Below are positions 1-64,000 of a DNA stretch of 64,000 bases, piece by piece. This DNA is from Flavobacterium degerlachei (GTDB lineage Bacteria; Bacteroidota; Bacteroidia; Flavobacteriales; Flavobacteriaceae). Position 1 is the stretch's first letter. The number at the start of each line of letters is the position of its first letter. The notes below the pieces were generated by a model, which saw nothing but the letters and a program-made list of their open reading frames with translations, made no database searches and had not been told where the DNA came from. The position numbers and the translations under genes were made by a program. The DNA is taken from assembly GCF_900106645.1 (NCBI RefSeq), contig NZ_FNMV01000004.1, positions 1 through 64,000 on the forward strand. Reading direction: 5' to 3'.

Positions 1-75
1 GGAAGTAAGTTCGAAATATTCAACAATAATTTCTGGCAATAATAACTTGATCAGTTCGCTGTAGGAATCTTGCAT
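1..75 (-). CDS. ISAon1-type transposase, N-terminal region (partial)
   Basis: Twenty-five codons run from an ATG at 75 off the left edge of the window. The peptide starts MQDSYSELIKLLLPEIIVEY, which I recognise as the N-terminus of the short first protein of two-gene ISAon1-family insertion sequences of Bacteroidota. In complete elements this protein is about 120 residues long and is followed by the DDE transposase. Only the first fifth is visible, so whether the element is intact cannot be judged. The match is from memory. Confidence 0.6.
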   Translation of the reverse strand, partial: MQDSYSELIKLLLPEIIVEYFELTS

Positions 76-160
76 TGAGATATATTTTATAAATGCAAAA
101 GTCGTTATTTATATATTTCCCCACAACATTTAGACTTGATCCCTTTTGAACTTGATCCAT
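1..160 (-). mobile_element. End of an insertion sequence (ISAon1-type)
   Basis: The transposase start at 75 is followed outward by about 85 bases of non-coding DNA that contain the 9-mer ACTTGATCC twice (around 133-141 and 150-158) next to a CCCCACAAC stretch. This looks like the terminal region of the element. The exact outer end, the inverted repeat and any target duplication cannot be fixed because the other end lies outside the window. The element sits just beyond the terminator of tRNA-Val, so the tRNA is undamaged. Confidence 0.4.
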
Positions 161-196
161 TATTTTTCAGGGAGTTTTTTTTTGAGACTATTTTAC

Positions 197-229
197 AAAA
201 AAAAACTTCTCAATTTCTTGAGAAGTTTT
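197..229 (-). terminator. Terminator after tRNA-Val
   Basis: The arms 205-213 and 218-226 form a perfect 9-bp hairpin with a four-base loop. In the minus direction it is followed by a run of about nine T. It lies a few bases after the 3' end of the tRNA. Confidence 0.85.
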
Positions 230-231
230 GT

Positions 232-305
232 GGGCGATGAGGGGTTCGAACCCCCGACCCCCTCGGTGTAAACGAGGTGCTCTGAACCAGCTGAGCTAAT
301 CGCCC
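232..305 (-). tRNA. tRNA-Val (anticodon TAC)
   Basis: The 74-base minus-strand sequence folds as a cloverleaf. The acceptor arms are GGGCGAT and ATCGCCC, the D-arm has AGCTCAGCTGGTTCAGAGC, the anticodon stem CCTCG/CGAGG encloses loop TTTACAC with anticodon TAC, and the T-arm has GGGGGTTCGAACCCC. The CCA end is not encoded. It reads GUA and, by wobble, other valine codons. Confidence 0.95.
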
Positions 306-344
306 TAATGCAATTTGTTAATTTTCATTTCCTTATTGCGAGTG

Positions 345-374
345 CAAATATAAGACTGTTTTTTGAATAAACAA
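345..374 (-). promoter_or_regulatory. Promoter of tRNA-Val
   Basis: On the minus strand a TTG (372-374) is followed after exactly 19 bases by TATATTTG (345-352). This fits the Bacteroidota primary-sigma consensus TTTG/TTG, 17-23 nt, TAnnTTTG. It lies about 40 bases upstream of the tRNA. Confidence 0.75.
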
Positions 375-391
375 GCAAAAAATAAAAAAAA

Positions 392-1612
392 TTATAAAAT
401 TTCTGCAACTACAAATGTGCTCCCACCAATATAGATAAAGTCGGCGTCTTTTGCTGTTTGTTTTGCTTTTTTGTAAGCGTTTGTAATTGAATCGAATATC
501 TCTCCTTTTAAGTTGAATTCAAGTGCTTTTTTATATAGTATTTGAGAATTTAACCCTCTTGGATTATTTGGTCGGCTAAAATAATAAATTGCGTTTTTTG
601 GTAATAAAGGCAAAATCTCATCTAAATTTTTGTCATTGACTACTCCAAAGACAATATGTAATGTTTCAAAAGTTTCTTTTTCGATTTGATGTAATACAAT
701 AGATAGCCCCTCTTTGTTATGTGCTGTGTCGCAAATAATTTTAGGTGAATCACCTAGTTGCTGCCACCTCCCTTGAAGGTTGGTGTTTTTTACAACATGT
801 AACAGCCCTGACTTTGATTGAACATCAGATATATTAAATTCTGTCTGCGTATTTAGAATATGGATTGTCTGTTGAACCGTTTTTTTATTGTGGATTTGAT
901 AATCGCCAATTAAGTCAGAAGGATAGGTTTCTGAAATTAAATTGGAGGCAAAATATATTTCAGAATTACATTCTTCGGCTTTAGCCAAAAAGACTGGTTT
1001 TGTTTCGGGAGTGTATTCGCCAATAACGACTGGAGTATTGGGTTTAATTATGCCTGCTTTTTCAAAAGCAACCGCTTCGAGTGTATTTCCTAGGAATTGA
1101 GTATGGTCTAATCCTATATTGGTAATTACAGATACAACTGGTGTTATGATATTGGTTGCATCAAGTCTTCCGCCCATTCCCACCTCAATGATAGCAATAT
1201 CTACTTTTTCTTTCGAAAAATACTCAAATGCTAAGCCAACACTCATTTCGAAAAAACTGATGTCCTTAGATTCAAAAAAGCTTTTGTTGGTATTGATGAA
1301 TTCACAAACGAATTCTTCCGAAATATCTAGTCCGTTAATTTTGATTCGTTCTCGAAAATCTTTTAAGTGAGGGGAGGTGTAGAGTCCTACTTTATAGCCA
1401 GCTTCTTGTAATATTGAGGATAACATGTGCGAAGTAGAACCTTTTCCATTGGTACCTGCAACATGAATGCTTTTTAAATTTTGTTGCGGATTATCAAGAT
1501 GATTAACCAGTAGGTGGGTGTTTGTTAAATCCTTTTTATAGGCGGATGCACCCTGAAGTTGATACATAGGAAGTTGATTAAACATCCATTCTGTAGTTTC
1601 GTGATAATTCAT
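392..1612 (-). CDS. folC: Bifunctional folylpolyglutamate synthase / dihydrofolate synthase
   Basis: This cytosolic Mur-ligase-type enzyme adds glutamate to dihydropteroate and to reduced folates using ATP. Its 406 residues match the family length. The P-loop GTNGKGST lies near residues 53-60, followed by the family-typical YTSPHL and ERI motifs, the central signature EVGMGGRLDATN, and the C-terminal ligase domain with CDTAHN. It is last in the run exbB-exbD-tonB-folC, 51 bases after tonB, and is probably co-transcribed without a functional link. Confidence 0.95.
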   Translation of the reverse strand: MNYHETTEWMFNQLPMYQLQGASAYKKDLTNTHLLVNHLDNPQQNLKSIHVAGTNGKGSTSHMLSSILQEAGYKVGLYTSPHLKDFRERIKINGLDISEEFVCEFINTNKSFFESKDISFFEMSVGLAFEYFSKEKVDIAIIEVGMGGRLDATNIITPVVSVITNIGLDHTQFLGNTLEAVAFEKAGIIKPNTPVVIGEYTPETKPVFLAKAEECNSEIYFASNLISETYPSDLIGDYQIHNKKTVQQTIHILNTQTEFNISDVQSKSGLLHVVKNTNLQGRWQQLGDSPKIICDTAHNKEGLSIVLHQIEKETFETLHIVFGVVNDKNLDEILPLLPKNAIYYFSRPNNPRGLNSQILYKKALEFNLKGEIFDSITNAYKKAKQTAKDADFIYIGGSTFVVAEIL

Positions 1613-1663
1613 TGTTTTTGATGTTTTGATAATTAAATAGTGTCTTAAATTATCAATTGGATA

Positions 1664-2461
1664 TTATTCCCCCAGTTTGAAATTAACGGTTATGAAACCT
1701 ATTTGGGTTTCAGGGGCATTTGAATCAGCTTGCCATTTGTATTTTCTGGCTGTTGCCAATGCTGGTTCTACAAGACATGGGTTTGTATTTGTGGTTCCCT
1801 TAGTATATTTGGCTGCAATAACGTTCCCGTTTCTGTTTACCGTGATTTGAACCACCACAGTACCAAATTCGTTGCACTTTTGTACTTCCTTACCTCTTGA
1901 GCTGATACTTCTTCCGTTCAGTCCCCAGCCACTTCCGTTTCCAGTTCCGCTTCCGGAACCATAGTAACTGTTTGCGTATGGATCGCCGTTTAGACTTCCT
2001 TTATCACCAGCGACATTGTCGTTGCCTTCTCCTCCTTTTGCTTTCCCGTCTGATTTGGGTCCGTTTATTAAGCTGGAAAGTGCATCCGAAGTACTTTTTG
2101 AAGGCTTTGGACTTTCTTTTGGTTTTGGTTTAACCTCTTCTTTTGCTACTTCTTTTGTAGGCTGTGCTTTTTTGACCTGCTTCATCACGACCGCTTCCTC
2201 GATGTCTTGTGAAAGTATCTCGTCCTCGCTTGAGGCTGCTTGTTTTGCAGCGGTTGTTTTAGGTGCTGATTGGATCGCTTCTGTAGGTTGTATTTCTCCA
2301 GAGCCAAACTCAGTTGTTCCAAAGTTAATGGCAATTCCGTTTTCAGGTGGAGGGTCTAAATAAGTTAATCCTAAATAAAAAAACAAAACAAACATGATCA
2401 CAAAAAGAACTGATGTGATGATAAATGAGTTTTTTTCTTCTTTTGTTTCTAAATATTTCAT
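1664..2461 (-). CDS. TonB-like energy transducer
   Basis: This is a periplasm-spanning TonB protein that would pass the ExbB/ExbD proton-motive signal to outer-membrane receptors. From the ATG at 2461 (MKYLETKEEKNS) it has about 265 residues: a short cytoplasmic start, one membrane helix (about residues 14-34), a Pro/Lys-rich linker, a Gly/Asn-rich stretch, and a C-terminal TonB-like domain ending in ITVNFKLGE. An in-frame ATG at 2488 would add nine residues; I prefer the later one because homologues begin at MKYLE. It follows exbD by 34 bases. Confidence 0.85.
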   Translation of the reverse strand: MKYLETKEEKNSFIITSVLFVIMFVLFFYLGLTYLDPPPENGIAINFGTTEFGSGEIQPTEAIQSAPKTTAAKQAASSEDEILSQDIEEAVVMKQVKKAQPTKEVAKEEVKPKPKESPKPSKSTSDALSSLINGPKSDGKAKGGEGNDNVAGDKGSLNGDPYANSYYGSGSGTGNGSGWGLNGRSISSRGKEVQKCNEFGTVVVQITVNRNGNVIAAKYTKGTTNTNPCLVEPALATARKYKWQADSNAPETQIGFITVNFKLGE

Positions 2462-2494
2462 GTAGAATCTATCTTTTTTGAGGGTCAACTAAAA

Positions 2495-2887
2495 TTATTT
2501 TGGCCTTACGGCTAAAACAACTTTGATTTGGTTTCTGTTTGCGATATCCAAAACATTGACTGCTTTTTCTATTGGAACCCCTTCTTCTGCTCTTAAAATG
2601 ATTGCTTTCTCCTTGTCTGCAGAAAATAGTGTTAATAGTTTTGCCTCTAACTCAGTTTCTGATACTGGCTCTTTATCAATGAAAAACTCTAATTCTTTAT
2701 TTATGCTCACTGCTATATTCTTATTGCTGTCTGTTTTTCCTTTTGCTTTAGGGAGTACTAAATCCAAAGCATTTGTGGTTACCATGGTAGATGTAAGCAT
2801 AAAGAATATCAGTAATAAGAATACAATATCTGTCATGGATGACATATTGAATTCGGCACTAACTTTATTTCGTCCTCTTAAATTCAT
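2495..2887 (-). CDS. exbD: Biopolymer transporter ExbD/TolR
   Basis: A 130-residue inner-membrane protein with a single N-terminal helix and a periplasmic domain, the ExbD/TolR layout. The start carries the family hallmark FNMSSMTDIVFLLLIFFM with the membrane aspartate of the proton channel (about residue 19), then the PKAKGKT region and a compact periplasmic domain. With the upstream ExbB and downstream TonB it forms the energising complex. It is separated from exbB by about 33 bases and is very likely in the same transcript. Confidence 0.93.
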   Translation of the reverse strand: MNLRGRNKVSAEFNMSSMTDIVFLLLIFFMLTSTMVTTNALDLVLPKAKGKTDSNKNIAVSINKELEFFIDKEPVSETELEAKLLTLFSADKEKAIILRAEEGVPIEKAVNVLDIANRNQIKVVLAVRPK

Positions 2888-2920
2888 AAGTAGATTATTT
2901 TTTTATTGAAATCCCTAATG

Positions 2921-3625
2921 TTATGCAGGATCGTTTAGTAAATCCAAAAAGTCAACGGCATTGGCTTCCATTTGATGAACAATTTTGTCCGTTTTTACAA
3001 CTAAGTGATTGTAACCTACATAAGCGATAATACCTACTACTAATCCAACAACTGTTGTTGTCATTGCAGTGTAAATCCCTTCTGAAAGTGCTCCAACCTC
3101 AATTTGCCCACCTGCAGTTGCCATTTTATGAAATGCTTGAATCATCCCTACAACTGTTCCTAGGAAACCGGTCATAGGACCTGCTCCAGAAATGGTGGCT
3201 AGCATACTTACATTTTTTTCGAGCTTGTATATTTCTAATTTTCCGGCATTTTCAATTGCGGTATTAATGTCTTCAAGAGGTCTGCCTATTCTGGATATTC
3301 CTTTTTCAATTAATCGGGCAACAGGGGATTTAGAATGTGCGCAGGCAATTTTTGCATTGTCAATGCGGCCATTTTTAATATTTTCTCTGATTTGTCCCAT
3401 GAAATTGGGGTCAATTTGAGAGGCAGCATTAATAGCCATCAAGCGCTCAAAATATAGGTAAAGTGCGGCAAAAAACATCAAAAATAAGGCGGTCATTATG
3501 ATCTGACCAGCTAATCCTCCGCTTGTTAGTAATTCAATAATGGATAATGTTTTTTCAACTGGAACAGCATCGGCTAAATTTTCTTGTGCAACAGATAGGG
3601 TATCTGCTTGTAACAATATACTCAT
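2921..3625 (-). CDS. exbB: MotA/TolQ/ExbB proton channel family protein
   Basis: The 234-residue inner-membrane protein has an extended N-terminus, a first membrane helix (about residues 36-60), a cytoplasmic loop, and two C-terminal helices with the conserved GPMTGFLGTVVGMIQAF and EGIYTAMTTTVVGL motifs of ExbB/TolQ. It forms the pentameric channel around ExbD and heads the exbB-exbD-tonB-folC run. This module is a plausible energy source for the SusC transporters further along the window, though genomes of this group usually carry several such modules. Confidence 0.93.
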   Translation of the reverse strand: MSILLQADTLSVAQENLADAVPVEKTLSIIELLTSGGLAGQIIMTALFLMFFAALYLYFERLMAINAASQIDPNFMGQIRENIKNGRIDNAKIACAHSKSPVARLIEKGISRIGRPLEDINTAIENAGKLEIYKLEKNVSMLATISGAGPMTGFLGTVVGMIQAFHKMATAGGQIEVGALSEGIYTAMTTTVVGLVVGIIAYVGYNHLVVKTDKIVHQMEANAVDFLDLLNDPA

Positions 3626-3758
3626 AGAAATTTTCTTTATTATGGAAACGCTAATATATTATAAAAATTGTTATCTTATTTAAGATAATAATATCAAACA
3701 AAAATAATATTAATTGTGGTTGTTCTATTCAATATTCGAGCCAATTTTTATATTTTAG

Positions 3759-3811
3759 TAAAAAAAGTCAGTTCGATAAATTCGCGTTAAGGCGTTTTTA
3801 TCGAACTGACT
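3759..3811 (-). terminator. Terminator of the dehydrogenase gene
   Basis: The inverted repeat 3766-3780 / 3797-3811 pairs perfectly over 15 bases (AGTCAGTTCGATAAA and its complement). In the minus direction a run of seven T follows. It lies about 50 bases after the stop of the gene at 3864. Confidence 0.85.
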
Positions 3812-3863
3812 AATAAGTATTATTGTAGGCTATTAAATAATGAAGCGTCCCGAAACGGAATTG

Positions 3864-5090
3864 TTATACCAATTGTTTCAAGGCAATTTCAAAAGCTGTA
3901 GCGCTTATGTTTGTTTTTGAGCTATTTAATGCGTGTGCTTTTTCAATAGCATTTTTTATAGTTGATGAAGTGTCCTGGAAAATGGCTTCATCAGTCATTT
4001 GTACTTTCTTTTCCATGAAATAAGCAAAAACTCTTGCCATACCACAGTTTGAAATAAAGTCAGGAATCAAACTTACTTTATGGTCGACGTCTTCCATTAT
4101 AGAACCAAAAAAGATTTCCTTATCGGCAAAAGGAACATTAGCGCCACAAGAAATAACTTCTAGTCCATTAGCAATTAAACTATCAATTTGAGATTGTGCA
4201 ACTAATCTTGAAGCTGCGCAAGGAGTGAAAATTTCAGCACCAATTGTCCAGATTTTTTCATTGATTTCTTCAAAAGGAATCATATTTTCTGCAACTAATT
4301 TATTACCATCTTTAGAAAGGAATAATGATTTTATTTCTTCAAAAGAGAATCCTTCTTCGTTTATTAATCCACCATCTCTATCGATTATACCTATTACTTT
4401 AGCACCCATTTCAGCTAAATAGAAAGCTGCTGCTGAACCTACATTTCCAAAACCTTGTACAATGGCTTTCTTTCCTTTTACATTTCCACCATAAATAGAG
4501 TAGAAGTGGCGAACAGCTTCTGCAACACCAAAACCAGTGATCATATCTGCAACGGTATATTTTCGAGAAACATCTGGTGAGAATTTTGGGTTTTCGATCA
4601 CCTTAACAACACCTTGACGCAATTGACCAATTCTATTGATTTTATCAGCTTCAGTAGGCTTGAAATGACCGTTAAAAACACCTTCTTGTGGATGCCAAAC
4701 ACCACATTCTTCCGTCATAGGGATTACTTCGTGAATTTCATCTACATTTAAATCACCACCTGTTCCGTAATAGCTTTTCAATAATGGTGATACGGCTTTA
4801 TACCAGCGTTGCAACACACCTTTTTTTCTTGGGTCATTAGGGTCAAAGTTAATTCCAGATTTAGCACCACCAATTGCTGGTCCAGATACTGTGAATTTTA
4901 CTTCCATGGTTTTTGCCAAAGACAATACTTCATTTATATCTAATCCTTTTCTCATTCTGGTACCACCACCAGCTGCTCCACCACGAAGTGAATTAATCAC
5001 TGTCCATCCTTCAGCTTCAGTTTCGGCATCTTTCCAGTTAAAAACAATTTCAGGCTCTTTATTTTCAAATTTCTTTAATAAATCTTTCAT
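3864..5090 (-). CDS. Glu/Leu/Phe/Val family amino-acid dehydrogenase
   Basis: A 408-residue cytosolic oxidative deaminase. The N-terminal substrate domain carries GGAAGGGTRM and the catalytic-lysine region GPAIGGAKSGI (about residues 72-82). The nucleotide-binding domain has the glycine motif GFGNVGSAA (about residue 214) followed by an acidic strand end, IIDRDG, which often goes with NAD preference. The family annotation could be glutamate or branched-chain dehydrogenase; the sequence alone does not settle the substrate. It is monocistronic, with its own terminator and a -7 box (TATATTTG, 5116-5123) about 25 bases before the start. Confidence 0.88.
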   Translation of the reverse strand: MKDLLKKFENKEPEIVFNWKDAETEAEGWTVINSLRGGAAGGGTRMRKGLDINEVLSLAKTMEVKFTVSGPAIGGAKSGINFDPNDPRKKGVLQRWYKAVSPLLKSYYGTGGDLNVDEIHEVIPMTEECGVWHPQEGVFNGHFKPTEADKINRIGQLRQGVVKVIENPKFSPDVSRKYTVADMITGFGVAEAVRHFYSIYGGNVKGKKAIVQGFGNVGSAAAFYLAEMGAKVIGIIDRDGGLINEEGFSFEEIKSLFLSKDGNKLVAENMIPFEEINEKIWTIGAEIFTPCAASRLVAQSQIDSLIANGLEVISCGANVPFADKEIFFGSIMEDVDHKVSLIPDFISNCGMARVFAYFMEKKVQMTDEAIFQDTSSTIKNAIEKAHALNSSKTNISATAFEIALKQLV

Positions 5091-5158
5091 TTAGTTGCGA
5101 TATGTTTAATTTGTACAAATATAAAAATTAGTATTATGTGTATAGTTTATTTTGAATT

Positions 5159-6229
5159 TTATTTCAATTGATGAATTATTCCTGAACTATGGTCTGTGTT
5201 TGCTCCTGTTACACTAGATAATACGTTGACTTCTTCTCGTAATTTTAGAATTCCAAGTAAGGCAAAAATCAAGGCCTCTTTAAACTCTAGAATTTTAGGG
5301 GAAGGGATTATTATTTTAATTTTGGGAATATGATTCTGGATTGTTTCAATAAAAAAATCATTGTATGCACCACCACCAGTTATAAAAAGGCTAGCTTGTT
5401 TATTAGGCAGAGCCAATGCTATTTGAATGGCTGCATGTTCCGTGAAAGTCCTTAACTTATCTTCAATGCTAATTTCGAAATTTTCGATAAGAGGCAAAAC
5501 AGTTTCTTTTACAAATTCAAATCCCAATGATTTAGGGTATTTTGTTTGGTAATAAGCTAGGTCGTTTAGTTTGTCCAATAAATTTTGATTGATTTTTCCA
5601 GATCTTGAAATTGATCCTTTATCATCATAATTCAATCCCAATTGGTTAGCATAAAAATTTAAAACGGTATTTACTGGAGAGATATCAAAGGCTACACGTT
5701 TGCCGTTTTCTTCAAAAGAAACATTCGAAAAGCCACCTAAATTCATGCAGTAATCGTATTCTGGAAATAAAATACGGTCGCCAATAGGAACCAAGGGAGC
5801 GCCCTGGCCTCCTAATTGCACATCTTGTACTCTAAAATCACAAACGACCAATTGCTGAATTAAGTTTGAAATTTCGGCTAAGTTTCCAATTTGAAGTGTA
5901 ATTCCATTTTGGGGTTGATGCAAAATCGTGTGTCCATGAGAGCAAACTGCATCTAATTTTGTAATTTTATGTCTTTCGATAAAATCAGAAATAACGGAAG
6001 CCAGAAGCGTAGTGTATTCTTGGTTCGTACTTTTTAGCTCGGCTTGAGAGAAATCCACAGCTAACTTTAGAATGTCTACCCATTCATTACTGTAAGAAAC
6101 GGTTTCGCTTTCAAGAATTTTGAAATCCCATTTGTCGTTGTTTTTGTGGAATTCTATATGGGCCAAATCGATTCCGTCAAGTGATGTTCCTGACATAACT
6201 CCGATAACGTTGTAATAATCCTGTTTCAT
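5159..6229 (-). CDS. anmK: Anhydro-N-acetylmuramic acid kinase
   Basis: This cytosolic enzyme opens and phosphorylates 1,6-anhydro-MurNAc from recycled peptidoglycan, giving MurNAc-6-phosphate. The 356 residues show the ATP site GVMSGTSLDGIDLAHI at the start, GGQGAPLVPIGD near residue 150, NLGGFSNVSF near 165, the acidic-base region FDISPVNTVLN, and TGGGAYNDFF near 285. All are diagnostic for AnmK. Another recycling enzyme, Mpl, is encoded at 35 kb. The promoter -7 box is only 4 bases before the ATG, which predicts a leaderless mRNA. Confidence 0.93.
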   Translation of the reverse strand: MKQDYYNVIGVMSGTSLDGIDLAHIEFHKNNDKWDFKILESETVSYSNEWVDILKLAVDFSQAELKSTNQEYTTLLASVISDFIERHKITKLDAVCSHGHTILHQPQNGITLQIGNLAEISNLIQQLVVCDFRVQDVQLGGQGAPLVPIGDRILFPEYDYCMNLGGFSNVSFEENGKRVAFDISPVNTVLNFYANQLGLNYDDKGSISRSGKINQNLLDKLNDLAYYQTKYPKSLGFEFVKETVLPLIENFEISIEDKLRTFTEHAAIQIALALPNKQASLFITGGGAYNDFFIETIQNHIPKIKIIIPSPKILEFKEALIFALLGILKLREEVNVLSSVTGANTDHSSGIIHQLK

Positions 6230-6233
6230 AGGG

Positions 6234-6266
6234 CAAATTTACAAATCAAAATTGATAATTTCACAA
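6234..6266 (-). promoter_or_regulatory. Promoter of anmK, predicted leaderless
   Basis: On the minus strand TTG (6264-6266) is followed after 22 bases by TAAATTTG (6234-6241). Only CCCT separates this box from the ATG at 6229. With the usual spacing, transcription would begin at or next to the start codon. Confidence 0.65.
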
Positions 6267-6448
6267 GAAAAAAGTATCTTTGACTACTTTATTTAAATAA
6301 AAAGCAGGATAAATTAAACAATGTAAAATAATCGTCAATTCTTCAGTGGAATAGTAAATAAATCGGTTCTAAATTTAAATCTAAGTTATGGATTTATATT
6401 TTTGTTTTATAAGAAGAGTTTGCAAACTAATAAAAAAGTTATATAGTT

Positions 6449-7588
6449 ATGGATTTTAATCTAACAGAAGAGCAGTTAATGATTCAACAAGCCGCTAGAG
6501 ATTTTGCTCAAACCGAATTGTTGCCGGGAGTAATTGAAAGAGATGAGTTTTCGAAATTCCCAACCGAGCAAGTTAAGAAAATGGCTGAGCTTGGCTTTTT
6601 AGGAATGATGGTTGACCCCAAATACGGAGGTTCTGGATTGGATAGTGTTTCTTATGTTTTAGCTATTACGGAAATCGCAAAAATAGATGCGTCTGCGGCA
6701 GTTATTATGTCTGTGAATAATTCGTTAGTTTGTGCCGGATTAGAGAAATACTGTAACGAAGAGCAAAAAATGAAATACCTTGTTCCCCTTGCCAAAGGAG
6801 AAGTAATAGGTGCTTTTTGTTTGTCTGAGCCAGAAGCGGGTTCTGATGCGACTTCGCAAAAAACAACAGCAATCGATAAAGGAGACCATTATTTGTTAAA
6901 CGGGACTAAAAACTGGATTACAAACGGATCTTCTGCTTCTACCTATATTATCATTGCACAAACGGATATCGAGAAAGGACATAAGGGAATCAATGCCTTT
7001 ATAGTTGAAAAAGGTTGGGCTGGATTTGATATTGGTCCAAAAGAAAAGAAAATGGGGATTCGTGGATCAGATACACACTCTTTACTTTTTAATGATGTAA
7101 AAGTACCTAAGGAAAATAGAATAGGAGAAGACGGATTTGGATTCAATTTTGCCATGAGCGTTTTAAATGGTGGAAGAATAGGAATTGCATCTCAAGCTTT
7201 AGGAATAGCAACGGGTTCTTATGAATTAGCATTGAAATATTCTCAGGAGCGTAAAGCTTTTGGAAAAGAAATTTTTAAACATCAAGCGATAGCTTTTAAA
7301 TTAGCAGATATGGCGACTCAAATTATGGCAGCCAAAATGTTATGTCTAAAAGCTGCATCAGAAAAAGATGAAGGAAAAGATATTTCTCAGTCAGGAGCAA
7401 TGGCCAAATTATTTGCTTCGCAAACAGCGATGGACACTACAATTGAAGCAGTACAAATTCATGGTGGAAATGGCTATGTAGCAGAATATCATGTGGAACG
7501 TATGATGCGTGACGCAAAAATTACTCAGATATATGAGGGAACTTCAGAAATACAACGTATTGTGATTTCTAGAACTTTAGTCTCTTAA
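6449..7588 (+). CDS. Acyl-CoA dehydrogenase
   Basis: A 379-residue FAD enzyme that introduces the alpha-beta double bond into acyl-CoA during fatty-acid or branched-chain breakdown. It shows the family signature CLSEPEAGSDA (about residues 126-136), the FAD-contact stretch NWITNGSSAS, the ERKAFGKEI motif, and the C-terminal QIYEGTSEIQR that carries the catalytic glutamate in short-chain and butyryl-CoA-type members. Length and residues fit a functional short-chain-type enzyme. It is alone between a divergent anmK and its own terminator; a possible -7 box TATTTTTG lies at 6397-6404. Confidence 0.93.
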   Translation: MDFNLTEEQLMIQQAARDFAQTELLPGVIERDEFSKFPTEQVKKMAELGFLGMMVDPKYGGSGLDSVSYVLAITEIAKIDASAAVIMSVNNSLVCAGLEKYCNEEQKMKYLVPLAKGEVIGAFCLSEPEAGSDATSQKTTAIDKGDHYLLNGTKNWITNGSSASTYIIIAQTDIEKGHKGINAFIVEKGWAGFDIGPKEKKMGIRGSDTHSLLFNDVKVPKENRIGEDGFGFNFAMSVLNGGRIGIASQALGIATGSYELALKYSQERKAFGKEIFKHQAIAFKLADMATQIMAAKMLCLKAASEKDEGKDISQSGAMAKLFASQTAMDTTIEAVQIHGGNGYVAEYHVERMMRDAKITQIYEGTSEIQRIVISRTLVS

Positions 7589-7610
7589 ATAGAATTTAAT
7601 ATCCTTTTGA

Positions 7611-7652
7611 AAACCCTTTCAAGTTTCGATTTGAAAGGGTTTTTATTTTTTA
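7611..7652 (+). terminator. Terminator of the acyl-CoA dehydrogenase gene
   Basis: A perfect 12-bp inverted repeat (7611-7622 and 7631-7642, AAACCCTTTCAA) with an 8-base loop, followed by TTATTTTTTATT, about 25 bases after the stop codon. Confidence 0.88.
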
Positions 7653-7815
7653 TTCTAATTTTTAATACATTTACCAAAACACATTTATTTACGAAGATTT
7701 AAAATATTGGTATTTGCGCGTTCATAAATTGTTTAGAACTTTAAGTTCTGGACAAATAAAGTGATTTTGGATTGTGTAGTATTTATATTTTCTCCGCATT
7801 AGTCATGTAGGTTAG

Positions 7816-7983
7816 ATGGTTATGAATGGCGCAATCTCATCGCATCTTTTTGTTTTAGGGATAGAAGTGCAGAACGATGGGGGCGTCCTTTTTATTATGG
7901 CGGTAATTAGCTTTCTTTGTTGTTCGGTTTTAGTATTTCAAAATAAGAATGAAATACCCAACTTGTTAAAATTAAAGTTCTAA
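7816..7983 (+). pseudogene. C-terminal remnant of a DoxX-like membrane protein
   Basis: A 55-codon open stretch has an ATG at 7816, with an in-frame stop TAG just before it, and a TAA at 7981-7983. Its product contains HLFVLGIEVQNDGGVLF, then a hydrophobic helix and FQNKNEIPNLL. This resembles the C-terminal quarter of small four-helix DoxX-family proteins of Flavobacteriaceae, whose last part typically reads LGIEV..DGG.LF plus a helix. The 5' part is not recognisable between 7653 and 7815. I read this as a decayed gene, but a genuine one-helix small protein is possible. Confidence 0.45.
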
Positions 7984-7984
7984 T

Positions 7985-8473
7985 ATGCTAATAGTATCCA
8001 TAAAAAACAGCTTAAGCAAATTGGTTGATTTACTCAATCAAATCTCAAATTCAGAGTACTCAAATCAATGTGCGGCATTGAGTAACTCCACTATTGGGGA
8101 ACATTCAAGACATATTATTGAAATGTTTCAATGCCTTGAAAATAATTATGATTCGGGTATTGTCAATTATGATCAACGCGAACGAAATATACGGATTCAA
8201 ACGGATACTGATTTTGCGATAAGTCAGATTGGAATTATCCAGAATTCTTTGGAAAAAGAAAATAAAAAAATGGAATTGCAGCAAATTATTGATGGCGAAG
8301 AAATTCGAGTTGAAAGCAGTTATCTTAGAGAGTTGCTTTATAATCTAGAGCATTGTATCCATCACCAAGCTTTGATAAAAGTAGCTGTTTTGCAAAATCC
8401 CGCCATTTTAGTTTGTGAAAATTTTGGAGTGGCTCGTTCAACAATTGAATATAGAGAGCAATGTGCACAGTAA
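7985..8473 (+). CDS. DinB-like four-helix-bundle protein
   Basis: The 162 residues are mainly helical. GEHSRHIIEM (about residue 38) and EHCIHHQALI (about residue 122) place histidines where DinB/YfiT-type four-helix bundles bind a metal ion. Members act as thiol-dependent transferases or stress proteins, but no substrate can be inferred here. The gene starts just after the DoxX-like remnant and overlaps the next gene by 13 bases, so the two are translationally coupled. Confidence 0.75.
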   Translation: MLIVSIKNSLSKLVDLLNQISNSEYSNQCAALSNSTIGEHSRHIIEMFQCLENNYDSGIVNYDQRERNIRIQTDTDFAISQIGIIQNSLEKENKKMELQQIIDGEEIRVESSYLRELLYNLEHCIHHQALIKVAVLQNPAILVCENFGVARSTIEYREQCAQ

Positions 8474-9171
8474 GTTTTGTAAAATCGTTTGATAAAATTA
8501 TCATTACCTCAAACCGTGACGAAAAGGTAATTAGACCCAATGCAATAGCTCCTCAAAATTATATCATAAAAGGTAAAAACGTTATTTTTCCTAAAGATCC
8601 AAGAGCGGGTGGGACTTGGTATGTAGTAGATGAAACGGGAACTGTCTTGGTTTTATTGAATGGTGCCAGCGAGAAACATCAGCTCGAACTGCCTTACAGA
8701 AAAAGCAGAGGATTGATTGTTTTAGATCTTATAAGTAGCGTTTCGCCAAAGGATTTCTGGAAAGAAATGGATTTGGTAAACATAGAGCCTTTTACCTTAG
8801 TATTATTTCAGAATGAAAAACTCTTTCAGTTGAGATGGAATGGAGAAAGTAAAGAGACTGTCGAACTAAACTGCAGTGAAAAACATATTTGGTCTTCATC
8901 AACACTATATCCAGCTGACATTAGAAAAGAGCGTTCGGATGCTTTTTATTCCTTTTTGGATAATAATCCTATAATTTCAGAAAACGAAATATATCAATTT
9001 CATCGATATTCAGACTCTGAAAATCAAGAAAAAGGATTGGTCATAAATAGAAATAACGAGCTGAAAACCTTGAGTATTACACAGTCAGTAATCGAGAAAA
9101 ATAAAGTGGCCATTTTGCATTATGATTTGGTTGCGCAAAAAGATACTTGCACCTCATTTATAATTATTTAA
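8461..9171 (+). CDS. NRDE family protein (TANGO2-like)
   Basis: The 236-residue protein starts MCTVSFVKS and contains the defining SNRDE motif at about residues 18-22, followed by PRAGGTWYVVDETG (about residue 47), the conserved core of the NRDE/TANGO2 family. The cysteine at position 2 suggests an N-terminal-nucleophile fold once Met is removed, a family-level idea and not shown here. Cellular role unknown; the eukaryotic relative is linked to lipid and haem handling. It overlaps the DinB-like gene and precedes an ATP-grasp gene. Confidence 0.85.
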   Translation: MCTVSFVKSFDKIIITSNRDEKVIRPNAIAPQNYIIKGKNVIFPKDPRAGGTWYVVDETGTVLVLLNGASEKHQLELPYRKSRGLIVLDLISSVSPKDFWKEMDLVNIEPFTLVLFQNEKLFQLRWNGESKETVELNCSEKHIWSSSTLYPADIRKERSDAFYSFLDNNPIISENEIYQFHRYSDSENQEKGLVINRNNELKTLSITQSVIEKNKVAILHYDLVAQKDTCTSFIII

Positions 9172-9185
9172 ATTTATTCCGAGTG

Positions 9186-10235
9186 ATGAAAAATAGCAGA
9201 AACAAACTACTGTTTCACAAGATTACCCACTGGGAATATTGGCCTTTTCAGGTCGTTTATATTCCAATATATTTTCTTTGGATCTTTTACTCGTTTAAAG
9301 CTAGGTCTATTTTTTTCTTTAATGCATCAAATCCTTCTATAAAAAATGGTGGGTTTATTATGGAATCCAAGAAAGCTATTTATAATTTAATTCCGCCGCA
9401 CTATTACCCAAAAACTGAACTTATAAAGGAAGCCACGGCATTAACGCAAATAGAAAAAATAATCAGTGATGCAGGTATAAACTACCCATTGATTGCCAAA
9501 CCAGACATTGGTTTGCGTGGTTCTGGTGTAATGAAAATAAATACTGTCGCTGATTTAGAGCAATATGCTTTAAAAGCAAATTTTGACTATGTGATTCAAG
9601 ATTTAATTCCTTTTAAAAATGAGGTTGGTATTTTTTACGTGCGGTATCCTGATCAAAAGTCAGGAAAGCTTACCGGAATTGTATCTAAAGAATTTATGAT
9701 ACTCACTGGAAATGGTACGGCTACTATCGAAGGATTAATAAAAGAGAATCCAAGGTATGAATTGCAATTAAAAGTATTGAGACAAGAATTTGGAGAAAAA
9801 CTAAAGGAGATATTGGCACAAGGAGAAAAGTTGAATTTGGTCCCTTATGGGAATCATGCTCGAGGCGCAAAATTTATTGACGGAAGTCATTGGATTACTC
9901 CAAAGCTAGAAGAGACCATTAATGAAATGTGTCTGCAAATACCAGGGTTTTATTTTGGAAGATTGGATGTGATGTACAATACAATTGAAGAATTAGAACG
10001 CGGAGAAAACTTTTCAATAGTGGAGTTAAATGGCGCTGCAAGTGAACCAACTCATATTTATGACCCTAAACATTCTTTGTTTTTTGCATGGAAGGAATTG
10101 GCTAGACATATTACCTATATGTATGAAATAAGTGTTGCCAATAATAAAATGGGAACTCCTTATCTTGACCATAAACTAGGCATGCGTGAATATAGAATGC
10201 ATCTGGAACAAAGCAATAAAATTGTCAATTTCTAA
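9186..10235 (+). CDS. ATP-grasp ligase-like protein with N-terminal membrane segment
   Basis: From the ATG at 9186 it has about 349 residues. A hydrophobic segment near residues 20-36 (YIPIYFLWIFYSF) is followed by a cytosolic ATP-grasp domain. Visible hallmarks are the ATP-lysine region YPLIAKPDIGLRGSGV, the strand YVIQDLIPF, FGRLDVMY, and the metal-binding end FSIVELNGAASEP. The layout is like D-Ala-D-Ala ligase, but substrate and product are unknown. An in-frame ATG at 9147 lies inside the NRDE gene and is less likely. The next gene starts one base after its stop. Confidence 0.75.
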   Translation: MKNSRNKLLFHKITHWEYWPFQVVYIPIYFLWIFYSFKARSIFFFNASNPSIKNGGFIMESKKAIYNLIPPHYYPKTELIKEATALTQIEKIISDAGINYPLIAKPDIGLRGSGVMKINTVADLEQYALKANFDYVIQDLIPFKNEVGIFYVRYPDQKSGKLTGIVSKEFMILTGNGTATIEGLIKENPRYELQLKVLRQEFGEKLKEILAQGEKLNLVPYGNHARGAKFIDGSHWITPKLEETINEMCLQIPGFYFGRLDVMYNTIEELERGENFSIVELNGAASEPTHIYDPKHSLFFAWKELARHITYMYEISVANNKMGTPYLDHKLGMREYRMHLEQSNKIVNF

Positions 10236-10236
10236 T

Positions 10237-10878
10237 ATGATGAAGAGATTTAAAAATATTCTTGTTGGTTTTTCGGTGAGCTTTATTGGTTCAATTCCGC
10301 TGGGATATTTGAATGTTGTTGGATTCGAAATCTTTTCTGCTTTTGGGGTTGAAGAACTACTTTTATATTTACTGGGCGTCATTTTTATTGAAGCCTTTAT
10401 CGTTTACTATACCTTAATTTTTGCAAATCGTTTAGTCAATAATAAAAAGCTAATGAAATTTATTGACATCTTTGGGATTGTCTTTTTGTTGATTTTGGCC
10501 TATTCCTTTTATTCACTGTCAAGCGGAACTATAGCAAACCGTAACTATTTAGAAAAATATATTAGCTATTCCCCTTTTTTAATTGGTTTAATATTGAGTA
10601 GTTTGAATTTTCTTCAACTACCGTTCTGGACCGGCTGGAACCTCTACTTGATTAATGGAGAATATATAAAAACAAAGAGTTCTCTGAAGTTCTATTATTT
10701 AGCTGGAACCTTAATTGGGACTTTTGCAGGAATGATTGCATTGGTTTATTTTTTACATTCTCTTTCTCAAAACACCGAAAATTTCTCAAAATACTTGATG
10801 CCCATAATTATTCCGGTATTTTTCATAGTTTTGGCTATTGTCCAAGGCTATAAAGTATTTAAAAAATATTTCCGTTAG
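10237..10878 (+). CDS. LysE-like multi-helix membrane protein
   Basis: The start ATGATG at 10237 directly follows the ATP-grasp stop codon. The product has about 213 residues with five to six hydrophobic helices. The first helix carries GSIPLGYLNVVGFEI, comparable with the first helix of LysE/RhtB amino-acid exporters, where a PGP motif is usual; here it is altered. The other helices fit that topology. The tight link with the ATP-grasp gene suggests it could move that enzyme's product or a precursor, but this is inference. Confidence 0.55.
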   Translation: MMKRFKNILVGFSVSFIGSIPLGYLNVVGFEIFSAFGVEELLLYLLGVIFIEAFIVYYTLIFANRLVNNKKLMKFIDIFGIVFLLILAYSFYSLSSGTIANRNYLEKYISYSPFLIGLILSSLNFLQLPFWTGWNLYLINGEYIKTKSSLKFYYLAGTLIGTFAGMIALVYFLHSLSQNTENFSKYLMPIIIPVFFIVLAIVQGYKVFKKYFR

Positions 10879-10911
10879 AGACAATCAGATTCAATTACGA
10901 AAAATCAAATT

Positions 10912-11889
10912 ATGAGAAATTTTATATTGCTGCTTCCATTACTCTTTTTATGCTGTAAGCCAAATTCTAATTTAGTTGCAGATGTGGTCGAGGTAACTTC
11001 ACAGAAGTCAGCAGCCATTCATTACCAAGTCAAAGAGCATGAAGTAGCAGATATGCTACAATATCTCTCGTCAGATGAGTTAGAGGGAAGGGAAACGGGT
11101 AGAAAAGGGATGGAGAAAGCGGCAGTTTACTTAGAAACCTTTTTTAAGAGTAATAATGTTGCGCCCTACTTTTCTTCTTATCGAGATACTTTGTCTAATT
11201 TTAAAGGAACGGCTTATAATATTGTAGGCTATATAGAGGGAAGTGATCCCGTGCTGAAGAAAGAATTTATTTTGATAAGTGGTCATTACGATCATATAGG
11301 ATTATCAAAAACAGCTGTTAATGGTGATTTTATTAATAATGGCGCAAATGATGACGCTTCGGGAACTACAGCAGTAGCCGAAATGGCAAAGTATTTTAGT
11401 GCTACTAAATCAAATAAAAGAAGCCTGTTATTTGTATTCTTTGTTGGAGAAGAAAAAGGACTGTTAGGATCTAAGCATTTGGCAAAAAAACTGAAAGAGC
11501 AAAACTTCAACCTCTATGCGCAGTTTAATATTGAAATGATTGGGGTTCCTATGAAAAGGGATTATTTAGCCTATATATCGGGTTTTGACAAATCTAATAT
11601 GGCGAGTAAAATTAATCAATATACTGGGAAGAACACTATTGGCTTTCTTCGTAAAGAAGCGGAATTAAGATTGTTTTATCGCTCAGATAATTACTCTTTT
11701 TATGATGTGTTTCATGTGCCTTGCCATTCTGTGAGCACTTTTGATTTTGATAATTTCGACTACTACCACCATGTGTCTGATGAATTTAAAATGATGGATA
11801 TAGTGCATATGACTTCCTTTATTCAGGAAATGCTACCGGCAGTGACAGAAATGACCAACACAGCGAGCCGTGAAATTCACATGAATTAG
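10912..11889 (+). CDS. M28 family zinc peptidase, lipoprotein
   Basis: The N-terminus MRNFILLLPLLFLCCKPNS is a lipoprotein signal peptide with the lipidation cysteine near residue 14 or 15. Zinc ligands of the M28 aminopeptidase fold are all visible: GHYDHIG (His), NNGANDDASG (bridging Asp), VGEEKGLLGS (catalytic and ligand Glu), NIEMIG, and the last His in YYHHVSDE. Expected role is exo-acting hydrolysis of peptides in the periplasm or at the outer membrane. It follows the LysE-like gene by 33 bases. Confidence 0.9.
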   Translation: MRNFILLLPLLFLCCKPNSNLVADVVEVTSQKSAAIHYQVKEHEVADMLQYLSSDELEGRETGRKGMEKAAVYLETFFKSNNVAPYFSSYRDTLSNFKGTAYNIVGYIEGSDPVLKKEFILISGHYDHIGLSKTAVNGDFINNGANDDASGTTAVAEMAKYFSATKSNKRSLLFVFFVGEEKGLLGSKHLAKKLKEQNFNLYAQFNIEMIGVPMKRDYLAYISGFDKSNMASKINQYTGKNTIGFLRKEAELRLFYRSDNYSFYDVFHVPCHSVSTFDFDNFDYYHHVSDEFKMMDIVHMTSFIQEMLPAVTEMTNTASREIHMN

Positions 11890-11933
11890 CTTTTTTGGAT
11901 CGCTGTAATTAGTGATGTTTTGTTAGTTTTGTT

Positions 11934-11941
11934 TATTTTTG
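11934..11941 (+). promoter_or_regulatory. -7 box before the SDR gene, predicted leaderless
   Basis: TATTTTTG matches TAnnTTTG and is separated from the ATG at 11946 by the four bases CCTT. No good -33 element is seen at the usual distance, so the call rests on the -7 box and the spacing it shares with three other genes here. Confidence 0.45.
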
Positions 11942-11945
11942 CCTT

Positions 11946-12623
11946 ATGAAAAATATTATAGTAACAGGTACAAGTAGGGGAATAGGATATGAGCTGGCTT
12001 TGAAATTTGCTAATGCAGGACATCAGGTTCTCGCTATTTCTAGAAAAACTCCTCGAATTCTTATTGAAAATAAAAACATTACTTGTCTGTCTGTAGATCT
12101 TTCAAACGAAGCTGATTTAGATAAAGTAAATGATTTTTTGTCGACTACTTGGAAAAAAGTAGATGCGATTGTTCATAATGCAGGTAGTTTTATGTTGAAA
12201 CCTTTTTCAGAAACGGAACAAAAAGATTTTGAAGATATTTATAAAGTAAATGTTTTTGCTGTTGCAAATTTGACTCGTATTTGCTTGCCGTATCTACAAA
12301 AAGGAAGCCATGTTGTTACCATAAGTTCTATGGGAGGAATTCAAGGCAGTCTTAAATTTGCAGGATTAGCAGCTTATAGTTCAAGTAAAGGAGCTGTGAT
12401 TACCTTGTCAGAATTATTGTCAGAAGAATATAAAGAAAGAGGTATTTCTTTTAATGTTTTGGCTTTAGGGGCAGTACAAACAGAAATGTTAGAAGAAGCT
12501 TTCCCAGGGTATCAAGCACCGATAAAAGCCAACGAAATGGCTGATTATATTTTTGACTTTACATTGACAGGAAATAAATACTACAATGGGAAAGTACTAC
12601 AAGTATCCTCAACAAACCCATAA
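11946..12623 (+). CDS. Short-chain dehydrogenase/reductase
   Basis: A 225-residue NAD(P)-dependent oxidoreductase. It has the cofactor motif TGTSRGIGYELA (about residues 7-18), NAG in VHNAGSF, the catalytic Ser in ISSMGG and the active-site YSSSK (about residues 146-150). It then carries the LGAVQTEM segment. It is shorter than typical 250-residue members, and the substrate cannot be inferred. The SprT-like gene follows after 12 bases. Confidence 0.9.
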   Translation: MKNIIVTGTSRGIGYELALKFANAGHQVLAISRKTPRILIENKNITCLSVDLSNEADLDKVNDFLSTTWKKVDAIVHNAGSFMLKPFSETEQKDFEDIYKVNVFAVANLTRICLPYLQKGSHVVTISSMGGIQGSLKFAGLAAYSSSKGAVITLSELLSEEYKERGISFNVLALGAVQTEMLEEAFPGYQAPIKANEMADYIFDFTLTGNKYYNGKVLQVSSTNP

Positions 12624-12635
12624 TTCCTAATTGCT

Positions 12636-13235
12636 TTGAGCGAAACACTTGCAAGATATATTCCGGAACACGCTGTAAAACCCGTTTTTGAGCTAATTGT
12701 GGTCAACCGTGTGCATCTCAAAATTGTAAACGAAAGGCAAACACGTCATGGAGATTACAGAAAGGGATTGAACGGGAAGCACGAAATTACGGTTAATTCA
12801 AATCTGAATAAATATAAGTTTCTGATGACCTTGATTCATGAAATTTCTCATCTGGTTGCTTTTGAGAAATATGGACGGAATATAAAACCGCATGGGAATG
12901 AGTGGAAATATTCCTTTCAGCAGATGATGGTTCCTTTTATTAGACCAGAAATTTTCCCAAATCATCTGTTGCCATTACTAGCCAAGCATTTTAGGAATCC
13001 TACTGCAAGTAGTGATACTGATGCAACTTTGTCATTGGCATTAAAGCAATTTGACAAACAAAATGATAAAAACTACGTATTTGAGATTCCGTACGGTAGT
13101 GTTTTTAGAATCCAAAACGGAAAGATTTTTAAGAAAATAGCAATCCGAACCAAGCGTTTTGAATGCTTGGAGGTGAGTTCGGGGAAAATGTATCTTTTTA
13201 ATCCAAATGCTGAGGTAGAGTTATTACCACATTGA
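12636..13235 (+). CDS. SprT-like zinc metalloprotease-fold protein
   Basis: The 199-residue protein begins with a TTG codon (MSETLARYIPEHAVKPVF). The zinc motif HEISHLVAFEKYG (about residues 69-81) is of HExxH type, with a further His in KPHGNEWK. The C-terminal half resembles the zinc-ribbon region of SprT proteins but shows no CxxC pair. SprT/Spartan relatives act on DNA-bound or damaged proteins; the bacterial role is not settled. No ATG fits better upstream. Confidence 0.85.
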   Translation: MSETLARYIPEHAVKPVFELIVVNRVHLKIVNERQTRHGDYRKGLNGKHEITVNSNLNKYKFLMTLIHEISHLVAFEKYGRNIKPHGNEWKYSFQQMMVPFIRPEIFPNHLLPLLAKHFRNPTASSDTDATLSLALKQFDKQNDKNYVFEIPYGSVFRIQNGKIFKKIAIRTKRFECLEVSSGKMYLFNPNAEVELLPH

Positions 13236-13280
13236 TTTATGACATAGGAAACATTCGAGAATATTTATTAATAGCTTGAT

Positions 13281-14042
13281 TTACTCCTTTAAATAGGCTT
13301 CTCTGACTTTCTTAAATAAATTTGATGAATAAACGAAGTCTACAACATCTTGATTGTCAGTTTTAAAAATCTCTTCTTTTGTTCCTTGCCAAGCTTTTAA
13401 TCCGTTTTTTAGAAATAAAATATTTTCACCAATTTCCATTACTGAGTTCATATCATGTGTATTGATAACCGTAGTTATATCGTACTCTTCAGTAATTTCT
13501 TTAATAAGGTTATCAATTAATATGGCAGTATTTGGATCTAAACCTGAGTTAGGTTCGTCACAAAAAAGGTATTTCGGTCTGTTCACAATTGCTCTTGCAA
13601 TAGCCACACGTTTTTGCATTCCACCCGAAATTTGTGAAGGTAGTTTATTGTGTGCGTCCACTAAATCGACTCGTTTTAGTACTTGATCAACCCTTTCCTT
13701 AATTTTTGCGCTATTATCTTTGGTAAACATCCTTAGCGGGAAGCCTACATTTTCTGCTACTGTCATTGAATCAAACAAGGCACTGCCTTGAAAAACCATT
13801 CCAATTTCAGTTCTCAGTTCTCTTTTTTCACCGTCTTCTAATTCAGAGTATACCCTTCCGTCAAAACAGATTTTTCCTGACTCGGGTGTATGAATTCCCA
13901 AAAGACTTTTTAGTAGAACCGTTTTTCCCGAACCACTTTGTCCAATAATTAGATTTGTTTTTCCAGTTTCAAAAACGCTCGAAATTCCCTTAAGAATTTT
14001 AGTTCCTGCGAATGATTTTTCTAAGTTTATTATCTCTATCAT
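13281..14042 (-). CDS. ABC transporter ATP-binding protein, MlaF-type
   Basis: Starting at the ATG at 14042 (MIEIINLEKSF), the 253 residues form one ABC ATPase: Walker A GQSGSGKT (about residues 36-43), Q-loop VFQGSALF, signature ISGGMQKRVAIARA, Walker B YLFCDEPNSGLDP and a switch His in INTHD. The start codon overlaps the stop of the MlaE-type permease by four bases (ATGA). It should power phospholipid movement between the membranes. The mlaD-type partner is not adjacent. Confidence 0.9.
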   Translation of the reverse strand: MIEIINLEKSFAGTKILKGISSVFETGKTNLIIGQSGSGKTVLLKSLLGIHTPESGKICFDGRVYSELEDGEKRELRTEIGMVFQGSALFDSMTVAENVGFPLRMFTKDNSAKIKERVDQVLKRVDLVDAHNKLPSQISGGMQKRVAIARAIVNRPKYLFCDEPNSGLDPNTAILIDNLIKEITEEYDITTVINTHDMNSVMEIGENILFLKNGLKAWQGTKEEIFKTDNQDVVDFVYSSNLFKKVREAYLKE

Positions 14043-14788
14043 GCTCCTAGTAACAACTGCGTTAGTATATAATTGAAAAGTATTATTGAAACTGATGTCC
14101 ATACGAAAGCTACGGTACTGGCTTTACCCACTTCTAATGCTCCACCTTTCATGTAGTAACCATGAAACGATGGGATAGTGGCTAATAACATAGCAAATAT
14201 TAGTGTTTTTATAAAAGCGTATGCAATATGAAACGGGATGAAATCCATCTGAGCTCCATTAACAAATTCAGCACTCGAGGTGAAACCACCGTATACACCA
14301 GCCATCCAGCCGCCCAGAATCCCTAGGAACATAGCAATTCCAATAAGGAATGGATATAGTAACAAAGCGATTATTTTAGGGAATACAAGATAATTTAGTG
14401 AATTGACTCCCATTACTTCTAAGGCATCTATTTGTTCGGTTACTCTCATGGTTCCGATACTAGATGTAATAAAAGAGCCCATTTTTCCAGCCATAATTAC
14501 AGAGATGAAAGTAGGTGCAAATTCCAATATTATCGATTGTCGTGTGGCAAAACCGATGAGGTATTTTGGAATTAATGGATTGGTAAGGTTAAGTGCCGTT
14601 TGTATGGCAACAACTCCCCCAACAAAGAAAGAGATGAAAGCAACTATACCTAATGATTCAATGACTAAGTCATCAATTTCCTTGAAGATAAGTTTTTTCA
14701 TTACAGACCATTTGGTTTGTTTGCTGAAAATTTCCTTTAGCATCAAGAAGTATCTTCCTATCTGCGTTATATATCGAATGAGCATCAT
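14039..14788 (-). CDS. MlaE-type ABC transporter permease
   Basis: A 249-residue inner-membrane permease of the MlaE/YrbE family. It has about five to six hydrophobic helices, with family-typical GGVVAIQTALN, EFAPTFISVIMAGKMGSFITS and EQIDALEVMGVNS in the middle. Together with the overlapping ATPase gene it would form the core of a lipid transporter that keeps the outer membrane asymmetric. A -7 box TAATTTTG lies at 14815-14822. The start MM at 14788 or 14785 cannot be separated. Confidence 0.92.
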   Translation of the reverse strand: MMLIRYITQIGRYFLMLKEIFSKQTKWSVMKKLIFKEIDDLVIESLGIVAFISFFVGGVVAIQTALNLTNPLIPKYLIGFATRQSIILEFAPTFISVIMAGKMGSFITSSIGTMRVTEQIDALEVMGVNSLNYLVFPKIIALLLYPFLIGIAMFLGILGGWMAGVYGGFTSSAEFVNGAQMDFIPFHIAYAFIKTLIFAMLLATIPSFHGYYMKGGALEVGKASTVAFVWTSVSIILFNYILTQLLLGA

Positions 14789-14880
14789 ATGTTTTACGAT
14801 TATGGGCTAAATTACAAAATTAGTTATGAGTAATAAGTTATCGGTAATGAGTTTTTTCAAATATCCGATTCTTGAGATAT

Positions 14881-15729
14881 TTAAAAAAGTTTTTCCTTCA
14901 TCTTTTTCAAGCGATAGTTCTTTATGAACTTTGCTTGTTCTGGGGTAACTAATAAGGGCGTTTTTGCAGTTTTTGCTTTCCAGAAACCTTTTATATAATC
15001 TATAAAGAGTAATGGTTTCTTTTTCATCATTGCCAGCTTAGCTGATGCTATGGCTGTTATTGCAAAACCATATCCTAGTGTATAAAAAGCCTCGCCTTGT
15101 TTATAGCGTGCCGTTTTGTTGTAGTTTGCTCCGGTAGGTTTAAGATGTTTTACGTGTAAAGAAGCATCTGTTATTACTTTCCAATTGTAGAACTTACAAA
15201 GTAATTCATCAACAGTATCCCAACCCATTTGAGGTTTTAAACCGCCAATTTGCTTGAAAGTTTCTTTTCGGTAGGCTTTAAGTGCACCACGAATATGATC
15301 TTTATCGGTCAAATTCTCTAATACCCATTGCCCATTTTTTTCAATATAACAAAAACCGCCAACCATGCCAATTTTGCTGTCTGATTGAAAGTGCTTTATG
15401 ATTGTTTCGAAATAATTATCGGGAAAAACCAAATCGGCGTCGGCTTTCATCATAATATCATATCCATCATCGAGCGTTTCTAAACCAGCGTTAAAGGCTT
15501 GAATCACCTTGCTTCCTGGTAAGTGTATAGCGCTTGAGGTTTTGTTTACCAATGTTATAAACGGATTTTCTTTGGCGAAAGCCAATACAATTTCGGCAGT
15601 TTTATCAGTCGAATTGTCATTGACCACAACTACTTTTTTAGGTAAATGCGTTTGCGAAATCAAGGATTGCAATGTTAACGAAATAAAAGCTTCTTCGTTG
15701 TGCGCCGGTATAACAATATAGTATTCCAT
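14881..15729 (-). CDS. Family 2 glycosyltransferase
   Basis: The 282-residue protein has a GT-A fold. The nucleotide-sugar site is VVNDNSTDKT near residues 36-45, the metal-binding DxD is in KADADLVF near residue 95, and a WDTVDELL acceptor-side motif follows. The C-terminal stretch is basic with little hydrophobicity. It probably builds a surface polysaccharide or lipid glycan. Its start codon touches the stop of the methyltransferase gene, so the two form a unit. Confidence 0.9.
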   Translation of the reverse strand: MEYYIVIPAHNEEAFISLTLQSLISQTHLPKKVVVVNDNSTDKTAEIVLAFAKENPFITLVNKTSSAIHLPGSKVIQAFNAGLETLDDGYDIMMKADADLVFPDNYFETIIKHFQSDSKIGMVGGFCYIEKNGQWVLENLTDKDHIRGALKAYRKETFKQIGGLKPQMGWDTVDELLCKFYNWKVITDASLHVKHLKPTGANYNKTARYKQGEAFYTLGYGFAITAIASAKLAMMKKKPLLFIDYIKGFWKAKTAKTPLLVTPEQAKFIKNYRLKKMKEKLF

Positions 15730-16253
15730 TATTTTATTCTTTCGGCATAAACGATATAATACCTATTTGTGAAACGACGTAATAGGGGACGGATTCCAAT
15801 TTTATTGACTGGATTAGTCCATTTTTGACGGTCGATAATCTTCCATCCTGTTTTTTCCAAAAGCCAGTCTAGCTGCCAATCTTCAAATTCATGATAATGT
15901 CTGTCCCACATGTCTGTTTTGCTTCTGTAAGCTGGTGAAAACCACAAACGCATTGGAATAGATATGAAAAGCTTATCTGATTTTATTTCGCTTAAAATAG
16001 TATATGGATTCAGTAAATGCTCAAATATTTCAAAAGCAGTTACTACATCTTGTTTTTCTGCTGAAAATACGGATTGGTCAATATCTAAATCTTCACCGCT
16101 TGTATTCTTGACTGAATAACCAGCTTCTTTCATGATTTTTGAAAAAGGATTTTCGACTCCTAAATCTAGAATGGTTTCAGCAGTTGAGGTGTGCTTGTTT
16201 AAAAATTCTAAAGTGTGTTTGAATCTTTTATTGGGAAACGTTTTTTCGTACAT
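15729..16253 (-). CDS. SAM-dependent methyltransferase-like protein
   Basis: From the ATG at 16253 (MYEKTFPNKRFKH) the product has about 174 residues. It shows a Rossmann methyltransferase core: ILDLGVENPFS as motif I, an acidic position in GEDLDIDQSV and VVTAFEIFEHLLNP as the motif IV region. It is short, and motif I lacks a full GxGxG, so the cofactor site is somewhat degenerate. A longer reading would start at a TTG at 16274. Two -7 boxes, TACCTTTG (16280-16287) and TATCTTTG (16288-16295), lie just upstream. Confidence 0.75.
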   Translation of the reverse strand: MYEKTFPNKRFKHTLEFLNKHTSTAETILDLGVENPFSKIMKEAGYSVKNTSGEDLDIDQSVFSAEKQDVVTAFEIFEHLLNPYTILSEIKSDKLFISIPMRLWFSPAYRSKTDMWDRHYHEFEDWQLDWLLEKTGWKIIDRQKWTNPVNKIGIRPLLRRFTNRYYIVYAERIK

Positions 16254-16317
16254 TTTTTTAATGGGTATAAACAAAGGCGCAAAGGTACAAAGATATATTT
16301 CTTGTTTAGCAGATTTT

Positions 16318-16459
16318 TAGCCCAGATAGAAATGAAAAGCCCACAATTAAAAAAGGCAGTTTTTATTAGCTTAAAAAAGCGACTAAAAGAAGCTCTTTTT
16401 GAGTTTTGTAAAAACACTTTTTTTAAGTGTGGACTTGTAGTGTATAGCTGGATTAGCTA
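16318..16459 (+). repeat. Dispersed intergenic hairpin repeat, copy 1
   Basis: About 142 bases start TAGCCCAGATAGAAATGAAA and end TATAGCTGGATTAGCTA. The ends are imperfect inverted repeats (TAGC..CCAG). Internal AAAAAGCGACTAAAAGAAGCT is shared, on the opposite strand, with the copy at 29374-29516. It fills nearly the whole space between the methyltransferase promoter and the end of the KAS III gene. Confidence 0.75.
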
Positions 16460-16468
16460 CAAATAATA

Positions 16469-17527
16469 CTAATATCTGTATACGAAGGCATTTACATTCA
16501 TTCCTGCTCCTACAGAAGCAAATAGCAGAACATCTCCTTTTTGAATAGATTGATTTTTTATTTCACCACGTATTAAAAGGTCAAAAAGAGTAGGTACAGT
16601 GGCAACACTGCTGTTTCCTAGCTCGCTTATACTCATAGGCATAATGTCTTGAGGTACCGGTCTATCGTGTAATTTGTAAAAACGTTGAATGATGGCTTCA
16701 TCCATTTTCTCATTAGCTTGATGAATTAAGATTTTTTTGACATCATCAATCGCAATTCCACTTTTGTCTAAACAACTTTTCATTGCTGCAGGAACGGTAG
16801 TTAGAGCAAATTCGTAGATTTTACGTCCGTGCATTTTTATGTAACGTGTGTCTGGATCTAAATCAGTATTGTATGATTTACCAAAAAACAAATAATTAGC
16901 TTCATCGATGGCGTAAGTTCCACTTTCATAAGAAAGCATTCCTGTTTCGTCATCAGAAGCTTCAATAATTGCTGCACCCGCACCATCTGAATAAATCATA
17001 GAATCTCTATCGTGATCATCAACAACTCTGGATAAGGTTTCAGAACCTATTACCAAACATCGCTTAGCCATGCCTGATTTGATAAATGCATTCGCTTGAA
17101 GTACCCCTTCGATCCAACCTGGACATCCAAAAAGGATATCATAGGCAACGCATTTTGGGTTTTTTATTTGCAATTTATTCTTAACTCGTGTAGCTAGACT
17201 TGGAAGCATGTCAGATTGAGTTGTTCCGTATTTTACATCACCAAAGTTATGTGCAAAAATAATGTAGTCAATCGTTTCAGAATCGATTGCTGCATTTTCT
17301 ATTGCTTTTTGGGCTGCCATAAAAGCTAGATCAGAAGAGTTTAAATTGTCTTCTGCATAGCGCCTATGCTCAATTCCTGTAATCCCCTTAAATTTGTTGA
17401 TTATAATATCATTTGGTTTCCCAAATGGCGTTCCGTCTTCATTTAAAAAAACATGATTGATAAAGTCAGTATTGCTTACTTTTTTCTCAGGAATATAACT
17501 TCCTATTCCAGTTATTTTTATTTTCAT
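16469..17527 (-). CDS. 3-oxoacyl-ACP synthase III family protein
   Basis: A 352-residue condensing enzyme of the KAS III (FabH-like) family. The catalytic triad is visible: Cys in DILFGCPGWIEG (about residue 124), His in ILIHQANEKMDE and Asn in ELGNSSVATVP. It is longer than housekeeping FabH (about 320) and stands alone, so it may start a specialised lipid rather than general fatty-acid synthesis. KAS III starter specificity cannot be read from the sequence. Confidence 0.88.
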   Translation of the reverse strand: MKIKITGIGSYIPEKKVSNTDFINHVFLNEDGTPFGKPNDIIINKFKGITGIEHRRYAEDNLNSSDLAFMAAQKAIENAAIDSETIDYIIFAHNFGDVKYGTTQSDMLPSLATRVKNKLQIKNPKCVAYDILFGCPGWIEGVLQANAFIKSGMAKRCLVIGSETLSRVVDDHDRDSMIYSDGAGAAIIEASDDETGMLSYESGTYAIDEANYLFFGKSYNTDLDPDTRYIKMHGRKIYEFALTTVPAAMKSCLDKSGIAIDDVKKILIHQANEKMDEAIIQRFYKLHDRPVPQDIMPMSISELGNSSVATVPTLFDLLIRGEIKNQSIQKGDVLLFASVGAGMNVNAFVYRY

Positions 17528-17770
17528 GGGTTTATTTTGAAAAAAATTTTAGGCTAATTTAAAGATAAAAAAATGATTATAGCTATGTTATTTACTATGC
17601 GTGCATATAATTATGATATAGTAATTATTTGGCTAATTTACTGATGATTTTTTAATAAATATTCAAAAATCGTATAGTTTTTATCGCGCATTTTATGATT
17701 GTCAAATTAGTACTTTTTTGAGGTGTTGTCTTTTGAAGGAAGATTTGGCTATAGCAAAGGTATTATATCT
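17528..17770. other. Gene-free spacer upstream of the KAS III gene
   Basis: About 240 bases without a plausible gene. The plus strand is richer in T and G than in A and C, like the other spacers here. No clear TAnnTTTG box at a convincing distance was found for the minus-strand KAS III gene. Confidence 0.5.
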
Positions 17771-17772
17771 TA

Positions 17773-17805
17773 ATAAAAAATGCCTCGATTGATTTCGAGG
17801 CATTT
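17773..17805 (-). terminator. Terminator of gcvP
   Basis: The arms 17778-17788 and 17795-17805 (AAATGCCTCGA and its complement) form an 11-bp hairpin with a six-base loop. In the minus direction a short T-rich tail follows. It lies about 27 bases after the gcvP stop. Confidence 0.8.
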
Positions 17806-17831
17806 AATAATATATATAAAAGAGGTATGAT

Positions 17832-20675
17832 TTACATGTATGCCTCAATAGGAGCACAACTGCAAATTAAATTTCTATCGCCATAAGTTTCGTCAACACG
17901 ACGAACGCTTGGCCAGAATTTATTCTCGGCTACGTACTCTAAAGGATATGCAGCTTTTTCTCTTGAATAAGGTAATGTCCAAGTGTCAGCTGTTAGCATC
18001 GCTAGAGTATGCGGTGCATTTTTTAATGCATTATTTGGTTCGTCAGCTGAAGCTTCTTCGATTTCTTTACGAATAGAAATCATAGCATCACAGAAACGGT
18101 CTAATTCAGCAACATCTTCAGATTCTGTAGGTTCAATCATTAAAGTTCCAGCTACAGGGAAAGAAACTGTTGGAGCATGAAAACCATAATCCATTAAACG
18201 TTTTGCTATATCAGTAACCTCAATTCCTTTTACTTTAAAACCTCTACAGTCTAAAATCATTTCGTGAGCTGCTCTTCCTTTTTCTCCAGAATATAAAATA
18301 GGATAATGCTCTTCTAGACGCGCCTTCATGTAGTTTGCGTTTAGAATTGCGTATTTAGTAGCATTAGTAATTCCTTCAGCGCCTAGCATACAAATGTATC
18401 CGTAAGAAATCAGGCAAACTAAAGCTGATCCGTAAGGAGCTCCAGAAATTGCAGTAATTCCTTTTTCACCACCAACTTTTACTAATGGATTTGTGGGTAA
18501 AAACGGAACTAATTTTTCGTTTACACAAATAGGGCCTACACCAGGTCCACCACCTCCGTGAGGAATAGCGAATGTTTTGTGTAAGTTTAAGTGACAAACA
18601 TCAGCACCAATTGTTGCTGGATTTGTTAGTCCCACTTGTGCATTCATATTAGCACCATCCATATATACTAAACCACCGTTGTCGTGAATGATTTGAGTGA
18701 TTTCTCTAATAGCACTTTCAAAAACACCATGTGTAGATGGGTAAGTAACCATTAAGCAAGATAATTGATCTTTGTATTGAAGTGCTTTTTCTCTAACATC
18801 TTCTACATCAATATTACCGTTTTCCATTGTTTTGGTAACGATAATTTTCATTCCAGCCATAGCAGCTGATGCAGGATTTGTTCCGTGAGCCGAAGCAGGA
18901 ATCAAACAAACTGTTCTTTGATCATCGCCTCTTGACTGGTGATAAGCACGAATCGTCATTAAACCAGCATATTCTCCTTGAGCACCTGAGTTAGGTTGTA
19001 ATGTAGTTCCGGCAAAACCAGTAATTACATTTAACTGATGCTCTAGTTTTTTAAGCATTTTAGTATAACCTTCTACTTGATCTAAAGGTGCAAATGGGTG
19101 AATGGTGTTCCAATAAGGCATGCTTAATGGTAACATTTCAGCAGCTGCGTTTAGTTTCATAGTACAAGAACCTAAAGCGATCATCGAATGATTTAATGAT
19201 AAATCTTTGCGCTCTAATTTTTTGATATAACGCATCATGCTGGTTTCAGAATGGTATTTGTTAAATACTTCATGCGTTAAGAATTCCGATGTTCTGTTTA
19301 AAAGCATCGGGTAATTATTCTCTGAAACATATTCAGAAATTTCAAAAGCTTCTTTTCCTAATGCTTCTGCAAAAACCGCAATCACTTGATTGATGTCCGA
19401 CATTAAAATTGTCTCATTTACAGAAATAGAAATCGTTTCATTGTCGATGAAATAGAAATTCACTTCATTTCTTTCGGCAATAGCTTTAACCTTTAAAGCG
19501 TCAGCTTTTACAACTATTGTATCAAAAAATGCTGTGTTCGTTTGTTCGATTCCTAATTTACCTAAAGCTTGTACTAAAGTTGCAGCAGAAGAGTGCACTT
19601 TGTTAGCAATATACTTTAGTCCTTTTGGACCGTGGTAGACAGCAAACATTCCGGCCATAACTGACAATAATACCTGAGCAGTACAGATATTTGAAGTTGC
19701 TTTTTCACGTTTAATATGTTGTTCACGCGTTTGTAACGCCATACGTAATGCACGGTTTCCATTAGCATCTTGCGAAACTCCAATGATTCTTCCTGGCATA
19801 GAACGTTTGTACTCATCTTTTGTTGCAAAATATGCAGCGTGTGGTCCGCCGTAACCCATTGGGATTCCAAAACGTTGTGTTGTTCCAACTACAACTGCAG
19901 CTCCCATCTCTCCTGGAGGAGTTAATTTTACTAATGATAAAATATCAGCAGCAACAGCTACTTTTATTTCATTATCATTCGCTTTTTTGATGAAATCAGC
20001 ATAATCATAAACTTGACCGTATTTTCCAGGATATTGTAATATTGCACCGAAGAATTCGTTTGAGAAATCAAATTCTTGGTGATTCCCAATCACTAATTCA
20101 ACACCAATAGGAGCAGAACGTGTCTGTAAAACAGATATGGTTTGTGGTAGAATTTCTTCAGAAACGAAGAATTTACATACGTTGTTTTTCTTTTGATCTC
20201 GAGAACGAACATCAAACAATAAAGCCATTGCTTCAGCTGCTGCAGTACTCTCATCAAGTAACGAAGCATTTGCAATTTCCATTCCGGTTAGTTCAATAAC
20301 CATTGTTTGAAAATTCAATATTGCTTCTAAACGACCTTGAGCAATTTCTGCTTGGTACGGTGTGTAAGCTGTATACCATCCTGGATTTTCAAATATATTC
20401 CTTTGAATAGCAGGAGGGACAATTGTTGGGTGGTAGCCTAAGCCGATATATGATTTGTATACTTTGTTAGTACGACCTAATAACCGAATATGATTTGCAT
20501 ATTCGTATTCAGTCATAATATGCTCCAATTCCAATGGTTTTTTTAAACGAATGTCAGAAGGAATAGTTTCGGCGATTAACTGATCTAAAGTCTCAACACC
20601 TATGGTTTCTAACATTTGTGGAATATCGTTTTCCCTTGGGCCTAAGTGTCTTAAAGCAAATGAGTCTGTTTTCAT
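17832..20675 (-). CDS. gcvP: Glycine dehydrogenase (decarboxylating), P-protein
   Basis: The 947-residue PLP enzyme is the P-protein of the glycine cleavage system. It decarboxylates glycine and passes the aminomethyl group to the H-protein. Both halves (GcvPA-like and GcvPB-like) are fused, as in E. coli. The PLP lysine is in HLNLHKTFAIPHGGGGPG (about residues 692-709). The N-terminal MKTDSFALRHLGPRENDIPQ is typical. gcvT and gcvH are not adjacent. A -7 box TATTTTTG lies about 35 bases upstream (20710-20717). No glycine riboswitch was recognised. Confidence 0.97.
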   Translation of the reverse strand: MKTDSFALRHLGPRENDIPQMLETIGVETLDQLIAETIPSDIRLKKPLELEHIMTEYEYANHIRLLGRTNKVYKSYIGLGYHPTIVPPAIQRNIFENPGWYTAYTPYQAEIAQGRLEAILNFQTMVIELTGMEIANASLLDESTAAAEAMALLFDVRSRDQKKNNVCKFFVSEEILPQTISVLQTRSAPIGVELVIGNHQEFDFSNEFFGAILQYPGKYGQVYDYADFIKKANDNEIKVAVAADILSLVKLTPPGEMGAAVVVGTTQRFGIPMGYGGPHAAYFATKDEYKRSMPGRIIGVSQDANGNRALRMALQTREQHIKREKATSNICTAQVLLSVMAGMFAVYHGPKGLKYIANKVHSSAATLVQALGKLGIEQTNTAFFDTIVVKADALKVKAIAERNEVNFYFIDNETISISVNETILMSDINQVIAVFAEALGKEAFEISEYVSENNYPMLLNRTSEFLTHEVFNKYHSETSMMRYIKKLERKDLSLNHSMIALGSCTMKLNAAAEMLPLSMPYWNTIHPFAPLDQVEGYTKMLKKLEHQLNVITGFAGTTLQPNSGAQGEYAGLMTIRAYHQSRGDDQRTVCLIPASAHGTNPASAAMAGMKIIVTKTMENGNIDVEDVREKALQYKDQLSCLMVTYPSTHGVFESAIREITQIIHDNGGLVYMDGANMNAQVGLTNPATIGADVCHLNLHKTFAIPHGGGGPGVGPICVNEKLVPFLPTNPLVKVGGEKGITAISGAPYGSALVCLISYGYICMLGAEGITNATKYAILNANYMKARLEEHYPILYSGEKGRAAHEMILDCRGFKVKGIEVTDIAKRLMDYGFHAPTVSFPVAGTLMIEPTESEDVAELDRFCDAMISIRKEIEEASADEPNNALKNAPHTLAMLTADTWTLPYSREKAAYPLEYVAENKFWPSVRRVDETYGDRNLICSCAPIEAYM

Positions 20676-20800
20676 GTAAGTATGGTAATGTTGTGTTTTT
20701 TTAGTGCTGCAAAAATAAGTATTATAAACAATCTAATTCATGTTTTGAATTGATTTTTTATCAATTTTTCAACCAAAGCGTGTATTTGTTCACAATTGAC

Positions 20801-20808
20801 TAATTTTG
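20801..20808 (+). promoter_or_regulatory. -7 box before the UbiA-like gene, predicted leaderless
   Basis: TAATTTTG fits TAnnTTTG and is followed by the four bases TTTA and then the ATG at 20813. A TTTG lies 12 bases upstream (20785-20788), closer than usual, so the -33 element is uncertain. Confidence 0.45.
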
Positions 20809-20812
20809 TTTA

Positions 20813-21625
20813 ATGATTAGTTTAAAACAAATATTTAATTTCTATCTCAGAAGCAGTATTCATGTGGCTTTGTCCGTATATGCTTTAGTTCGAATGACCC
20901 ATTTCATGTTCAACATAACTGCTGATGTACCTATGGCTAACTTTGCTTTTTTAGGAACTATTGTAGGTTATAATTTTGTGAAGTATGATGCTTTGGCCAG
21001 AGCCAAAAAAAGAGAAATGCGAAACGAGCTTAAACTAATCGCTTTGTTGAGCTTTATTGCATTAATAGGGGTTGGTTATTACTTTTTTCAATTAGAATTA
21101 ATTACTCAGTTGGTTTCAGTAGCTGTTTTAGTATTGACTTTATTATATACACTGCCTTTTTTTCCAAATAGGAAGAATGCTCGAAACTGGGCTGGCGTCA
21201 AAATTTATATTGTGACTTTGTGCTGGGTAGGAGTAACCTTAGTTTTGCCTTTGCTGAACGCTGATGTTCCACTTGGATTTGATTTTTTTCTTAAATGTAT
21301 CCAGCGCTTTATATTGGTTTTTGTTTTAATTCTAATTTTTGAGATATTGGATTTGGCTAATGACGATCCGCATTTAAAGACAGTGCCGCAACAAATAGGA
21401 TTAAAGCGAACAAAATTTGCAGGGCTATTACTCTTGCTCCCTTTTTATTTTTTGGAGTTTTTAAAAAACAATTTCGTCGAAGAACAATTAATCGTAAACG
21501 GAATCCTAGTTGTTGTTCTTTCTTTATTTTTGGCTTTTGCCAATGAAAAAAGACATAAATATTATACTTCTTTTTGGGTAGAGAGTATTCCGATTTTTTG
21601 GTGGTTGATGGTGGTTTTCTTCTAG
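20813..21625 (+). CDS. UbiA-like integral membrane protein
   Basis: The 270-residue protein has about eight hydrophobic helices. Two acidic loop motifs sit where UbiA prenyltransferases bind prenyl diphosphate: YNFVKYDALARA (about residue 51) and EILDLANDDPHLKTVPQQIG (about residues 176-195). The second is close to the usual DxxxD form with a VPxxxG tail, while the first lacks the standard NDxxDxxxD. Function is unknown; prenyl transfer is possible, but the weak first motif makes loss of activity possible too. It is convergent with the next gene. Confidence 0.5.
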   Translation: MISLKQIFNFYLRSSIHVALSVYALVRMTHFMFNITADVPMANFAFLGTIVGYNFVKYDALARAKKREMRNELKLIALLSFIALIGVGYYFFQLELITQLVSVAVLVLTLLYTLPFFPNRKNARNWAGVKIYIVTLCWVGVTLVLPLLNADVPLGFDFFLKCIQRFILVFVLILIFEILDLANDDPHLKTVPQQIGLKRTKFAGLLLLLPFYFLEFLKNNFVEEQLIVNGILVVVLSLFLAFANEKRHKYYTSFWVESIPIFWWLMVVFF

Positions 21626-21700
21626 AAATATCAATTTTGGTGATTACGTTCACCGAAAATACTATAAAATTGGTGAATAGAATTCATCTTTGATGATTAA

Positions 21701-22771
21701 TTAATCATTGAAAAAGTCTATGTAATCTCTATTTAATAAATATTGTAAGTAGTTGTAAGATGAATAATATTCAAGATTTTCTCCAATATTGTTTTCCATA
21801 TTTTTTAATTCTTCAATAATGTTTTTATCTTCAGAAAATCTGTTTTTAAAATAAGATATCCCAAATATAGGATGATTTGAATATAGCTTCCCAAATGTAT
21901 AATTACTTGATAAACCTACATATTTACTATCAATTATAGGATCTTTTTTGTTTAAATACTTCTTGTTAATATTATTGATATTTTCAATTATATCACATTT
22001 TATATTTTTCAAAAAAAGTTCAAAGTTGTAAATGTATCTAGGATGTGATTTTTTTAAAACATAAAGTTTTGATATATCTAAAGAATTAAAAGTATTGTTC
22101 GAACCAATGAAATAGTTTGAGTATAGATTTACTTCTTCTAGTAATTTTTTAAATTCTAGATTTTCTATATTGCTATTCAAATTATTCAATTTTTTTTTAA
22201 ATTGTGTTAGCAAGGATTTAATTTTATTTATAATAATATCAAAATTTTTGTTTAAAAACTCAACATGTTCATTAACAACTTGACTTGTGAAATAGCCCTT
22301 TATTTCACATTTGAAATCATTGTTCTTATGGTATTTTAAATAATTGATATCGCCTAATTCACTACTGTTGTACCCAAATAAACAAAAAGATTCCAATGAA
22401 TTCTTGTCTCTTTTGTTTCGACTTATAGGATGACCAATTAGTTCATTTCTTAAATTGCGATTGTCTCCAAATTCTATTTTATGAGTTATTCCAAATGATT
22501 TATTTAATTCTGAGATTAAATCTTGTTGTAGGTAAATAACTTGAAGTAATCCGATAGATGTTAAAAATTTGTTTCCTAATGAGAGACTAGCTTTGTTATC
22601 TATATAGTTAGTTACAATCGGTAAAGTATCATGAAAATAACCAAAAATAACTCCAACATAATTAGTGTTTAATTCATCATTAAAATTTAATTCTTCTTTT
22701 AAGAAATTATATTCCCAAATATAGTGTCGCCAAGTATCTTCTATAAGGCGTAATTTTTCGATTGTATTCAT
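21701..22771 (-). CDS. HEPN-motif-containing protein of unknown function
   Basis: Starting at ATG 22771 (MNTIEKLRLIEDTW), the 356 residues are helical, very rich in Asn, Lys and Ile, and clearly more AT-rich than the flanking genes. RNLRNELIGHPISR (about residues 105-118) contains an R-x5-H pair in the form seen in HEPN-fold proteins, many of which are RNases of toxin-antitoxin or abortive-infection systems. No antitoxin or second gene is adjacent. It lies immediately behind the M3 peptidase terminator, like a late insertion. The HEPN reading rests on one motif. Confidence 0.5.
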   Translation of the reverse strand: MNTIEKLRLIEDTWRHYIWEYNFLKEELNFNDELNTNYVGVIFGYFHDTLPIVTNYIDNKASLSLGNKFLTSIGLLQVIYLQQDLISELNKSFGITHKIEFGDNRNLRNELIGHPISRNKRDKNSLESFCLFGYNSSELGDINYLKYHKNNDFKCEIKGYFTSQVVNEHVEFLNKNFDIIINKIKSLLTQFKKKLNNLNSNIENLEFKKLLEEVNLYSNYFIGSNNTFNSLDISKLYVLKKSHPRYIYNFELFLKNIKCDIIENINNINKKYLNKKDPIIDSKYVGLSSNYTFGKLYSNHPIFGISYFKNRFSEDKNIIEELKNMENNIGENLEYYSSYNYLQYLLNRDYIDFFND

Positions 22772-22791
22772 TTTAAAAATTTTTTCTAATT

Positions 22792-22827
22792 TAACAAAAA
22801 AAAACCGAAGCATTGCTGCCTCGGTTT
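22792..22827 (-). terminator. Terminator of the M3 peptidase gene
   Basis: The arms 22802-22812 and 22817-22827 pair with one mismatch (AAACCGAAGCA). In the minus direction nine or more T follow. It also separates this gene from the AT-rich orphan that starts about 20 bases further on. Confidence 0.82.
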
Positions 22828-22853
22828 GAAATCAAATGTCTTTAATCGAATCT

Positions 22854-24902
22854 TTATATCAATCCTGCTCTTTTTAATAGAGCATCTGGGCTTGGTTCAT
22901 GTCCTCTGAAACGTTTGTATAAAATCATTGGATGTTCAGTTCCTCCTTTAGAAAGGATATTGTCTTTGAATTTATCAGCCACTTCTTTATTGAAAATTCC
23001 TTTTTCTTGGAAAAATTCAAAAGCATCTGCATCTAGTACTTCGGCCCATTTGTAGCTATAGTAACCAGAAGAATATCCGCCTTGAAAAATATGTGAGAAT
23101 GAGGTACTCATGGCATTCTCAGCTACATCAGGATACAATTGTGTGTCGGCAAATTGCTCCAACTCAAAAGTTTTTATATCCTTGATATTTGAAGGGTCTT
23201 GAGCATGCCATCCCATGTCTAACATTCCAAAACTCAACTGACGCATCGTTGCCATTCCTTCCTGGAAATTAGAACTCTCCTTGATTTTTTGAACTAATTC
23301 AACAGGTATCATTTCATCTGTTTGGTAGTGATAAGCGAATAAAGCCAAAGCTTCAGGTTCGTAACACCAGTTTTCCAAAATTTGACTCGGTAATTCCACA
23401 AAATCCCAATAAACAGAAGTTCCTGATAAACTTGGGTAAGTTGTATTAGCAAGCATTCCGTGTAATGCATGACCAAATTCATGAAACAAAGTAGTTACTT
23501 CATTAAATGTTAATAAAGATGGTTTTGTTTCTGTTGGTTTTGTGAAATTACAAACGATAGAAATGTGTGGTCTTTCGTTTATGCCTTCTTTTATAAACTG
23601 TGATTTATAAGAAGTCATCCAAGCGCCATTTCGTTTCCCTTTTCTAGGAAAAAAATCAGCGTAGAAAACGGAAACCAAATTGTTATCGATGTCTTTTACT
23701 TCATAAGTAGTTACTTCATCGTTGTATTTATCAATTTCGAAAGATTCCTCAAAAGTAAGACCATATAGTTTTTGAGCTACTGTAAAAGCGCCGTCTAAAA
23801 CTTTTTCCAATTGGAAGTACGGTTTTAGTTTTTCGTCATCTAAATTAAACAACTCTTGTTTTAACTTCTCAGAGTAATATGCTCCGTCCCATTTTTCTAA
23901 TTGTTCAATACCGTCTAGTTTTTTGGCGAAAGCCGCTAACTCAGCAAACTCTTTTAAAGCAGCCGGTTTTGCTTTTTCTAATAGATCGGTAGCAAAAGAT
24001 TTTACTTTTTCAGGACTCTCAGCCATTCGCTCTTCAAGAACAAAATGAGCGTGAGTGGCATAACCTAAAACTTGTGCTCTGTCAAAACGCAATTTGGCAA
24101 TTTTAAGTACGTTTTCTTGATTGTCAAATTCGTTGTTTTGAAAAGCTTTAGCTCCAGAAGCAATCGCCATTCGTTTTCTAAGCTCACGGTTGTCGGCATA
24201 AGTTACAAAAGGGATGTAGCTTGGGTAATCTAAAGTAAAAATCCATCCTTCGCTTTCTTGGCTTTTAGCCAATGAACGAGCAGCTTCAATAGTTCCTTCT
24301 GGTAAACCTGAAAGGTCATTCTCATCGATAATGTGCAATTGAAACCCTTGAGTTTCGGCTAAAACATTTTCACCAAACTTAAGACTTGTCTTAGATAGTT
24401 CTTTGTCTATTTCTCTAAGAATACTTTTTTTATCTTCCGGCAAATTAGCACCATTTCTAGAGAATCCTTTGTATTTTTTGTCTAATAGTGTAGCTTGTTC
24501 TGGGTTGAGGTTTAAACTGTCCTTTTGATCGTAAACGGCTTTTACTTTGGCAAATAAATCAGCATTTAGCGTTATGTCATTTCCGAATTCAGATAATAAC
24601 GGAGAAACTTCCTGAGCGATTTTCTGAATCTCATCATTAGTTTCTGCCGAGTTCAGATTAAAGAAAATACTGGAAAGACGATCTAGTGTATAGCCACTAA
24701 AATCTAAAGCTTCGATAGTATTTTGAAAAGTAGGTTTATCGGTATTTGAAACAATAGCATCAATTTCGGCTTTTGCCAATGCGATTCCTTCTACAAAAGC
24801 AGGAAGATAATCTTCGTTCTTGATTTTCGAGAATGGCGCCGTATCGTATTTAGTATTGAATTTTGAAGTTAAGACTTTCATTGTATTATAATTAGTTTTC
24901 AT
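22854..24902 (-). CDS. M3 family metallopeptidase (peptidyl-dipeptidase Dcp-like)
   Basis: A 682-residue zinc oligopeptidase. The zinc motif HEFGHALHGML sits near residue 473, with the third ligand glutamate in LPSQILENW about 26 residues later. The C-terminal GYSSGYYSYKWAEVLDADAF and the final YKRFRGHEP are typical of M3 (Dcp/OpdA). No signal peptide is seen, so it is probably cytosolic and degrades short peptides. Homologues begin at MKVLTSKFNTKY (ATG 24881), so that start is equally possible. A -7 box TACATTTG lies at 24929-24936. Confidence 0.93.
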   Translation of the reverse strand: MKTNYNTMKVLTSKFNTKYDTAPFSKIKNEDYLPAFVEGIALAKAEIDAIVSNTDKPTFQNTIEALDFSGYTLDRLSSIFFNLNSAETNDEIQKIAQEVSPLLSEFGNDITLNADLFAKVKAVYDQKDSLNLNPEQATLLDKKYKGFSRNGANLPEDKKSILREIDKELSKTSLKFGENVLAETQGFQLHIIDENDLSGLPEGTIEAARSLAKSQESEGWIFTLDYPSYIPFVTYADNRELRKRMAIASGAKAFQNNEFDNQENVLKIAKLRFDRAQVLGYATHAHFVLEERMAESPEKVKSFATDLLEKAKPAALKEFAELAAFAKKLDGIEQLEKWDGAYYSEKLKQELFNLDDEKLKPYFQLEKVLDGAFTVAQKLYGLTFEESFEIDKYNDEVTTYEVKDIDNNLVSVFYADFFPRKGKRNGAWMTSYKSQFIKEGINERPHISIVCNFTKPTETKPSLLTFNEVTTLFHEFGHALHGMLANTTYPSLSGTSVYWDFVELPSQILENWCYEPEALALFAYHYQTDEMIPVELVQKIKESSNFQEGMATMRQLSFGMLDMGWHAQDPSNIKDIKTFELEQFADTQLYPDVAENAMSTSFSHIFQGGYSSGYYSYKWAEVLDADAFEFFQEKGIFNKEVADKFKDNILSKGGTEHPMILYKRFRGHEPSPDALLKRAGLI

Positions 24903-25100
24903 TAATTGAAACGAAATATTTTGAAATACAAATGTAGGGATTTATAAAAAAAGGAGATTGCTAAACGCAAGAGATTTATGGCTATTAGCCTAAAACGATT
25001 ATGTTATAATAATGTTATTTATTTCTCTTAGTTCTTTAAAAAGCCTAAATTGTGAGATTAGATTCTAAATAAGGAATAAGAAACAATAATAAATCAACAG

Positions 25101-25769
25101 ATGAACTATCAAATTATAATAAAACGTATTGATACCGTAAACGAAGTAGAAGGGTATTGGTCAGACGAAGATTATATTGCATTATTAGAAAAATTCAATT
25201 TTCCGGATGCAGCCACGGCAGAAAAAAAGAATTTACCAGAATTACTAGAAATGGCCATATCTGATTATGAGCCAAATGAAGCTGCTGAAATAGTACTAGC
25301 TTACAAGCTAGGTGAAGAATTAAATGAAGGACAAATTGAGCAAATTTCGCACAATATGTTAATTGATAAAGTATGTGAAGAATACCCTGAAATTCACATG
25401 CAAGGAAGGTTATTTCATGTCAATCAATTGCTCTTTAAAGCCTATAACGGGAAGTTTCCTAATACTAAAGCCTCTGTTGTTCATTTCTCAATGACACCAA
25501 CAGATGGTGAGGTCAAAGAACTAACGGCTGAAAATATATTGAAATTATTGAATAATGGATTGTCTGATCGAAATTTAATTAAAAGATTATTTGAAGACCA
25601 AATGACTACAAATATTCCTTTTCCTACAGCTCCAGCGATTATTTGGGAATTAAATACAGCCGATAATGTAAATTTCAGCTTGGTTACTTCAGAGAATTGG
25701 ATAAATAATGACGATATAATTGCATCTGAATTTGAAAGTGTTCTTGAAGAAATTGAAGTAGAGGACTAA
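25101..25769 (+). CDS. Conserved hypothetical protein, acidic
   Basis: A 222-residue soluble protein with no signal peptide and no membrane helix. It is rich in Glu and Asp, with an acidic C-terminus FESVLEEIEVED. I do not recognise an enzyme motif. A stretch near residues 103-117 (RLFHVNQLLFKAYNG) may form a compact domain. It is transcribed alone, between a divergent M3 peptidase and the convergent purE. Function unknown. Confidence 0.75.
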   Translation: MNYQIIIKRIDTVNEVEGYWSDEDYIALLEKFNFPDAATAEKKNLPELLEMAISDYEPNEAAEIVLAYKLGEELNEGQIEQISHNMLIDKVCEEYPEIHMQGRLFHVNQLLFKAYNGKFPNTKASVVHFSMTPTDGEVKELTAENILKLLNNGLSDRNLIKRLFEDQMTTNIPFPTAPAIIWELNTADNVNFSLVTSENWINNDDIIASEFESVLEEIEVED

Positions 25770-25797
25770 TTTCGAATAAAATAGATTAAAATAATAA

Positions 25798-25828
25798 AGG
25801 CTTCCGTAATGGGAAGCCTCTTATTTTT
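25798..25828 (+). terminator. Terminator between the hypothetical gene and purE
   Basis: The arms 25798-25805 and 25812-25819 (AGGCTTCC) form an 8-bp hairpin, followed on the plus strand by CTTATTTTTAT. The A-rich left flank could let it also stop the convergent purE transcript. Confidence 0.75.
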
Positions 25829-25839
25829 ATAAGGTAATG

Positions 25840-26328
25840 TTAGTTTTTAAGTAAACTTTCTGAGGCAATAATTACTGCTTCTTTTAATCCTGTTTTGTAT
25901 TGAATTACTTTTTCTAATATATTTTTGTCATGGCTCCCAATAATTTGTGCTGCTAGTATTCCTGCATTTTTCGCACCGTTAAGAGCAACCGTTGCTACGG
26001 GAACTCCGCCAGGCATTTGTAAAATAGAAAGTATACTATCCCAACCATCGATAGAATTGCTTGATTTTACTGGAACCCCAATAATAGGTAATGGAGACAT
26101 AGAAGCGACCATTCCGGGTAAATGTGCTGCGCCACCTGCGCCAGCTATAATTACTGAAATACCACGAGTGTGAGCGTTTTTACTAAAATCGAATAGTTTC
26201 TCGGGTGTTCTATGTGCAGAAACAATATCAACTTCTATTTCTATTCCAAATCCTTTTAGGACTTCAATGGCTTCTTGCATCACTGGCATATCAGATACGC
26301 TTCCCATTATTATAGCTACTTTGCTCAT
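25840..26328 (-). CDS. purE: N5-carboxyaminoimidazole ribonucleotide mutase
   Basis: The 162-residue class I PurE moves the carboxyl group of N5-CAIR to C4 in purine synthesis. It shows GSVSDMPVMQEA near residue 9, VSAHRTPEKLF near residue 38 with the catalytic His, IAGAGGAAHLPGM, and PIIGVPV. Length is standard for the octameric bacterial type. purK, which makes its substrate, lies 69 bases upstream on the same strand. Confidence 0.96.
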   Translation of the reverse strand: MSKVAIIMGSVSDMPVMQEAIEVLKGFGIEIEVDIVSAHRTPEKLFDFSKNAHTRGISVIIAGAGGAAHLPGMVASMSPLPIIGVPVKSSNSIDGWDSILSILQMPGGVPVATVALNGAKNAGILAAQIIGSHDKNILEKVIQYKTGLKEAVIIASESLLKN

Positions 26329-26397
26329 GTTGTTTTTTTGTTTAAAGTTTAAGGTTGAATAATATTTAAAATTTATAATTCAACATTTAAAATGTTT

Positions 26398-27549
26398 TTA
26401 TGCAATTACTCTAATTGTATTCTTAACATCCTCAGCAATTCTTCTGGCTTCTTTTATGTCTGAATTTACTATCGTAACATGTCCCATTTTACGAAACGGA
26501 CGCGTCTGTTTTTTACCATATATATGTGGCGTAACTCCATTCCAGCCTAATATTTTTTCGATGTTCTCATAAACAACATTTCCAGAATAGCCTTCTTCTC
26601 CTACTAAATTGACCATGATTCCGGCAACTTTACTATCAGTATTTCCTAAAGGTAAATCAAGTATGGCGCGTAAATGATTTTCAAATTGAGAAGTGTAGCT
26701 CCCTTCTATAGAATAGTGTCCTGAATTGTGTGGGCGAGGAGCAACTTCATTTACTATGATTTCATCGTCTTCAGTTTGGAACATTTCAACGGCAAGTAAT
26801 CCTACGTGGTTGAATTTTTCAGATACACTTAATGCAATAGCTCTCGCTTTATCAGCAACTATGTTGTCAATTCTAGCAGGGCAGATAACGTATTCTACTT
26901 GATTGGCTTCTGGATGAAATTCCATTTCTACCACCGGGTAGGTTCTGATTTCTCCTGATGGATTGCGACAAACAATAACTGCCAACTCATTTTTAAAAGG
27001 AATCATTTCCTCTGCGATGCATTCTACATTAGGAAGTTCATCTAAATCAGCCATTTCTCTAATGACTTTGACACCGTTTCCATCGTAACCAAATTCAGTG
27101 CATTTCCATACAAATGGCATACGTGTTTTAGAATCTAAGATGTCAACGATTAGGCTTTTCAGATTGTTAAATCGGCCGTAGCTTGCAGTAGGAATATTGT
27201 GTTCAGTGTAAAAATCTTTCTGAACACCTTTGTTTTGAATTAGTTTTAGTGTTTTAGGCGAAGGATAAACTTTCAATCCCTCTTCTTCTAATTTTACCAA
27301 AGCGGCAAGATTTACTAATTCAATTTCAAACGTCAAAACATCGACTTGTTTCCCAAAATTATACACGGTTTCAAAGTCCATTAAATCCCCTTTAAAAAAT
27401 TTATCGCAGGCAATTTTGCAAGGTGCTTCGTTACTTGGGTCTAAAACATAAGTTTGTATGTCGAACTTTCGGGTGTCAAATAAAAGCATTTTTCCAAGTT
27501 GTCCACCGCCTAATATTCCTAATTTAAAATCAGAAGAAAAATAATTCAT
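26398..27549 (-). CDS. purK: N5-carboxyaminoimidazole ribonucleotide synthase
   Basis: The 383-residue ATP-grasp ligase converts AIR, bicarbonate and ATP to N5-CAIR. The N-terminal motif LGILGGGQLGKMLLFD, the ATP-grasp glycine loop FGYDGNGVKV and the metal site VNEVAPRPHNSGHY are all seen. It forms a purK-purE unit. A -7 box TATCTTTG (27571-27578) lies about 21 bases before the start. Confidence 0.96.
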   Translation of the reverse strand: MNYFSSDFKLGILGGGQLGKMLLFDTRKFDIQTYVLDPSNEAPCKIACDKFFKGDLMDFETVYNFGKQVDVLTFEIELVNLAALVKLEEEGLKVYPSPKTLKLIQNKGVQKDFYTEHNIPTASYGRFNNLKSLIVDILDSKTRMPFVWKCTEFGYDGNGVKVIREMADLDELPNVECIAEEMIPFKNELAVIVCRNPSGEIRTYPVVEMEFHPEANQVEYVICPARIDNIVADKARAIALSVSEKFNHVGLLAVEMFQTEDDEIIVNEVAPRPHNSGHYSIEGSYTSQFENHLRAILDLPLGNTDSKVAGIMVNLVGEEGYSGNVVYENIEKILGWNGVTPHIYGKKQTRPFRKMGHVTIVNSDIKEARRIAEDVKNTIRVIA

Positions 27550-27604
27550 TGTGTTGTAGTTTGTTTAGAGCAAAGATACTTTATATAGCTCAAACATAGA
27601 AACG

Positions 27605-28135
27605 CTATTTTATTTTCTTCAAAATTTCTCTTGCCACAGCTTTGTACGCGGCAGTATGTTTTCTATAATCATCAGTGAGTATACGTTGCAATTCTGGATA
27701 AATCCAATCGTATTTTTTGCCTAGTTCATATAATGTTCTAATCGAATATGCTTTCGTAGCTACTTTGCAATTTTCTTGAATTAGCCAATCGAAGCAGTTT
27801 TCAGTAATTTGCTCCTCTTGTAAAGTAGTCAAGGAAATATGCTGGCTAAGAAACATACAAATTTTTGAAATTGGGCGCAAAGCACTTTCGTTCGTGAATT
27901 TTGAAATATTATCACAAAAATAAGGAAGGTAATCGGTCAGTAAATGGAGTTGCTTTTCAAGTACTAATTCCAGAATCCAGCAGGCCTTATGGTGATTTTT
28001 GTCAGCAGTGTCAAATGCAATTGCTAATAGGTCAGGAAATAATTGCGAATCAGTAAAAATAAGCTGCGCGTTTTCGTCTCGACTTGATCGATAGGCGGAG
28101 CTATTTACTACATTTTTATAAAGTTCGCTGTTCAT
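27605..28135 (-). CDS. Conserved hypothetical helical-repeat-like protein
   Basis: The 176 residues are almost entirely helical, with a run of amphipathic helices (LFPDLLAIAFDTADKNHHKA, then LVLEKQLHLLTDYLPYF) that suggests a HEAT/ARM-like solenoid. No catalytic motif is seen. I recall that relatives are sometimes labelled adenylosuccinate lyase in Flavobacteriaceae, but this protein is far too short and lacks that enzyme's SSxMPxKxN signature. A -7 box TATTTTTG (28143-28150) lies 7 bases before the ATG. Confidence 0.65.
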   Translation of the reverse strand: MNSELYKNVVNSSAYRSSRDENAQLIFTDSQLFPDLLAIAFDTADKNHHKACWILELVLEKQLHLLTDYLPYFCDNISKFTNESALRPISKICMFLSQHISLTTLQEEQITENCFDWLIQENCKVATKAYSIRTLYELGKKYDWIYPELQRILTDDYRKHTAAYKAVAREILKKIK

Positions 28136-28195
28136 CTAGGATCAAAAATAGCTAATATTTTTAATTGCACTCTATTCTTATAGTTTTAAAATCGA

Positions 28196-28223
28196 ATTGG
28201 CAACTCAGAAATTCCTATCTTTG
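28196..28223 (+). promoter_or_regulatory. Promoter of hpt-adk
   Basis: TTGG at 28197-28200 is followed by TATCTTTG at 28216-28223, with 16 bases between TTG and the -7 box, at the short end of the usual range. It lies 24 bases before the ATG at 28248, which argues against a longer reading frame that would begin inside the promoter. Confidence 0.6.
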
Positions 28224-28247
28224 CCCATTATTTTAAATAGGATAATA

Positions 28248-28778
28248 ATGATAGAACTTCACGATAAACAATTTGTTCCGTTTATTTCTGCTAAAGAAAT
28301 AGAGTTTGCCATCACAAAAATGGTACAACAAGTGGAAGACGATTTTATAGATGAAACACCAGTATTTGTAGGGGTTTTAAACGGCTCTTTTATGGTGGTT
28401 TCTGACTTCATGAAAAAATATACAAAACCCTGCGAAGTAAGTTTTATAAAAATGGCTTCGTATGAAGGTACTTCTTCAACAGAGCAGGTGAAACAATTAA
28501 TTGGTTTAAACCAGGATTTAACTGGAAGATCAGTTGTTGTCATTGAAGATATTGTAGATACGGGTAACACTTTGGTCGAATTAAAGGAATTATTCAAAGC
28601 TCAAAATGTCAAGCATTTCAAAATAGCTACACTTTTCTTTAAACCAGAAGCGTACAAAAAAGATATTAAAATAGATTATGTAGGGATTAGAATTCCAAAT
28701 AAATTTATTGTTGGATATGGTCTTGATTATGATGGACTTGGAAGAAATTTACCAGAAGTATATAAACTAAAAGAATAA
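28248..28778 (+). CDS. hpt: Hypoxanthine phosphoribosyltransferase
   Basis: A 176-residue purine-salvage enzyme that joins hypoxanthine or guanine to PRPP. The PRPP-binding loop is VVVIEDIVDTGNTLVEL (about residues 93-109), preceded by FVGVLNGSFMV and followed by the base-contact end YVGIRIPNKFIVGYGLDYD. The start at ATG 28248 (MIELHDKQF) gives normal length and sits behind the promoter. adk follows after 22 bases. Confidence 0.94.
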   Translation: MIELHDKQFVPFISAKEIEFAITKMVQQVEDDFIDETPVFVGVLNGSFMVVSDFMKKYTKPCEVSFIKMASYEGTSSTEQVKQLIGLNQDLTGRSVVVIEDIVDTGNTLVELKELFKAQNVKHFKIATLFFKPEAYKKDIKIDYVGIRIPNKFIVGYGLDYDGLGRNLPEVYKLKE

Positions 28779-28800
28779 CTACAACTACTCAACACACATT

Positions 28801-29373
28801 ATGATCAACATTGTTTTATTTGGAAAACCAGGAGCAGGAAAAGGAACTCAAGCAGAATTTTTAAAGGAGAAATACAATTTAACACATATATCTACTGGTG
28901 ATGTGTTTCGTTTCAATTTAAAAAATGACACTGACCTTGGGAAACAAGCAAGAGTTTACATGGATGCCGGAGATTTGGTGCCAGATGAATTGACTACAAA
29001 AATGCTTATTGATGAGGTAAATAAACATCCTGATACTAATGGGATTTTGTTTGATGGTTACCCAAGAACAATCTCACAAGCAATTGCTTTGGATGCTTTT
29101 TTGGAGTCAATTGATTCTAAAGTTGCCGCTACAGTTGCACTAGAAGCTGACGATGAAATCTTGATTCAGCGTTTGTTAGAAAGAGGAAAAACAAGTGGTA
29201 GAATTGACGATCAAGACGAAGATAAAATAAGAAATCGTTACCAAGAATATAATGAAAAAACAGCTCCATTAATGGGGTATTATAATGAACAAGGAAAGTT
29301 TTATGCCGTAAATGGTATAGGAACAATCCAAGAAATTACGGAGCGTTTAAGTACCGTTATAGATAATTTATAG
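28801..29373 (+). CDS. adk: Adenylate kinase
   Basis: The 190-residue enzyme equilibrates ATP + AMP and 2 ADP. It shows the P-loop GKPGAGKGTQ (about residues 7-16), the AMP-binding region THISTGDVFR, and DGYPRT (about residues 80-85) followed by the short lid RLLERGKTSGRIDDQDE. The short lid makes it a short-type kinase without a zinc lid. It is probably co-transcribed with hpt. A hairpin repeat copy begins one base after its stop. Confidence 0.96.
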   Translation: MINIVLFGKPGAGKGTQAEFLKEKYNLTHISTGDVFRFNLKNDTDLGKQARVYMDAGDLVPDELTTKMLIDEVNKHPDTNGILFDGYPRTISQAIALDAFLESIDSKVAATVALEADDEILIQRLLERGKTSGRIDDQDEDKIRNRYQEYNEKTAPLMGYYNEQGKFYAVNGIGTIQEITERLSTVIDNL

Positions 29374-29516
29374 GAGCAAACACCAGCTGTACGTTACAAG
29401 TCCTCGTCCCGTTGTCTATTTTTATAAAGTACCCATAAAGCTTCTTTTAGTCGCTTTTGGTCACTAATAAAAATGCAACAACAAGACTGTGGGCTTTTCA
29501 CTGCCATCTGGGCTAA
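29374..29516 (-). repeat. Dispersed intergenic hairpin repeat, copy 2
   Basis: About 143 bases fill the gap between adk and the next gene. Read on the minus strand it starts TAGCCCAGATGGCAGTGAAA and ends ACGTACAGCTGGTGTTTGCT. It shares both ends and internal AAAAGCGACTAAAAGAAGCT with the copy at 16318. It may act as the 3' end of the hpt-adk transcript. Confidence 0.75.
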
Positions 29517-29522
29517 AAGAAT

Positions 29523-30797
29523 ATGGAAATACTAATAATATTTTTTTTAATACTATTGAATGGGGTTTTCTCCATGTCTGAAATCGCATTGATTTCAGCA
29601 AGGAAAAATAGATTAGAAACTGCTGCCAAAAAAGGAAATAAAAGCGCGAAAATCGCTTTGGAGTTGGCTAATTCGCCAAACAAATTTTTGTCAACCGTTC
29701 AAATAGGAATAACACTGATTGGAATCCTAACAGGAATCTATAGTGGTGATAGAATAACAATGAATGTGGAGACTTTTGTCAAAACGTTTGCTATACTGAC
29801 ACCGTATGCACATACTATTGCAGTAGGAATCGTTGTAGTGATATTAACTTTTTTCTCACTAGTATTAGGGGAATTGTTACCTAAAAGGATCGGGATGAAT
29901 CATCCAGTTGCTATTGCTAAAGCTGTGGCGATGCCTATGAAAATGGTTTCTATTGTAACGGCACCATTTATATGGTTGTTAACACAAGCGACAGAATTTT
30001 TGTTGAAAGTGCTACAGATTAAACCAAATACAGACGGTAAAGTAACAGAAGAGGAAATTAAGGCTTTTATTAGAGAAGGAACTGAAGGTGGAGAAGTTCA
30101 GGAAATTGAACAAGATATTGTAGAGCGTGTTTTTCACATTGGAGACAGAAAAGTTAATTCTTTGATGACGCATAGAAAATCAGTTGTATTTTTGCCTTTG
30201 CACTCAAATAAAGCTGAGATTAAGGAATACATGCTAAAAGAGTTGCATTCTATTTACCCAGTTTACGACAAGGATTATGATGACATTGTAGGCGTTGTGA
30301 ATTTAAAAAATATTTTTGCGCACATCGATGACGAAAGTATCATTTTATCGGAGATTATGACCGAAGCCCCATTTATGATGGAGCATACAACTGCATACAA
30401 AGCCTTAGAGCGATTTAAGAAAACGAATATTCATTACGCTTTTGTAGCTGATGAGTATGGTATTTTTCAAGGTGTGATAACTTTGAATGATATTCTGGAA
30501 GCATTGGTTGGCGACGCTTCAGAATTTGATAAAGAGGATTTTAAATTGGTAGAAAGAGAAGATGGGAGTTGGCTAGTAGACGGACATTATTCGCTACATG
30601 ACTTTCTTACTTATTTTGACTTGGATGAATTAATAAATGATTATAATGTGACTACGGTCAGCGGATTAATAATGACGGAACTTTCACATATACCAAAGCA
30701 AGGAGAAAAATTGATTTGGCATAAATTTGAGTTGGAAGTCATTGACATGGATGGAGTAAAGATTGATAAAGTAATGGTGAGATCATTGCAAAAATAA
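29523..30797 (+). CDS. CorC/HlyC-type membrane protein (DUF21-CBS)
   Basis: The 424 residues have the hemolysin C / CNNM-type layout. An N-terminal DUF21 membrane domain (about residues 1-170) has three to four helices and motifs NGVFSMSEIALISARKNRLE and GELLPKRIG. A CBS pair (about residues 200-330) and a C-terminal CorC_HlyC domain follow. Such proteins handle Mg2+/Co2+ transport, not haemolysis. No signal peptide beyond the first helix. It is followed by obgE after 155 bases. Confidence 0.9.
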   Translation: MEILIIFFLILLNGVFSMSEIALISARKNRLETAAKKGNKSAKIALELANSPNKFLSTVQIGITLIGILTGIYSGDRITMNVETFVKTFAILTPYAHTIAVGIVVVILTFFSLVLGELLPKRIGMNHPVAIAKAVAMPMKMVSIVTAPFIWLLTQATEFLLKVLQIKPNTDGKVTEEEIKAFIREGTEGGEVQEIEQDIVERVFHIGDRKVNSLMTHRKSVVFLPLHSNKAEIKEYMLKELHSIYPVYDKDYDDIVGVVNLKNIFAHIDDESIILSEIMTEAPFMMEHTTAYKALERFKKTNIHYAFVADEYGIFQGVITLNDILEALVGDASEFDKEDFKLVEREDGSWLVDGHYSLHDFLTYFDLDELINDYNVTTVSGLIMTELSHIPKQGEKLIWHKFELEVIDMDGVKIDKVMVRSLQK

Positions 30798-30952
30798 AAT
30801 AGCTTGCCGTATTAAAGGATAAAGAAAGTGCTGAATACGACAACTGAACATTGAATACTAAAAAAAAGAGGACAGAGGATTTGAAAAAAAAAGGAGGACA
30901 GCCGGTGGCTGTTAGGTATTTTAGATCAATGTCGAAGTAAAAGAAAAGAGTT

Positions 30953-31954
30953 ATGACTGAAGGGAATTTCGTAGATTACGTAAAAATATTTGTTTCATCC
31001 GGTAAAGGAGGGAAAGGATCTACGCATTTGCACAGAGAGAAATTTATTGAAAAAGGGGGTCCAGATGGTGGAGATGGTGGTCGTGGTGGACACGTTTATC
31101 TTGTAGGAAACAAAGGGCTTTGGACCTTGTTTCACTTAAAGTTTGCCCGTCACATTAAAGCTGGTTACGGTGGTGATGGTGGTGGTGACAGAAGTACAGG
31201 TGCTGATGGAGACGACAAGTTTATTGAAGTGCCCTTAGGAACTGTTGTTAGAGATAAAGAAACAGGAGAAATATTGTTTGAAATCACTGAACATGGTGAA
31301 AAACAAATTCTTTCCAGAGGAGGAAAAGGTGGACTAGGAAACTGGCACTTTAGAAGTTCTACAAATCAAACTCCAAGATATTCGCAACCCGGATTACCTG
31401 GAACTGAAATGGATGTTATTCTGGAGCTTAAGGTTTTGGCTGATGTAGGTTTGGTTGGTTTCCCTAATGCTGGAAAATCGACGTTATTGTCTGTATTGAC
31501 TTCTGCTAAACCAAAAATCGCAGATTACCCGTTTACAACATTGAAACCAAATCTTGGGATTGTTGCTTACAGAGATTTTCAATCTTTTGTAATTGCTGAT
31601 ATTCCTGGTATTATTGAAGGTGCTGCTGAAGGAAAAGGATTAGGTCATTATTTCTTACGTCATATTGAGCGTAACTCAACCTTATTGTTTCTTGTTCCTG
31701 TGGATACTCCAGACATCAAAGGAGAATATGATATTTTGGTAAACGAATTGACAAAATACAATCCTGAAATGTTAGATAAAGAGCGTCTATTAGTAATATC
31801 AAAATGTGATATGCTTGATGATGAACTGAGAGCTGAATTAAAAGAAGAGTTAGATGTTTCCTTTAAGGGAATTCCTTATATGTTTATTTCATCTGTAGCT
31901 CAACAAGGGTTAACAGAATTGAAAGACAAACTATGGAAAATGTTGAATGACTAA
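30953..31954 (+). CDS. obgE: GTPase ObgE/CgtA
   Basis: A 333-residue ribosome-associated GTPase. The glycine-rich Obg domain covers about residues 1-158 ([15 protein letters not shown], then [11 protein letters not shown]). The G domain has P-loop GFPNAGKST (about residue 167), switch [18 protein letters not shown] and NxxD-type SKCDML. It ends without the C-terminal OCT domain of longer members. It helps large-subunit assembly and the stringent response. Confidence 0.96.
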
Positions 31955-31980
31955 ATTGTCATTTAGATTTTATTAAAACA

Positions 31981-32019
31981 AAAATCCGTTTCAAGTAATT
32001 GAAACGGATTTTTGTTTTT
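31981..32019 (+). terminator. Terminator of obgE
   Basis: A perfect 13-bp inverted repeat (31981-31993 and 32000-32012, AAAATCCGTTTCA) followed by TTGTTTTT, about 26 bases after the stop. Confidence 0.9.
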
Positions 32020-32027
32020 CTATTGAT

Positions 32028-32447
32028 TTAATTCTGTACTTTTACTTGGATTCCATTGCTGTGACTGGTGAATTCAGGAGCATACATACTTTGAATTGTC
32101 GTAATTCCGTTAGAGAAATTTCCTTTGTTATTTACCCTTACATCGTATTCTAAGACGTAAGTTCCTTTATTGATTTTGTCAAAAAAGAAATGTGTTGCCG
32201 CATCTTTTGTGCTTTTATAAAATCCTAAATTATCTTTGTATTGGTAAGCAGATAAAACATCAACAGGTTCAAAACAGGAAGCTCTCATGTCTTTTAAATG
32301 TACAAATTCCATATCTTCTTTTGTCGAAATGATTAATCGTACGGTAAGTAAATCTCCAATATTCAAATCTCCATTAATATTAGTTAAAACAGCTGCCTTT
32401 GGCAGTGCTTCACTTTTTTTCTTAAAGTATATAATTTTTAATTCATT
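32028..32447 (-). pseudogene. C-terminal remnant of an alpha-2-macroglobulin family gene
   Basis: The frame is open from about 32447 to a stop at 32028 but has no ATG until well inside the conserved part. The product contains NINGDLNIGDLLTVRLIIST, then LKDMRASCFEPVDVLSAYQY, THFFFDKINKGTYVLEYDVR and TTIQSMYAPEFTSHS. This is the C-terminal domain of the very large (about 1,800-residue) alpha-2-macroglobulin-like proteins of Bacteroidota. The rest of the gene is absent and is replaced by the Mpo1-like gene. Deletion has left only about 140 codons. Confidence 0.8.
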
Positions 32448-32899
32448 TTAAATACGGAATGAATAACCCAGGCAGGGCCAATTAGTAAAAATTGCAAGTC
32501 TTTGATGAAAGAGGGTTTCTTCCCTTCAATCTTGTGACCGTAAAGTTGACCGATCCAGCCTATCGTAAAAACCGCAATAGAAAACCATAATAGAGGTAAT
32601 GATTGAGCAATAATGTAATTTCCAATGAGACAAATCGTTGTGAAAACAAGCATTTTTAATCCCATTGAGATGGATAATCTAAAATAAAAAAACAGCACAA
32701 AAACTAAAACTATAAAAGCCCAATTAGCCAAAATAAGGTGTATTGAAGCGAGTGGATTTAGAATTTGGCTTGGAATACTCATAAACAGTCCAACTACCGA
32801 AAAAAAGATTAAAGGAACGCAGATGTAATGGATTTTTTTATTGGTTAAGTTTTTATGGCTTACGCTGTATTCTTCAAACCATTCGTTTAATGTTTTCAT
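32438..32899 (-). CDS. Mpo1-like protein (DUF962)
   Basis: The 153-residue membrane protein starts MKTLNEWFEEYSVSHKNLTN, with the family histidines in SHKNLTNKKIHYICVP (about residues 14-29), followed by four hydrophobic helices and a C-terminal second histidine motif GHKIEGKKPS. Yeast Mpo1 is an iron-dependent dioxygenase of fatty-acid alpha-oxidation; the bacterial role is inferred. Its 3' end overlaps the alpha-2-macroglobulin remnant by about 10 bases. Confidence 0.85.
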   Translation of the reverse strand: MKTLNEWFEEYSVSHKNLTNKKIHYICVPLIFFSVVGLFMSIPSQILNPLASIHLILANWAFIVLVFVLFFYFRLSISMGLKMLVFTTICLIGNYIIAQSLPLLWFSIAVFTIGWIGQLYGHKIEGKKPSFIKDLQFLLIGPAWVIHSVFKMN

Positions 32900-33021
32900 G
32901 TTTTGTTTTTACTATTGCAAGCTAATTTAATAAAAAAAATAGAAAACGGCTGTTGTTTGGTCTGTTTCAGTAAATTATTGTTAGTTAGGCGAATTATGAT
33001 TTTATCAGTGTTGTTTTTTGG

Positions 33022-33097
33022 ATGAGGGATAGTAGTGGAAATCCTTTTTTTGAGGTTTTTTTTACCTCAAAAAAGATTGTAACAAATAGCCCGACCC
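33022..33097 (+). repeat. Dispersed intergenic hairpin repeat, copy 3
   Basis: About 76 bases: a left arm GGGATAGTAGTGGAAATCC, a perfect hairpin TTTTTTGAGGT / ACCTCAAAAAA, then GATTGTAACAAATAGCCCGA. The left arm and GATTGTA-part match the copy at 40570-40657. A second GC-rich hairpin (CCCTCC / GGAGGG, 33095-33113) follows and could serve as terminator for either neighbour. Confidence 0.65.
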
Positions 33098-33147
33098 TCC
33101 TTTTTTTGGAGGGGCAGCCCCCGAAAATAAATTGATTTAATATTTTT

Positions 33148-34137
33148 TTAGTCTTTGTAGGTGTCAAATAAATAGTCAAGAGTTTCTGGGATATTGTTGG
33201 CCTGCATAGTTGGGTAAATAATTTCTTTGTCGAGCCAGCTTTCGATTATTAAATTAAAGTCGTCCTCAATATCATAGACAACAGGGACACCTAGTTTTTT
33301 TAAAGCCGCGGCATTGCATTCTTGTTCATAATGATTGCGAATAGGTATGCTAAGGATTTTCTTTTTAAGGTAAAGTGCTTCTGCTGGAGTTTCAAATCCG
33401 CCGCCTGTAATTATTCCTTCACAATTGATTAAGCTTTTATTGAATTTTTTTTGATTGACCGGGTAGTAGGTAATATTCCTAATAGTGTAAGGAGATTCTA
33501 CATCATTTAAAAACCAATGAAAATGCACATGCTTTACTTTATTGAACGCTTTTTCTAAACAGTCTTTGTCAAATGAAGGCAAGTAGACCGTAATGTGTCC
33601 TAAGTTTTTTGGCTCAGCTTCTATAATTTGATCCTTGATAATAGGAGGGCGAATAAAGCTATCGTAGTTTTCAAAATGCAATCCAATGTTTTTAGGAGAA
33701 GGGGCGTAGTGTTTGAGAATCATTTCGCCCATAAAACTTTTCTTATTTGGTCTTGGGGTAGCCTTAGAAATGAAGCTGGCTTGATGTCCAAATTGAACCG
33801 AATGCACATTTTGTAATTTACAAGCCAAAGATGTTATAGCGTCAAAATCGTTAATTATTACGTCATACTCTTTTAATGGTAATGCATCAGCATCTTTGTA
33901 CATCTGGCGTGGTTTGATGTTTTTAACGATATTCCAATAATCGAGGCCGCCACATTTGCTATAATGAAGACTGCAGCCTTTGCTTTTAAATTTTATGGGT
34001 AATTTTATGTCAAGACTAGCATTGTTGCCGCTTAAGAAGAAATCTACTGTGCCATATTTAAGTAGATATGGATATAATTGTGTAGCCCTACTGATGTGTC
34101 CGTTTCCAGTAGCTTGGATAGCATAAAATATTTTCAT
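33148..34137 (-). CDS. Glycosyltransferase (GT-B, YjiC/MurG-like)
   Basis: The 329 residues show a GT-B layout. The N-terminal MKIFYAIQATGNGHISRATQ carries a GHxxR acceptor loop of MurG/UGT-like enzymes, and the C-terminal half has a donor-site region EGIITGGGFETPAEALYLKK (about residues 239-258) followed by QECNAAALKKLG. The family includes macrolide and lipid glycosyltransferases, so substrate is unknown. It lies alone between a hairpin repeat and the divergent TPR gene. Confidence 0.85.
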   Translation of the reverse strand: MKIFYAIQATGNGHISRATQLYPYLLKYGTVDFFLSGNNASLDIKLPIKFKSKGCSLHYSKCGGLDYWNIVKNIKPRQMYKDADALPLKEYDVIINDFDAITSLACKLQNVHSVQFGHQASFISKATPRPNKKSFMGEMILKHYAPSPKNIGLHFENYDSFIRPPIIKDQIIEAEPKNLGHITVYLPSFDKDCLEKAFNKVKHVHFHWFLNDVESPYTIRNITYYPVNQKKFNKSLINCEGIITGGGFETPAEALYLKKKILSIPIRNHYEQECNAAALKKLGVPVVYDIEDDFNLIIESWLDKEIIYPTMQANNIPETLDYLFDTYKD

Positions 34138-34324
34138 TTCGTAAGGCTTGTTATGATTGATTAAGAAGATGTATTAACTTTTATTATTGCTTTACGAAAG
34201 TAGTTTGTGGATGTTATCTTAAGGTTTTTTAAAGTTTTCTATTGTATTATAGTTTTCTGTTTTAATTGGGATAAATTTGGGTTTTATCTTAACTAATAAT
34301 ATTTTTATTCCTTATAAATTTCCT

Positions 34325-34332
34325 TATTTTTG
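34325..34332 (+). promoter_or_regulatory. -7 box before the TPR-mpl operon, predicted leaderless
   Basis: TATTTTTG fits TAnnTTTG and is followed by the four bases AAGA and the ATG at 34337. No convincing -33 TTG was found. The 4-base spacing matches three other genes in the window. Confidence 0.45.
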
Positions 34333-34336
34333 AAGA

Positions 34337-35044
34337 ATGAAACATTTACTTTTTTTATTATTTCCTTTTTTGCTTTGTGCGCAATCGAGTTTTGATAAAG
34401 CACAGAAACTTTTTGACGATGGTAAGTATGAACAGTCAAAACCTATTTTTGAAACACTATTGAAATACAATCCTTCAAATTTAAAAATAATTGAAAATTT
34501 AGGAGATATTGCTGGAAGTAATAAGTCATGGGAGGACGCGATTTTTTATTATAAAAAGCTGAAAGAATTAAAACCTTCTGAAGCTAATTATTTTTATAAA
34601 TATGGAGGTGCAACAGGCATGCGTGCTTTAGAAGTCAATAAGTTTAAGGCACTTGGTATGATTGATGAAATCAAAGAATCTTTCGAAAGAGCAATAGAAT
34701 TAGATTCGGGACATATTGATGCAAGATGGGCTTTGATAGAATTATATATAAAGCTTCCCGGATTTGTTGGAGGAAGTGAGACAAAAGCGATAAGATATTC
34801 AAATGAATTACTGAAGTTGTCAGAAGTAGATGGTTATTTGTCGCGAGGACATATTGATGAGTATTTTAAGAGATATACAGCTGCGGAACAACAATATAAA
34901 AAAGCAATTGCTGTAGGAAGTACTATTGAAGGGTATAAAAAGCTAGCTGATTTGTATAAAAATAAAATGAAGGAACCTGCAAAGGCAAATGCAATCTTAC
35001 AAAAAATAAAAGATTTAAATTCAACACCTAAGAAAAATATATGA
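34337..35044 (+). CDS. Secreted tetratricopeptide-repeat protein
   Basis: A signal peptide MKHLLFLLFPFLLCAQ is followed by about 220 residues of helical TPR units (FDKAQKLFDDGKYEQSKPIF, then NPSNLKIIENLGDIAG, AIFYYKKLKELKPSEANYFY and others). It should act in the periplasm as a protein-interaction scaffold. It overlaps mpl by 4 bases (ATGA) and so is co-translated with it. Its role in cell-wall recycling is unknown. Confidence 0.85.
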   Translation: MKHLLFLLFPFLLCAQSSFDKAQKLFDDGKYEQSKPIFETLLKYNPSNLKIIENLGDIAGSNKSWEDAIFYYKKLKELKPSEANYFYKYGGATGMRALEVNKFKALGMIDEIKESFERAIELDSGHIDARWALIELYIKLPGFVGGSETKAIRYSNELLKLSEVDGYLSRGHIDEYFKRYTAAEQQYKKAIAVGSTIEGYKKLADLYKNKMKEPAKANAILQKIKDLNSTPKKNI

Positions 35045-36396
35045 GAACTCATTTTATCGCTATCGGTGGTAGCGCCATGCATAATCTTGCTTTAGCATTA
35101 CATAATAAAGGGTATCAGGTAACAGGAAGCGATGATGCGATATTTGAACCATCAAAATCAAGATTAGATAAAAAGGGGATTTTACCTGCAGAATTAGGTT
35201 GGTTTCCTGAAAAAATCACTTCTGATATTGAAGCAGTGATTTTAGGAATGCATGCTAAGGCTGATAATCCAGAATTGTTAAAAGCGCAGGAATTAGGGCT
35301 CAAGATTTATTCTTACCCTGAGTTTTTATACGAGCAATCTAAAAATAAAACAAGAGTTGTTATAGGTGGTTCTCACGGGAAAACAACTATAACCTCTATG
35401 ATTCTTCATGTAATGCATTACCATGACATCGCAGTGGATTACATGGTAGGAGCACAGCTGGAAGGTTTTGACACCATGGTACATCTAACGGAAGAAAATG
35501 ACTTTATTGTTCTTGAAGGAGATGAGTATTTGTCATCACCAATAGACAGAAGACCTAAGTTTCATTTGTACCAACCTAATATTGCTTTAATTTCAGGTAT
35601 TGCTTGGGATCATATCAATGTTTTTCCAACGTATGAAAATTACGTAGAGCAATTTGAAATTTTTATTGGTAAAATTACCAATGGAGGAATTCTAGTATAC
35701 AATGAAGATGATGCAGAGGTAAAACGTGTTGCTGAAGTAGCGACGAATCCAATCAGGAAATTACCATACCACACACCTAATTATAAAGTTGAAGATGGAA
35801 CGACGCTATTAGAAACTCCTGAAGGAGATATGCCTATTGAAGTTTTTGGCGCACATAACCTAAATAATTTGGCTGGAGCCAAATGGATTTGCCAAAATAT
35901 GGGGGTAGATGAAGCTGATTTTTATGAAGCAATCTCCAGTTTTAAAGGAGCATCAAAACGTTTAGAAAAAATTGCTGAAAGTAGAAATAGTGTTGCGTAT
36001 AAGGACTTTGCCCATTCACCTAGTAAAGTAGCTGCAACTACTAAAGCGGTTAAAGAGCAGTATCCAAACCGCAATTTAATAGCTTGCTTGGAATTGCATA
36101 CATATAGTAGCTTGAATGCTGAATTTTTAAAGGAATATGAAGGTGCATTAGAACACGCTGATGTAGCTGTTGTTTTCTATTCTCCGGATGCTGTGAAAAT
36201 TAAGCAATTAGATGAAGTAAGTTATGAGCAAATTGCAAAAGCGTTCAATAGAGAAGATTTAATTATCTACACCAATGCGAATGAGTTTAAGGATTATTTA
36301 TTCAATCAAAACTTTGATAATTCAGCACTATTATTGATGAGTTCAGGGAATTATGGCGGATTGAATTTTGATGATGTTAAAAAAATAATTGAGTAA
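35041..36396 (+). CDS. mpl: UDP-N-acetylmuramate:L-alanyl-gamma-D-glutamyl-meso-diaminopimelate ligase
   Basis: A 451-residue Mur-ligase that re-attaches recycled murein tripeptide to UDP-MurNAc. It shows the N-terminal HFIAIGGSAMHNLA, the ATP P-loop GGSHGKTTITSM (about residues 107-118), the central EGDEYLSSPIDRRPKF motif of Mpl, and the third domain with KDFAHSPSKV. Length and motifs fit Mpl better than MurC. With anmK at 5-6 kb the window carries two independent murein-recycling steps. Confidence 0.92.
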   Translation: MRTHFIAIGGSAMHNLALALHNKGYQVTGSDDAIFEPSKSRLDKKGILPAELGWFPEKITSDIEAVILGMHAKADNPELLKAQELGLKIYSYPEFLYEQSKNKTRVVIGGSHGKTTITSMILHVMHYHDIAVDYMVGAQLEGFDTMVHLTEENDFIVLEGDEYLSSPIDRRPKFHLYQPNIALISGIAWDHINVFPTYENYVEQFEIFIGKITNGGILVYNEDDAEVKRVAEVATNPIRKLPYHTPNYKVEDGTTLLETPEGDMPIEVFGAHNLNNLAGAKWICQNMGVDEADFYEAISSFKGASKRLEKIAESRNSVAYKDFAHSPSKVAATTKAVKEQYPNRNLIACLELHTYSSLNAEFLKEYEGALEHADVAVVFYSPDAVKIKQLDEVSYEQIAKAFNREDLIIYTNANEFKDYLFNQNFDNSALLLMSSGNYGGLNFDDVKKIIE

Positions 36397-36404
36397 GCTT
36401 TACA

Positions 36405-36863
36405 ATGGAGGATCAAATAAAAATCATAAGAACTACTAGTGAGAATCATGATTTTGTTTCATTAGTTAGTGCTTTGGATAAAAGTTTGTGGGAAGCGTAC
36501 CCTGAATTAAAATCAAATTATTGGGGGAATAATATCATAGAGTTGAACCCTAATGTAGTGATTGTATATCTTGACGATGTGGCTGTTGCTTGCTCTTGTT
36601 TTAAGAAATATGATCGAAATACAATTGAAATAAAACGTATGTTTGTTTCTGTTGATAATCGTGGCAAAAGATTGGCACAGTTGATGTTACGGGAATTGGA
36701 ATCTTGGGCGAAGGAATTAGGGTTTACAGTTTCGGTTTTAGAGACATTATATAAGCAAGAAGCGGCTATTAGAATGTATCAAAAAGCGGCTTATGTTATC
36801 ACGGAGAATTATGGACCGTATGTAGGATTGAAAAATAGTATTTGTATGCAAAAACAGATTTAA
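36405..36863 (+). CDS. GNAT family N-acetyltransferase
   Basis: The 152 residues have the acetyl-CoA site of the GNAT fold, MFVSVDNRGKRLAQLMLREL (about residues 79-98, with the R/Q-x-x-G/A loop), and a final strand YVGLKNSICMQK. The substrate is unknown. It sits 8 bases after mpl in the same operon. Confidence 0.88.
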   Translation: MEDQIKIIRTTSENHDFVSLVSALDKSLWEAYPELKSNYWGNNIIELNPNVVIVYLDDVAVACSCFKKYDRNTIEIKRMFVSVDNRGKRLAQLMLRELESWAKELGFTVSVLETLYKQEAAIRMYQKAAYVITENYGPYVGLKNSICMQKQI

Positions 36864-36933
36864 GTTCAATTTAAATATTGGGTTTAAAGTATTAATGAGC
36901 GTTGGCATTTGGATTAATTTAAATCTTTTAAAC

Positions 36934-37626
36934 GTGGAGCAAAATAATTTTCCCATTACGCATTGGTCCGAAGACGATAAGCCACGTGAAAAACTGATGC
37001 TCAAAGGCAAGAGTGCTCTTAGTGACGCAGAATTAATTGCCATTTTGATTGGTTCAGGAAGTCGAAATGAATCAGCGGTTGAGTTGAGTAAGCGCATTTT
37101 AAAAAGCGTAAATAATAACTTGAATGCTTTAGGAAAACTGACAATTTCACGATTGATGGAGTTCAAAGGAATAGGGGAGGCAAAGGCCATTTCTATTATT
37201 GCCGCTCTTGAACTAGGAAGACGCCGAAGAACCGAAGATGCTTTAGAATTAGTGAAAATTACTTCGAGTAAAGCGATATTTGAATTGATGCAGCCAGTCA
37301 TTGGAGAGTTAGCGCACGAGGAATTTTGGATCGTTTATTTGAACAATTCTAATAAAGTACTTTCAAAATCCCAATTAAGTAAAGGTGGTATAACTGGCAC
37401 TTTGGTTGATGTGCGATTGGTCTTTAAAAATGCACTTGAAATAGGGGCCACAGCTTTAATTTTATGTCACAACCATCCTTCTGGAACATTGATTCCTAGT
37501 GATGCCGACAAACAAATAACAAAAAAATTAAAAATAGCTGGTGACAGTTTAGAGATTAAAGTTTTAGATCATTTAATTGTTACAGAAACCAGTTATTATA
37601 GTTTTGTTGATGAGGGAATTTTTTAA
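36934..37626 (+). CDS. radC: RadC family DNA-repair-like protein
   Basis: Starting at GTG 36934 (VEQNNFPITHWSEDDKPREK), the 230 residues have an N-terminal helix-hairpin-helix region (FKGIGEAKAISIIAALELG) and a C-terminal JAB domain whose zinc motif HNHPSGTLIPSDAD is intact. Members were once linked to repair; the cellular role is unclear. An ATG at 36895 would add 13 residues; family starts favour the GTG. It is inside the six-gene operon. Confidence 0.9.
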   Translation: MEQNNFPITHWSEDDKPREKLMLKGKSALSDAELIAILIGSGSRNESAVELSKRILKSVNNNLNALGKLTISRLMEFKGIGEAKAISIIAALELGRRRRTEDALELVKITSSKAIFELMQPVIGELAHEEFWIVYLNNSNKVLSKSQLSKGGITGTLVDVRLVFKNALEIGATALILCHNHPSGTLIPSDADKQITKKLKIAGDSLEIKVLDHLIVTETSYYSFVDEGIF

Positions 37627-37644
37627 TAATAAATTAAAAATATA

Positions 37645-38334
37645 ATGAAGATTGATAATATAAGAGATGTTTTTTTTGATTTAGATCATACCCTTTGGGA
37701 TTTTGATAAAAATTCTGAAATCACTTTTGAAAAGATATTTAGTAAAAGTCATCCATCCATTGAAATAAAGACTTTTATTGGGAAATATGTGCCCATAAAT
37801 CAAGCGTGTTGGAAATTATTCCAGTATGATAAAATTTCACATAAAGAATTACGTTATAACAGATTGAAACAATCATTTGATGCATTGAATTATGATATAT
37901 CAGATAAAGACATCGATTTGATTGCTGATGAATACATTCACTTTTTACCGGATAATAATCATCTTTTTGACGGCGCATTTGAAATTTTGGATTATTTAAA
38001 TCAAAAGTACAAGCTTCATATTATTACTAATGGTTTTGCTGATGTTCAGCATAGAAAGATTAGCAATTCAAAATTGGTGAGTTATTTTGATACCGTTACT
38101 AATTCAGAAATGGCGGGAGTTAAAAAACCCAATCCTATCATTTTTGAGTATGCATTAGATTTAGCTAAAGCCAAAAAAGAAAATAGTATTATGATAGGAG
38201 ATTCGATAGAAGCGGATGTGCAAGGTGCTTTAGATATTGGATTAGATGCCATTTTTTTTAATGAAACACCTAGTCCTGTTGGAAAACATATAAAACAAAT
38301 TAACCATTTATTAGAATTAAAAAATTATTTATAA
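37645..38334 (+). CDS. HAD family hydrolase (YjjG-like)
   Basis: A 229-residue phosphatase of the haloacid dehalogenase superfamily. Motif I is FFDLDHTLWDFD (about residues 11-22) with its nucleophile aspartate, motif II is the T in HIITNGFADVQ, motif III is the Lys in GVKKPNP, and motif IV is MIGDSIEADV. It is closest in layout to YjjG/YfnB 5'-nucleotidases that act on pyrimidine nucleotides. It follows radC after 18 bases. Confidence 0.9.
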   Translation: MKIDNIRDVFFDLDHTLWDFDKNSEITFEKIFSKSHPSIEIKTFIGKYVPINQACWKLFQYDKISHKELRYNRLKQSFDALNYDISDKDIDLIADEYIHFLPDNNHLFDGAFEILDYLNQKYKLHIITNGFADVQHRKISNSKLVSYFDTVTNSEMAGVKKPNPIIFEYALDLAKAKKENSIMIGDSIEADVQGALDIGLDAIFFNETPSPVGKHIKQINHLLELKNYL

Positions 38335-38337
38335 ATT

Positions 38338-39111
38338 ATGAAAAAAATATTATTATTACTTGTTGCATTGATCTCTACATACGGTTTTTCACAATCGATT
38401 AATAATTACAAGTATGTAATTATCCCTTTGAAATATGAATTTATGAAGTCAGAAAATCAATATCGTTTGGCTACATTGTCTAAGTTTAACCTTAACAAAG
38501 CAGGTTTTGAGGCGTATTATGAAAATGAGCATTTAGCTGTAACTACTGAGAAATGTGACTTACTTTCTTTTGAAGTAATCAAAGAAAAATCTTTTTTGAC
38601 AACAAAATTACACGCTATTTTTAAAGATTGTTATGGTAAAGTTGTTTATCAATCGGAAACAGGCGTGAGTAAAGAAAAGGATTATCAGCTTGCATATAGT
38701 GAAGCTTTAAACAAGGCTTTTGTTTCAATTGAAGGCTTAAATTATAAATATGCTGGGTCAGTAAAAGAGATTAAAAAAACTGTGACTCCTATTAAGGAAC
38801 AATCTAATACGGTTGTGGTAAAAGAAGTTGCTACTGTCTTAGAAAAAGTTAATCCAAGCACTGTAGTTGCACCAAAAGTTTCAGTTCAAAGTTCAAGTGC
38901 TTTGTATGCACAACCAATAGCTAACGGATATCAATTAGTTGACAGTACGCCAAAAGTGGTGATGAAGGTTTATAAAACTTCAAATGAGTCTAATTTTATT
39001 GCTGAAAAAGACGGGACTAATGGAGTTTTAGTATTAAAGGACAAACAATGGTTTTTTGAATATTACAAAGACGGAACTTTGTATTCAGAGAAAATAGAAG
39101 TTAAATTCTAG
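38338..39111 (+). CDS. Secreted protein of unknown function
   Basis: The 257-residue protein has a signal peptide MKKILLLLVALISTYGFSQ and an N-terminal mixed region, followed by a Thr/Val-rich linker (about residues 145-190). The C-terminal part has LVDSTPKVVMKVYKTS and ends in strands WFFEYYKDGTLYSEKIEVKF. No catalytic motif is seen. It starts 3 bases after the HAD gene stop and is the last gene before the shared terminator. I have only seen such proteins in Flavobacteriaceae, from memory. Confidence 0.75.
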   Translation: MKKILLLLVALISTYGFSQSINNYKYVIIPLKYEFMKSENQYRLATLSKFNLNKAGFEAYYENEHLAVTTEKCDLLSFEVIKEKSFLTTKLHAIFKDCYGKVVYQSETGVSKEKDYQLAYSEALNKAFVSIEGLNYKYAGSVKEIKKTVTPIKEQSNTVVVKEVATVLEKVNPSTVVAPKVSVQSSSALYAQPIANGYQLVDSTPKVVMKVYKTSNESNFIAEKDGTNGVLVLKDKQWFFEYYKDGTLYSEKIEVKF

Positions 39112-39132
39112 TATGAATTAATTTATTGGATT

Positions 39133-39179
39133 AAACAAAAAAGCAGCTTATTCCTAACGAATAAGCTGCTTTTTTGTTT
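39133..39179. terminator. Bidirectional terminator between the mpl operon and rarA
   Basis: A perfect 20-bp inverted repeat (39133-39152 and 39160-39179) with GCAGCTTATT in the stem has A-runs on the left and T-runs on the right, so it works in both directions. It embeds the rarA stop codon: the last two bases of the minus-strand stop lie in the outer stem. Confidence 0.88.
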
Positions 39180-40455
39180 AGTAGCCGTATTTGTTTTTCC
39201 AGCGATTTTTCAAAAATTCTCGAGTTGTATTCTCACGAGAATTGTTGCCAGGGACATATATTGCTTTATTACTTAACTCATCAGGGAGAAACTCCTGTTC
39301 TGCAAAATTATTGGCATAATCATGCGAATACTTGTACTCGTCACCATAGCCTAATTCTTTCATTAATTTGGTAGGCGCATTTCGCAAATGTATAGGGACA
39401 GATAAATCACCTGTTTGTTTTACAATTTGTTGTGCAGTCCCAATAGCCATATAAGAAGCATTGCTTTTAGGGGACGTTGCTAAATAGATGGCGCATTGGC
39501 TTAATATAATTCTGCTTTCGGGATATCCAATTGTAGCGACAGCCTGAAAGGTATTGTTAGCCATTATAAAAGCCGTTGGGTTAGCGTTGCCAATGTCTTC
39601 ACTAGATAGAATTAACATTCTTCGGGCGATGAATTTTACATCTTCACCACCTTCAATCATTCTGGCTAGCCAGTAAACGGCTCCATTTGGATCGCTTCCA
39701 CGAATAGATTTTATAAATGCTGATACGATATCATAATGTTGTTCACCACTTTTGTCATACAATACTGTGTTTTTTTGAACAAGTTGAAAAACACGATCGT
39801 TTGTGATTGTTATTTCGTCTTCAGCAGAGGCGTTTACGACAAGTTCGAAAATATTCAATAGTTTTCGTCCGTCACCTCCAGAAAGACGCAATAACGCCTC
39901 TGTTTCCTTTAATTTAATATTTTTAGACATTAAAAAGCTGTCTTTTTTTAATGCGCGTTGTAATAAGGACTCTAAATCCTGTTTTGTGAACGCATTCAAT
40001 ATATAAACTTGACAACGAGACAATAAAGCAGGGATTACTTCAAAACTGGGGTTTTCTGTAGTTGCACCTATTAGAGTAATCCAACCTTTTTCAACTGCAG
40101 CTAAAAGGGAGTCTTGTTGGGATTTGCTAAATCGATGGATCTCATCAATAAATAAAATTGGATTTTTTGTTGTAAAAAGACCGCCACTTTGTTTTGCTTT
40201 ATCAATAACGTCTCGAATGTCTTTTACTCCAGAATTGATGGCGCTCAATATATAAAATGGTCGTTTTGATTCTTGAGCTATAATTTGTGCCAAAGTAGTT
40301 TTACCCGTTCCCGGAGGTCCCCACAATATCAGTGAGGGAATAATCCCTTTGGCGATTTGTTGGGTCAACGATCCGTTAGGACCTATAAGATGGGCTTGAC
40401 TTATATAATCTTCTAGTTTTTGTGGGCGTATGCGTTCTGCTAAAGGTGCTTCCAT
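39178..40455 (-). CDS. rarA: Replication-associated recombination protein A (RarA/MgsA)
   Basis: A 425-residue AAA+ ATPase of the RarA/WRNIP1 type that acts at stalled replication forks. It shows MEAPLAERIRPQKLEDYISQ at the start, Walker A GPPGTGKTTL (about residues 46-55), Walker B ILFIDEIHRF, sensor 1 TTENPS, and the C-terminal MgsA domain with YPESRIILSQCAIYLATSPK. Length is normal. The stop codon lies inside the shared terminator stem. Confidence 0.96.
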   Translation of the reverse strand: MEAPLAERIRPQKLEDYISQAHLIGPNGSLTQQIAKGIIPSLILWGPPGTGKTTLAQIIAQESKRPFYILSAINSGVKDIRDVIDKAKQSGGLFTTKNPILFIDEIHRFSKSQQDSLLAAVEKGWITLIGATTENPSFEVIPALLSRCQVYILNAFTKQDLESLLQRALKKDSFLMSKNIKLKETEALLRLSGGDGRKLLNIFELVVNASAEDEITITNDRVFQLVQKNTVLYDKSGEQHYDIVSAFIKSIRGSDPNGAVYWLARMIEGGEDVKFIARRMLILSSEDIGNANPTAFIMANNTFQAVATIGYPESRIILSQCAIYLATSPKSNASYMAIGTAQQIVKQTGDLSVPIHLRNAPTKLMKELGYGDEYKYSHDYANNFAEQEFLPDELSNKAIYVPGNNSRENTTREFLKNRWKNKYGY

Positions 40456-40569
40456 GTGTTGTATTGAATCTGAATTGCATATTCATTAATCGTCATCCTA
40501 AATTCAGTTTAAGAAATGTAAAATTACTGTATTTTTATAGTTCTACTTTTGAATCGAGATTTTTTTTTT

Positions 40570-40657
40570 GGAGCCATTTCCAGCTATCCGCTACAATCTT
40601 TTTATTCCATTTTAAAAAAAAATGAAATAAAAAGGATTTCCACTTCTATCTGGGCTA
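40570..40657 (-). repeat. Dispersed intergenic hairpin repeat, copy 4
   Basis: About 88 bases. On the minus strand it reads TAGCCCAGATAGAAGTGGAA, then a hairpin based on TTTTTATT...AATAAAAA, and ends GATTGTAGCGGATAGCTGGA. It is the cleanest copy and links the type at 16318 (ends) with the type at 33022 (GTGGAAATCC and GATTGTA). It lies between the divergent rarA and rhomboid genes. Confidence 0.78.
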
Positions 40658-40778
40658 GTAGTTTTTGTACCAACTATTTATTGATACTGACAAAATAGCA
40701 TTAAATTGCATCTGGATAAATTTTTGCGATAGCTTATTTCTAATCAAAAGAGCTAACCAAAATTCAAAATTGATACTA

Positions 40779-41531
40779 ATGGACAAACATTTTAAATTCA
40801 GCAATTCCGTAATTGGGCTGCCACTCTTCTTTGTATTGTTCCTGTGGTTTGTATATTGGTTAGAGATTCGATTTGGTTTTGATTTCGGTAAGAATGGAAT
40901 ATTACCCAGAACCTTTTCTGGATTGCAGGGAATTATTTTTAGTCCGTTTATACATTCAGATCTCAATCACCTTTATAATAATTCAATTCCTTTACTAGCA
41001 TTGTTGGCTGCATTGCAGTTTTTCTATGCAAAACAATCTTTTTCTGTAATAGGTTTTGGGATTATATTTTCGGGTTTACTGACATGGATAATCGGAAGGG
41101 AGAACTACCATATTGGTGCTAGTGGTTTAATCTATGTTCTGGTTAGTTTTATTTTTTTTAAAGGACTACTTACAAAATATTACCGTTTGATAGCGCTATC
41201 ATTAACGGTGATTATGTTATATGGAGGGATGCTCTGGTATGTTTTTCCAGAAGTAGATAATTCCATTTCTTGGGAAGGACATTTGGCAGGATTGATAACT
41301 GGTTTTGCTCTTTCATTTATTTATAAAACTCCGGAGTATAAAAAGGAACTAAAATACGATTGGGAGAAACCTGACTTTGATCCTATAGAAGATAAGTTTT
41401 TGCAACGCTTTGACGAAAATGGGAATTTTGTTAATCTGCCACCTATAGTTGAGGAGGAGGTAGAGCTGCCGTATTTTAATTCTAACGATGCCGTGGTTTA
41501 TACAATTATAGAAAAAAAGGAGGACGACTAG
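40779..41531 (+). CDS. Rhomboid family intramembrane serine protease
   Basis: From ATG 40779 (MDKHFKFSNSVIG) the product has 250 residues with six hydrophobic helices. The catalytic serine is in YHIGASGLIY (about residue 115) and the helix-6 histidine in WEGHLAGLITG. The helix-2 motif HSDLNHLYNN is intact. The C-terminus is long, soluble and acidic, probably cytosolic. A longer reading frame from 40665 would run through the hairpin-repeat flank and is unlikely. Confidence 0.9.
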   Translation: MDKHFKFSNSVIGLPLFFVLFLWFVYWLEIRFGFDFGKNGILPRTFSGLQGIIFSPFIHSDLNHLYNNSIPLLALLAALQFFYAKQSFSVIGFGIIFSGLLTWIIGRENYHIGASGLIYVLVSFIFFKGLLTKYYRLIALSLTVIMLYGGMLWYVFPEVDNSISWEGHLAGLITGFALSFIYKTPEYKKELKYDWEKPDFDPIEDKFLQRFDENGNFVNLPPIVEEEVELPYFNSNDAVVYTIIEKKEDD

Positions 41532-41591
41532 GTTTTATAAATTAGTTCTAATAGGATAGTAGAGCGTCTGATTTCGGTAGTACTTAAAATA

Positions 41592-41625
41592 AAAAATCCC
41601 GTTTGCTTGCGCATTCGGGATTTTT
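41592..41625. terminator. Bidirectional terminator between rhomboid and susD genes
   Basis: The arms 41592-41601 and 41616-41625 (AAAAATCCCG) form a 10-bp hairpin with A-run and T-run flanks. It stands between convergent genes and should serve both. Confidence 0.83.
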
Positions 41626-41644
41626 AACTAATTCAATCTAAATA

Positions 41645-43141
41645 TTAATTTGGGTTTTGTTCGATGTTTGGGTTTGAATTTATTTCCGCTCTAGGGAAAA
41701 GCCATTGCCATCTTTTATCACCAGCAGGAATACTCAATACTTGAGCAACTGAAGAAATGTGATTCGATGTAGTAGCAGGAACCGTAGTAGGACCAACTCT
41801 ATCTAAAGCAGAGTTAGTTCTTTTTAGATCGTAAAATCTAAATCCTTCACCCCATAACTCAAGTCTTCTGTGTAAGTGAATTTCGTTTACTAAAGCTTGA
41901 CCAGTAGCTGTAGATTTTACATAGGCAGGGTTTCTATTTGAAATTAAAGTAAATAAAGCTGTAGCAGCTGTAGCATCGTTCATCTTCGCTTTTGCTTCAG
42001 CTTCAATAAGGTACATTTCAGCGATACGCATATAAGGAACATCACATCTACTATCACCAGTACTTACCGAAAGGAATTTCTGGCTAGTATAAGGGAATTT
42101 TACTGCAGTTGAAACCAAAGTAATATTTGGGTGTTGCCCTGTTTTACTAAAGATTGTAGTACGTACATCTGTAGACGGAAATTGATCCCATAGTTTGTTA
42201 AAAATTGCTTTTGGACAAGAACGAATTACAGTTGAACTGTAATTACGAGACATATAAGCACCAAAGTTAGCAAATGACTCCGATTGTAGTTCGTTTACAT
42301 AACTTCCCCACATCCATTCTGAATTTGTGTATGAGTTAAATCCTGAAACATAAGCTGTATTGCTCATTAAAGATTTACCTGCTCTTGCAAGTGCTGCATT
42401 AGCTGCTGCAACTGGCCAGTTTTGTTGAACTAAAGCGACACGTGCTTTTAATCCTTGAGCTACTCTTAAATCTAAATGAGAATTGTTAGGCTTTGTGTAT
42501 CCAACTAGTAGTACTAATGCATCATCAATGTCTTTATTGATTTGAGTGTAAACTTCCTCTACAGTTGATCTTGGTAATTGCTCATTTGATACGCTTAATA
42601 CTAAAGGTATTCCTAATTGACTATTAGGTATTGCAGTAGCGTCGTAACGTTTTCCGTACAATTGTACTAATTGGAAATGTGAAAATGCACGATATAATAA
42701 AGCTTGTCCTTTTATTATTTTTTTATCAGCATCTGATCCAGTAGCAACATCTACATTCTCTAATATTGTGTTAGCATTTCTGTTGATTCTATAAAAAGTT
42801 CTGTATGGAAAAGCAACATCTTGCGAATTTTCATTGCTTAAACCATTCCAGTTATAAACTTGTAAAAACCATCCGTTTGATATTGGAAAAACAAGATCTT
42901 CTCCTGCAATATCTATTTGTTGCATACATCCAGCAATCCCAGTTTCATTTTGTCCTTCATATCTGATATACAATGATCTATGGATTCCGTTTAATAAAGA
43001 GAATAAATTGGCTGTTGTAGAAGTTGCTGATGCGTAATCAACAAACTCAGTTGGTTTCTTTACTAAGAAATCTTCCGAACACGAGCTTAATGACAGTATC
43101 GATAATACCACCAATAAAATTGTTTTGTTAAGTGTTTTCAT
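41645..43141 (-). CDS. SusD/RagB family nutrient-binding lipoprotein (system 1)
   Basis: The 498 residues begin with a lipoprotein signal MKTLNKTILLVVLSILSLSS, then Cys-21. The residues after it, CSEDF, fit the acidic surface-export signal reported for Flavobacterium lipoproteins. The body is a typical SusD of the RagB type (N-terminal TPR-like region, C-terminal YLIEAEAKAKMND and RRLELWGEGFRFYDLKR). It caps the SusC barrel of system 1 and sits 9 bases after it. No sugar-cutting enzyme is nearby, so the nutrient is unknown. Confidence 0.93.
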   Translation of the reverse strand: MKTLNKTILLVVLSILSLSSCSEDFLVKKPTEFVDYASATSTTANLFSLLNGIHRSLYIRYEGQNETGIAGCMQQIDIAGEDLVFPISNGWFLQVYNWNGLSNENSQDVAFPYRTFYRINRNANTILENVDVATGSDADKKIIKGQALLYRAFSHFQLVQLYGKRYDATAIPNSQLGIPLVLSVSNEQLPRSTVEEVYTQINKDIDDALVLLVGYTKPNNSHLDLRVAQGLKARVALVQQNWPVAAANAALARAGKSLMSNTAYVSGFNSYTNSEWMWGSYVNELQSESFANFGAYMSRNYSSTVIRSCPKAIFNKLWDQFPSTDVRTTIFSKTGQHPNITLVSTAVKFPYTSQKFLSVSTGDSRCDVPYMRIAEMYLIEAEAKAKMNDATAATALFTLISNRNPAYVKSTATGQALVNEIHLHRRLELWGEGFRFYDLKRTNSALDRVGPTTVPATTSNHISSVAQVLSIPAGDKRWQWLFPRAEINSNPNIEQNPN

Positions 43142-43150
43142 GATATTGTA

Positions 43151-46100
43151 TTAAAAGTTTAAATTGATTCCTAATGAAATAGTTCTAGATGGTGAGAATC
43201 TATTTTGAGTAGTTCCATTAAAAGTCGCTTGAGGGTCCATACCGTCTCTTTTGGCGAATAATTTTAAGTTTTCGCCATTAACATAAAACTTAGCTCCATC
43301 AATTTGTAATTTCGAAATAAGGTCTTTTGGTAAGTTGTAAGATAAAGATACTTGTCTTAATGATAAGTAATCAGAATCAACTAACCAACGATTTGAAGCT
43401 GCTGAGTTTTGTGTGTTTCTAGAGATATTCATTACAGGAACATCTGTGATGTCACCTGGTTTTTGCCATCTGTCCAAAATGTCTGTATGTAAAGCAGATC
43501 CGTAATTGTTACCTGAATGCATTAATGCAGCGTAGTTCGAGTCATAAATTTTTCCTCCTAATTGGTACGTCATTAAAACATCCATTTGGAAACCACCTAC
43601 TTTAAAAGTATTAGTAAAACTACCAAACAAATCAGGTAATGAAGTACCGTGGTATTCGTATAATGCTTTGTTTTGATTGATGGTAACATTAACTCCGTTT
43701 ACTGTTCTTGAATCAGTGTCAGTAGGAGTTGTCAATAAAGGGTCAACTACATAAAGAGCGTATCCATCTGTTGGATCTACACCATACCAAGTTCTCAACC
43801 AATAGTCGTAAATAGAGCTTCCTACTGCATATTTTTTAGTACCATTGATAATTTCTTTTTGCGGCAATGATGTAATTTCATTTTTAATAGTAGAAGCATT
43901 GATGTTTACATTCCAAGAGAATTCTTTTGTTTTTACAATCATAGCATCTAATGAAACTTCAATTCCTTGATTAAACATCGATCCAATGTTTTCAACTTTA
44001 GAATCTAAACCTGAAGAAACAGGAATAGGAACGTTAAAGATCAATCCGTCTGTTTTTCTATTGTAGTATTCTACTGAACCTCTCAATCTATTTCCAAAAA
44101 AAGCATAATCTATAGCGATATCTTTCTGTGTATTTTTTTCCCATTTTAAATTGGGAGCACCTTGGTCATTTGTAAGAATTCCTACTTCGCTAGCATTGTT
44201 AAGACCTAGTGAAAAAGTAGGTGCGCCAATGTAATAGTTTAGACCATCATAGCTTGTATGTGAATCATTTCCTACTTCTCCAAATGAAGCTCTTAATTTT
44301 AATTCATTGATCCAAGTTTGTTTTTCAATAAATGATTCTCTAGTTAAGTTCCATGCGGCACCTACTGACCAGAAATTACCCCATTTGTTAGCATCTGCGA
44401 ATTTTGAAGACCCGTCTCTACGTACTGAAGCAGATAAAATATATTTTTCATCATAATCATATCCTACACGTGAGAAGTAGGATTCTGTTGCGTAATTTCT
44501 TGTGTAAGAATTTAAATCAGATACGGTAAGGTAGTTGATGAATTCGTTGTTGTTAGGTACACCTTGTCCTCTTTTTGAACCAAACATATAGTTGTATTCA
44601 TAGTCAAAACTTTCGTGTCCTACTAATGCATTAAAATTATGGTTGTTTACGCTTTTAGTATAATCAAGTAATTGATTAAAAGTGATTCCTGTGGTTACAG
44701 TATTAGTACGTGATGCATATCCATCAGGTGCTCCATCTCCAATAAGTTTATTCCAAAATACATTGTTGTTGAAATGTGCGTTATCAAATGCAAAGTTGGT
44801 TGTGAATTTAAGGTCTTTTAAGAATTTTACTTCTAAATAAGTACGACCATTAAATGATAAGCTTTTATCTTTATTTTCATTGTTTAAAGTTTCATAAACA
44901 ACGTTTCTTCCGTTTGAAGCTCCTGATCCACGTAGTGCAGAATAAACTGGGTTACCAGTTGCGTCTAGAATTACTGCTCCAGTAGTTGCATCATGACTCA
45001 ATACAGGGTAAATTGGTCCCATATAACGGATAGTACGGAATGGATTATTGAAAGATGAAGTGTTAGCTACTCCGTCAACCGCTTGGTTTGAATCAGTAAA
45101 TGTAGTTGCTACATTCGCTCCTGTTTTGAACCATTCTTTTAGTTTAGTGTTTACATTTAAACGTGCAGTCGTTCTCTTGAAATCAGAGTTTTGAATTGAT
45201 GCTTCTTCGCTTAAGTTACCGATAGACACAAAATAATCACTTCTTTCTGTTTTTCCTTGGTAAGAGAAATCAATGTTTCTTCTTAATCCGGCTCTTTCTA
45301 GTTGTTTTCCCCAGTCCAAATCATCTGGATATAAAAGTTGTGCAGCAGGATTTAATTGTCCATTTGCATCAAATAAACTTGCATTCGGAACATTAAAAGG
45401 ATTGATAACTAAATCTATAGGAGTTCTAGTAGAAGCAAATGCATTTGCAGTAGCTAATAATGCTGGAGTGCTCATTGGTCTACTGTTTCTAATAGCTTCC
45501 CAAGTTAAAGGGTAGTATTGAAATGCGTCAACTCTATCATATTCAGGGATAGATCTTGTAGAAAGACCTGTACTCATGTTGAAGTTGAATTTGTCTTTAG
45601 AAGAAGTACCTTTTTTTGTAGTAATCATTACTACACCATTTGCTGCCTTAGATCCGTATAAAGAGGTAGAAGCTGCATCTTTTAATATTGTCATGCTTGC
45701 AACATCGGCTGCGTTAATATTATTGATGTCTCCTGTAAAAGGAACTCCATCAACAACATAAAGAGGTGTGTTAGAACCGCTAATAGAGCTAAAACCTCTA
45801 ATTCTAACTGACGGCTGAGAACCTGGTTGGCCTGAACCACTTTGAATTTGTACCCCTGATACAGCTCCTTCAATTCCTGAAAGTACATTGGTAACAGCTC
45901 TGTTTTCAATATCTTGTGATTTAATAGTCGTTGCAGATCCCGTGTAAGAAGCTTTTTTAGCTTTCCCATAAGCGATAATTACGACTTCATCTATAGCAAC
46001 TGCTGTAGATTGCATTCTAACATTTAATGTGTTAGAGTTGTCAACAGTGATAGTTTTTGTATCTAACCCAATAAAGGATAGAACTAGAACATCACCTGTT

Positions 46101-46297
46101 TTTGCACTGATGGAGTATTTTCCATCAAAATTAGTTTGAACACCATTTGATGTTCCTTTAACTTTCACATTTACCCCGGTTAGGGCTTGCCCCTCATTGT
46201 CCGAAACAGTACCGCTCACAGTTCTGTTTTGCGCAAATGTAATTTGCGTAATTAATGCTAGTACAAGCATTAAAATTTGATTAAACTTTGGTCTCAT
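43151..46297 (-). CDS. SusC/RagA family TonB-dependent transporter (system 1)
   Basis: A 1,048-residue outer-membrane channel with a signal peptide ending ITFAQ (about residue 23). A carboxypeptidase-regulatory-like domain follows (VSGTVSDNEGQALTGVNVKV), then the TonB-box-like segment DEVVIIAYG, the plug with IRGFSSISGSNTPLYVVDGV, and a barrel of about 800 residues ending in GINLNF. It would import a ligand delivered by the SusD partner, powered by TonB. The N-terminus differs from those of systems 2 and 3. Confidence 0.95.
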   Translation of the reverse strand: MRPKFNQILMLVLALITQITFAQNRTVSGTVSDNEGQALTGVNVKVKGTSNGVQTNFDGKYSISAKTGDVLVLSFIGLDTKTITVDNSNTLNVRMQSTAVAIDEVVIIAYGKAKKASYTGSATTIKSQDIENRAVTNVLSGIEGAVSGVQIQSGSGQPGSQPSVRIRGFSSISGSNTPLYVVDGVPFTGDINNINAADVASMTILKDAASTSLYGSKAANGVVMITTKKGTSSKDKFNFNMSTGLSTRSIPEYDRVDAFQYYPLTWEAIRNSRPMSTPALLATANAFASTRTPIDLVINPFNVPNASLFDANGQLNPAAQLLYPDDLDWGKQLERAGLRRNIDFSYQGKTERSDYFVSIGNLSEEASIQNSDFKRTTARLNVNTKLKEWFKTGANVATTFTDSNQAVDGVANTSSFNNPFRTIRYMGPIYPVLSHDATTGAVILDATGNPVYSALRGSGASNGRNVVYETLNNENKDKSLSFNGRTYLEVKFLKDLKFTTNFAFDNAHFNNNVFWNKLIGDGAPDGYASRTNTVTTGITFNQLLDYTKSVNNHNFNALVGHESFDYEYNYMFGSKRGQGVPNNNEFINYLTVSDLNSYTRNYATESYFSRVGYDYDEKYILSASVRRDGSSKFADANKWGNFWSVGAAWNLTRESFIEKQTWINELKLRASFGEVGNDSHTSYDGLNYYIGAPTFSLGLNNASEVGILTNDQGAPNLKWEKNTQKDIAIDYAFFGNRLRGSVEYYNRKTDGLIFNVPIPVSSGLDSKVENIGSMFNQGIEVSLDAMIVKTKEFSWNVNINASTIKNEITSLPQKEIINGTKKYAVGSSIYDYWLRTWYGVDPTDGYALYVVDPLLTTPTDTDSRTVNGVNVTINQNKALYEYHGTSLPDLFGSFTNTFKVGGFQMDVLMTYQLGGKIYDSNYAALMHSGNNYGSALHTDILDRWQKPGDITDVPVMNISRNTQNSAASNRWLVDSDYLSLRQVSLSYNLPKDLISKLQIDGAKFYVNGENLKLFAKRDGMDPQATFNGTTQNRFSPSRTISLGINLNF

Positions 46298-46345
46298 TGT
46301 TAAATATTTTCGATTAGTGCGGCAAATATCTTAAGTAAATGTTAA
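46298..46345 (-). promoter_or_regulatory. Conserved susC leader, copy 1
   Basis: On the minus strand TTAACA, 5 bases, TTAAGA, 2 bases, TTTG (46323-46345) is followed by 4 bases, ACTAAT and 15 bases to the ATG. The same spacing occurs at the other two susC genes. TTAAGA-nn-TTTG is a variant -7 box (GAnnTTTG). Confidence 0.65.
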
Positions 46346-46660
46346 TATTACTATAATGTTAATTGTTGTAATATTTAAATTATTTTCATATATGTGGCAG
46401 AGACGGATTTTGGCGGTAGTAATGTTTTTGGTTTTTAAGTTGTTGATTTTGTGATTGTTATTGAGGTTATTTTAGTGTTGTGATTTTAATTTTGAAATTT
46501 ATTTTGTTTTTTGAAATAGGAGAAATGGCAATTTTAATGTTAAAAATCGATAATTTTAACATCGTGGTCGAAAGTTGTTATAAAAAAATGAAGTTGAATT
46601 GTGAGTATTAAAAGTATTATGTTAAAATAGCGGTGTAATTGTTAGTATGTCGGTTAAAAA
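46346..46660. other. Gene-free spacer, GT-rich on the plus strand
   Basis: About 315 bases with no convincing gene. The plus strand is strongly T and G rich with few C. No further motif seen beyond the susC leader on its left. Confidence 0.55.
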
Positions 46661-46661
46661 A

Positions 46662-46705
46662 GTAAAAAAAAAGGATTGAACAGCATAGAAGTTGCTCAAT
46701 CCTTT
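46662..46705 (-). terminator. Terminator of rlmB
   Basis: The arms 46670-46679 and 46696-46705 (AAAGGATTGA) pair over 10 bases, and in the minus direction a run of T follows. It lies about 25 bases after the rlmB stop. Confidence 0.82.
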
Positions 46706-46729
46706 AAGAATATTGTGTGTTTTAGAGTG

Positions 46730-47464
46730 TTAGCTCCTTTGTCGTACGGCTTCGTATAAAAATGCGCCGCAGGCAACTGATACGTTTAGTGATCCTATTG
46801 ATCCAAACATAGGAAGTTTAGCTTTTTCATCAACAATTTTTAAAACCGATGGGTTTACCCCGCGGTCTTCTGATCCCATGATGATGGCTACGCCTTCTTT
46901 TAATTCGATATCATAAATATTTTTATCCGTTTTTTCAGTAGCAGCAACGGTTTTGATACCACTGGCTTGCAAAAGGAAAATGGCGTCTTTAATATGTTCT
47001 ACTTTACAGATAGGAATATTAAATACGGCTCCAGCTGACGTTTTTACTGTATCTCCATTTACGGGTGCAGAACCTGCTTTTTGAACTATAATTCCATTTA
47101 CACCAGTACATTCAGCGGTTCTGATTATAGCTCCAAAATTACGAGCATCTGAAATTTGATCTAAAACCAAAAACAATGGTTTCTTTCCGTTTTCTAATAC
47201 TGACTCAATCAAAGTTTCTAAATCAAAAAAGGAGATAGGGGAGATGGTCGCTACAGCACCTTGGTGGTTATTGGGTGTTAATCTGTTTAGTTTTTCAACA
47301 GGAACATAAGAGAAGTTAATATTACCACGCTTCATCACTTTCATTAAGTCTTTCATCAGTTCGCTACTCGCTTCCTTTTGAATATAGACTTTGTCTACTG
47401 TTGCGCCTGCTTGGATGGCTTCGATAATTGCTCTAATCCCAAATATTTGATGTTCTTTTTCCAT
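46730..47464 (-). CDS. rlmB: 23S rRNA (guanosine-2'-O)-methyltransferase RlmB
   Basis: A 244-residue SpoU-class methyltransferase with an N-terminal RNA-binding domain (about residues 1-75) and a trefoil-knot domain. Visible motifs are DARNFGAIIRTAECTG (motif 1, about residue 105), AIIMGSEDRGVN (motif 2) and GSIGSLNVSVACGAFLYEAV (motif 3). It is known to methylate G2251 (E. coli numbering). It lies between two SusC systems with its own terminator. Confidence 0.95.
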   Translation of the reverse strand: MEKEHQIFGIRAIIEAIQAGATVDKVYIQKEASSELMKDLMKVMKRGNINFSYVPVEKLNRLTPNNHQGAVATISPISFFDLETLIESVLENGKKPLFLVLDQISDARNFGAIIRTAECTGVNGIIVQKAGSAPVNGDTVKTSAGAVFNIPICKVEHIKDAIFLLQASGIKTVAATEKTDKNIYDIELKEGVAIIMGSEDRGVNPSVLKIVDEKAKLPMFGSIGSLNVSVACGAFLYEAVRQRS

Positions 47465-47475
47465 GGTGCAAATAT

Positions 47476-47510
47476 ATAAAAAAAACCACTCCGAATAAAC
47501 GAAGTGGTTT
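47476..47510 (-). terminator. Terminator of susC system 2
   Basis: The arms 47483-47490 and 47503-47510 (AAACCACT) form a short hairpin, and in the minus direction seven or more T follow. It lies about 25 bases after the last lipoprotein gene. Confidence 0.75.
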
Positions 47511-47532
47511 GAATAATCTTGATATTAAAATA

Positions 47533-48033
47533 TTAGTAATTGTCTTCTAGGAAACCTGTTCTTTTATGACCAGAAAAAATTAATATGTTTCCTGGGTCAT
47601 AACTGAATTCTCCCTTAAAATAGATACTATCAGTAACGTTTCCACCTTTAGAGTGTGCGGCGTTTTTCAAGATCTTTCCTTCAGTAATTGTAAAAGTAGA
47701 TCCCGGATCAAGTAAATTATCTTCGTCAGCTACACTAAAAGTTAAGTTGCTAGTATCTACTTTTAGTTTTCCTTTTAGCCACCAACCATCTTTATTGTCA
47801 TTTATGTACATGGTGTTGTTTCCATCATTTGTATCATAAGTTACATGGTGCGCATGCTGAACTAAAAGTCCTGAAGCATCGCTGATATCAATATACCATT
47901 CACCATTCATTTCGATTGAAGGTCTTTCCACTGTTGTATAATCATCATAACCGTTATTGTCACAAGAGCTTACTGTGGCTATCATAAAAACTCCTAAAAG
48001 TATTTTATTGATATTGCTTTTTAATATATTCAT
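47533..48033 (-). CDS. Lipoprotein of SusC/SusD system 2 (lipid-binding-hydrolase-like)
   Basis: The 166 residues start with a lipoprotein signal ending in SSCDNNGYDD (Cys at about residue 24). The remainder is a beta-rich, barrel-like domain: MNGEWYIDISD, YINDNKDGWWLKGKLKVD, then IYFKGEFSYDPGN. It resembles the small accessory lipoproteins called lipid-binding putative hydrolases that accompany some SusCD pairs. No catalytic residues can be named. It is the last of four genes and is 10 bases from its neighbour. Confidence 0.7.
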   Translation of the reverse strand: MNILKSNINKILLGVFMIATVSSCDNNGYDDYTTVERPSIEMNGEWYIDISDASGLLVQHAHHVTYDTNDGNNTMYINDNKDGWWLKGKLKVDTSNLTFSVADEDNLLDPGSTFTITEGKILKNAAHSKGGNVTDSIYFKGEFSYDPGNILIFSGHKRTGFLEDNY

Positions 48034-48043
48034 GTTGTTTTGA

Positions 48044-48790
48044 TTAAAGTTGTACTTGAGTTAAAGTAGATACAAAAACGTATGCAGTTCCAGTATTCCA
48101 GTCGCATGAAAGCACTAACGTTTTAGTTGTAGGATTTACAGTAAGTGATAAAAGATTTGCTGGAAAACCGAAGTAATCATTTGTCATTGGGTTTCCTGGG
48201 AAAGTGAATGTGTTTGTGCTGATATTTACAGCGTTTATTTTCCCACCAGGTGTGTTACTTCCTGCGATAGCTCTTCCTATAGAATACCATCCACCAAATG
48301 CATCAGATATTTCGTAAGTTCCATCAGTGTTTTTCCAGATATAGATATATTCCATGTTTCTGTATGCAGCACTAGGAGTAGAACCATTTCTAGCAACAGT
48401 TGAAGTGTATACACCTTCGATACTATTAACTAGATCTCCTGTTTTATAAACTATTACTTTTCTTGTAACTGTGTTTGCAAATCCATCTGCATTTATGGCT
48501 TTGTAAGTTTGAATGTACTCATCTTGAATAGAAGTATCCAATTTAGGCGATTTTCTGTTTACTCCAATTGCAGTGGAAGTGTATTCAACTGTAGCTCCAT
48601 TTACTGTTGCGGTAACACCAGGGTCATTGTAAGTTGAACCTAGCGGAACAAATACTGTTGAAGCTCCATTTAATGTAATCTCAGGAAAATAGGTTACCGT
48701 TGATCCAATAACAGGTTCTGTGCTGCAGGAAAGTATTGTCAATAATAACACCGCTAACGCTGCTATCTTTGTTGTTTTTAAGTATTTCAT
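48044..48790 (-). CDS. DUF5011-type Ig-like lipoprotein of system 2
   Basis: A 248-residue lipoprotein (signal ends LLTILSC, Cys at about residue 22). The N-terminal domain shows the Ig-like DUF5011 pattern, VFVPLGSTYNDPGVTATVNG, ending QTYKAINADGFANTVTRKVI. The second half is a separate beta-rich domain with a WYSIGRAIAGSN segment. Comparable proteins ride on the outer face of SusCD complexes. It follows the susD gene by 17 bases. Confidence 0.75.
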   Translation of the reverse strand: MKYLKTTKIAALAVLLLTILSCSTEPVIGSTVTYFPEITLNGASTVFVPLGSTYNDPGVTATVNGATVEYTSTAIGVNRKSPKLDTSIQDEYIQTYKAINADGFANTVTRKVIVYKTGDLVNSIEGVYTSTVARNGSTPSAAYRNMEYIYIWKNTDGTYEISDAFGGWYSIGRAIAGSNTPGGKINAVNISTNTFTFPGNPMTNDYFGFPANLLSLTVNPTTKTLVLSCDWNTGTAYVFVSTLTQVQL

Positions 48791-48807
48791 ATACGTATTT
48801 TTTTATA

Positions 48808-50283
48808 TTAATTTTTTTGATCCCACCACACTTTTTGCGTGATTGATGTTCTTTGAGTAATATTTGTGTTTCTATCAATTTCGTTTTGTGGATAGAATAA
48901 AATACTTGGAACACTGTTAGAAGTTAATATAGAGGTACGAGAAGGGATTCTGTTTCCTGCTGCGTAATCTTGTGTTCCGAATGGTACAACTTCAGGAAAT
49001 TTAGTTCTTGTAGTTTCGATGTACGCCTCGATGTTATTAACATTAGCAAGTGCTGCCCACTTTTGAATCATTACTTGTCTTACAGCTTGCTCAGTAGCAA
49101 GCCCAGTGATGAACTCATATACTGCACCTGTAGCAGTTAGTGCAGTAGCACTTGCAGTAGGTAGGCCATAAGTTGAAAAAGAACTAGCAACACCTAAATC
49201 ATACTTCGCTTTTGCGCCTGCTTGTGCAGAATAGCGGATTAATGCCTCTGCTTGCAAGAAATTGCTCTCAGCTACTGTTATTAAGTAGACTGGAGTTTGT
49301 GCAGTAACATTTGGTCTAGCATAGCTTGGGGCAGTGTTATTAAAAGCTGCTCCGTTCCCTTGGTCTAGTGATGCATAAGTTCCAGTTGATGAAGCTCTAT
49401 ATACTGCATTTCTTCTCGGGTCACTGTTTTGTTCGTAAAACTGCATTAATGTATTACTTGCAACGTGGTTGATGTCACCAAGACCTGGAGATGATGATAA
49501 ATTCACCTCGAAAAATGGATTACGTTGTGAAATTTGTGTACCAAAATTTGCAAATTTTGCATCAGCTGTTACAAAGTTGTTTTCGGCTAATAAAGCTCTA
49601 ACTGCTGCTGGATTAGCTAAAGATGTATACGCCATACGCATATAAATCTTTAATTTAAGAGTGTTAGCAAATTTAAGCCAGTTTGTCATGTCTCCTTGGT
49701 AGATAACATCTTGTGTTCCAAAAGCAGATGGAACAGGATTTGCATTGTAGTTCGCAACTGCGGTATTGATTGTATTGATTAAATCAGTATAGATTTCATC
49801 TCCAGGTGTAACTTTAGGGTTGATGTTTGTAACACCAGCTAATGCTTCAGTATAAGGAACGTCACCGAACACATCTACTAACACTTGGTAGGTGTATGAT
49901 TGAAGAAGTTTAGCGATCAAAACTTTTCCTGTGTTTCCTTGTAATTCTGACTCAGTAATCACAAACTGTAAATCATTTAAACATCCTGAGTAAAGTTCAT
50001 CCCACGCTCTGTTTCCAAAAGTAGTAGGAAGATTGTATTCGTCAATAGCATCGTATTGACCAGCACTTGGTGCTTGAGTGTGATACTGGGCATAAAAACC
50101 TCCCATGTTTGCTAACTCTCCACCAGTCATTGCTATCAGAGATGCTTCTGCAGATGCAAGAGCTAAGTCTGGTGTGATTGCATCGGGAGTGTTAGGGTTT
50201 GTATTCACATCTAAATCTTGTTCGCAAGAGGTTAAAGCTCCAAACGAAAAGATTATTAGTAATATTTTAGATATATTTTTCAT
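48808..50283 (-). CDS. SusD/RagB-like outer-membrane lipoprotein (system 2)
   Basis: The 491-residue lipoprotein has signal MKNISKILLIIFSFGALTS then Cys-20, followed by EQDLDVNTNPNTPDA, a form typical of the SusD-like-2 subgroup. Later landmarks are VDVFGDVPYTEAL, AESNFLQAEALIRYSAQAGA, and the C-terminal FYPQNEIDRNTN. It forms the lid of the SusC barrel of system 2. Its susC gene ends 12 bases upstream. Confidence 0.92.
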   Translation of the reverse strand: MKNISKILLIIFSFGALTSCEQDLDVNTNPNTPDAITPDLALASAEASLIAMTGGELANMGGFYAQYHTQAPSAGQYDAIDEYNLPTTFGNRAWDELYSGCLNDLQFVITESELQGNTGKVLIAKLLQSYTYQVLVDVFGDVPYTEALAGVTNINPKVTPGDEIYTDLINTINTAVANYNANPVPSAFGTQDVIYQGDMTNWLKFANTLKLKIYMRMAYTSLANPAAVRALLAENNFVTADAKFANFGTQISQRNPFFEVNLSSSPGLGDINHVASNTLMQFYEQNSDPRRNAVYRASSTGTYASLDQGNGAAFNNTAPSYARPNVTAQTPVYLITVAESNFLQAEALIRYSAQAGAKAKYDLGVASSFSTYGLPTASATALTATGAVYEFITGLATEQAVRQVMIQKWAALANVNNIEAYIETTRTKFPEVVPFGTQDYAAGNRIPSRTSILTSNSVPSILFYPQNEIDRNTNITQRTSITQKVWWDQKN

Positions 50284-50295
50284 ATTGTTTCTTTA

Positions 50296-53200
50296 TTAAA
50301 AGTTTGCTTTTACACTAAAACCGATACTTCTAGTTGAAGGGTTAGCACTAAATTCACCAAATTGGCCACTAATATCTGTACCAAATGTTGAAGTTTCTGG
50401 ATCGATGTATTGGTTGCTACTAGGAGTCCATAAGAATAAATTTCTTCCTACTACTGAAAAACCAAGTGATTGTAGTGGAGAAGATCCTAATAATTTTTTT
50501 GGAAGTTGGTATCCAATTACAACTTCTCTTAATTTTACAAAAGATTTGTCAATTACATTAGCTCTATCTAGAGCGGTTGCTCTGTAGTAATCATCTTGAT
50601 GTTCAATATCTACAGGCGTAGTATTAGGAGAATACGAAACTGTTCCGTCAGCAGCTGTTGCTTGAGTTACAGATCCAGGTACCAGGAATGGTTGTCTGTT
50701 GTTCTCGTAAGTAGTAGTAATCGAGTTACCAGTAAATCTTGTGATATCAGCTGTTCTAGAATACATTAAACCACCTTGACGGATATCAAATGAAAAATCT
50801 AAAGTTATATTTTTATAGCTTAAAGAGTTTCCAATACCCATTGTATAATCATATTGAGTATCTCCATAAACTTCTTTGTTCGGAGAAGTAATCGGTATTC
50901 CATTTGCATCGACTACAATGTTTCCGTTGGGATCAGTCAAAGCTACGTTACCCTGAAGTAGTCCTATTGGTGATCCTTGTTGCGCTATAAACGCTGTAGT
51001 GCTCAATCCACCTAAATTAAGTTGACCTAATCTAGGATCTAACTTCTCTAAGATAGAGTTGTTTTTTGCGTAGTTTACAGTTGTTGACCATCCAAAACTA
51101 TTGTTTTTTGGTTGGAAAAAGTTAAAAGTAACTAACCCCTCAAAACCTTTGTTAGAAATTGTTCCAACGTTAGCCGTTTGCGAAGTGTAACCAGTAGTTG
51201 CTGCAAGTGGCAATGAGATAATCTGATTAACAACTTTTGAGTCGTAGTAAGATAAATCTATAGAAAGGAAATTTTTGAAAAAAGAAGCTTCAATACCAAA
51301 TTCAAATTCTTTTCTTCTTTCTGGTTTTAAATCTGGATTTGCAGCTCTATTACCTACTTCATATCCGTTTACTCCGTTGAAAGGGTATGTTAAGCTTCCA
51401 AAACCTAGACCTACGTCTCCTTTTACAAATACTGGCAATACTGCGTATGGATCTGTATCAACTCCTGTTTCACCGTAGTTAGCTCTTAATTTACCAAAAT
51501 TTACAACATTCTTGATTTCTGGAAAAGTATCTGTGAAAGCCCAACTCGCATTGATTCCTCCGTATAATACTGATCGATTTCCTTCAGGTAAAGTTGAATA
51601 CCAGTCATTACGTAAAGTTCCAGTTAAAAACAATTGGTTTTTAAATGATAAAGATGTGCTGTTGTATACTCCGTAAAGTTTTCTCTCAGATCTAGAAGAA
51701 GATGCAGTAGCATTTTCTGTCGAATTGTCAAATGAATGAAACCCAGCAATATCTTGACTTCCAACACTTCCAGAAATTGAACTACCTGTTCTTTGATTCA
51801 TGTTGAATCCAAAAGAAGATTGTAATTCTAAATCTTTTGAAAGTTCGAAGTTTAGATTATATAAAAGCTCATGATTAATCTGTTTTGTAACAGACTTAGA
51901 TTCTGCATACGAACCTGGTTGTTCCGTAGAAGAACCATCATTTGGGCTTCCAGGTAGAGCATCTACTCGTTCTTCCCAAAGAGCTAAACTCTCTGTAGAT
52001 GAATCTAAACCAAAACGGTATACAAAACTTGACCATTTGTTGATTTCAGCATTTACTTCAATCGATCCGTATATTCTTTCTTTTGCAAATTTTGATCCAT
52101 TTTCATTTAATGTAAAGTAAGGATTCGTTACGCCGTAAGGAGTATAGTAGTTTGATACGTTGTTAAATGGATTAGTGTAGTCTTTAAATTCAGTGATTGG
52201 AATATCAGTCGGAATTTGCATTAAGTTATTCATAACTGTTAATCCTTGTCCTGTAGCTACAGCGCTTCCGCCTGTATTAACATAGTTTAACGATCCTGAA
52301 ATAGTTACGTTCTTTACTTTTGAGCTTCCAGATAAACCTAATGTGTTTCTTTCAAATTGATCAGCATCAGTAGGTATAATTCCGTCTTGTTGCGAATTCG
52401 AATAAGACAATCTTACTGACGAATCTTGAGATCCTCCTGAGATAGATAAAGTGTTTAATTGACTTACTCCAGTTTCGAAAAAGTTTTCAAGTTGATCTTT
52501 TTGGAAAGAGTAAGGTTTAATTTTTTGAGAATTGTCTACAACATTACCCCATGTTCTAATTTCACCATCAAATTTTGGTCCCCAAGATCCATTTTCTCCT
52601 AGGAAATGTTGTCCATCCCAACCTTGACCAAATTGATCTTGGTATTTTGGTGTTCTTAAGATTTCACTAAAATTAGTTGCGTTTGAAAAACTTACAGCTA
52701 ACTTACCTGTCTTTCCTTTTTTTGTAGTGATAAGAATTACACCACTTGCTGCTCTAGATCCGTAAAGTGCTGTTGCAGCTGCTCCTTTAAGGATAGACAT
52801 TGTTTCAATATCTTCTGGATTTATATCTCCAGACCCACGACCAAAGTCATAACCGCCATTCAGGCTGCTTGAAAAACTTGATCCATTGTTTATCGGAATT
52901 CCATCGACAACGTATAGAGGTTGGTTGTTTCCAGTCAAACTACTAAATCCTCTAATAATTACTCCTGAAGAAGCTCCAGGATCAGTAGAAGCGCTTGAAA
53001 TGGTTACACCAGCTACTTTTCCTTTTAATGCATCAGCCACATTAGTCTGTGAAGATTTATTTAGCTCTTCTGAATTAATAGTAGTTGCTGAGTATCCAAG
53101 AGATTTTTTTTCTCTTTTAATACCTAATGCAGTTACTACAACTCCTTCAAGTTCTACAGCAGTACCTATTAAACGAACGTTAATAGATGTTGATGTAGCT

Positions 53201-53451
53201 TTTACTTCTTGAGATTTCATCCCAATATAGCTAAAAATTAAAATTTGACTTGGGCTAGCTTTTATTGCAAATTTCCCGTCAAAATCAGTTTGTGTTCCAA
53301 AGTTAGTTCCTTTAACTAATACACTTACACCTGGTATCGGCATTCCCGTATTGTCAGAAACAACTCCTGTTACAGCTCTCTCTTGCGCAAAAGTTAGTTG
53401 CGCCATAAGTACTATTAATAGTACTAAGATTCCATTGAACTTTAGTTTCAT
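50296..53451 (-). CDS. SusC/RagA family TonB-dependent transporter (system 2)
   Basis: A 1,051-residue transporter with signal peptide ending LTFAQ, CarboxypepD_reg domain (TGVVSDNTGMPIPGVSVLVK), then GVVVTALGIKREKKSLGYS (TonB-box region), plug with IRGFSSLTGNNQPLYVVDGI, and a long barrel ending in VKANF. Its first 120 residues are nearly identical to those of the system 3 SusC, but the barrels differ. Heads a four-gene operon. Confidence 0.95.
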   Translation of the reverse strand: MKLKFNGILVLLIVLMAQLTFAQERAVTGVVSDNTGMPIPGVSVLVKGTNFGTQTDFDGKFAIKASPSQILIFSYIGMKSQEVKATSTSINVRLIGTAVELEGVVVTALGIKREKKSLGYSATTINSEELNKSSQTNVADALKGKVAGVTISSASTDPGASSGVIIRGFSSLTGNNQPLYVVDGIPINNGSSFSSSLNGGYDFGRGSGDINPEDIETMSILKGAAATALYGSRAASGVILITTKKGKTGKLAVSFSNATNFSEILRTPKYQDQFGQGWDGQHFLGENGSWGPKFDGEIRTWGNVVDNSQKIKPYSFQKDQLENFFETGVSQLNTLSISGGSQDSSVRLSYSNSQQDGIIPTDADQFERNTLGLSGSSKVKNVTISGSLNYVNTGGSAVATGQGLTVMNNLMQIPTDIPITEFKDYTNPFNNVSNYYTPYGVTNPYFTLNENGSKFAKERIYGSIEVNAEINKWSSFVYRFGLDSSTESLALWEERVDALPGSPNDGSSTEQPGSYAESKSVTKQINHELLYNLNFELSKDLELQSSFGFNMNQRTGSSISGSVGSQDIAGFHSFDNSTENATASSSRSERKLYGVYNSTSLSFKNQLFLTGTLRNDWYSTLPEGNRSVLYGGINASWAFTDTFPEIKNVVNFGKLRANYGETGVDTDPYAVLPVFVKGDVGLGFGSLTYPFNGVNGYEVGNRAANPDLKPERRKEFEFGIEASFFKNFLSIDLSYYDSKVVNQIISLPLAATTGYTSQTANVGTISNKGFEGLVTFNFFQPKNNSFGWSTTVNYAKNNSILEKLDPRLGQLNLGGLSTTAFIAQQGSPIGLLQGNVALTDPNGNIVVDANGIPITSPNKEVYGDTQYDYTMGIGNSLSYKNITLDFSFDIRQGGLMYSRTADITRFTGNSITTTYENNRQPFLVPGSVTQATAADGTVSYSPNTTPVDIEHQDDYYRATALDRANVIDKSFVKLREVVIGYQLPKKLLGSSPLQSLGFSVVGRNLFLWTPSSNQYIDPETSTFGTDISGQFGEFSANPSTRSIGFSVKANF

Positions 53452-53499
53452 TTTTAAATATTTTGAATTAGTGAAACAAAATTCTTAATTAATTGTTAA
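53452..53499 (-). promoter_or_regulatory. Conserved susC leader, copy 2
   Basis: The minus strand has TTAACA-5-TTAAGA-2-TTTG at 53477-53499, 4 bases, ACTAAT, and 15 bases to the ATG at 53451. Similarity to the system 3 leader continues upstream to about 53575, including AATTTAACATTTTAACACAA. Confidence 0.7.
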
Positions 53500-54795
53500 G
53501 TATCCTAATTAAAGAAACCCTATTTTTAACATAATATAAAATTTAACATTTTAACACAATGGAAAGTATATGTTATGAAACAACCTCTTTTTTTGCCAAT
53601 TTAGCCTTAAAAGAAATTTTTTATAAGATAAAACCTGCTTATTTATACAGCTATTAAGTATTGGTTATGAGTGTGTTATTTGGAAAATTGTGATTTGAAG
53701 AGTGGGGTAACTGTTGAAGTTTTATTTTGCTTTTAGAGTGACTTGTTATCGTGATTTTGGGTTGTTTAAAAAAAATCAAGTTGTTGGACTAGTTGCTGTG
53801 TATTTGTCGTGTTTTTTGCTTTAGTGAAAAGTAGGAGGTTGTGATTTATAGAGGAAATATGATTTCTAGTTTAATTTTTGTCTAGTTGTAGGAATTAGCA
53901 TTGCTGATTTAAGGTAGGAGGAATGATAATTATGTAGCAGTAAAACGGAAAGCTTTTATCATTTTGTTTCTTAGAAGGTTTGTTTTTTGGTCGCATCTAA
54001 CTGTGAGTTAAGTTAGCTAATAAGGTTTGTTTTGAGATGTAATTAATTTTTTCCGTTATGGTGTAATTCATATAACTGAAATGATATGTTTTTTACTATT
54101 AATCGATTGTTGTTTGTCTTGTCAATCAATAGTGTTTTTGTTATGGTGATTTGGCGATGTAATAGGATAATCTCAATTTTATGTAAGGCATCTCTGTAAC
54201 CCTTGATGTAAAAAAATAATTAGCCAGATCAGTGGGGTGAACTTTTTTAAGGTTGTGTTATTAGAAATAATTGTGCTTTTAGAATGGATGTGAGAAATGT
54301 GGTATTTGGTAGTGAGTTTTTAGAGTATGTGTAGTTTGTTTTACACTATTAATATTTAGTACTTTTTTTTATGTGTTATATTTGAGGTTAGTATTTATGT
54401 CGTTATTTTTTGTTACAAGTATTAAATTTGACTTTTATGTTTGTTAAAGTAGGTTTGTGACGACTATTTTTTAAGGATTTTAGATATAAGATAAGGCTTC
54501 ACATTAACAGTATGTCATTTTTCGGATATCTAGAAACGGAATAGAGAGATGGTTACTCTTGTTGGTTGATGATTATTCGGACTTAATTGCTTTGGCTATA
54601 AGAATATTGTTGTGAGCTGTTTATCTTAGTGCGGGTTTTATGAATTGAATGTTAGTTGTGTTTTGAATGTTGAATTTGGTCGTCATATTGATTAGTCGTT
54701 TAACTTTGGGAAGTATGGTAATCTGAAGCATTCTATTTTTTATTTTACAGCTAAAAAATATAAATACAAGAATAATTATTTTATTTGTGTTTTCT
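53500..54795. other. Long gene-free spacer between susC systems 2 and 3
   Basis: About 1.3 kb with no credible gene on either strand. The plus strand is very rich in T and G and has almost no runs of C. A short open stretch near its right end overlaps the next terminator and is not supported. No tRNA, hairpin array or repeat was seen in it. Confidence 0.55.
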
Positions 54796-54799
54796 GTAA

Positions 54800-54828
54800 A
54801 TAAAAAGGCTGCCAAAATTGGCAGCCTT
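54800..54828 (-). terminator. Terminator of susC system 3
   Basis: The arms 54805-54814 and 54819-54828 (AAGGCTGCCA) form a perfect 10-bp hairpin with a four-base loop. In the minus direction a short T-run follows. It lies 27 bases after the susD stop. Confidence 0.85.
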
Positions 54829-54855
54829 GATAATTTAATAAGATAACTAATAGTT

Positions 54856-56292
54856 CTAGTTTACATCCCAAAATATTTTAGTAGTTTGTTCGTCTCCTCC
54901 TATTGCTGCTGCAGCAGAATTATAGTTGACACTATTTAGATTTTGTTCGCTAACAGGATATGTGTATCTTGTTGGAACAGGAAGTTCAGAAATAGCAGCT
55001 ACGTTAAAGCCTGGTATGTCATAAGTTCTCCAAGCTGTCCAAGCTTCGTAACCTCTGTTGTACATCGCTAACCAAAGTTGGTTACCAATTTTTACTTTCC
55101 ATGTACCAGGAGCAGTTGCATAGTTTACTTTAGGGTTTAATAAATAAGCAGCTACATTAGGAGTTTTCCAATAATCAAATGAAGCTGTAATACCTGCATT
55201 ATAGAAAGCTGCTGCTTGAGCAGGTGTTCCTGAGATAGAGCGTTCAGCTGCATCAGCAAGATAAAAAGAAACTTCTGCAAAATCCATTAAGGATGCTGGG
55301 TTTGTTTGCTCTATTACACGGCTACCTACATGAGTGTATGAAGTAAAACTGTTGTTTTCACCGTAAGGTCCACCTTCATAAGTATTAGTTCCTAGGTTTT
55401 GGTCAAAGTAAAAAGCTCTTCTTGGGTCTTCAAGATCATTCATGAAATCTACGATTGTGTTAGCAATAACAAAATCAGATCTTCCAGATTGTACTAAATC
55501 AACCCAAACAGGATTTGTGTTAGGTGTTGCGCTTCCGTAAGATATAGTAGCGTTATCAGCATTTGAAGTAAAAACACCACCGCTAATAGCAGTTTTAATA
55601 GCAGTTTCAGCTACAGTTTTCATTGATGCAACGTCAACTACTCTGATACCCATTCTTAATTTTAATGAGTTACCAAACTTTTTCCAAGCAACAGTGTTAC
55701 CACTATAAATTTTGTCTGCTTCACCAAAACCATCATCGGTTAAATTTGGAATTGCAGCATTCAAGCGTACAAGTAAATCACCGTAAATAGTTTTTGCATC
55801 ATCATATACAGGAAGAAGATATTTATTTGGGTTCAATGTTTGAGTATATGGAACATCTCCATAAGTTTCAACAAGATTTGCCCAAGCATAAACGCTTAAT
55901 ATTTCAATTTGAGCATTTCTTGTTTTTTTAGTTGCTTCTGACATTTCAACATCCGCATCAGTGTAAGCTTTTGCAGTAGATAAGTCAAATAAAACATCTC
56001 TGTAGATTTCAGACCAATGTGCGTTGGTAATGTTACGAGTGTTTAAGTCATAATTAGCTTCATCCACATAAGTTGTTTCCGTCCAATGTTGAGCTAACAT
56101 CCTGAAGACATTAGTGTTTACATTGGTGCTCGTCATTTGGTCAAATAAGCTCTTTGAAGCTGAATTGAATAAAAAAGACGCTTCAACCTCTTTAGGATTC
56201 TTCGGGTCGTTATTTAAACCTTCGTACTGGTCATTAGATTGACACGATACTAATGCTAGAATAGATAACGCTGTTAATATTATTTTTTTCAT
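54856..56292 (-). CDS. SusD/RagB-like outer-membrane lipoprotein (system 3)
   Basis: The 478 residues start with lipoprotein signal MKKIILTALSILALVS then Cys-17 (CQSNDQYEGLNNDPKNPKE). The rest fits the SusD-like-2 subgroup, with VETYGDVPYTQTL, WKKFGNSLKLRMGIRVVD, and a C-terminal YNRGYEAWTAWRTYDIPGF. It is the partner of the SusC gene 11 bases upstream. Substrate unknown. Confidence 0.92.
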   Translation of the reverse strand: MKKIILTALSILALVSCQSNDQYEGLNNDPKNPKEVEASFLFNSASKSLFDQMTSTNVNTNVFRMLAQHWTETTYVDEANYDLNTRNITNAHWSEIYRDVLFDLSTAKAYTDADVEMSEATKKTRNAQIEILSVYAWANLVETYGDVPYTQTLNPNKYLLPVYDDAKTIYGDLLVRLNAAIPNLTDDGFGEADKIYSGNTVAWKKFGNSLKLRMGIRVVDVASMKTVAETAIKTAISGGVFTSNADNATISYGSATPNTNPVWVDLVQSGRSDFVIANTIVDFMNDLEDPRRAFYFDQNLGTNTYEGGPYGENNSFTSYTHVGSRVIEQTNPASLMDFAEVSFYLADAAERSISGTPAQAAAFYNAGITASFDYWKTPNVAAYLLNPKVNYATAPGTWKVKIGNQLWLAMYNRGYEAWTAWRTYDIPGFNVAAISELPVPTRYTYPVSEQNLNSVNYNSAAAAIGGDEQTTKIFWDVN

Positions 56293-56303
56293 AATTTTTT
56301 TTT

Positions 56304-59300
56304 TTAAAACTGTAATTTAAGACTTGCTCCGATTTCTCTTATTGAAGGGAAGGCTCCAGATTGATATCCTTGTACGTTTCCAGAACTTAAACCAGCTTCT
56401 GGATCTGCATATGGTACACTTTTATCTATAATCCATAAGTTTCTTCCAATTAAAGATAATGCAACATTTGTGAAAGGTAAAGTGCTTAATGTTTTCTCTG
56501 TAAAGTTGTAAGTTAAACTTGCTTCACGTAATTTGATATAACCAGCATCGTAAACATGTAATTTGTTAGGAGCTCTAGCGTAACCCCATGCATTTGCATA
56601 AATATTAGCATTAGCTCTAACTTGATTTGGAGTTCCATCAGGAGCAACTCCAGGCATAATAACACCACCGCTGTTTGCTGCATAGTTACCAGGTGTTCCA
56701 ACTACAACATCTCTTATTGGATTTCCTAGCTCGTTAGTTCCTGCAGAGAAGTCATACATCCCTGTTGCGTAACCATACCATGTATCAAGAGAGAATACGT
56801 CTCCACCTTTTTGCATGTCAATTAAGAAAGCTAAATTGAAATTTTTGTATGTAAAACTATTGTTAAGTCCTGCTTTCCAGTCTGGATTGATATCCCCAAT
56901 TACAGAGTTGCTTGTAGAAGTTCTTTGGTATGTACCAATTCTGCTTGAGCTTCCTGTTTGGTTAACAATTGGTTGTCCATTGTCAGCATAAATATAATCA
57001 CTACCTCTGATTGTTCCGTAAGGTTGTCCAGGAGTTGCGTTGATTGATACACCACCTTGTAATGATGCTAATTGTAAGTTATCAATACCATTAAGCAATT
57101 CAACTACTAAACTTTTGTTTTGAGACCAGTTTAGATTTAAATCCCATCTGAAATCAGTTGTCTTAAAAGGTGTAGCATTAAATGCAACTTCTATTCCTTT
57201 ATTTTCGATAGTTCCTGCGTTTAACGTCGCAAATGAATATCCTGTTGATGTAGATAATGGAATATCTGTAATTTGGTTGATATTTTGATTGTTGTAGTAA
57301 GATAAATCAAATCCAATACGTCTGTTCAAGAAAGACATTTCTAAACCAAGTTCATAACTTTCTTGTCTCTCTGGTAAAAGATCTAAGTTAGCAAGAGTAC
57401 CATTATTAGATGCCATAGGAGTTCCGTTAAATGGAGTTCCAACAGCATATGTGTTAAAAACTTTATACGGGTCTGTAGCACTACCTACCTCTGCATAATT
57501 TGCTCTTACTTTTCCAAATGACAACCAAGGAGCGTCAATTAGTGAAGAGAAAACTAAACTTCCAGAAATAGAGTAGTATCCAAATCTATTGTTCGCTTTT
57601 GGTAAAGTAGAAGAACGGTCAGTTCTGTATGAACCTTCTAAGTATGCGAATGAATCATAACCTAAACTAGCTCTGATGTACTCACCATCAACCATACTAC
57701 TGTATTGATTTTCGATAGGAGCAAGAATAGGGCTTACGCTATTTGAAAGTGAATATAATCTTGGGATACTAATTCCACCATTTGTAGCTGCAAAAACGCT
57801 ATTTTTAGTGTTGTTTCTTAAGCTAAATCCAACATTACCTTCTAGATTTAATTTTTCAGTTAAATCTTTATTGAAATTTAACATTGCGTCGTAGTTGTAT
57901 TCAGCAACATTGTTATTGAATCTTGAGTAAGATGATACATCAGCACTTCCAACGTTGATTCTTTCTTCCTGAATTTCACTGTAAGTGTCAAATGAGAATC
58001 TTACGGTTGCAGATAACCAATCGTTTATTTTGTTATCTAAAGCAACATTACCAAAATATCTTGATCTTGTATCTGTCTCAAAATTCTCGTAAAATGTCCA
58101 GTATGGATTGTCTGAATAGATTGGACTTAAATTGTCAGGACCATTAGGATTCCATGTGATGTTTTGTCCTGTAAGTAGATAAGCATCTTTTTGCGCGCCG
58201 TAATCAACATTCATTTGATTCCATTGTCTAAATTGCTGCATGATGTTACCAGATGAGTAACCTGTACCGTTTCTACCTTTACCATCATTTTTCACAAAAT
58301 TGAAATAAGCAGAAGCTGTCAATTTGTTTGATAGATCTTGAGATCCAGAGAAAGATATAGTATTTCTTTTTATATTACTGTTAGGTAAATTTCCTTCTTG
58401 TGCTAGGTTAGTGAAACCTAATCTGAATGAACTTGTATCAGTACCTCCATCTAAAGCGATAGAGTTTACTACAGTACTTCCCGTTCCCCAAACAGAGTTT
58501 GGATTGTTTTTTCCAGCTACCCAAGGAGTCGCTTTTTGGTAAGTGTCAGGTAATTGAGGATAAAGTGAGTTCCATTGGTAAACCATTAAACTTGGGTCAA
58601 ATGCAGCACCATATGACGCATCTTCAGTAAAAGGTGTAGTTAAATCAGGAATTCCATCACCGTTTATATCAGCTTCATTGAAATACGCATCTTCATTAGG
58701 ACCATAGTAAGGACCGTAACCAGCTCCGTATTTGTTTTGATATTTAGGTAATGTTTCTGAATCTGCATTTCCTAAAGTAAGACTAGAATTGATTGTTATA
58801 CCAAGACCTTTTCTTTTCTTTCCTTTTTTGGTAACGATCATTACAACTCCATTAGAGGCACGAGAACCGTAAAGTGCAGTTGCAGCAGCTCCTTTTAGGA
58901 CGTTGATAGATGCGATATCGTCAGGATTAATGTCAGATGCAGCATTTCCGTAGTCATAACCACCTCTACCTGCTTTTTGTCCCTCTGTATTTGAATTACC
59001 GTTGTCAATTGGTACACCATCAACAACAAATAATGCTTGGTTGTTTCCAGCTATCGAGTTATTACCTCTAATAACAACCTGAGTTGACCCACCTAAATTT
59101 CCAGATGTTTTAATGTCTAAACCTGCAACTTTACCAGAAAGTGAGTTTACAAAATTAGAACTTTTTACATTAGAAACGGCGTCACCTTTAACTTCTTGAG
59201 TTGCGTAACCTAAGGATTTTTTTTCTCTTTTAATCCCTAATGCAGTAACAACAACGCCTTCTAGTTCTACTGCTGTTCCTAGCAATTTAACATTTACTGT

Positions 59301-59564
59301 CGATGATGTTGCTTTTACCTCTTGGGTTTTCATCCCAATGTAGCTAAAAATTAAAGTTTGACTTGGAGTAGCTTTAATAGCATATTTCCCGTCAAAATCA
59401 GTTTGTGCTCCTGAGTTAGTTCCTTTAATCAATACACTTACACCTGGTATAGGCATTCCTGCATTGTCAGAAACAACACCCGTAACAGTTCTCTCTTGCG
59501 CAAAAGTTAGTTGCGCCATAAGTACTATTAATAGTACTAAGATTCCATTGAACTTTAGTTTCAT
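56304..59564 (-). CDS. SusC/RagA family TonB-dependent transporter (system 3)
   Basis: A 1,086-residue transporter with signal LTFAQ, CarboxypepD_reg domain, the GVVVTALGIKREKKSLGYA region shared with system 2, plug IRGNNSIAGNNQALFVVDGV, and a long barrel ending in ASLKLQF. An acidic, calcium-site-like loop INGDGIPDL lies near residue 298. The close match to system 2 stops around residue 120, so the two genes share the front but not the barrel. Confidence 0.95.
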   Translation of the reverse strand: MKLKFNGILVLLIVLMAQLTFAQERTVTGVVSDNAGMPIPGVSVLIKGTNSGAQTDFDGKYAIKATPSQTLIFSYIGMKTQEVKATSSTVNVKLLGTAVELEGVVVTALGIKREKKSLGYATQEVKGDAVSNVKSSNFVNSLSGKVAGLDIKTSGNLGGSTQVVIRGNNSIAGNNQALFVVDGVPIDNGNSNTEGQKAGRGGYDYGNAASDINPDDIASINVLKGAAATALYGSRASNGVVMIVTKKGKKRKGLGITINSSLTLGNADSETLPKYQNKYGAGYGPYYGPNEDAYFNEADINGDGIPDLTTPFTEDASYGAAFDPSLMVYQWNSLYPQLPDTYQKATPWVAGKNNPNSVWGTGSTVVNSIALDGGTDTSSFRLGFTNLAQEGNLPNSNIKRNTISFSGSQDLSNKLTASAYFNFVKNDGKGRNGTGYSSGNIMQQFRQWNQMNVDYGAQKDAYLLTGQNITWNPNGPDNLSPIYSDNPYWTFYENFETDTRSRYFGNVALDNKINDWLSATVRFSFDTYSEIQEERINVGSADVSSYSRFNNNVAEYNYDAMLNFNKDLTEKLNLEGNVGFSLRNNTKNSVFAATNGGISIPRLYSLSNSVSPILAPIENQYSSMVDGEYIRASLGYDSFAYLEGSYRTDRSSTLPKANNRFGYYSISGSLVFSSLIDAPWLSFGKVRANYAEVGSATDPYKVFNTYAVGTPFNGTPMASNNGTLANLDLLPERQESYELGLEMSFLNRRIGFDLSYYNNQNINQITDIPLSTSTGYSFATLNAGTIENKGIEVAFNATPFKTTDFRWDLNLNWSQNKSLVVELLNGIDNLQLASLQGGVSINATPGQPYGTIRGSDYIYADNGQPIVNQTGSSSRIGTYQRTSTSNSVIGDINPDWKAGLNNSFTYKNFNLAFLIDMQKGGDVFSLDTWYGYATGMYDFSAGTNELGNPIRDVVVGTPGNYAANSGGVIMPGVAPDGTPNQVRANANIYANAWGYARAPNKLHVYDAGYIKLREASLTYNFTEKTLSTLPFTNVALSLIGRNLWIIDKSVPYADPEAGLSSGNVQGYQSGAFPSIREIGASLKLQF

Positions 59565-59612
59565 TTTTTAATATTTTGAATTAGTTACACAAAACTCTTA
59601 ATAATTTGTTAA
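59565..59612 (-). promoter_or_regulatory. Conserved susC leader, copy 3
   Basis: The minus strand has TTAACA-5-TTAAGA-2-TTTG at 59590-59612, 4 bases, ACTAAT, and 15 bases to the ATG at 59564. It keeps exactly the spacing of the other two leaders and shares its further upstream sequence with copy 2. Confidence 0.7.
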
Positions 59613-60173
59613 GAAACCTAATTAATGAAAGTGTATTTTTAACATTAAATGAAATTTAACATTTTAACACAATGTAAAATTTATGTTATAAAAGCGTGTT
59701 GTTTAAACATTGTAGTCTGGTAAAAATAGAATAAAGTAAGATTAATCTTTGTAATTACGTAAAATGTTAGTGACTGTTTGTGAGTTGGTTAGTTGTTAAT
59801 TTTTTTTTTAATTAATATTTATCGGTGTGGCTGGGTGTTGCTCAGCTGTTGATTTTTTCTAATGTAGGACTGCAAGGTATTAGTGGTGGTGAGTTTGTTA
59901 ATTTTAATTATGGTTGTAGTGATATTTTTATTCTGGTATTGTGATTTTTTGTTTTTTTTAATTATTAGTATATGATTTTAAAGAAAATGAAGGAGGGGTA
60001 GTTTGTTTAAATAGGTTTTTCTGCTAAGTGTGTATGATAAAAAAAATATTATGGGAATTTAGGGAAAATGTCCATTAGTAGTATTATGTTCTGTTTTCTG
60101 TTTTGAATTATATGGTTGATTCAGCTTAGGTGATGTTTAGAGATTTTTTGTTTTTGATGTTTATTATTTTTGT
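59613..60173. other. Gene-free spacer, GT-rich on the plus strand
   Basis: About 560 bases without a credible gene. The first 90 or so resemble the region upstream of the system 2 leader. The rest is T and G rich on the plus strand. No obvious terminator for the BamA-like gene was found. Confidence 0.5.
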
Positions 60174-61883
60174 TTAAAAATTCACGCCATAGCTAAGATG
60201 GATAATAGTATTCGAAAATTCTAATTTTTGGTCGTTTGGGCTGCCAGTTGCTATGGAGATTTTTAAAAGTCCGTTGTTTGTCTTAACGCCTAGTCCGAAC
60301 CCTAATCCTAAAAGAGTTGTTTTGTCGCGGGGTTGGTTTTTTAATGTTGAGTCTTTAAATATGGAGTAGTCTAGTATAGTATGGAGGTAAAGTGTGGGAG
60401 AGATTAAGTATCGGTATTCGGTTAGAATGGCTGTCATAAAATTGGCCTGAAGGCTATTTTCTGTAAAGCCACGAATAGAGTTGATGCCTCCAAAACGGAA
60501 TAATTCATTAGTAATGTAATTAGTGCTTTTTAAATAATAGTTTTGACTTCTAATATTGATGGCGTTTTTATTGTTCAAATAAAAGGTATGCATTGCTAAA
60601 AGGTCAATGTAGAATTGTGGGTTATTGATAGTATTGTTAGTGCTGTTTCTTATTTCTCTTTTTCCAATTCCTGTTTTAATGTTAAGATTGCTTTGTTTTT
60701 GAAAAAGGAAGCTTCGAGAATCTAATTTGTAATAGTCTAATTCGGAGGTTAGATAAGAATTTTCAAAATCAGAAATAAGTGTGTTGTTTGTGTTTTGGAT
60801 GTCACTTGATATTGTTGATTGATAACCTAAATAGATTCGGGCATTATAATTAAGGTAGTAACTTAGATCTATGGCTGTTTTTGTATTTTGAAAAATGCTG
60901 TCTTGTTTGAAAATGTTTAGTTGGGCTCTTAGTCCTATTGGGCTTTTGAAGATATAGGGTAGTTCTAATGCTGTTTTAAATGTTTTTTGTTTATTTCCAT
61001 CGCTTTTCCAGTATAATGAAAATTGTTCGCCTGCTTTTAAGGTGTTTTGAAGATTTAGGTCAAGGTAGCCGTTGAAGGTTAATTTTTTGCTGTCGTTGTT
61101 ATTAAATCCAATAAAACCGTCAAAAGTATTGGGTTTAGCTTTTTCGAGGTAAACATAAACTTTGGTGCTATCTTTTGTGAATAGTATTTCGGGGTATTTT
61201 ATTTGGTTGATGAAGTTGTATTTTTCAAAATCGTCATGAATTTGACTAACGAGATCGCGGTTAAATAGCTTGTTCTTGTATTTGAGATTAATCTGAGCTA
61301 AGTGTCCTTTTGGAAAAATGTCTTTTTGTTCAATTTTGTCGTTCTTGACTACAATGGAATTTAATGTTCTTTGGTTTTTTTCTTCAATTTTTAATGTAGC
61401 GAGAAGTTTACTGTCTTTTTTTTGAAATTGAGTTAGGTATAGCTTGCTGAAAGAATAGCCCTTTTGGTCTAAGTTTTTTAGACTTCGGTTTAAGAACGCT
61501 TCGATTTCGACGTAAGTTATTACAAGTGTGTCTTGATTGTGAGTTGGAAATAGCACCTTTTTTAGTACGGGGTTTCCTCCTATATATATGTGTATTGATT
61601 TAATTCGTTCTCCTAAGTTAAGTTTTGCGGTGTAGCTGGAGTCGTTGCTTTTCGTTTTAGAAACGATCTTATTTTCAATAAAGCCAATTTTTGATAGTTT
61701 TTCGGTAGTAAATGTAATCTCATCATTTAAGGATTTTGCGTTTTTGTGATTTGAAAGATAGGTTAGAGAATCAATCACTTTTGTTTCAGAAATTGAGTTT
61801 CCTGAGAGTTGTAATTGTATATTTTGGGCAGAAGAGGTTAGTCCAATGCTGAATAGGAAAAAGTAAATTATACTATGTTTCAA
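60174..61883 (-). CDS. BamA/TamA-like outer-membrane protein
   Basis: The start is a TTG at 61883 preceded by an in-frame stop, and the signal peptide MKHSIIYFFLFSIGLTSSAQ supports it. The 569 residues have a POTRA-like N-terminal half of beta-alpha units (for example RSLKNLDQKGYSFSKLYLTQ) and a C-terminal 16-strand-like barrel with the Omp85 signature GINSIRGFTENS. It ends in a terminal LSYGVNF, typical for barrel insertion. It is a smaller relative of BamA and may insert or move proteins or lipids in the outer membrane; the role is not known. Confidence 0.8.
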   Translation of the reverse strand: MKHSIIYFFLFSIGLTSSAQNIQLQLSGNSISETKVIDSLTYLSNHKNAKSLNDEITFTTEKLSKIGFIENKIVSKTKSNDSSYTAKLNLGERIKSIHIYIGGNPVLKKVLFPTHNQDTLVITYVEIEAFLNRSLKNLDQKGYSFSKLYLTQFQKKDSKLLATLKIEEKNQRTLNSIVVKNDKIEQKDIFPKGHLAQINLKYKNKLFNRDLVSQIHDDFEKYNFINQIKYPEILFTKDSTKVYVYLEKAKPNTFDGFIGFNNNDSKKLTFNGYLDLNLQNTLKAGEQFSLYWKSDGNKQKTFKTALELPYIFKSPIGLRAQLNIFKQDSIFQNTKTAIDLSYYLNYNARIYLGYQSTISSDIQNTNNTLISDFENSYLTSELDYYKLDSRSFLFQKQSNLNIKTGIGKREIRNSTNNTINNPQFYIDLLAMHTFYLNNKNAINIRSQNYYLKSTNYITNELFRFGGINSIRGFTENSLQANFMTAILTEYRYLISPTLYLHTILDYSIFKDSTLKNQPRDKTTLLGLGFGLGVKTNNGLLKISIATGSPNDQKLEFSNTIIHLSYGVNF

Positions 61884-61979
61884 TTAGGAGGAAGTTTTTA
61901 TAAAAGTAATGCAAATATCCAAAGTTTGTAATAAAATTCCAATCGTTAAATAATCTTGTTGAAAATTAATGGATTAACG

Positions 61980-62010
61980 TTTGTAGAGTAAAAATTAATT
62001 CATACATTTG
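61980..62010 (+). promoter_or_regulatory. Promoter of the str operon
   Basis: TTTG (61980-61983), 19 bases, TACATTTG (62003-62010) is a near-perfect Bacteroidota promoter. It lies about 55 bases before the rpsL ATG, giving a leader of about 50 bases that contains a small CCCG/CGGG hairpin (62015-62029). Confidence 0.85.
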
Positions 62011-62064
62011 CAACCCCGTAAAAAGCGGGAATTAAATATACATAATAAATTTTTAGTATTAATT

Positions 62065-62448
62065 ATGCCAACAATTCAACAATTAGTAAGAACAGGAAGA
62101 ACTCAGATAACTAAGAAGAGTAAATCGGTTGCTTTAGATTCTTGTCCTCAAAGAAGAGGGGTTTGTACGCGTGTTTACACTACAACACCAAAAAAACCAA
62201 ACTCTGCAATGCGTAAAGTAGCGCGTGTACGTTTGACAAATGGTAATGAAGTAAATGCCTACATCCCTGGTGAAGGACACAATTTACAAGAGCACTCGAT
62301 AGTATTAGTTAGGGGTGGAAGGGTAAAAGATTTACCAGGAGTTAGATATCACATCGTTCGTGGTGCACTTGATACGTCAGGAGTAGCAGGAAGAACGCAA
62401 AGGAGATCTAAGTATGGTGCTAAACGCCCAAAAGAAGCAAAAAAGTAA
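62065..62448 (+). CDS. rpsL: 30S ribosomal protein S12
   Basis: A 127-residue ribosomal protein at the decoding site. From ATG 62065 ([12 protein letters not shown]) the key sequences [13 protein letters not shown] and [15 protein letters not shown] keep both lysines that, when changed, give streptomycin resistance (E. coli positions 43 and 88), so the gene encodes the ordinary sensitive form. A longer reading frame starting inside the leader is unlikely. It leads the str operon. Confidence 0.98.
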
Positions 62449-62465
62449 TTTAAAAAGTTGTTCTT

Positions 62466-62492
62466 GTAGAGACGCGATTTATCGCGACTAGA
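62466..62492. repeat. Near-palindrome between rpsL and rpsG
   Basis: GTAGAGACGCGAT TTATCGCGACTAGA, with CGCGAT/ATCGCG as the core, is a degenerate form of an inverted repeat GTAGAGACGCGATTAATCGC often seen in bacterial spacers. It may form a hairpin in the operon transcript. Only one copy was noticed in this window. Confidence 0.5.
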
Positions 62493-62521
62493 TAAGTATG
62501 GCATTTTATTAAAAAAAAGAC

Positions 62522-62998
62522 ATGAGAAAAAGAGCGGCAAAGAAGAGACCACTTTTACCAGATCCAAGGTTTAATGACCAATTGGTAACACGTTTTGTGA
62601 ACAACTTAATGTGGGATGGTAAGAAATCGACAGCTTTTAAAGTATTTTATGATGCAATTGACATTATAGAATCAAAAAAGCAAGATGCAGAAAAATCATC
62701 ATTAGAGATTTGGAAAGATGCGTTAACTAATGTTATGCCTCACGTAGAAGTACGTAGTCGTAGAGTTGGTGGAGCTACATTCCAAATTCCAATGCAAATT
62801 AGACCGGATAGAAAAATTTCTTACGCAATGAAGTGGTTAATACTTTATTCTAGAAGAAGAAATGAGAAATCAATGGCTCAAAAGTTAGCTTCGGAATGTT
62901 TAGCTGCGGCTAAAGAAGAAGGTGCTGCTGTTAAGAAAAGAATGGATACTCACAAAATGGCAGAGGCTAATAAAGCTTTCTCTCATTTTAGATTTTAA
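62522..62998 (+). CDS. rpsG: 30S ribosomal protein S7
   Basis: A 158-residue protein that nucleates assembly of the 30S head. It starts [17 protein letters not shown] and has the conserved IMPH-like [20 protein letters not shown], then [21 protein letters not shown] and the C-terminal [15 protein letters not shown]. Length is normal. It is 73 bases after rpsL and 9 bases before fusA, as usual in the str operon. Confidence 0.98.
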
Positions 62999-63007
62999 TT
63001 CTAAGAA

Positions 63008-64000
63008 ATGGCTAGAGAACTTAAATATACAAGAAACATAGGAATTGCTGCTCATATTGATGCTGGTAAAACAACGACAACTGAGCGTATATTATTCTAT
63101 ACAGGAAAATCACACAAAATTGGTGAAGTACACGATGGTGCTGCAACAATGGACTGGATGGCACAAGAGCAAGAAAGAGGGATTACGATTACTTCTGCTG
63201 CTACAACTTGTGAATGGAATTTCCCAACTACACAAGGTAAAGTATTACCTGAAACATTACCTTATCACTTTAATATTATTGACACACCGGGACACGTTGA
63301 CTTTACAGTTGAAGTAAACCGTTCTTTACGTGTTCTTGATGGTTTGGTTTTCTTATTTAGTGCTGTTGATGGTGTTGAGCCACAATCAGAAACTAACTGG
63401 AGACTAGCAGATCAGTACAAAGTTCCACGTATTGGATTTGTTAATAAAATGGATAGACAAGGATCTAACTTTTTGATGGTATGTCAGCAAGTAAGAGATA
63501 TGTTAAAATCTAATGCTGTTGCAATCACTTTGCCAATTGGTGAAGAGAATGATTTCAAAGGTGTGGTAGATTTAGTAAAAAACCAAGCTATTGTTTGGCA
63601 TGAAGAAGGTTTAGGAGCTACATATGATATTGTGCCTATCCCTGAAGATATGCTTGATGAAGTGAAGGAATACAGATCGATTCTTATTGAAGCAGTAGCT
63701 GATTATGATGAGAATTTGTTAGAAAAATTCATGGAAGATGAAAACTCTATTACAGAGGAAGAAATCAACGTTGCTTTAAGAGCTGCGGTTATGGATATGG
63801 CTATCATCCCGATGATTGCTGGTTCTTCTTTCAAAAACAAAGGTGTTCAATTTATGTTGGACGCAGTTTGTAAATATTTACCTTCTCCAATGGACAAAGA
63901 TGGTATCGAAGGGATTCATCCTGATGATGCTGAATTGTTAGAAGAAGATCAAACTAAAATATTGCGTAAGCCAGATGTTAAAGAGCCATTCGCTGCTTTA
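63008..64000 (+). CDS. fusA: Elongation factor G (partial, cut by the window edge)
   Basis: The frame is open from ATG 63008 ([20 protein letters not shown]) to the window end, 331 codons out of about 715. The GTPase motifs are P-loop [10 protein letters not shown], switch [11 protein letters not shown] and NKMD. The product drives translocation on the ribosome. A plus-strand frame at 63045-63317 is only a shadow of this gene. It is the third gene of the str operon. Confidence 0.97.

Follow-up and report, generated by a model that had tools for sequence, protein, structure and literature searches.

Three susC genes of Flavobacterium degerlachei are preceded by one and the same leader in the 64,000-nucleotide stretch analysed here (the window). 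As judged from sequence comparison, this leader is part of an old cassette found across the Flavobacteriaceae, which consists of a promoter, a short UTR, a conserved signal peptide and two hairpins. The cassette belongs mainly to one chromosomal place, the rpsL-rlmB susCD array of this family. Its anatomy, conservation and location are established by comparison. SusCD importers are chief routes of nutrient uptake in Bacteroidota, and what is understood of how they are controlled comes mostly from glycan systems that have local regulators. In most sampled Flavobacteriaceae genera, the importer array stands at one place and has one start cassette, and the window is devoid of a recognised local regulator.

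The leaders and the rpsL-rlmB array

An earlier note on this DNA had described the identical spacing TTAACA-5-TTAAGA-2-TTTG-4-ACTAAT-15-ATG before the three susC genes, and its bases and distances are exact in all three (Table 1). Systems 2 and 3 (S2, S3) are close paralogues, with 86% DNA identity over -129..+363. Therefore, the independent comparison within the window is that of system 1 (S1) with S2/S3, and it is the family-wide data that count most. The leader pattern plus ATG matches the 3.86-Mb Flavobacterium genome three times, always before a susC (reversed-pattern control: 0), and TTAACA-n5-TTAAGA-nn-TTTG-n4-ACTAAT with up to three mismatches recovers the same three sites only (control: 0). 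The looser TTAASA-n5-TTAWGA-nn-TTTG with one mismatch gives four sites, one of them extra, and four in the control. The leader thus precedes three of the 14 susC genes over the TIGR04056 cut-off; these three score 26.4-30.2 bits in a leave-one-out matrix, and the other eleven score 0 or less. The absence of the motif from other susC genes and from relatives was to count against the earlier note: the relatives do carry a family form, but the other eleven susC genes of the same genome lack the leader. The exact motif was rejected as a general susC signal on that count, and its exact Flavobacterium wording was rejected as well, being present in two of 299 family genomes, with the family form seen only in protein-found relatives.

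Table 1 Features of the susCD array and its flanks (window positions; parenthesised negative numbers are promoter positions)
Feature	Position	Strand	Remark
rpsL (ribosomal S12), divergent locus flank	62008..62448	+	
S3 -33-like element TTAGG (-36..-32)	59617..59621	-	4 nt upstream of TTAACA
S3 leader	59612-59562	-	
S3 spacer elements TTAACA (-27..-22), TTAAGA (-16..-11)	59596..59612	-	
S3 -7 box GAGTTTTG (-12..-5)	59590..59597	-	G at -12
S3 predicted 5' UTR	59565..59585	-	putative +1 at A of ACTAAT, from sequence and the -7 box position in PMC9723704
susC of system 3, BT_2264-like	56304..59564	-	
S3 hairpin 1, codons 9-15	59521..59538	-	
S3 hairpin 2, codons 17-23	59498..59516	-	
susD of system 3, PF12771	54856..56292	-	
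S2 -33-like element TTAGG	53504..53508	-	
S2 leader	53499-53449	-	
S2 spacer elements TTAACA, TTAAGA	53483..53499	-	
S2 -7 box GAATTTTG	53477..53484	-	
S2 predicted 5' UTR	53452..53472	-	
susC of system 2, BT_2264-like	50296..53451	-	841 bits to 5fq6_B
S2 hairpin 1	53408..53425	-	
S2 hairpin 2	53385..53403	-	
susD of system 2, BT_2263-like	48808..50283	-	best to BT_2263 and 5fq4
Ig-like surface protein, system 2, PF16403	48044..48790	-	PF16404 (BT_2262-like) below its cut-off
PF12888 lipid-binding protein, system 2	47533..48033	-	
rlmB, locus flank	46730..47464	-	here between systems 1 and 2
S1 -33 position ATAGT	46350..46354	-	-35 T and -33 G retained
S1 leader	46345-46295	-	
S1 spacer elements TTAACA, TTAAGA	46329..46345	-	
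S1 -7 box GATATTTG	46323..46330	-	
S1 predicted 5' UTR	46298..46318	-	
susC of system 1	43151..46297	-	best solved relatives 8aa4 SusC and RagA
S1 hairpin 1	46252..46273	-	8 bp, letters unlike S2/S3
S1 hairpin 2	46232..46248	-	
susD of system 1, PF07980/PF14322	41645..43141	-	
rhomboid gene, far flank	40665-41531	+	
mgsA/rarA-type AAA gene, far flank	39178-40455	-	

The sequence upstream of rpsL was available for 67 genera: it contains a susC in 62 and the leader in 55, counts that exclude five regions shorter than 6 kb (G015, G016, G047, G062 and G064). In the remaining seven of the 62 anchored loci, nothing scores above the leader threshold. Four of the six named loci scoring below 10 bits are also at the rpsL locus. 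Of 19 leaderless relatives checked, 17 lie outside this locus; a chosen set comprised 18 leaderless loci, and L238 (G057), not one of these, lies at the rpsL locus. Some leader copies are off the locus: among 29 leader rows that were found by protein and whose rpsL could be placed, four are on another contig. The earlier note had proposed common control of three uptake systems; the sharing of the leader is explained first by residence in one conserved rpsL-rlmB susCD array, not by the recruitment of three separate systems to a regulon. Neither this linkage to the locus nor the -33 element and the two hairpins described below figure in that note. The SusC bodies behind the leader are very different and are decoupled from it, their tree (which drops L073, L179 and L218, three rows shorter than 700 residues) showing 21 label changes, 17 of them forced by starred branches, against a shuffled mean of 30.4.

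System 2 resembles BT2261-2264, the SusCD-type oligopeptide importer of B. thetaiotaomicron, and has the same gene order: SusC, SusD, then the Ig-like and the PF12888 proteins side by side. System 1 is nearer to an 8aa4-type SusC and RagA. In agreement with the earlier note, a Pfam scan of 20 window proteins recognised no sigma, anti-sigma or hybrid two-component gene, nor was any regulator gene among them linked to the cassette. The mgsA/rarA-type AAA protein, whose best match is MgsA_C, has a secondary match to Sigma54_activat.

The promoter block

The cassette runs from a TTG at -33 (TTAGG in systems 2 and 3) through TTAAC at -27 and TTA at -16 to a -7 box [G/C]AnnTTTG. It continues with a predicted 5' UTR of about 20-26 nt, with a start near the conserved ACTAATTCAAA, and with the conserved signal peptide. 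The UTR includes a nearly invariant CTAAYTCAAA. In an alignment of 77 leaders (leader-bearing rows only, chosen by eye, 16 of 69 family rows being left out), G is found at -33 in 71, A-11 in 75, T-8 in 76, T-7 in 75, T-6 in 70 and G-5 in 72. Within the 52 leaders from other genera, the bases of the -33 TTG are present in 52, 50 and 50, but S2/S3 have TTAGG and S1 has ATAG; TTAA is kept in 51-52 and A-11 in 52, and position -12 is G in 40, C in 11 and T in one. Likewise, the 62 rpsL-anchored leaders have G (51), C (10) or T (1) at -12, and G or C is still found in 60 of 61 when -12 is unscored and in 60 of 62 when -12..-9 are. Scoring was leave-one-out or leave-one-genome-out, with related genera remaining in the matrix. 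Forty short upstream stretches come from those protein matches listed whose alignment starts at or near residue 1; doubtful starts or leaders (G004_1, G009_1, G043_1, G074_2 and L165) were kept in a second alignment.

The published Flavobacterium sigma-A box spans -12..-5 and has a nearly invariant T-12 (PMC9723704, PMC6847099). An internal control agrees with it, as the rpsL upstreams of the 67 regions have TAnnTTTG in 67 cases and the rightmost NAnnTTTG has the T in 65. The leader is like the Bacteroidota sigma-A (sigma-ABfr) promoter, -33 TTTG / -7 TAnnTTTG, in its TTTG at -8..-5, its A at -11, its TTG at -35..-33 in other genera and a transcript that would start some 5 nt after TTTG, but the T at -12 of the sigma-A TAHHTTTG is replaced by G or C. 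Of the earlier suggestions, it held up that the leader is no chance pattern and that GAnnTTTG is a variant of the -7 box: it takes the place of that box, and G or C at -12 is conserved in the family. TTAACA, proposed there as a regulator or alternative-sigma site, is a candidate for such a role. By the numbering given in PMC9723704, ACTAAT falls at the expected transcription start. The spacer, with its strongly conserved TTAAC and TTA, is unlike that of F. johnsoniae promoters, for which PMC6847099 gives AT-rich motifs near -28 and -18. Similar to SM4, SM5 and SM6 of F. psychrophilum, the leader is a Flavobacterium promoter outside the sigma-A consensus, but, compared by eye with their descriptions in the text of PMC9723704, it has no TAnnTTGY, CGT box or sigma-54 -24/-12.

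Out of 148 genera, 11 have the exact TTAASA-n5-TTAAGA-nn-TTTG-n3..8-ACTAAY (control: 0). Most other genera have two dissimilar halves (TTAAC and TTATGA), and a palindrome in the spacer was discarded, the halves not being kept as inverted repeats when inspected by eye. OmpR/PhoB-type regulators bind direct-repeat sites, TTAACA-n5 repeats in the case of B. subtilis PhoP. The 11-bp step of TTAACA-n5-TTAAGA in Flavobacterium resembles such sites; yet the halves differ in most other genera, and both are located between the -33 and -7 elements. Among the matches listed of a class-wide profile scan, those above 30 bits are from seven genomes, all of the same family, with one to three each; the listing does not extend to a further 178 genomes, and family genomes without a match may be among these. 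One genome from another family (G460) reached 26.5 bits (E 1.3e-5), and the many matches near E 0.001-0.01 were taken as chance.

Hairpins in the signal-peptide code

Two hairpins are encoded by codons 9-23; their stems show compensatory changes, and they exceed what synonymous codon choice predicts. In the alignment, 91.4% of the cells are paired versus 85.1 in the shuffled sets, none of 500 shuffles being as high, and slid partners pair in 24-50%. Compensatory double changes affect eight of 13 stem pairs (183 cells, in related rows and thus not independent events). RNAalifold recovers hairpin 1 unprompted, but not hairpin 2. The mean MFE is -15.7 versus -6.1 for synonymous shuffles, with 59 of 62 leader genes at p 0.05, and 64 of 69 Flavobacterium and window rows exceed such shuffles. 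The excess is weaker in leaderless susC (16/40) and is found at 6/23 of the other TonB-receptor starts of the same genome, in 3/39 other window genes and in 2/81 internal susC windows. Single-sequence folds measured against dinucleotide shuffles give a weak signal (z -1.2 to -2.1). The start codon is unpaired in the folds of all three window leaders, and some rare codons are fixed: ACG in 51/58, GCG in 49/52 and GTG in 55/57. Judged by their double changes and stability, the twin hairpins qualify as a conserved cis RNA element on comparative grounds. Rfam has no match at gathering score over 41-62 kb and none up to E 1 over 59300-59800, and no report of the leader, the locus or the hairpins was found in the open-licence PMC literature.

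Possible workings of the cassette

We moderately favor an autonomous expression cassette, in which an activator-needing promoter of the sigma-A type is combined with hairpins that either leave the start region accessible or serve as a regulator's binding site; its start site, regulator and hairpin function are what we infer. Each leader would be the 5' part of one conserved expression cassette that belongs to the rpsL-rlmB susCD array, and its promoter would be read by sigma-A RNA polymerase. Since -12 tolerates both G and C but avoids T, this promoter would be weak alone and need an activator on the TTAAC/TTA spacer elements. In that case, the units of the array would respond jointly, the signal probably being nutrient or peptide status. 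The message would begin at or near ACTAAT, with UTR and start codon single-stranded, and the hairpins may lock the downstream code locally, making initiation alike whichever SusC body follows, or may bind a regulator. According to PMC9723704, expression of the F. psychrophilum SusCD pair THC0290_2100/2101 rises in freshwater and as cells enter stationary phase. Since strain JIP02/86 has one SusCD pair (PMC10132118) and THC0290_2103 is a rhomboid gene (PMC9723704), that pair probably lies at the rpsL-rlmB locus.

A more daring extension seems possible, if rather doubtful: the rpsL-rlmB interval may be a fixed expression site where the cassette, made up of an activator-dependent G-12 promoter, a minimal UTR, the signal-peptide code with its twin hairpin and an N-terminal domain, has persisted as long as the family itself. 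SusC bodies would meanwhile have been exchanged around codon 110-120, and the twin hairpin would be a new class of cis RNA lying within a signal-sequence code. If so, a cell would change the uptake of its main importer without changing its control. The leader copies off the locus make this extension slightly less likely. A breakpoint near residue 110 is no more than suggestive, since faster divergence at the N-terminus is seen in leaderless pairs too. The cassette is a test case for what replaces T-12 in a Bacteroidota promoter, for how the start region is kept open in messages without Shine-Dalgarno sequences and for a possible exchange of transporter bodies downstream of a promoter that stays in place. 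Short and strictly conserved, it can be tested in F. johnsoniae, of which strain CI04 (L083) carries it.

Alternatively, the hairpins could be the site of an sRNA or RNA-binding protein that represses or activates after transcription, behind an ordinary, strong promoter. We give this about one chance in four, given that covarying hairpins lie just inside the gene, that the UTR motif is nearly invariant and that, according to PMC11697453, susC start regions are targets of sRNA and RbpB in B. thetaiotaomicron and of FopS sRNAs in Bacteroides. The control point around the susC start codon is indeed like that of FopS/GibS and RbpB, but the element here is in cis, inside the signal-peptide code, and no homologous sRNA was found. 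The locus also lacks an Rfam match, and ACTAAYTCAAA has 18 sites in the genome against 6 for the reversed pattern. ORFs of at least 80 codons contain eleven of the 18; two of the seven others are the S2 and S3 leaders, and there is no obvious sRNA partner among the rest.

Against the activator, the G and C at -12 could suit another sigma factor. A dedicated alternative (ECF-type) sigma would then read [G/C]AnnTTTG with a TTAAC/TTG upstream element and no activator, which we regard as improbable, at one chance in five. The avoidance of T-12 in 61 of 62 leaders, also with that column unscored, is congruent with it, as are the one to three strong matches per family genome among those listed, as for a small regulon, and the seven ECF sigma factors of F. 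psychrophilum (PMC9723704). Nevertheless, the TTTG at -8..-5, A-11 and the -33 TTG are kept at sigma-A spacing, -12 admits either G or C where a base-specific contact would not, the block does not resemble SM4, SM5 and SM6 as described there, and no sigma gene was recognised among the scanned neighbours.

Still less credible, at one in ten, is that a dimeric repressor binds the dyads of codons 9-23 as operators in the DNA: they are perfect in S2/S3, and two-fold symmetry would also look compensatory, but their letters vary freely with pairing kept, G-U cells outnumber A-C cells (although only 114 to 53) and at one stem pair, 28 sequences have changed on one side only, from U-A to U-G. Plain descent, in which tandem duplicates have a functionless leader that has not yet diverged, is already disfavoured and very improbable: S2/S3 share their 5' block and all three genes are in one array, but dozens of genera have retained the block, with leave-one-genome-out scores of up to 41 bits, hairpin covariation and rare-codon fixation, while seven tandem pairs from other Flavobacterium genomes and S2/S3 are 0.44-0.64 alike over the upstream 250 nt and 0.51-0.58 over codons 121-300. 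Concerted evolution of tandem pairs was set aside as well: leader identity within genomes (0.81-0.94) is in no clear excess over that between genomes (0.75-0.90), so that only S2/S3 show a local homogenised block.

Leaders and genes of the array

Read directly from the window, the three susC leaders (S1, S2 and S3, of systems 1, 2 and 3) lie on the minus strand and have exactly the bases and distances claimed by the earlier note, TTAACA-n5-TTAAGA-nn-TTTG-n4-ACTAAT before the ATG. They are the only copies in the genome, both at no mismatch and at up to three. Among the 14 susC genes above the family cut-off, they score 26-30 bits with a leave-one-out matrix and the other eleven at most 0 bits. 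The note had counted absence of the motif from other susC genes and from relatives against common control: within this genome the eleven further susC do lack it, and among relatives it is found in 43 of 101 Flavobacterium genomes (at most two mismatches; 58 sites versus 10 for the reversed pattern) and can be aligned across the family. Forty-two motif-found loci from genus and family were inspected, one site being present twice. The strict expression was found at the centre of 38, and in 37 of these a susC frame starts 26-51 nt from the motif's first base; for L183 the scripted frame search found no susC frame. A protein search for susC matched 116 of 149 Flavobacteriaceae genomes and yielded 69 upstream regions; 71 of the 79 named relatives found by protein score at least 15 bits.

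System 2 is BT2261-2264-like: its SusC scores 841 bits against BT_2264, its SusD is nearest to BT_2263, and it includes Ig-like and PF12888 proteins. The system 3 SusC is likewise nearest to BT_2264 (360 bits), and that of system 1 to 8aa4-type SusC and RagA. The array is flanked by rpsL and rpsG (divergent), a conserved 569-aa gene, a rhomboid gene and an mgsA/rarA-type gene, and rlmB sits between systems 1 and 2. Pfam and NCBIfam gave no match for the 569-aa gene; its product has a SIRGF-type motif at the C-terminus, which may recall Omp85/TamA proteins.

Features of the window noted beside the leaders
Feature	Position	Strand	Observation
569-aa gene	60174-61883	-	between rpsL and first susC; conserved, matched in most anchored regions
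susD3-susC2 interval	53452-54855		1.4 kb; no reading frame >64 aa starts inside
S2/S3 common block	53089-53580 and 59202-59693		86% identical, -129 to +363
susD of system 2	48808-50283	-	unusually structured start, p 0.007 vs synonymous shuffles

The place between rpsL and rlmB

A survey starting from rpsL rather than from the motif matched this gene in 73 of 80 genomes (72 without our own), and 67 regions had more than 6 kb of upstream sequence. A co-oriented susC lies within 9 kb of rpsL in 62 of them, and 55 of these 62 have a leader of at least 15 bits with a matrix built without that genome; counting all susC of the anchored stretches, 62 of 76 do. Sites other than leaders attain this score of 15 bits in only 3 of the 72 anchored regions. 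The susC-bearing regions without a leader are those of G057, G046 (7.5), G069, G033 (7.8), G020, G052 and G065, and those without susC in 9 kb belong to G022, G023, G030, G035 and G059; in G030 a susC with leader lies 15 kb away. In G059 (L424) and G022 (L436), rpsL and rlmB are separated by some 2 kb that contain no susC; the locus seems to be empty.

Starting from the motif, the flanks of the locus are seen in 18 of the 19 stretches taken around leader genes. The remaining one (G034) stops 2.4 kb before rpsL, and in that gap the anchored survey finds a leader susC. Where rpsL could be placed, 25 of 29 protein-found leader rows are within 15 kb of it and 4 are on another contig (G013, G027, G047, G057), the G047 copy being beside a contig end. 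A flank gene accompanies 69 of 73 named loci with a leader and 4 of 6 scoring below 10 bits, the leaders of these four looking degenerate. As a control, 17 of 18 leaderless relatives are elsewhere; G020 is at the locus, as is a nineteenth, G057. By this comparison the leader is tied to one location, though not without exceptions. F. psychrophilum JIP02/86 is reported to have one susCD pair (PMC10132118), and THC0290_2100/2101, up in freshwater and stationary phase, have a rhomboid gene two tags away (PMC9723704). Since the pair is single and the rhomboid gene so near, these genes very likely represent this same locus.

The promoter and its -7 box

Fifty-two of 68 upstream regions outside the genus, judged leader-bearing by eye, were aligned. 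The family consensus is TTG (-35..-33), TTAAC (-27..-23), TTA (-16..-14), [GC]A (-12, -11) and TTTG (-8..-5). Of the 62 anchored leaders, 57 have CTAATTCAAA 6-8 nt beyond TTTG, compared with 5 nt in the window; the ATG lies some 20-26 nt downstream of the presumed start. The -33 element is TTAGG in most Flavobacterium copies and ATAG in S1. An AT element, AAATTTTA, is kept at -54..-47 in the anchored family set, where it is a candidate UP-like or activator site.

Published promoter studies give T-12 as nearly invariant in F. johnsoniae (PMC6847099) and place the -7 box of F. psychrophilum at -12..-5 (PMC9723704). The leader box departs from this consensus: among 62 rpsL-anchored leaders, -12 is G in 51, C in 10 and T in 1. 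Because the matrix itself scores this position, the scan was repeated without it, and G or C was still found in 60 of 61 leaders (60 of 62 with -12..-9 unscored). Conversely, the rpsL upstreams examined, from 67 of the anchored regions, all have TAnnTTTG (reversed control, 22), with T at -12 in 65. Since both G and C are tolerated, we read the pattern as probable avoidance of T, with a weak box that would need help, rather than as a base-specific contact.

Other susC promoters were also seen. A second susC class with signal peptide MRSKFKW (L163, L171, L174, L175) has a related leader, TTAAGA-n5-TTAAGA-nn-TTTG, with ACTAAY 7 nt after TTTG. In the off-locus system 1 relatives L169, L170, L156 and L173 the promoter differs from the leader, two having TAAGTTGC, which resembles the alternative-sigma motif SM5 (TAnnTTGY), and two TAAGTTCG.

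The structured start and the SusC body

In the anchored set, codon 10 is ACG in 51 of 58 threonines (7% of Thr codons in bodies), codon 14 GCG in 49 of 52 alanines (7%) and codon 17 GTG in 55 of 57 valines (10%). From these fixed rare codons arise the stems of two hairpins within the signal-peptide code, one at coding nt 27-33/38-44 and the other at 49-54/62-67. Pairing kept with other letters is visible in the window itself, where S1 pairs TTAATGCT with AGCATTAA while S2 and S3 pair AGTACTA with TAGTACT. In a set of 131 distinct starts, 91.4% of the cells are paired, versus 85.1% in 3'-letter shuffles (0/500 as high) and 24-50% when stem partners are slid by 1-3 columns, and 8 of 13 stem pairs show double changes. 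The middle base of codon 14 follows the threonine codon: it is C in 66 rows that have ACG and U in 9 that have ACA (7 Val, 2 Met), against a single row of ACA with C and none of ACG with U. Five genera outside Flavobacterium (G021, G036, G045, G063, G077) have the ACA-GTG form. As related sequences share history, none of these counts equals a number of independent events. RNAalifold found hairpin 1 unprompted; hairpin 2 was not found in this way.

Compared with synonymous shuffles, leader genes exceed the expected stability at p 0.05 in 59 of 62 and in 64 of 69 cases, versus 3 of 39 for other window genes and 2 of 81 for internal susC windows. Structured starts may nevertheless be a wider susC habit, since a weaker excess is seen in leaderless susC (16/40) and in other TonB-receptor starts of this genome (6/23).

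Building on the comparison of promoter, locus and hairpins, we propose that a factor on the spacer probably brings RNA polymerase to the weak -7 box, that the message would begin at or beside ACTAAT and translation about 21 nt later, in a stretch unpaired in the folds, and that the two local hairpins would stop downstream code from folding back. With local hairpins and an open start, the cassette would be independent of the body behind it. Taken singly, its elements belong to known kinds: a Bacteroidota promoter, a SusCD array and a cis RNA. Our searches of open-licence papers turned up no description of this locus-bound cassette or its hairpins, and an Rfam search at the locus gave no match.

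The SusC body itself, to judge from its phylogeny, is decoupled from the leader. In a FastTree phylogeny built from the residues beyond position 120 (95 rows, leader label at 10 bits, several long branches), the label requires 21 changes, 17 of them forced by starred branches, against a mean of 30.4 for shuffled labels; it is therefore clustered, yet far from a single origin. The S2 and S3 genes are 54% alike overall, and their common block reads as a stretch of local homogenisation that stops near the plug domain. One example of the decoupling is G313: past residue 110 its at-locus body is 69-91% identical to genes that G360, G374 and G393 carry at other positions, leaderless and with a different signal peptide.
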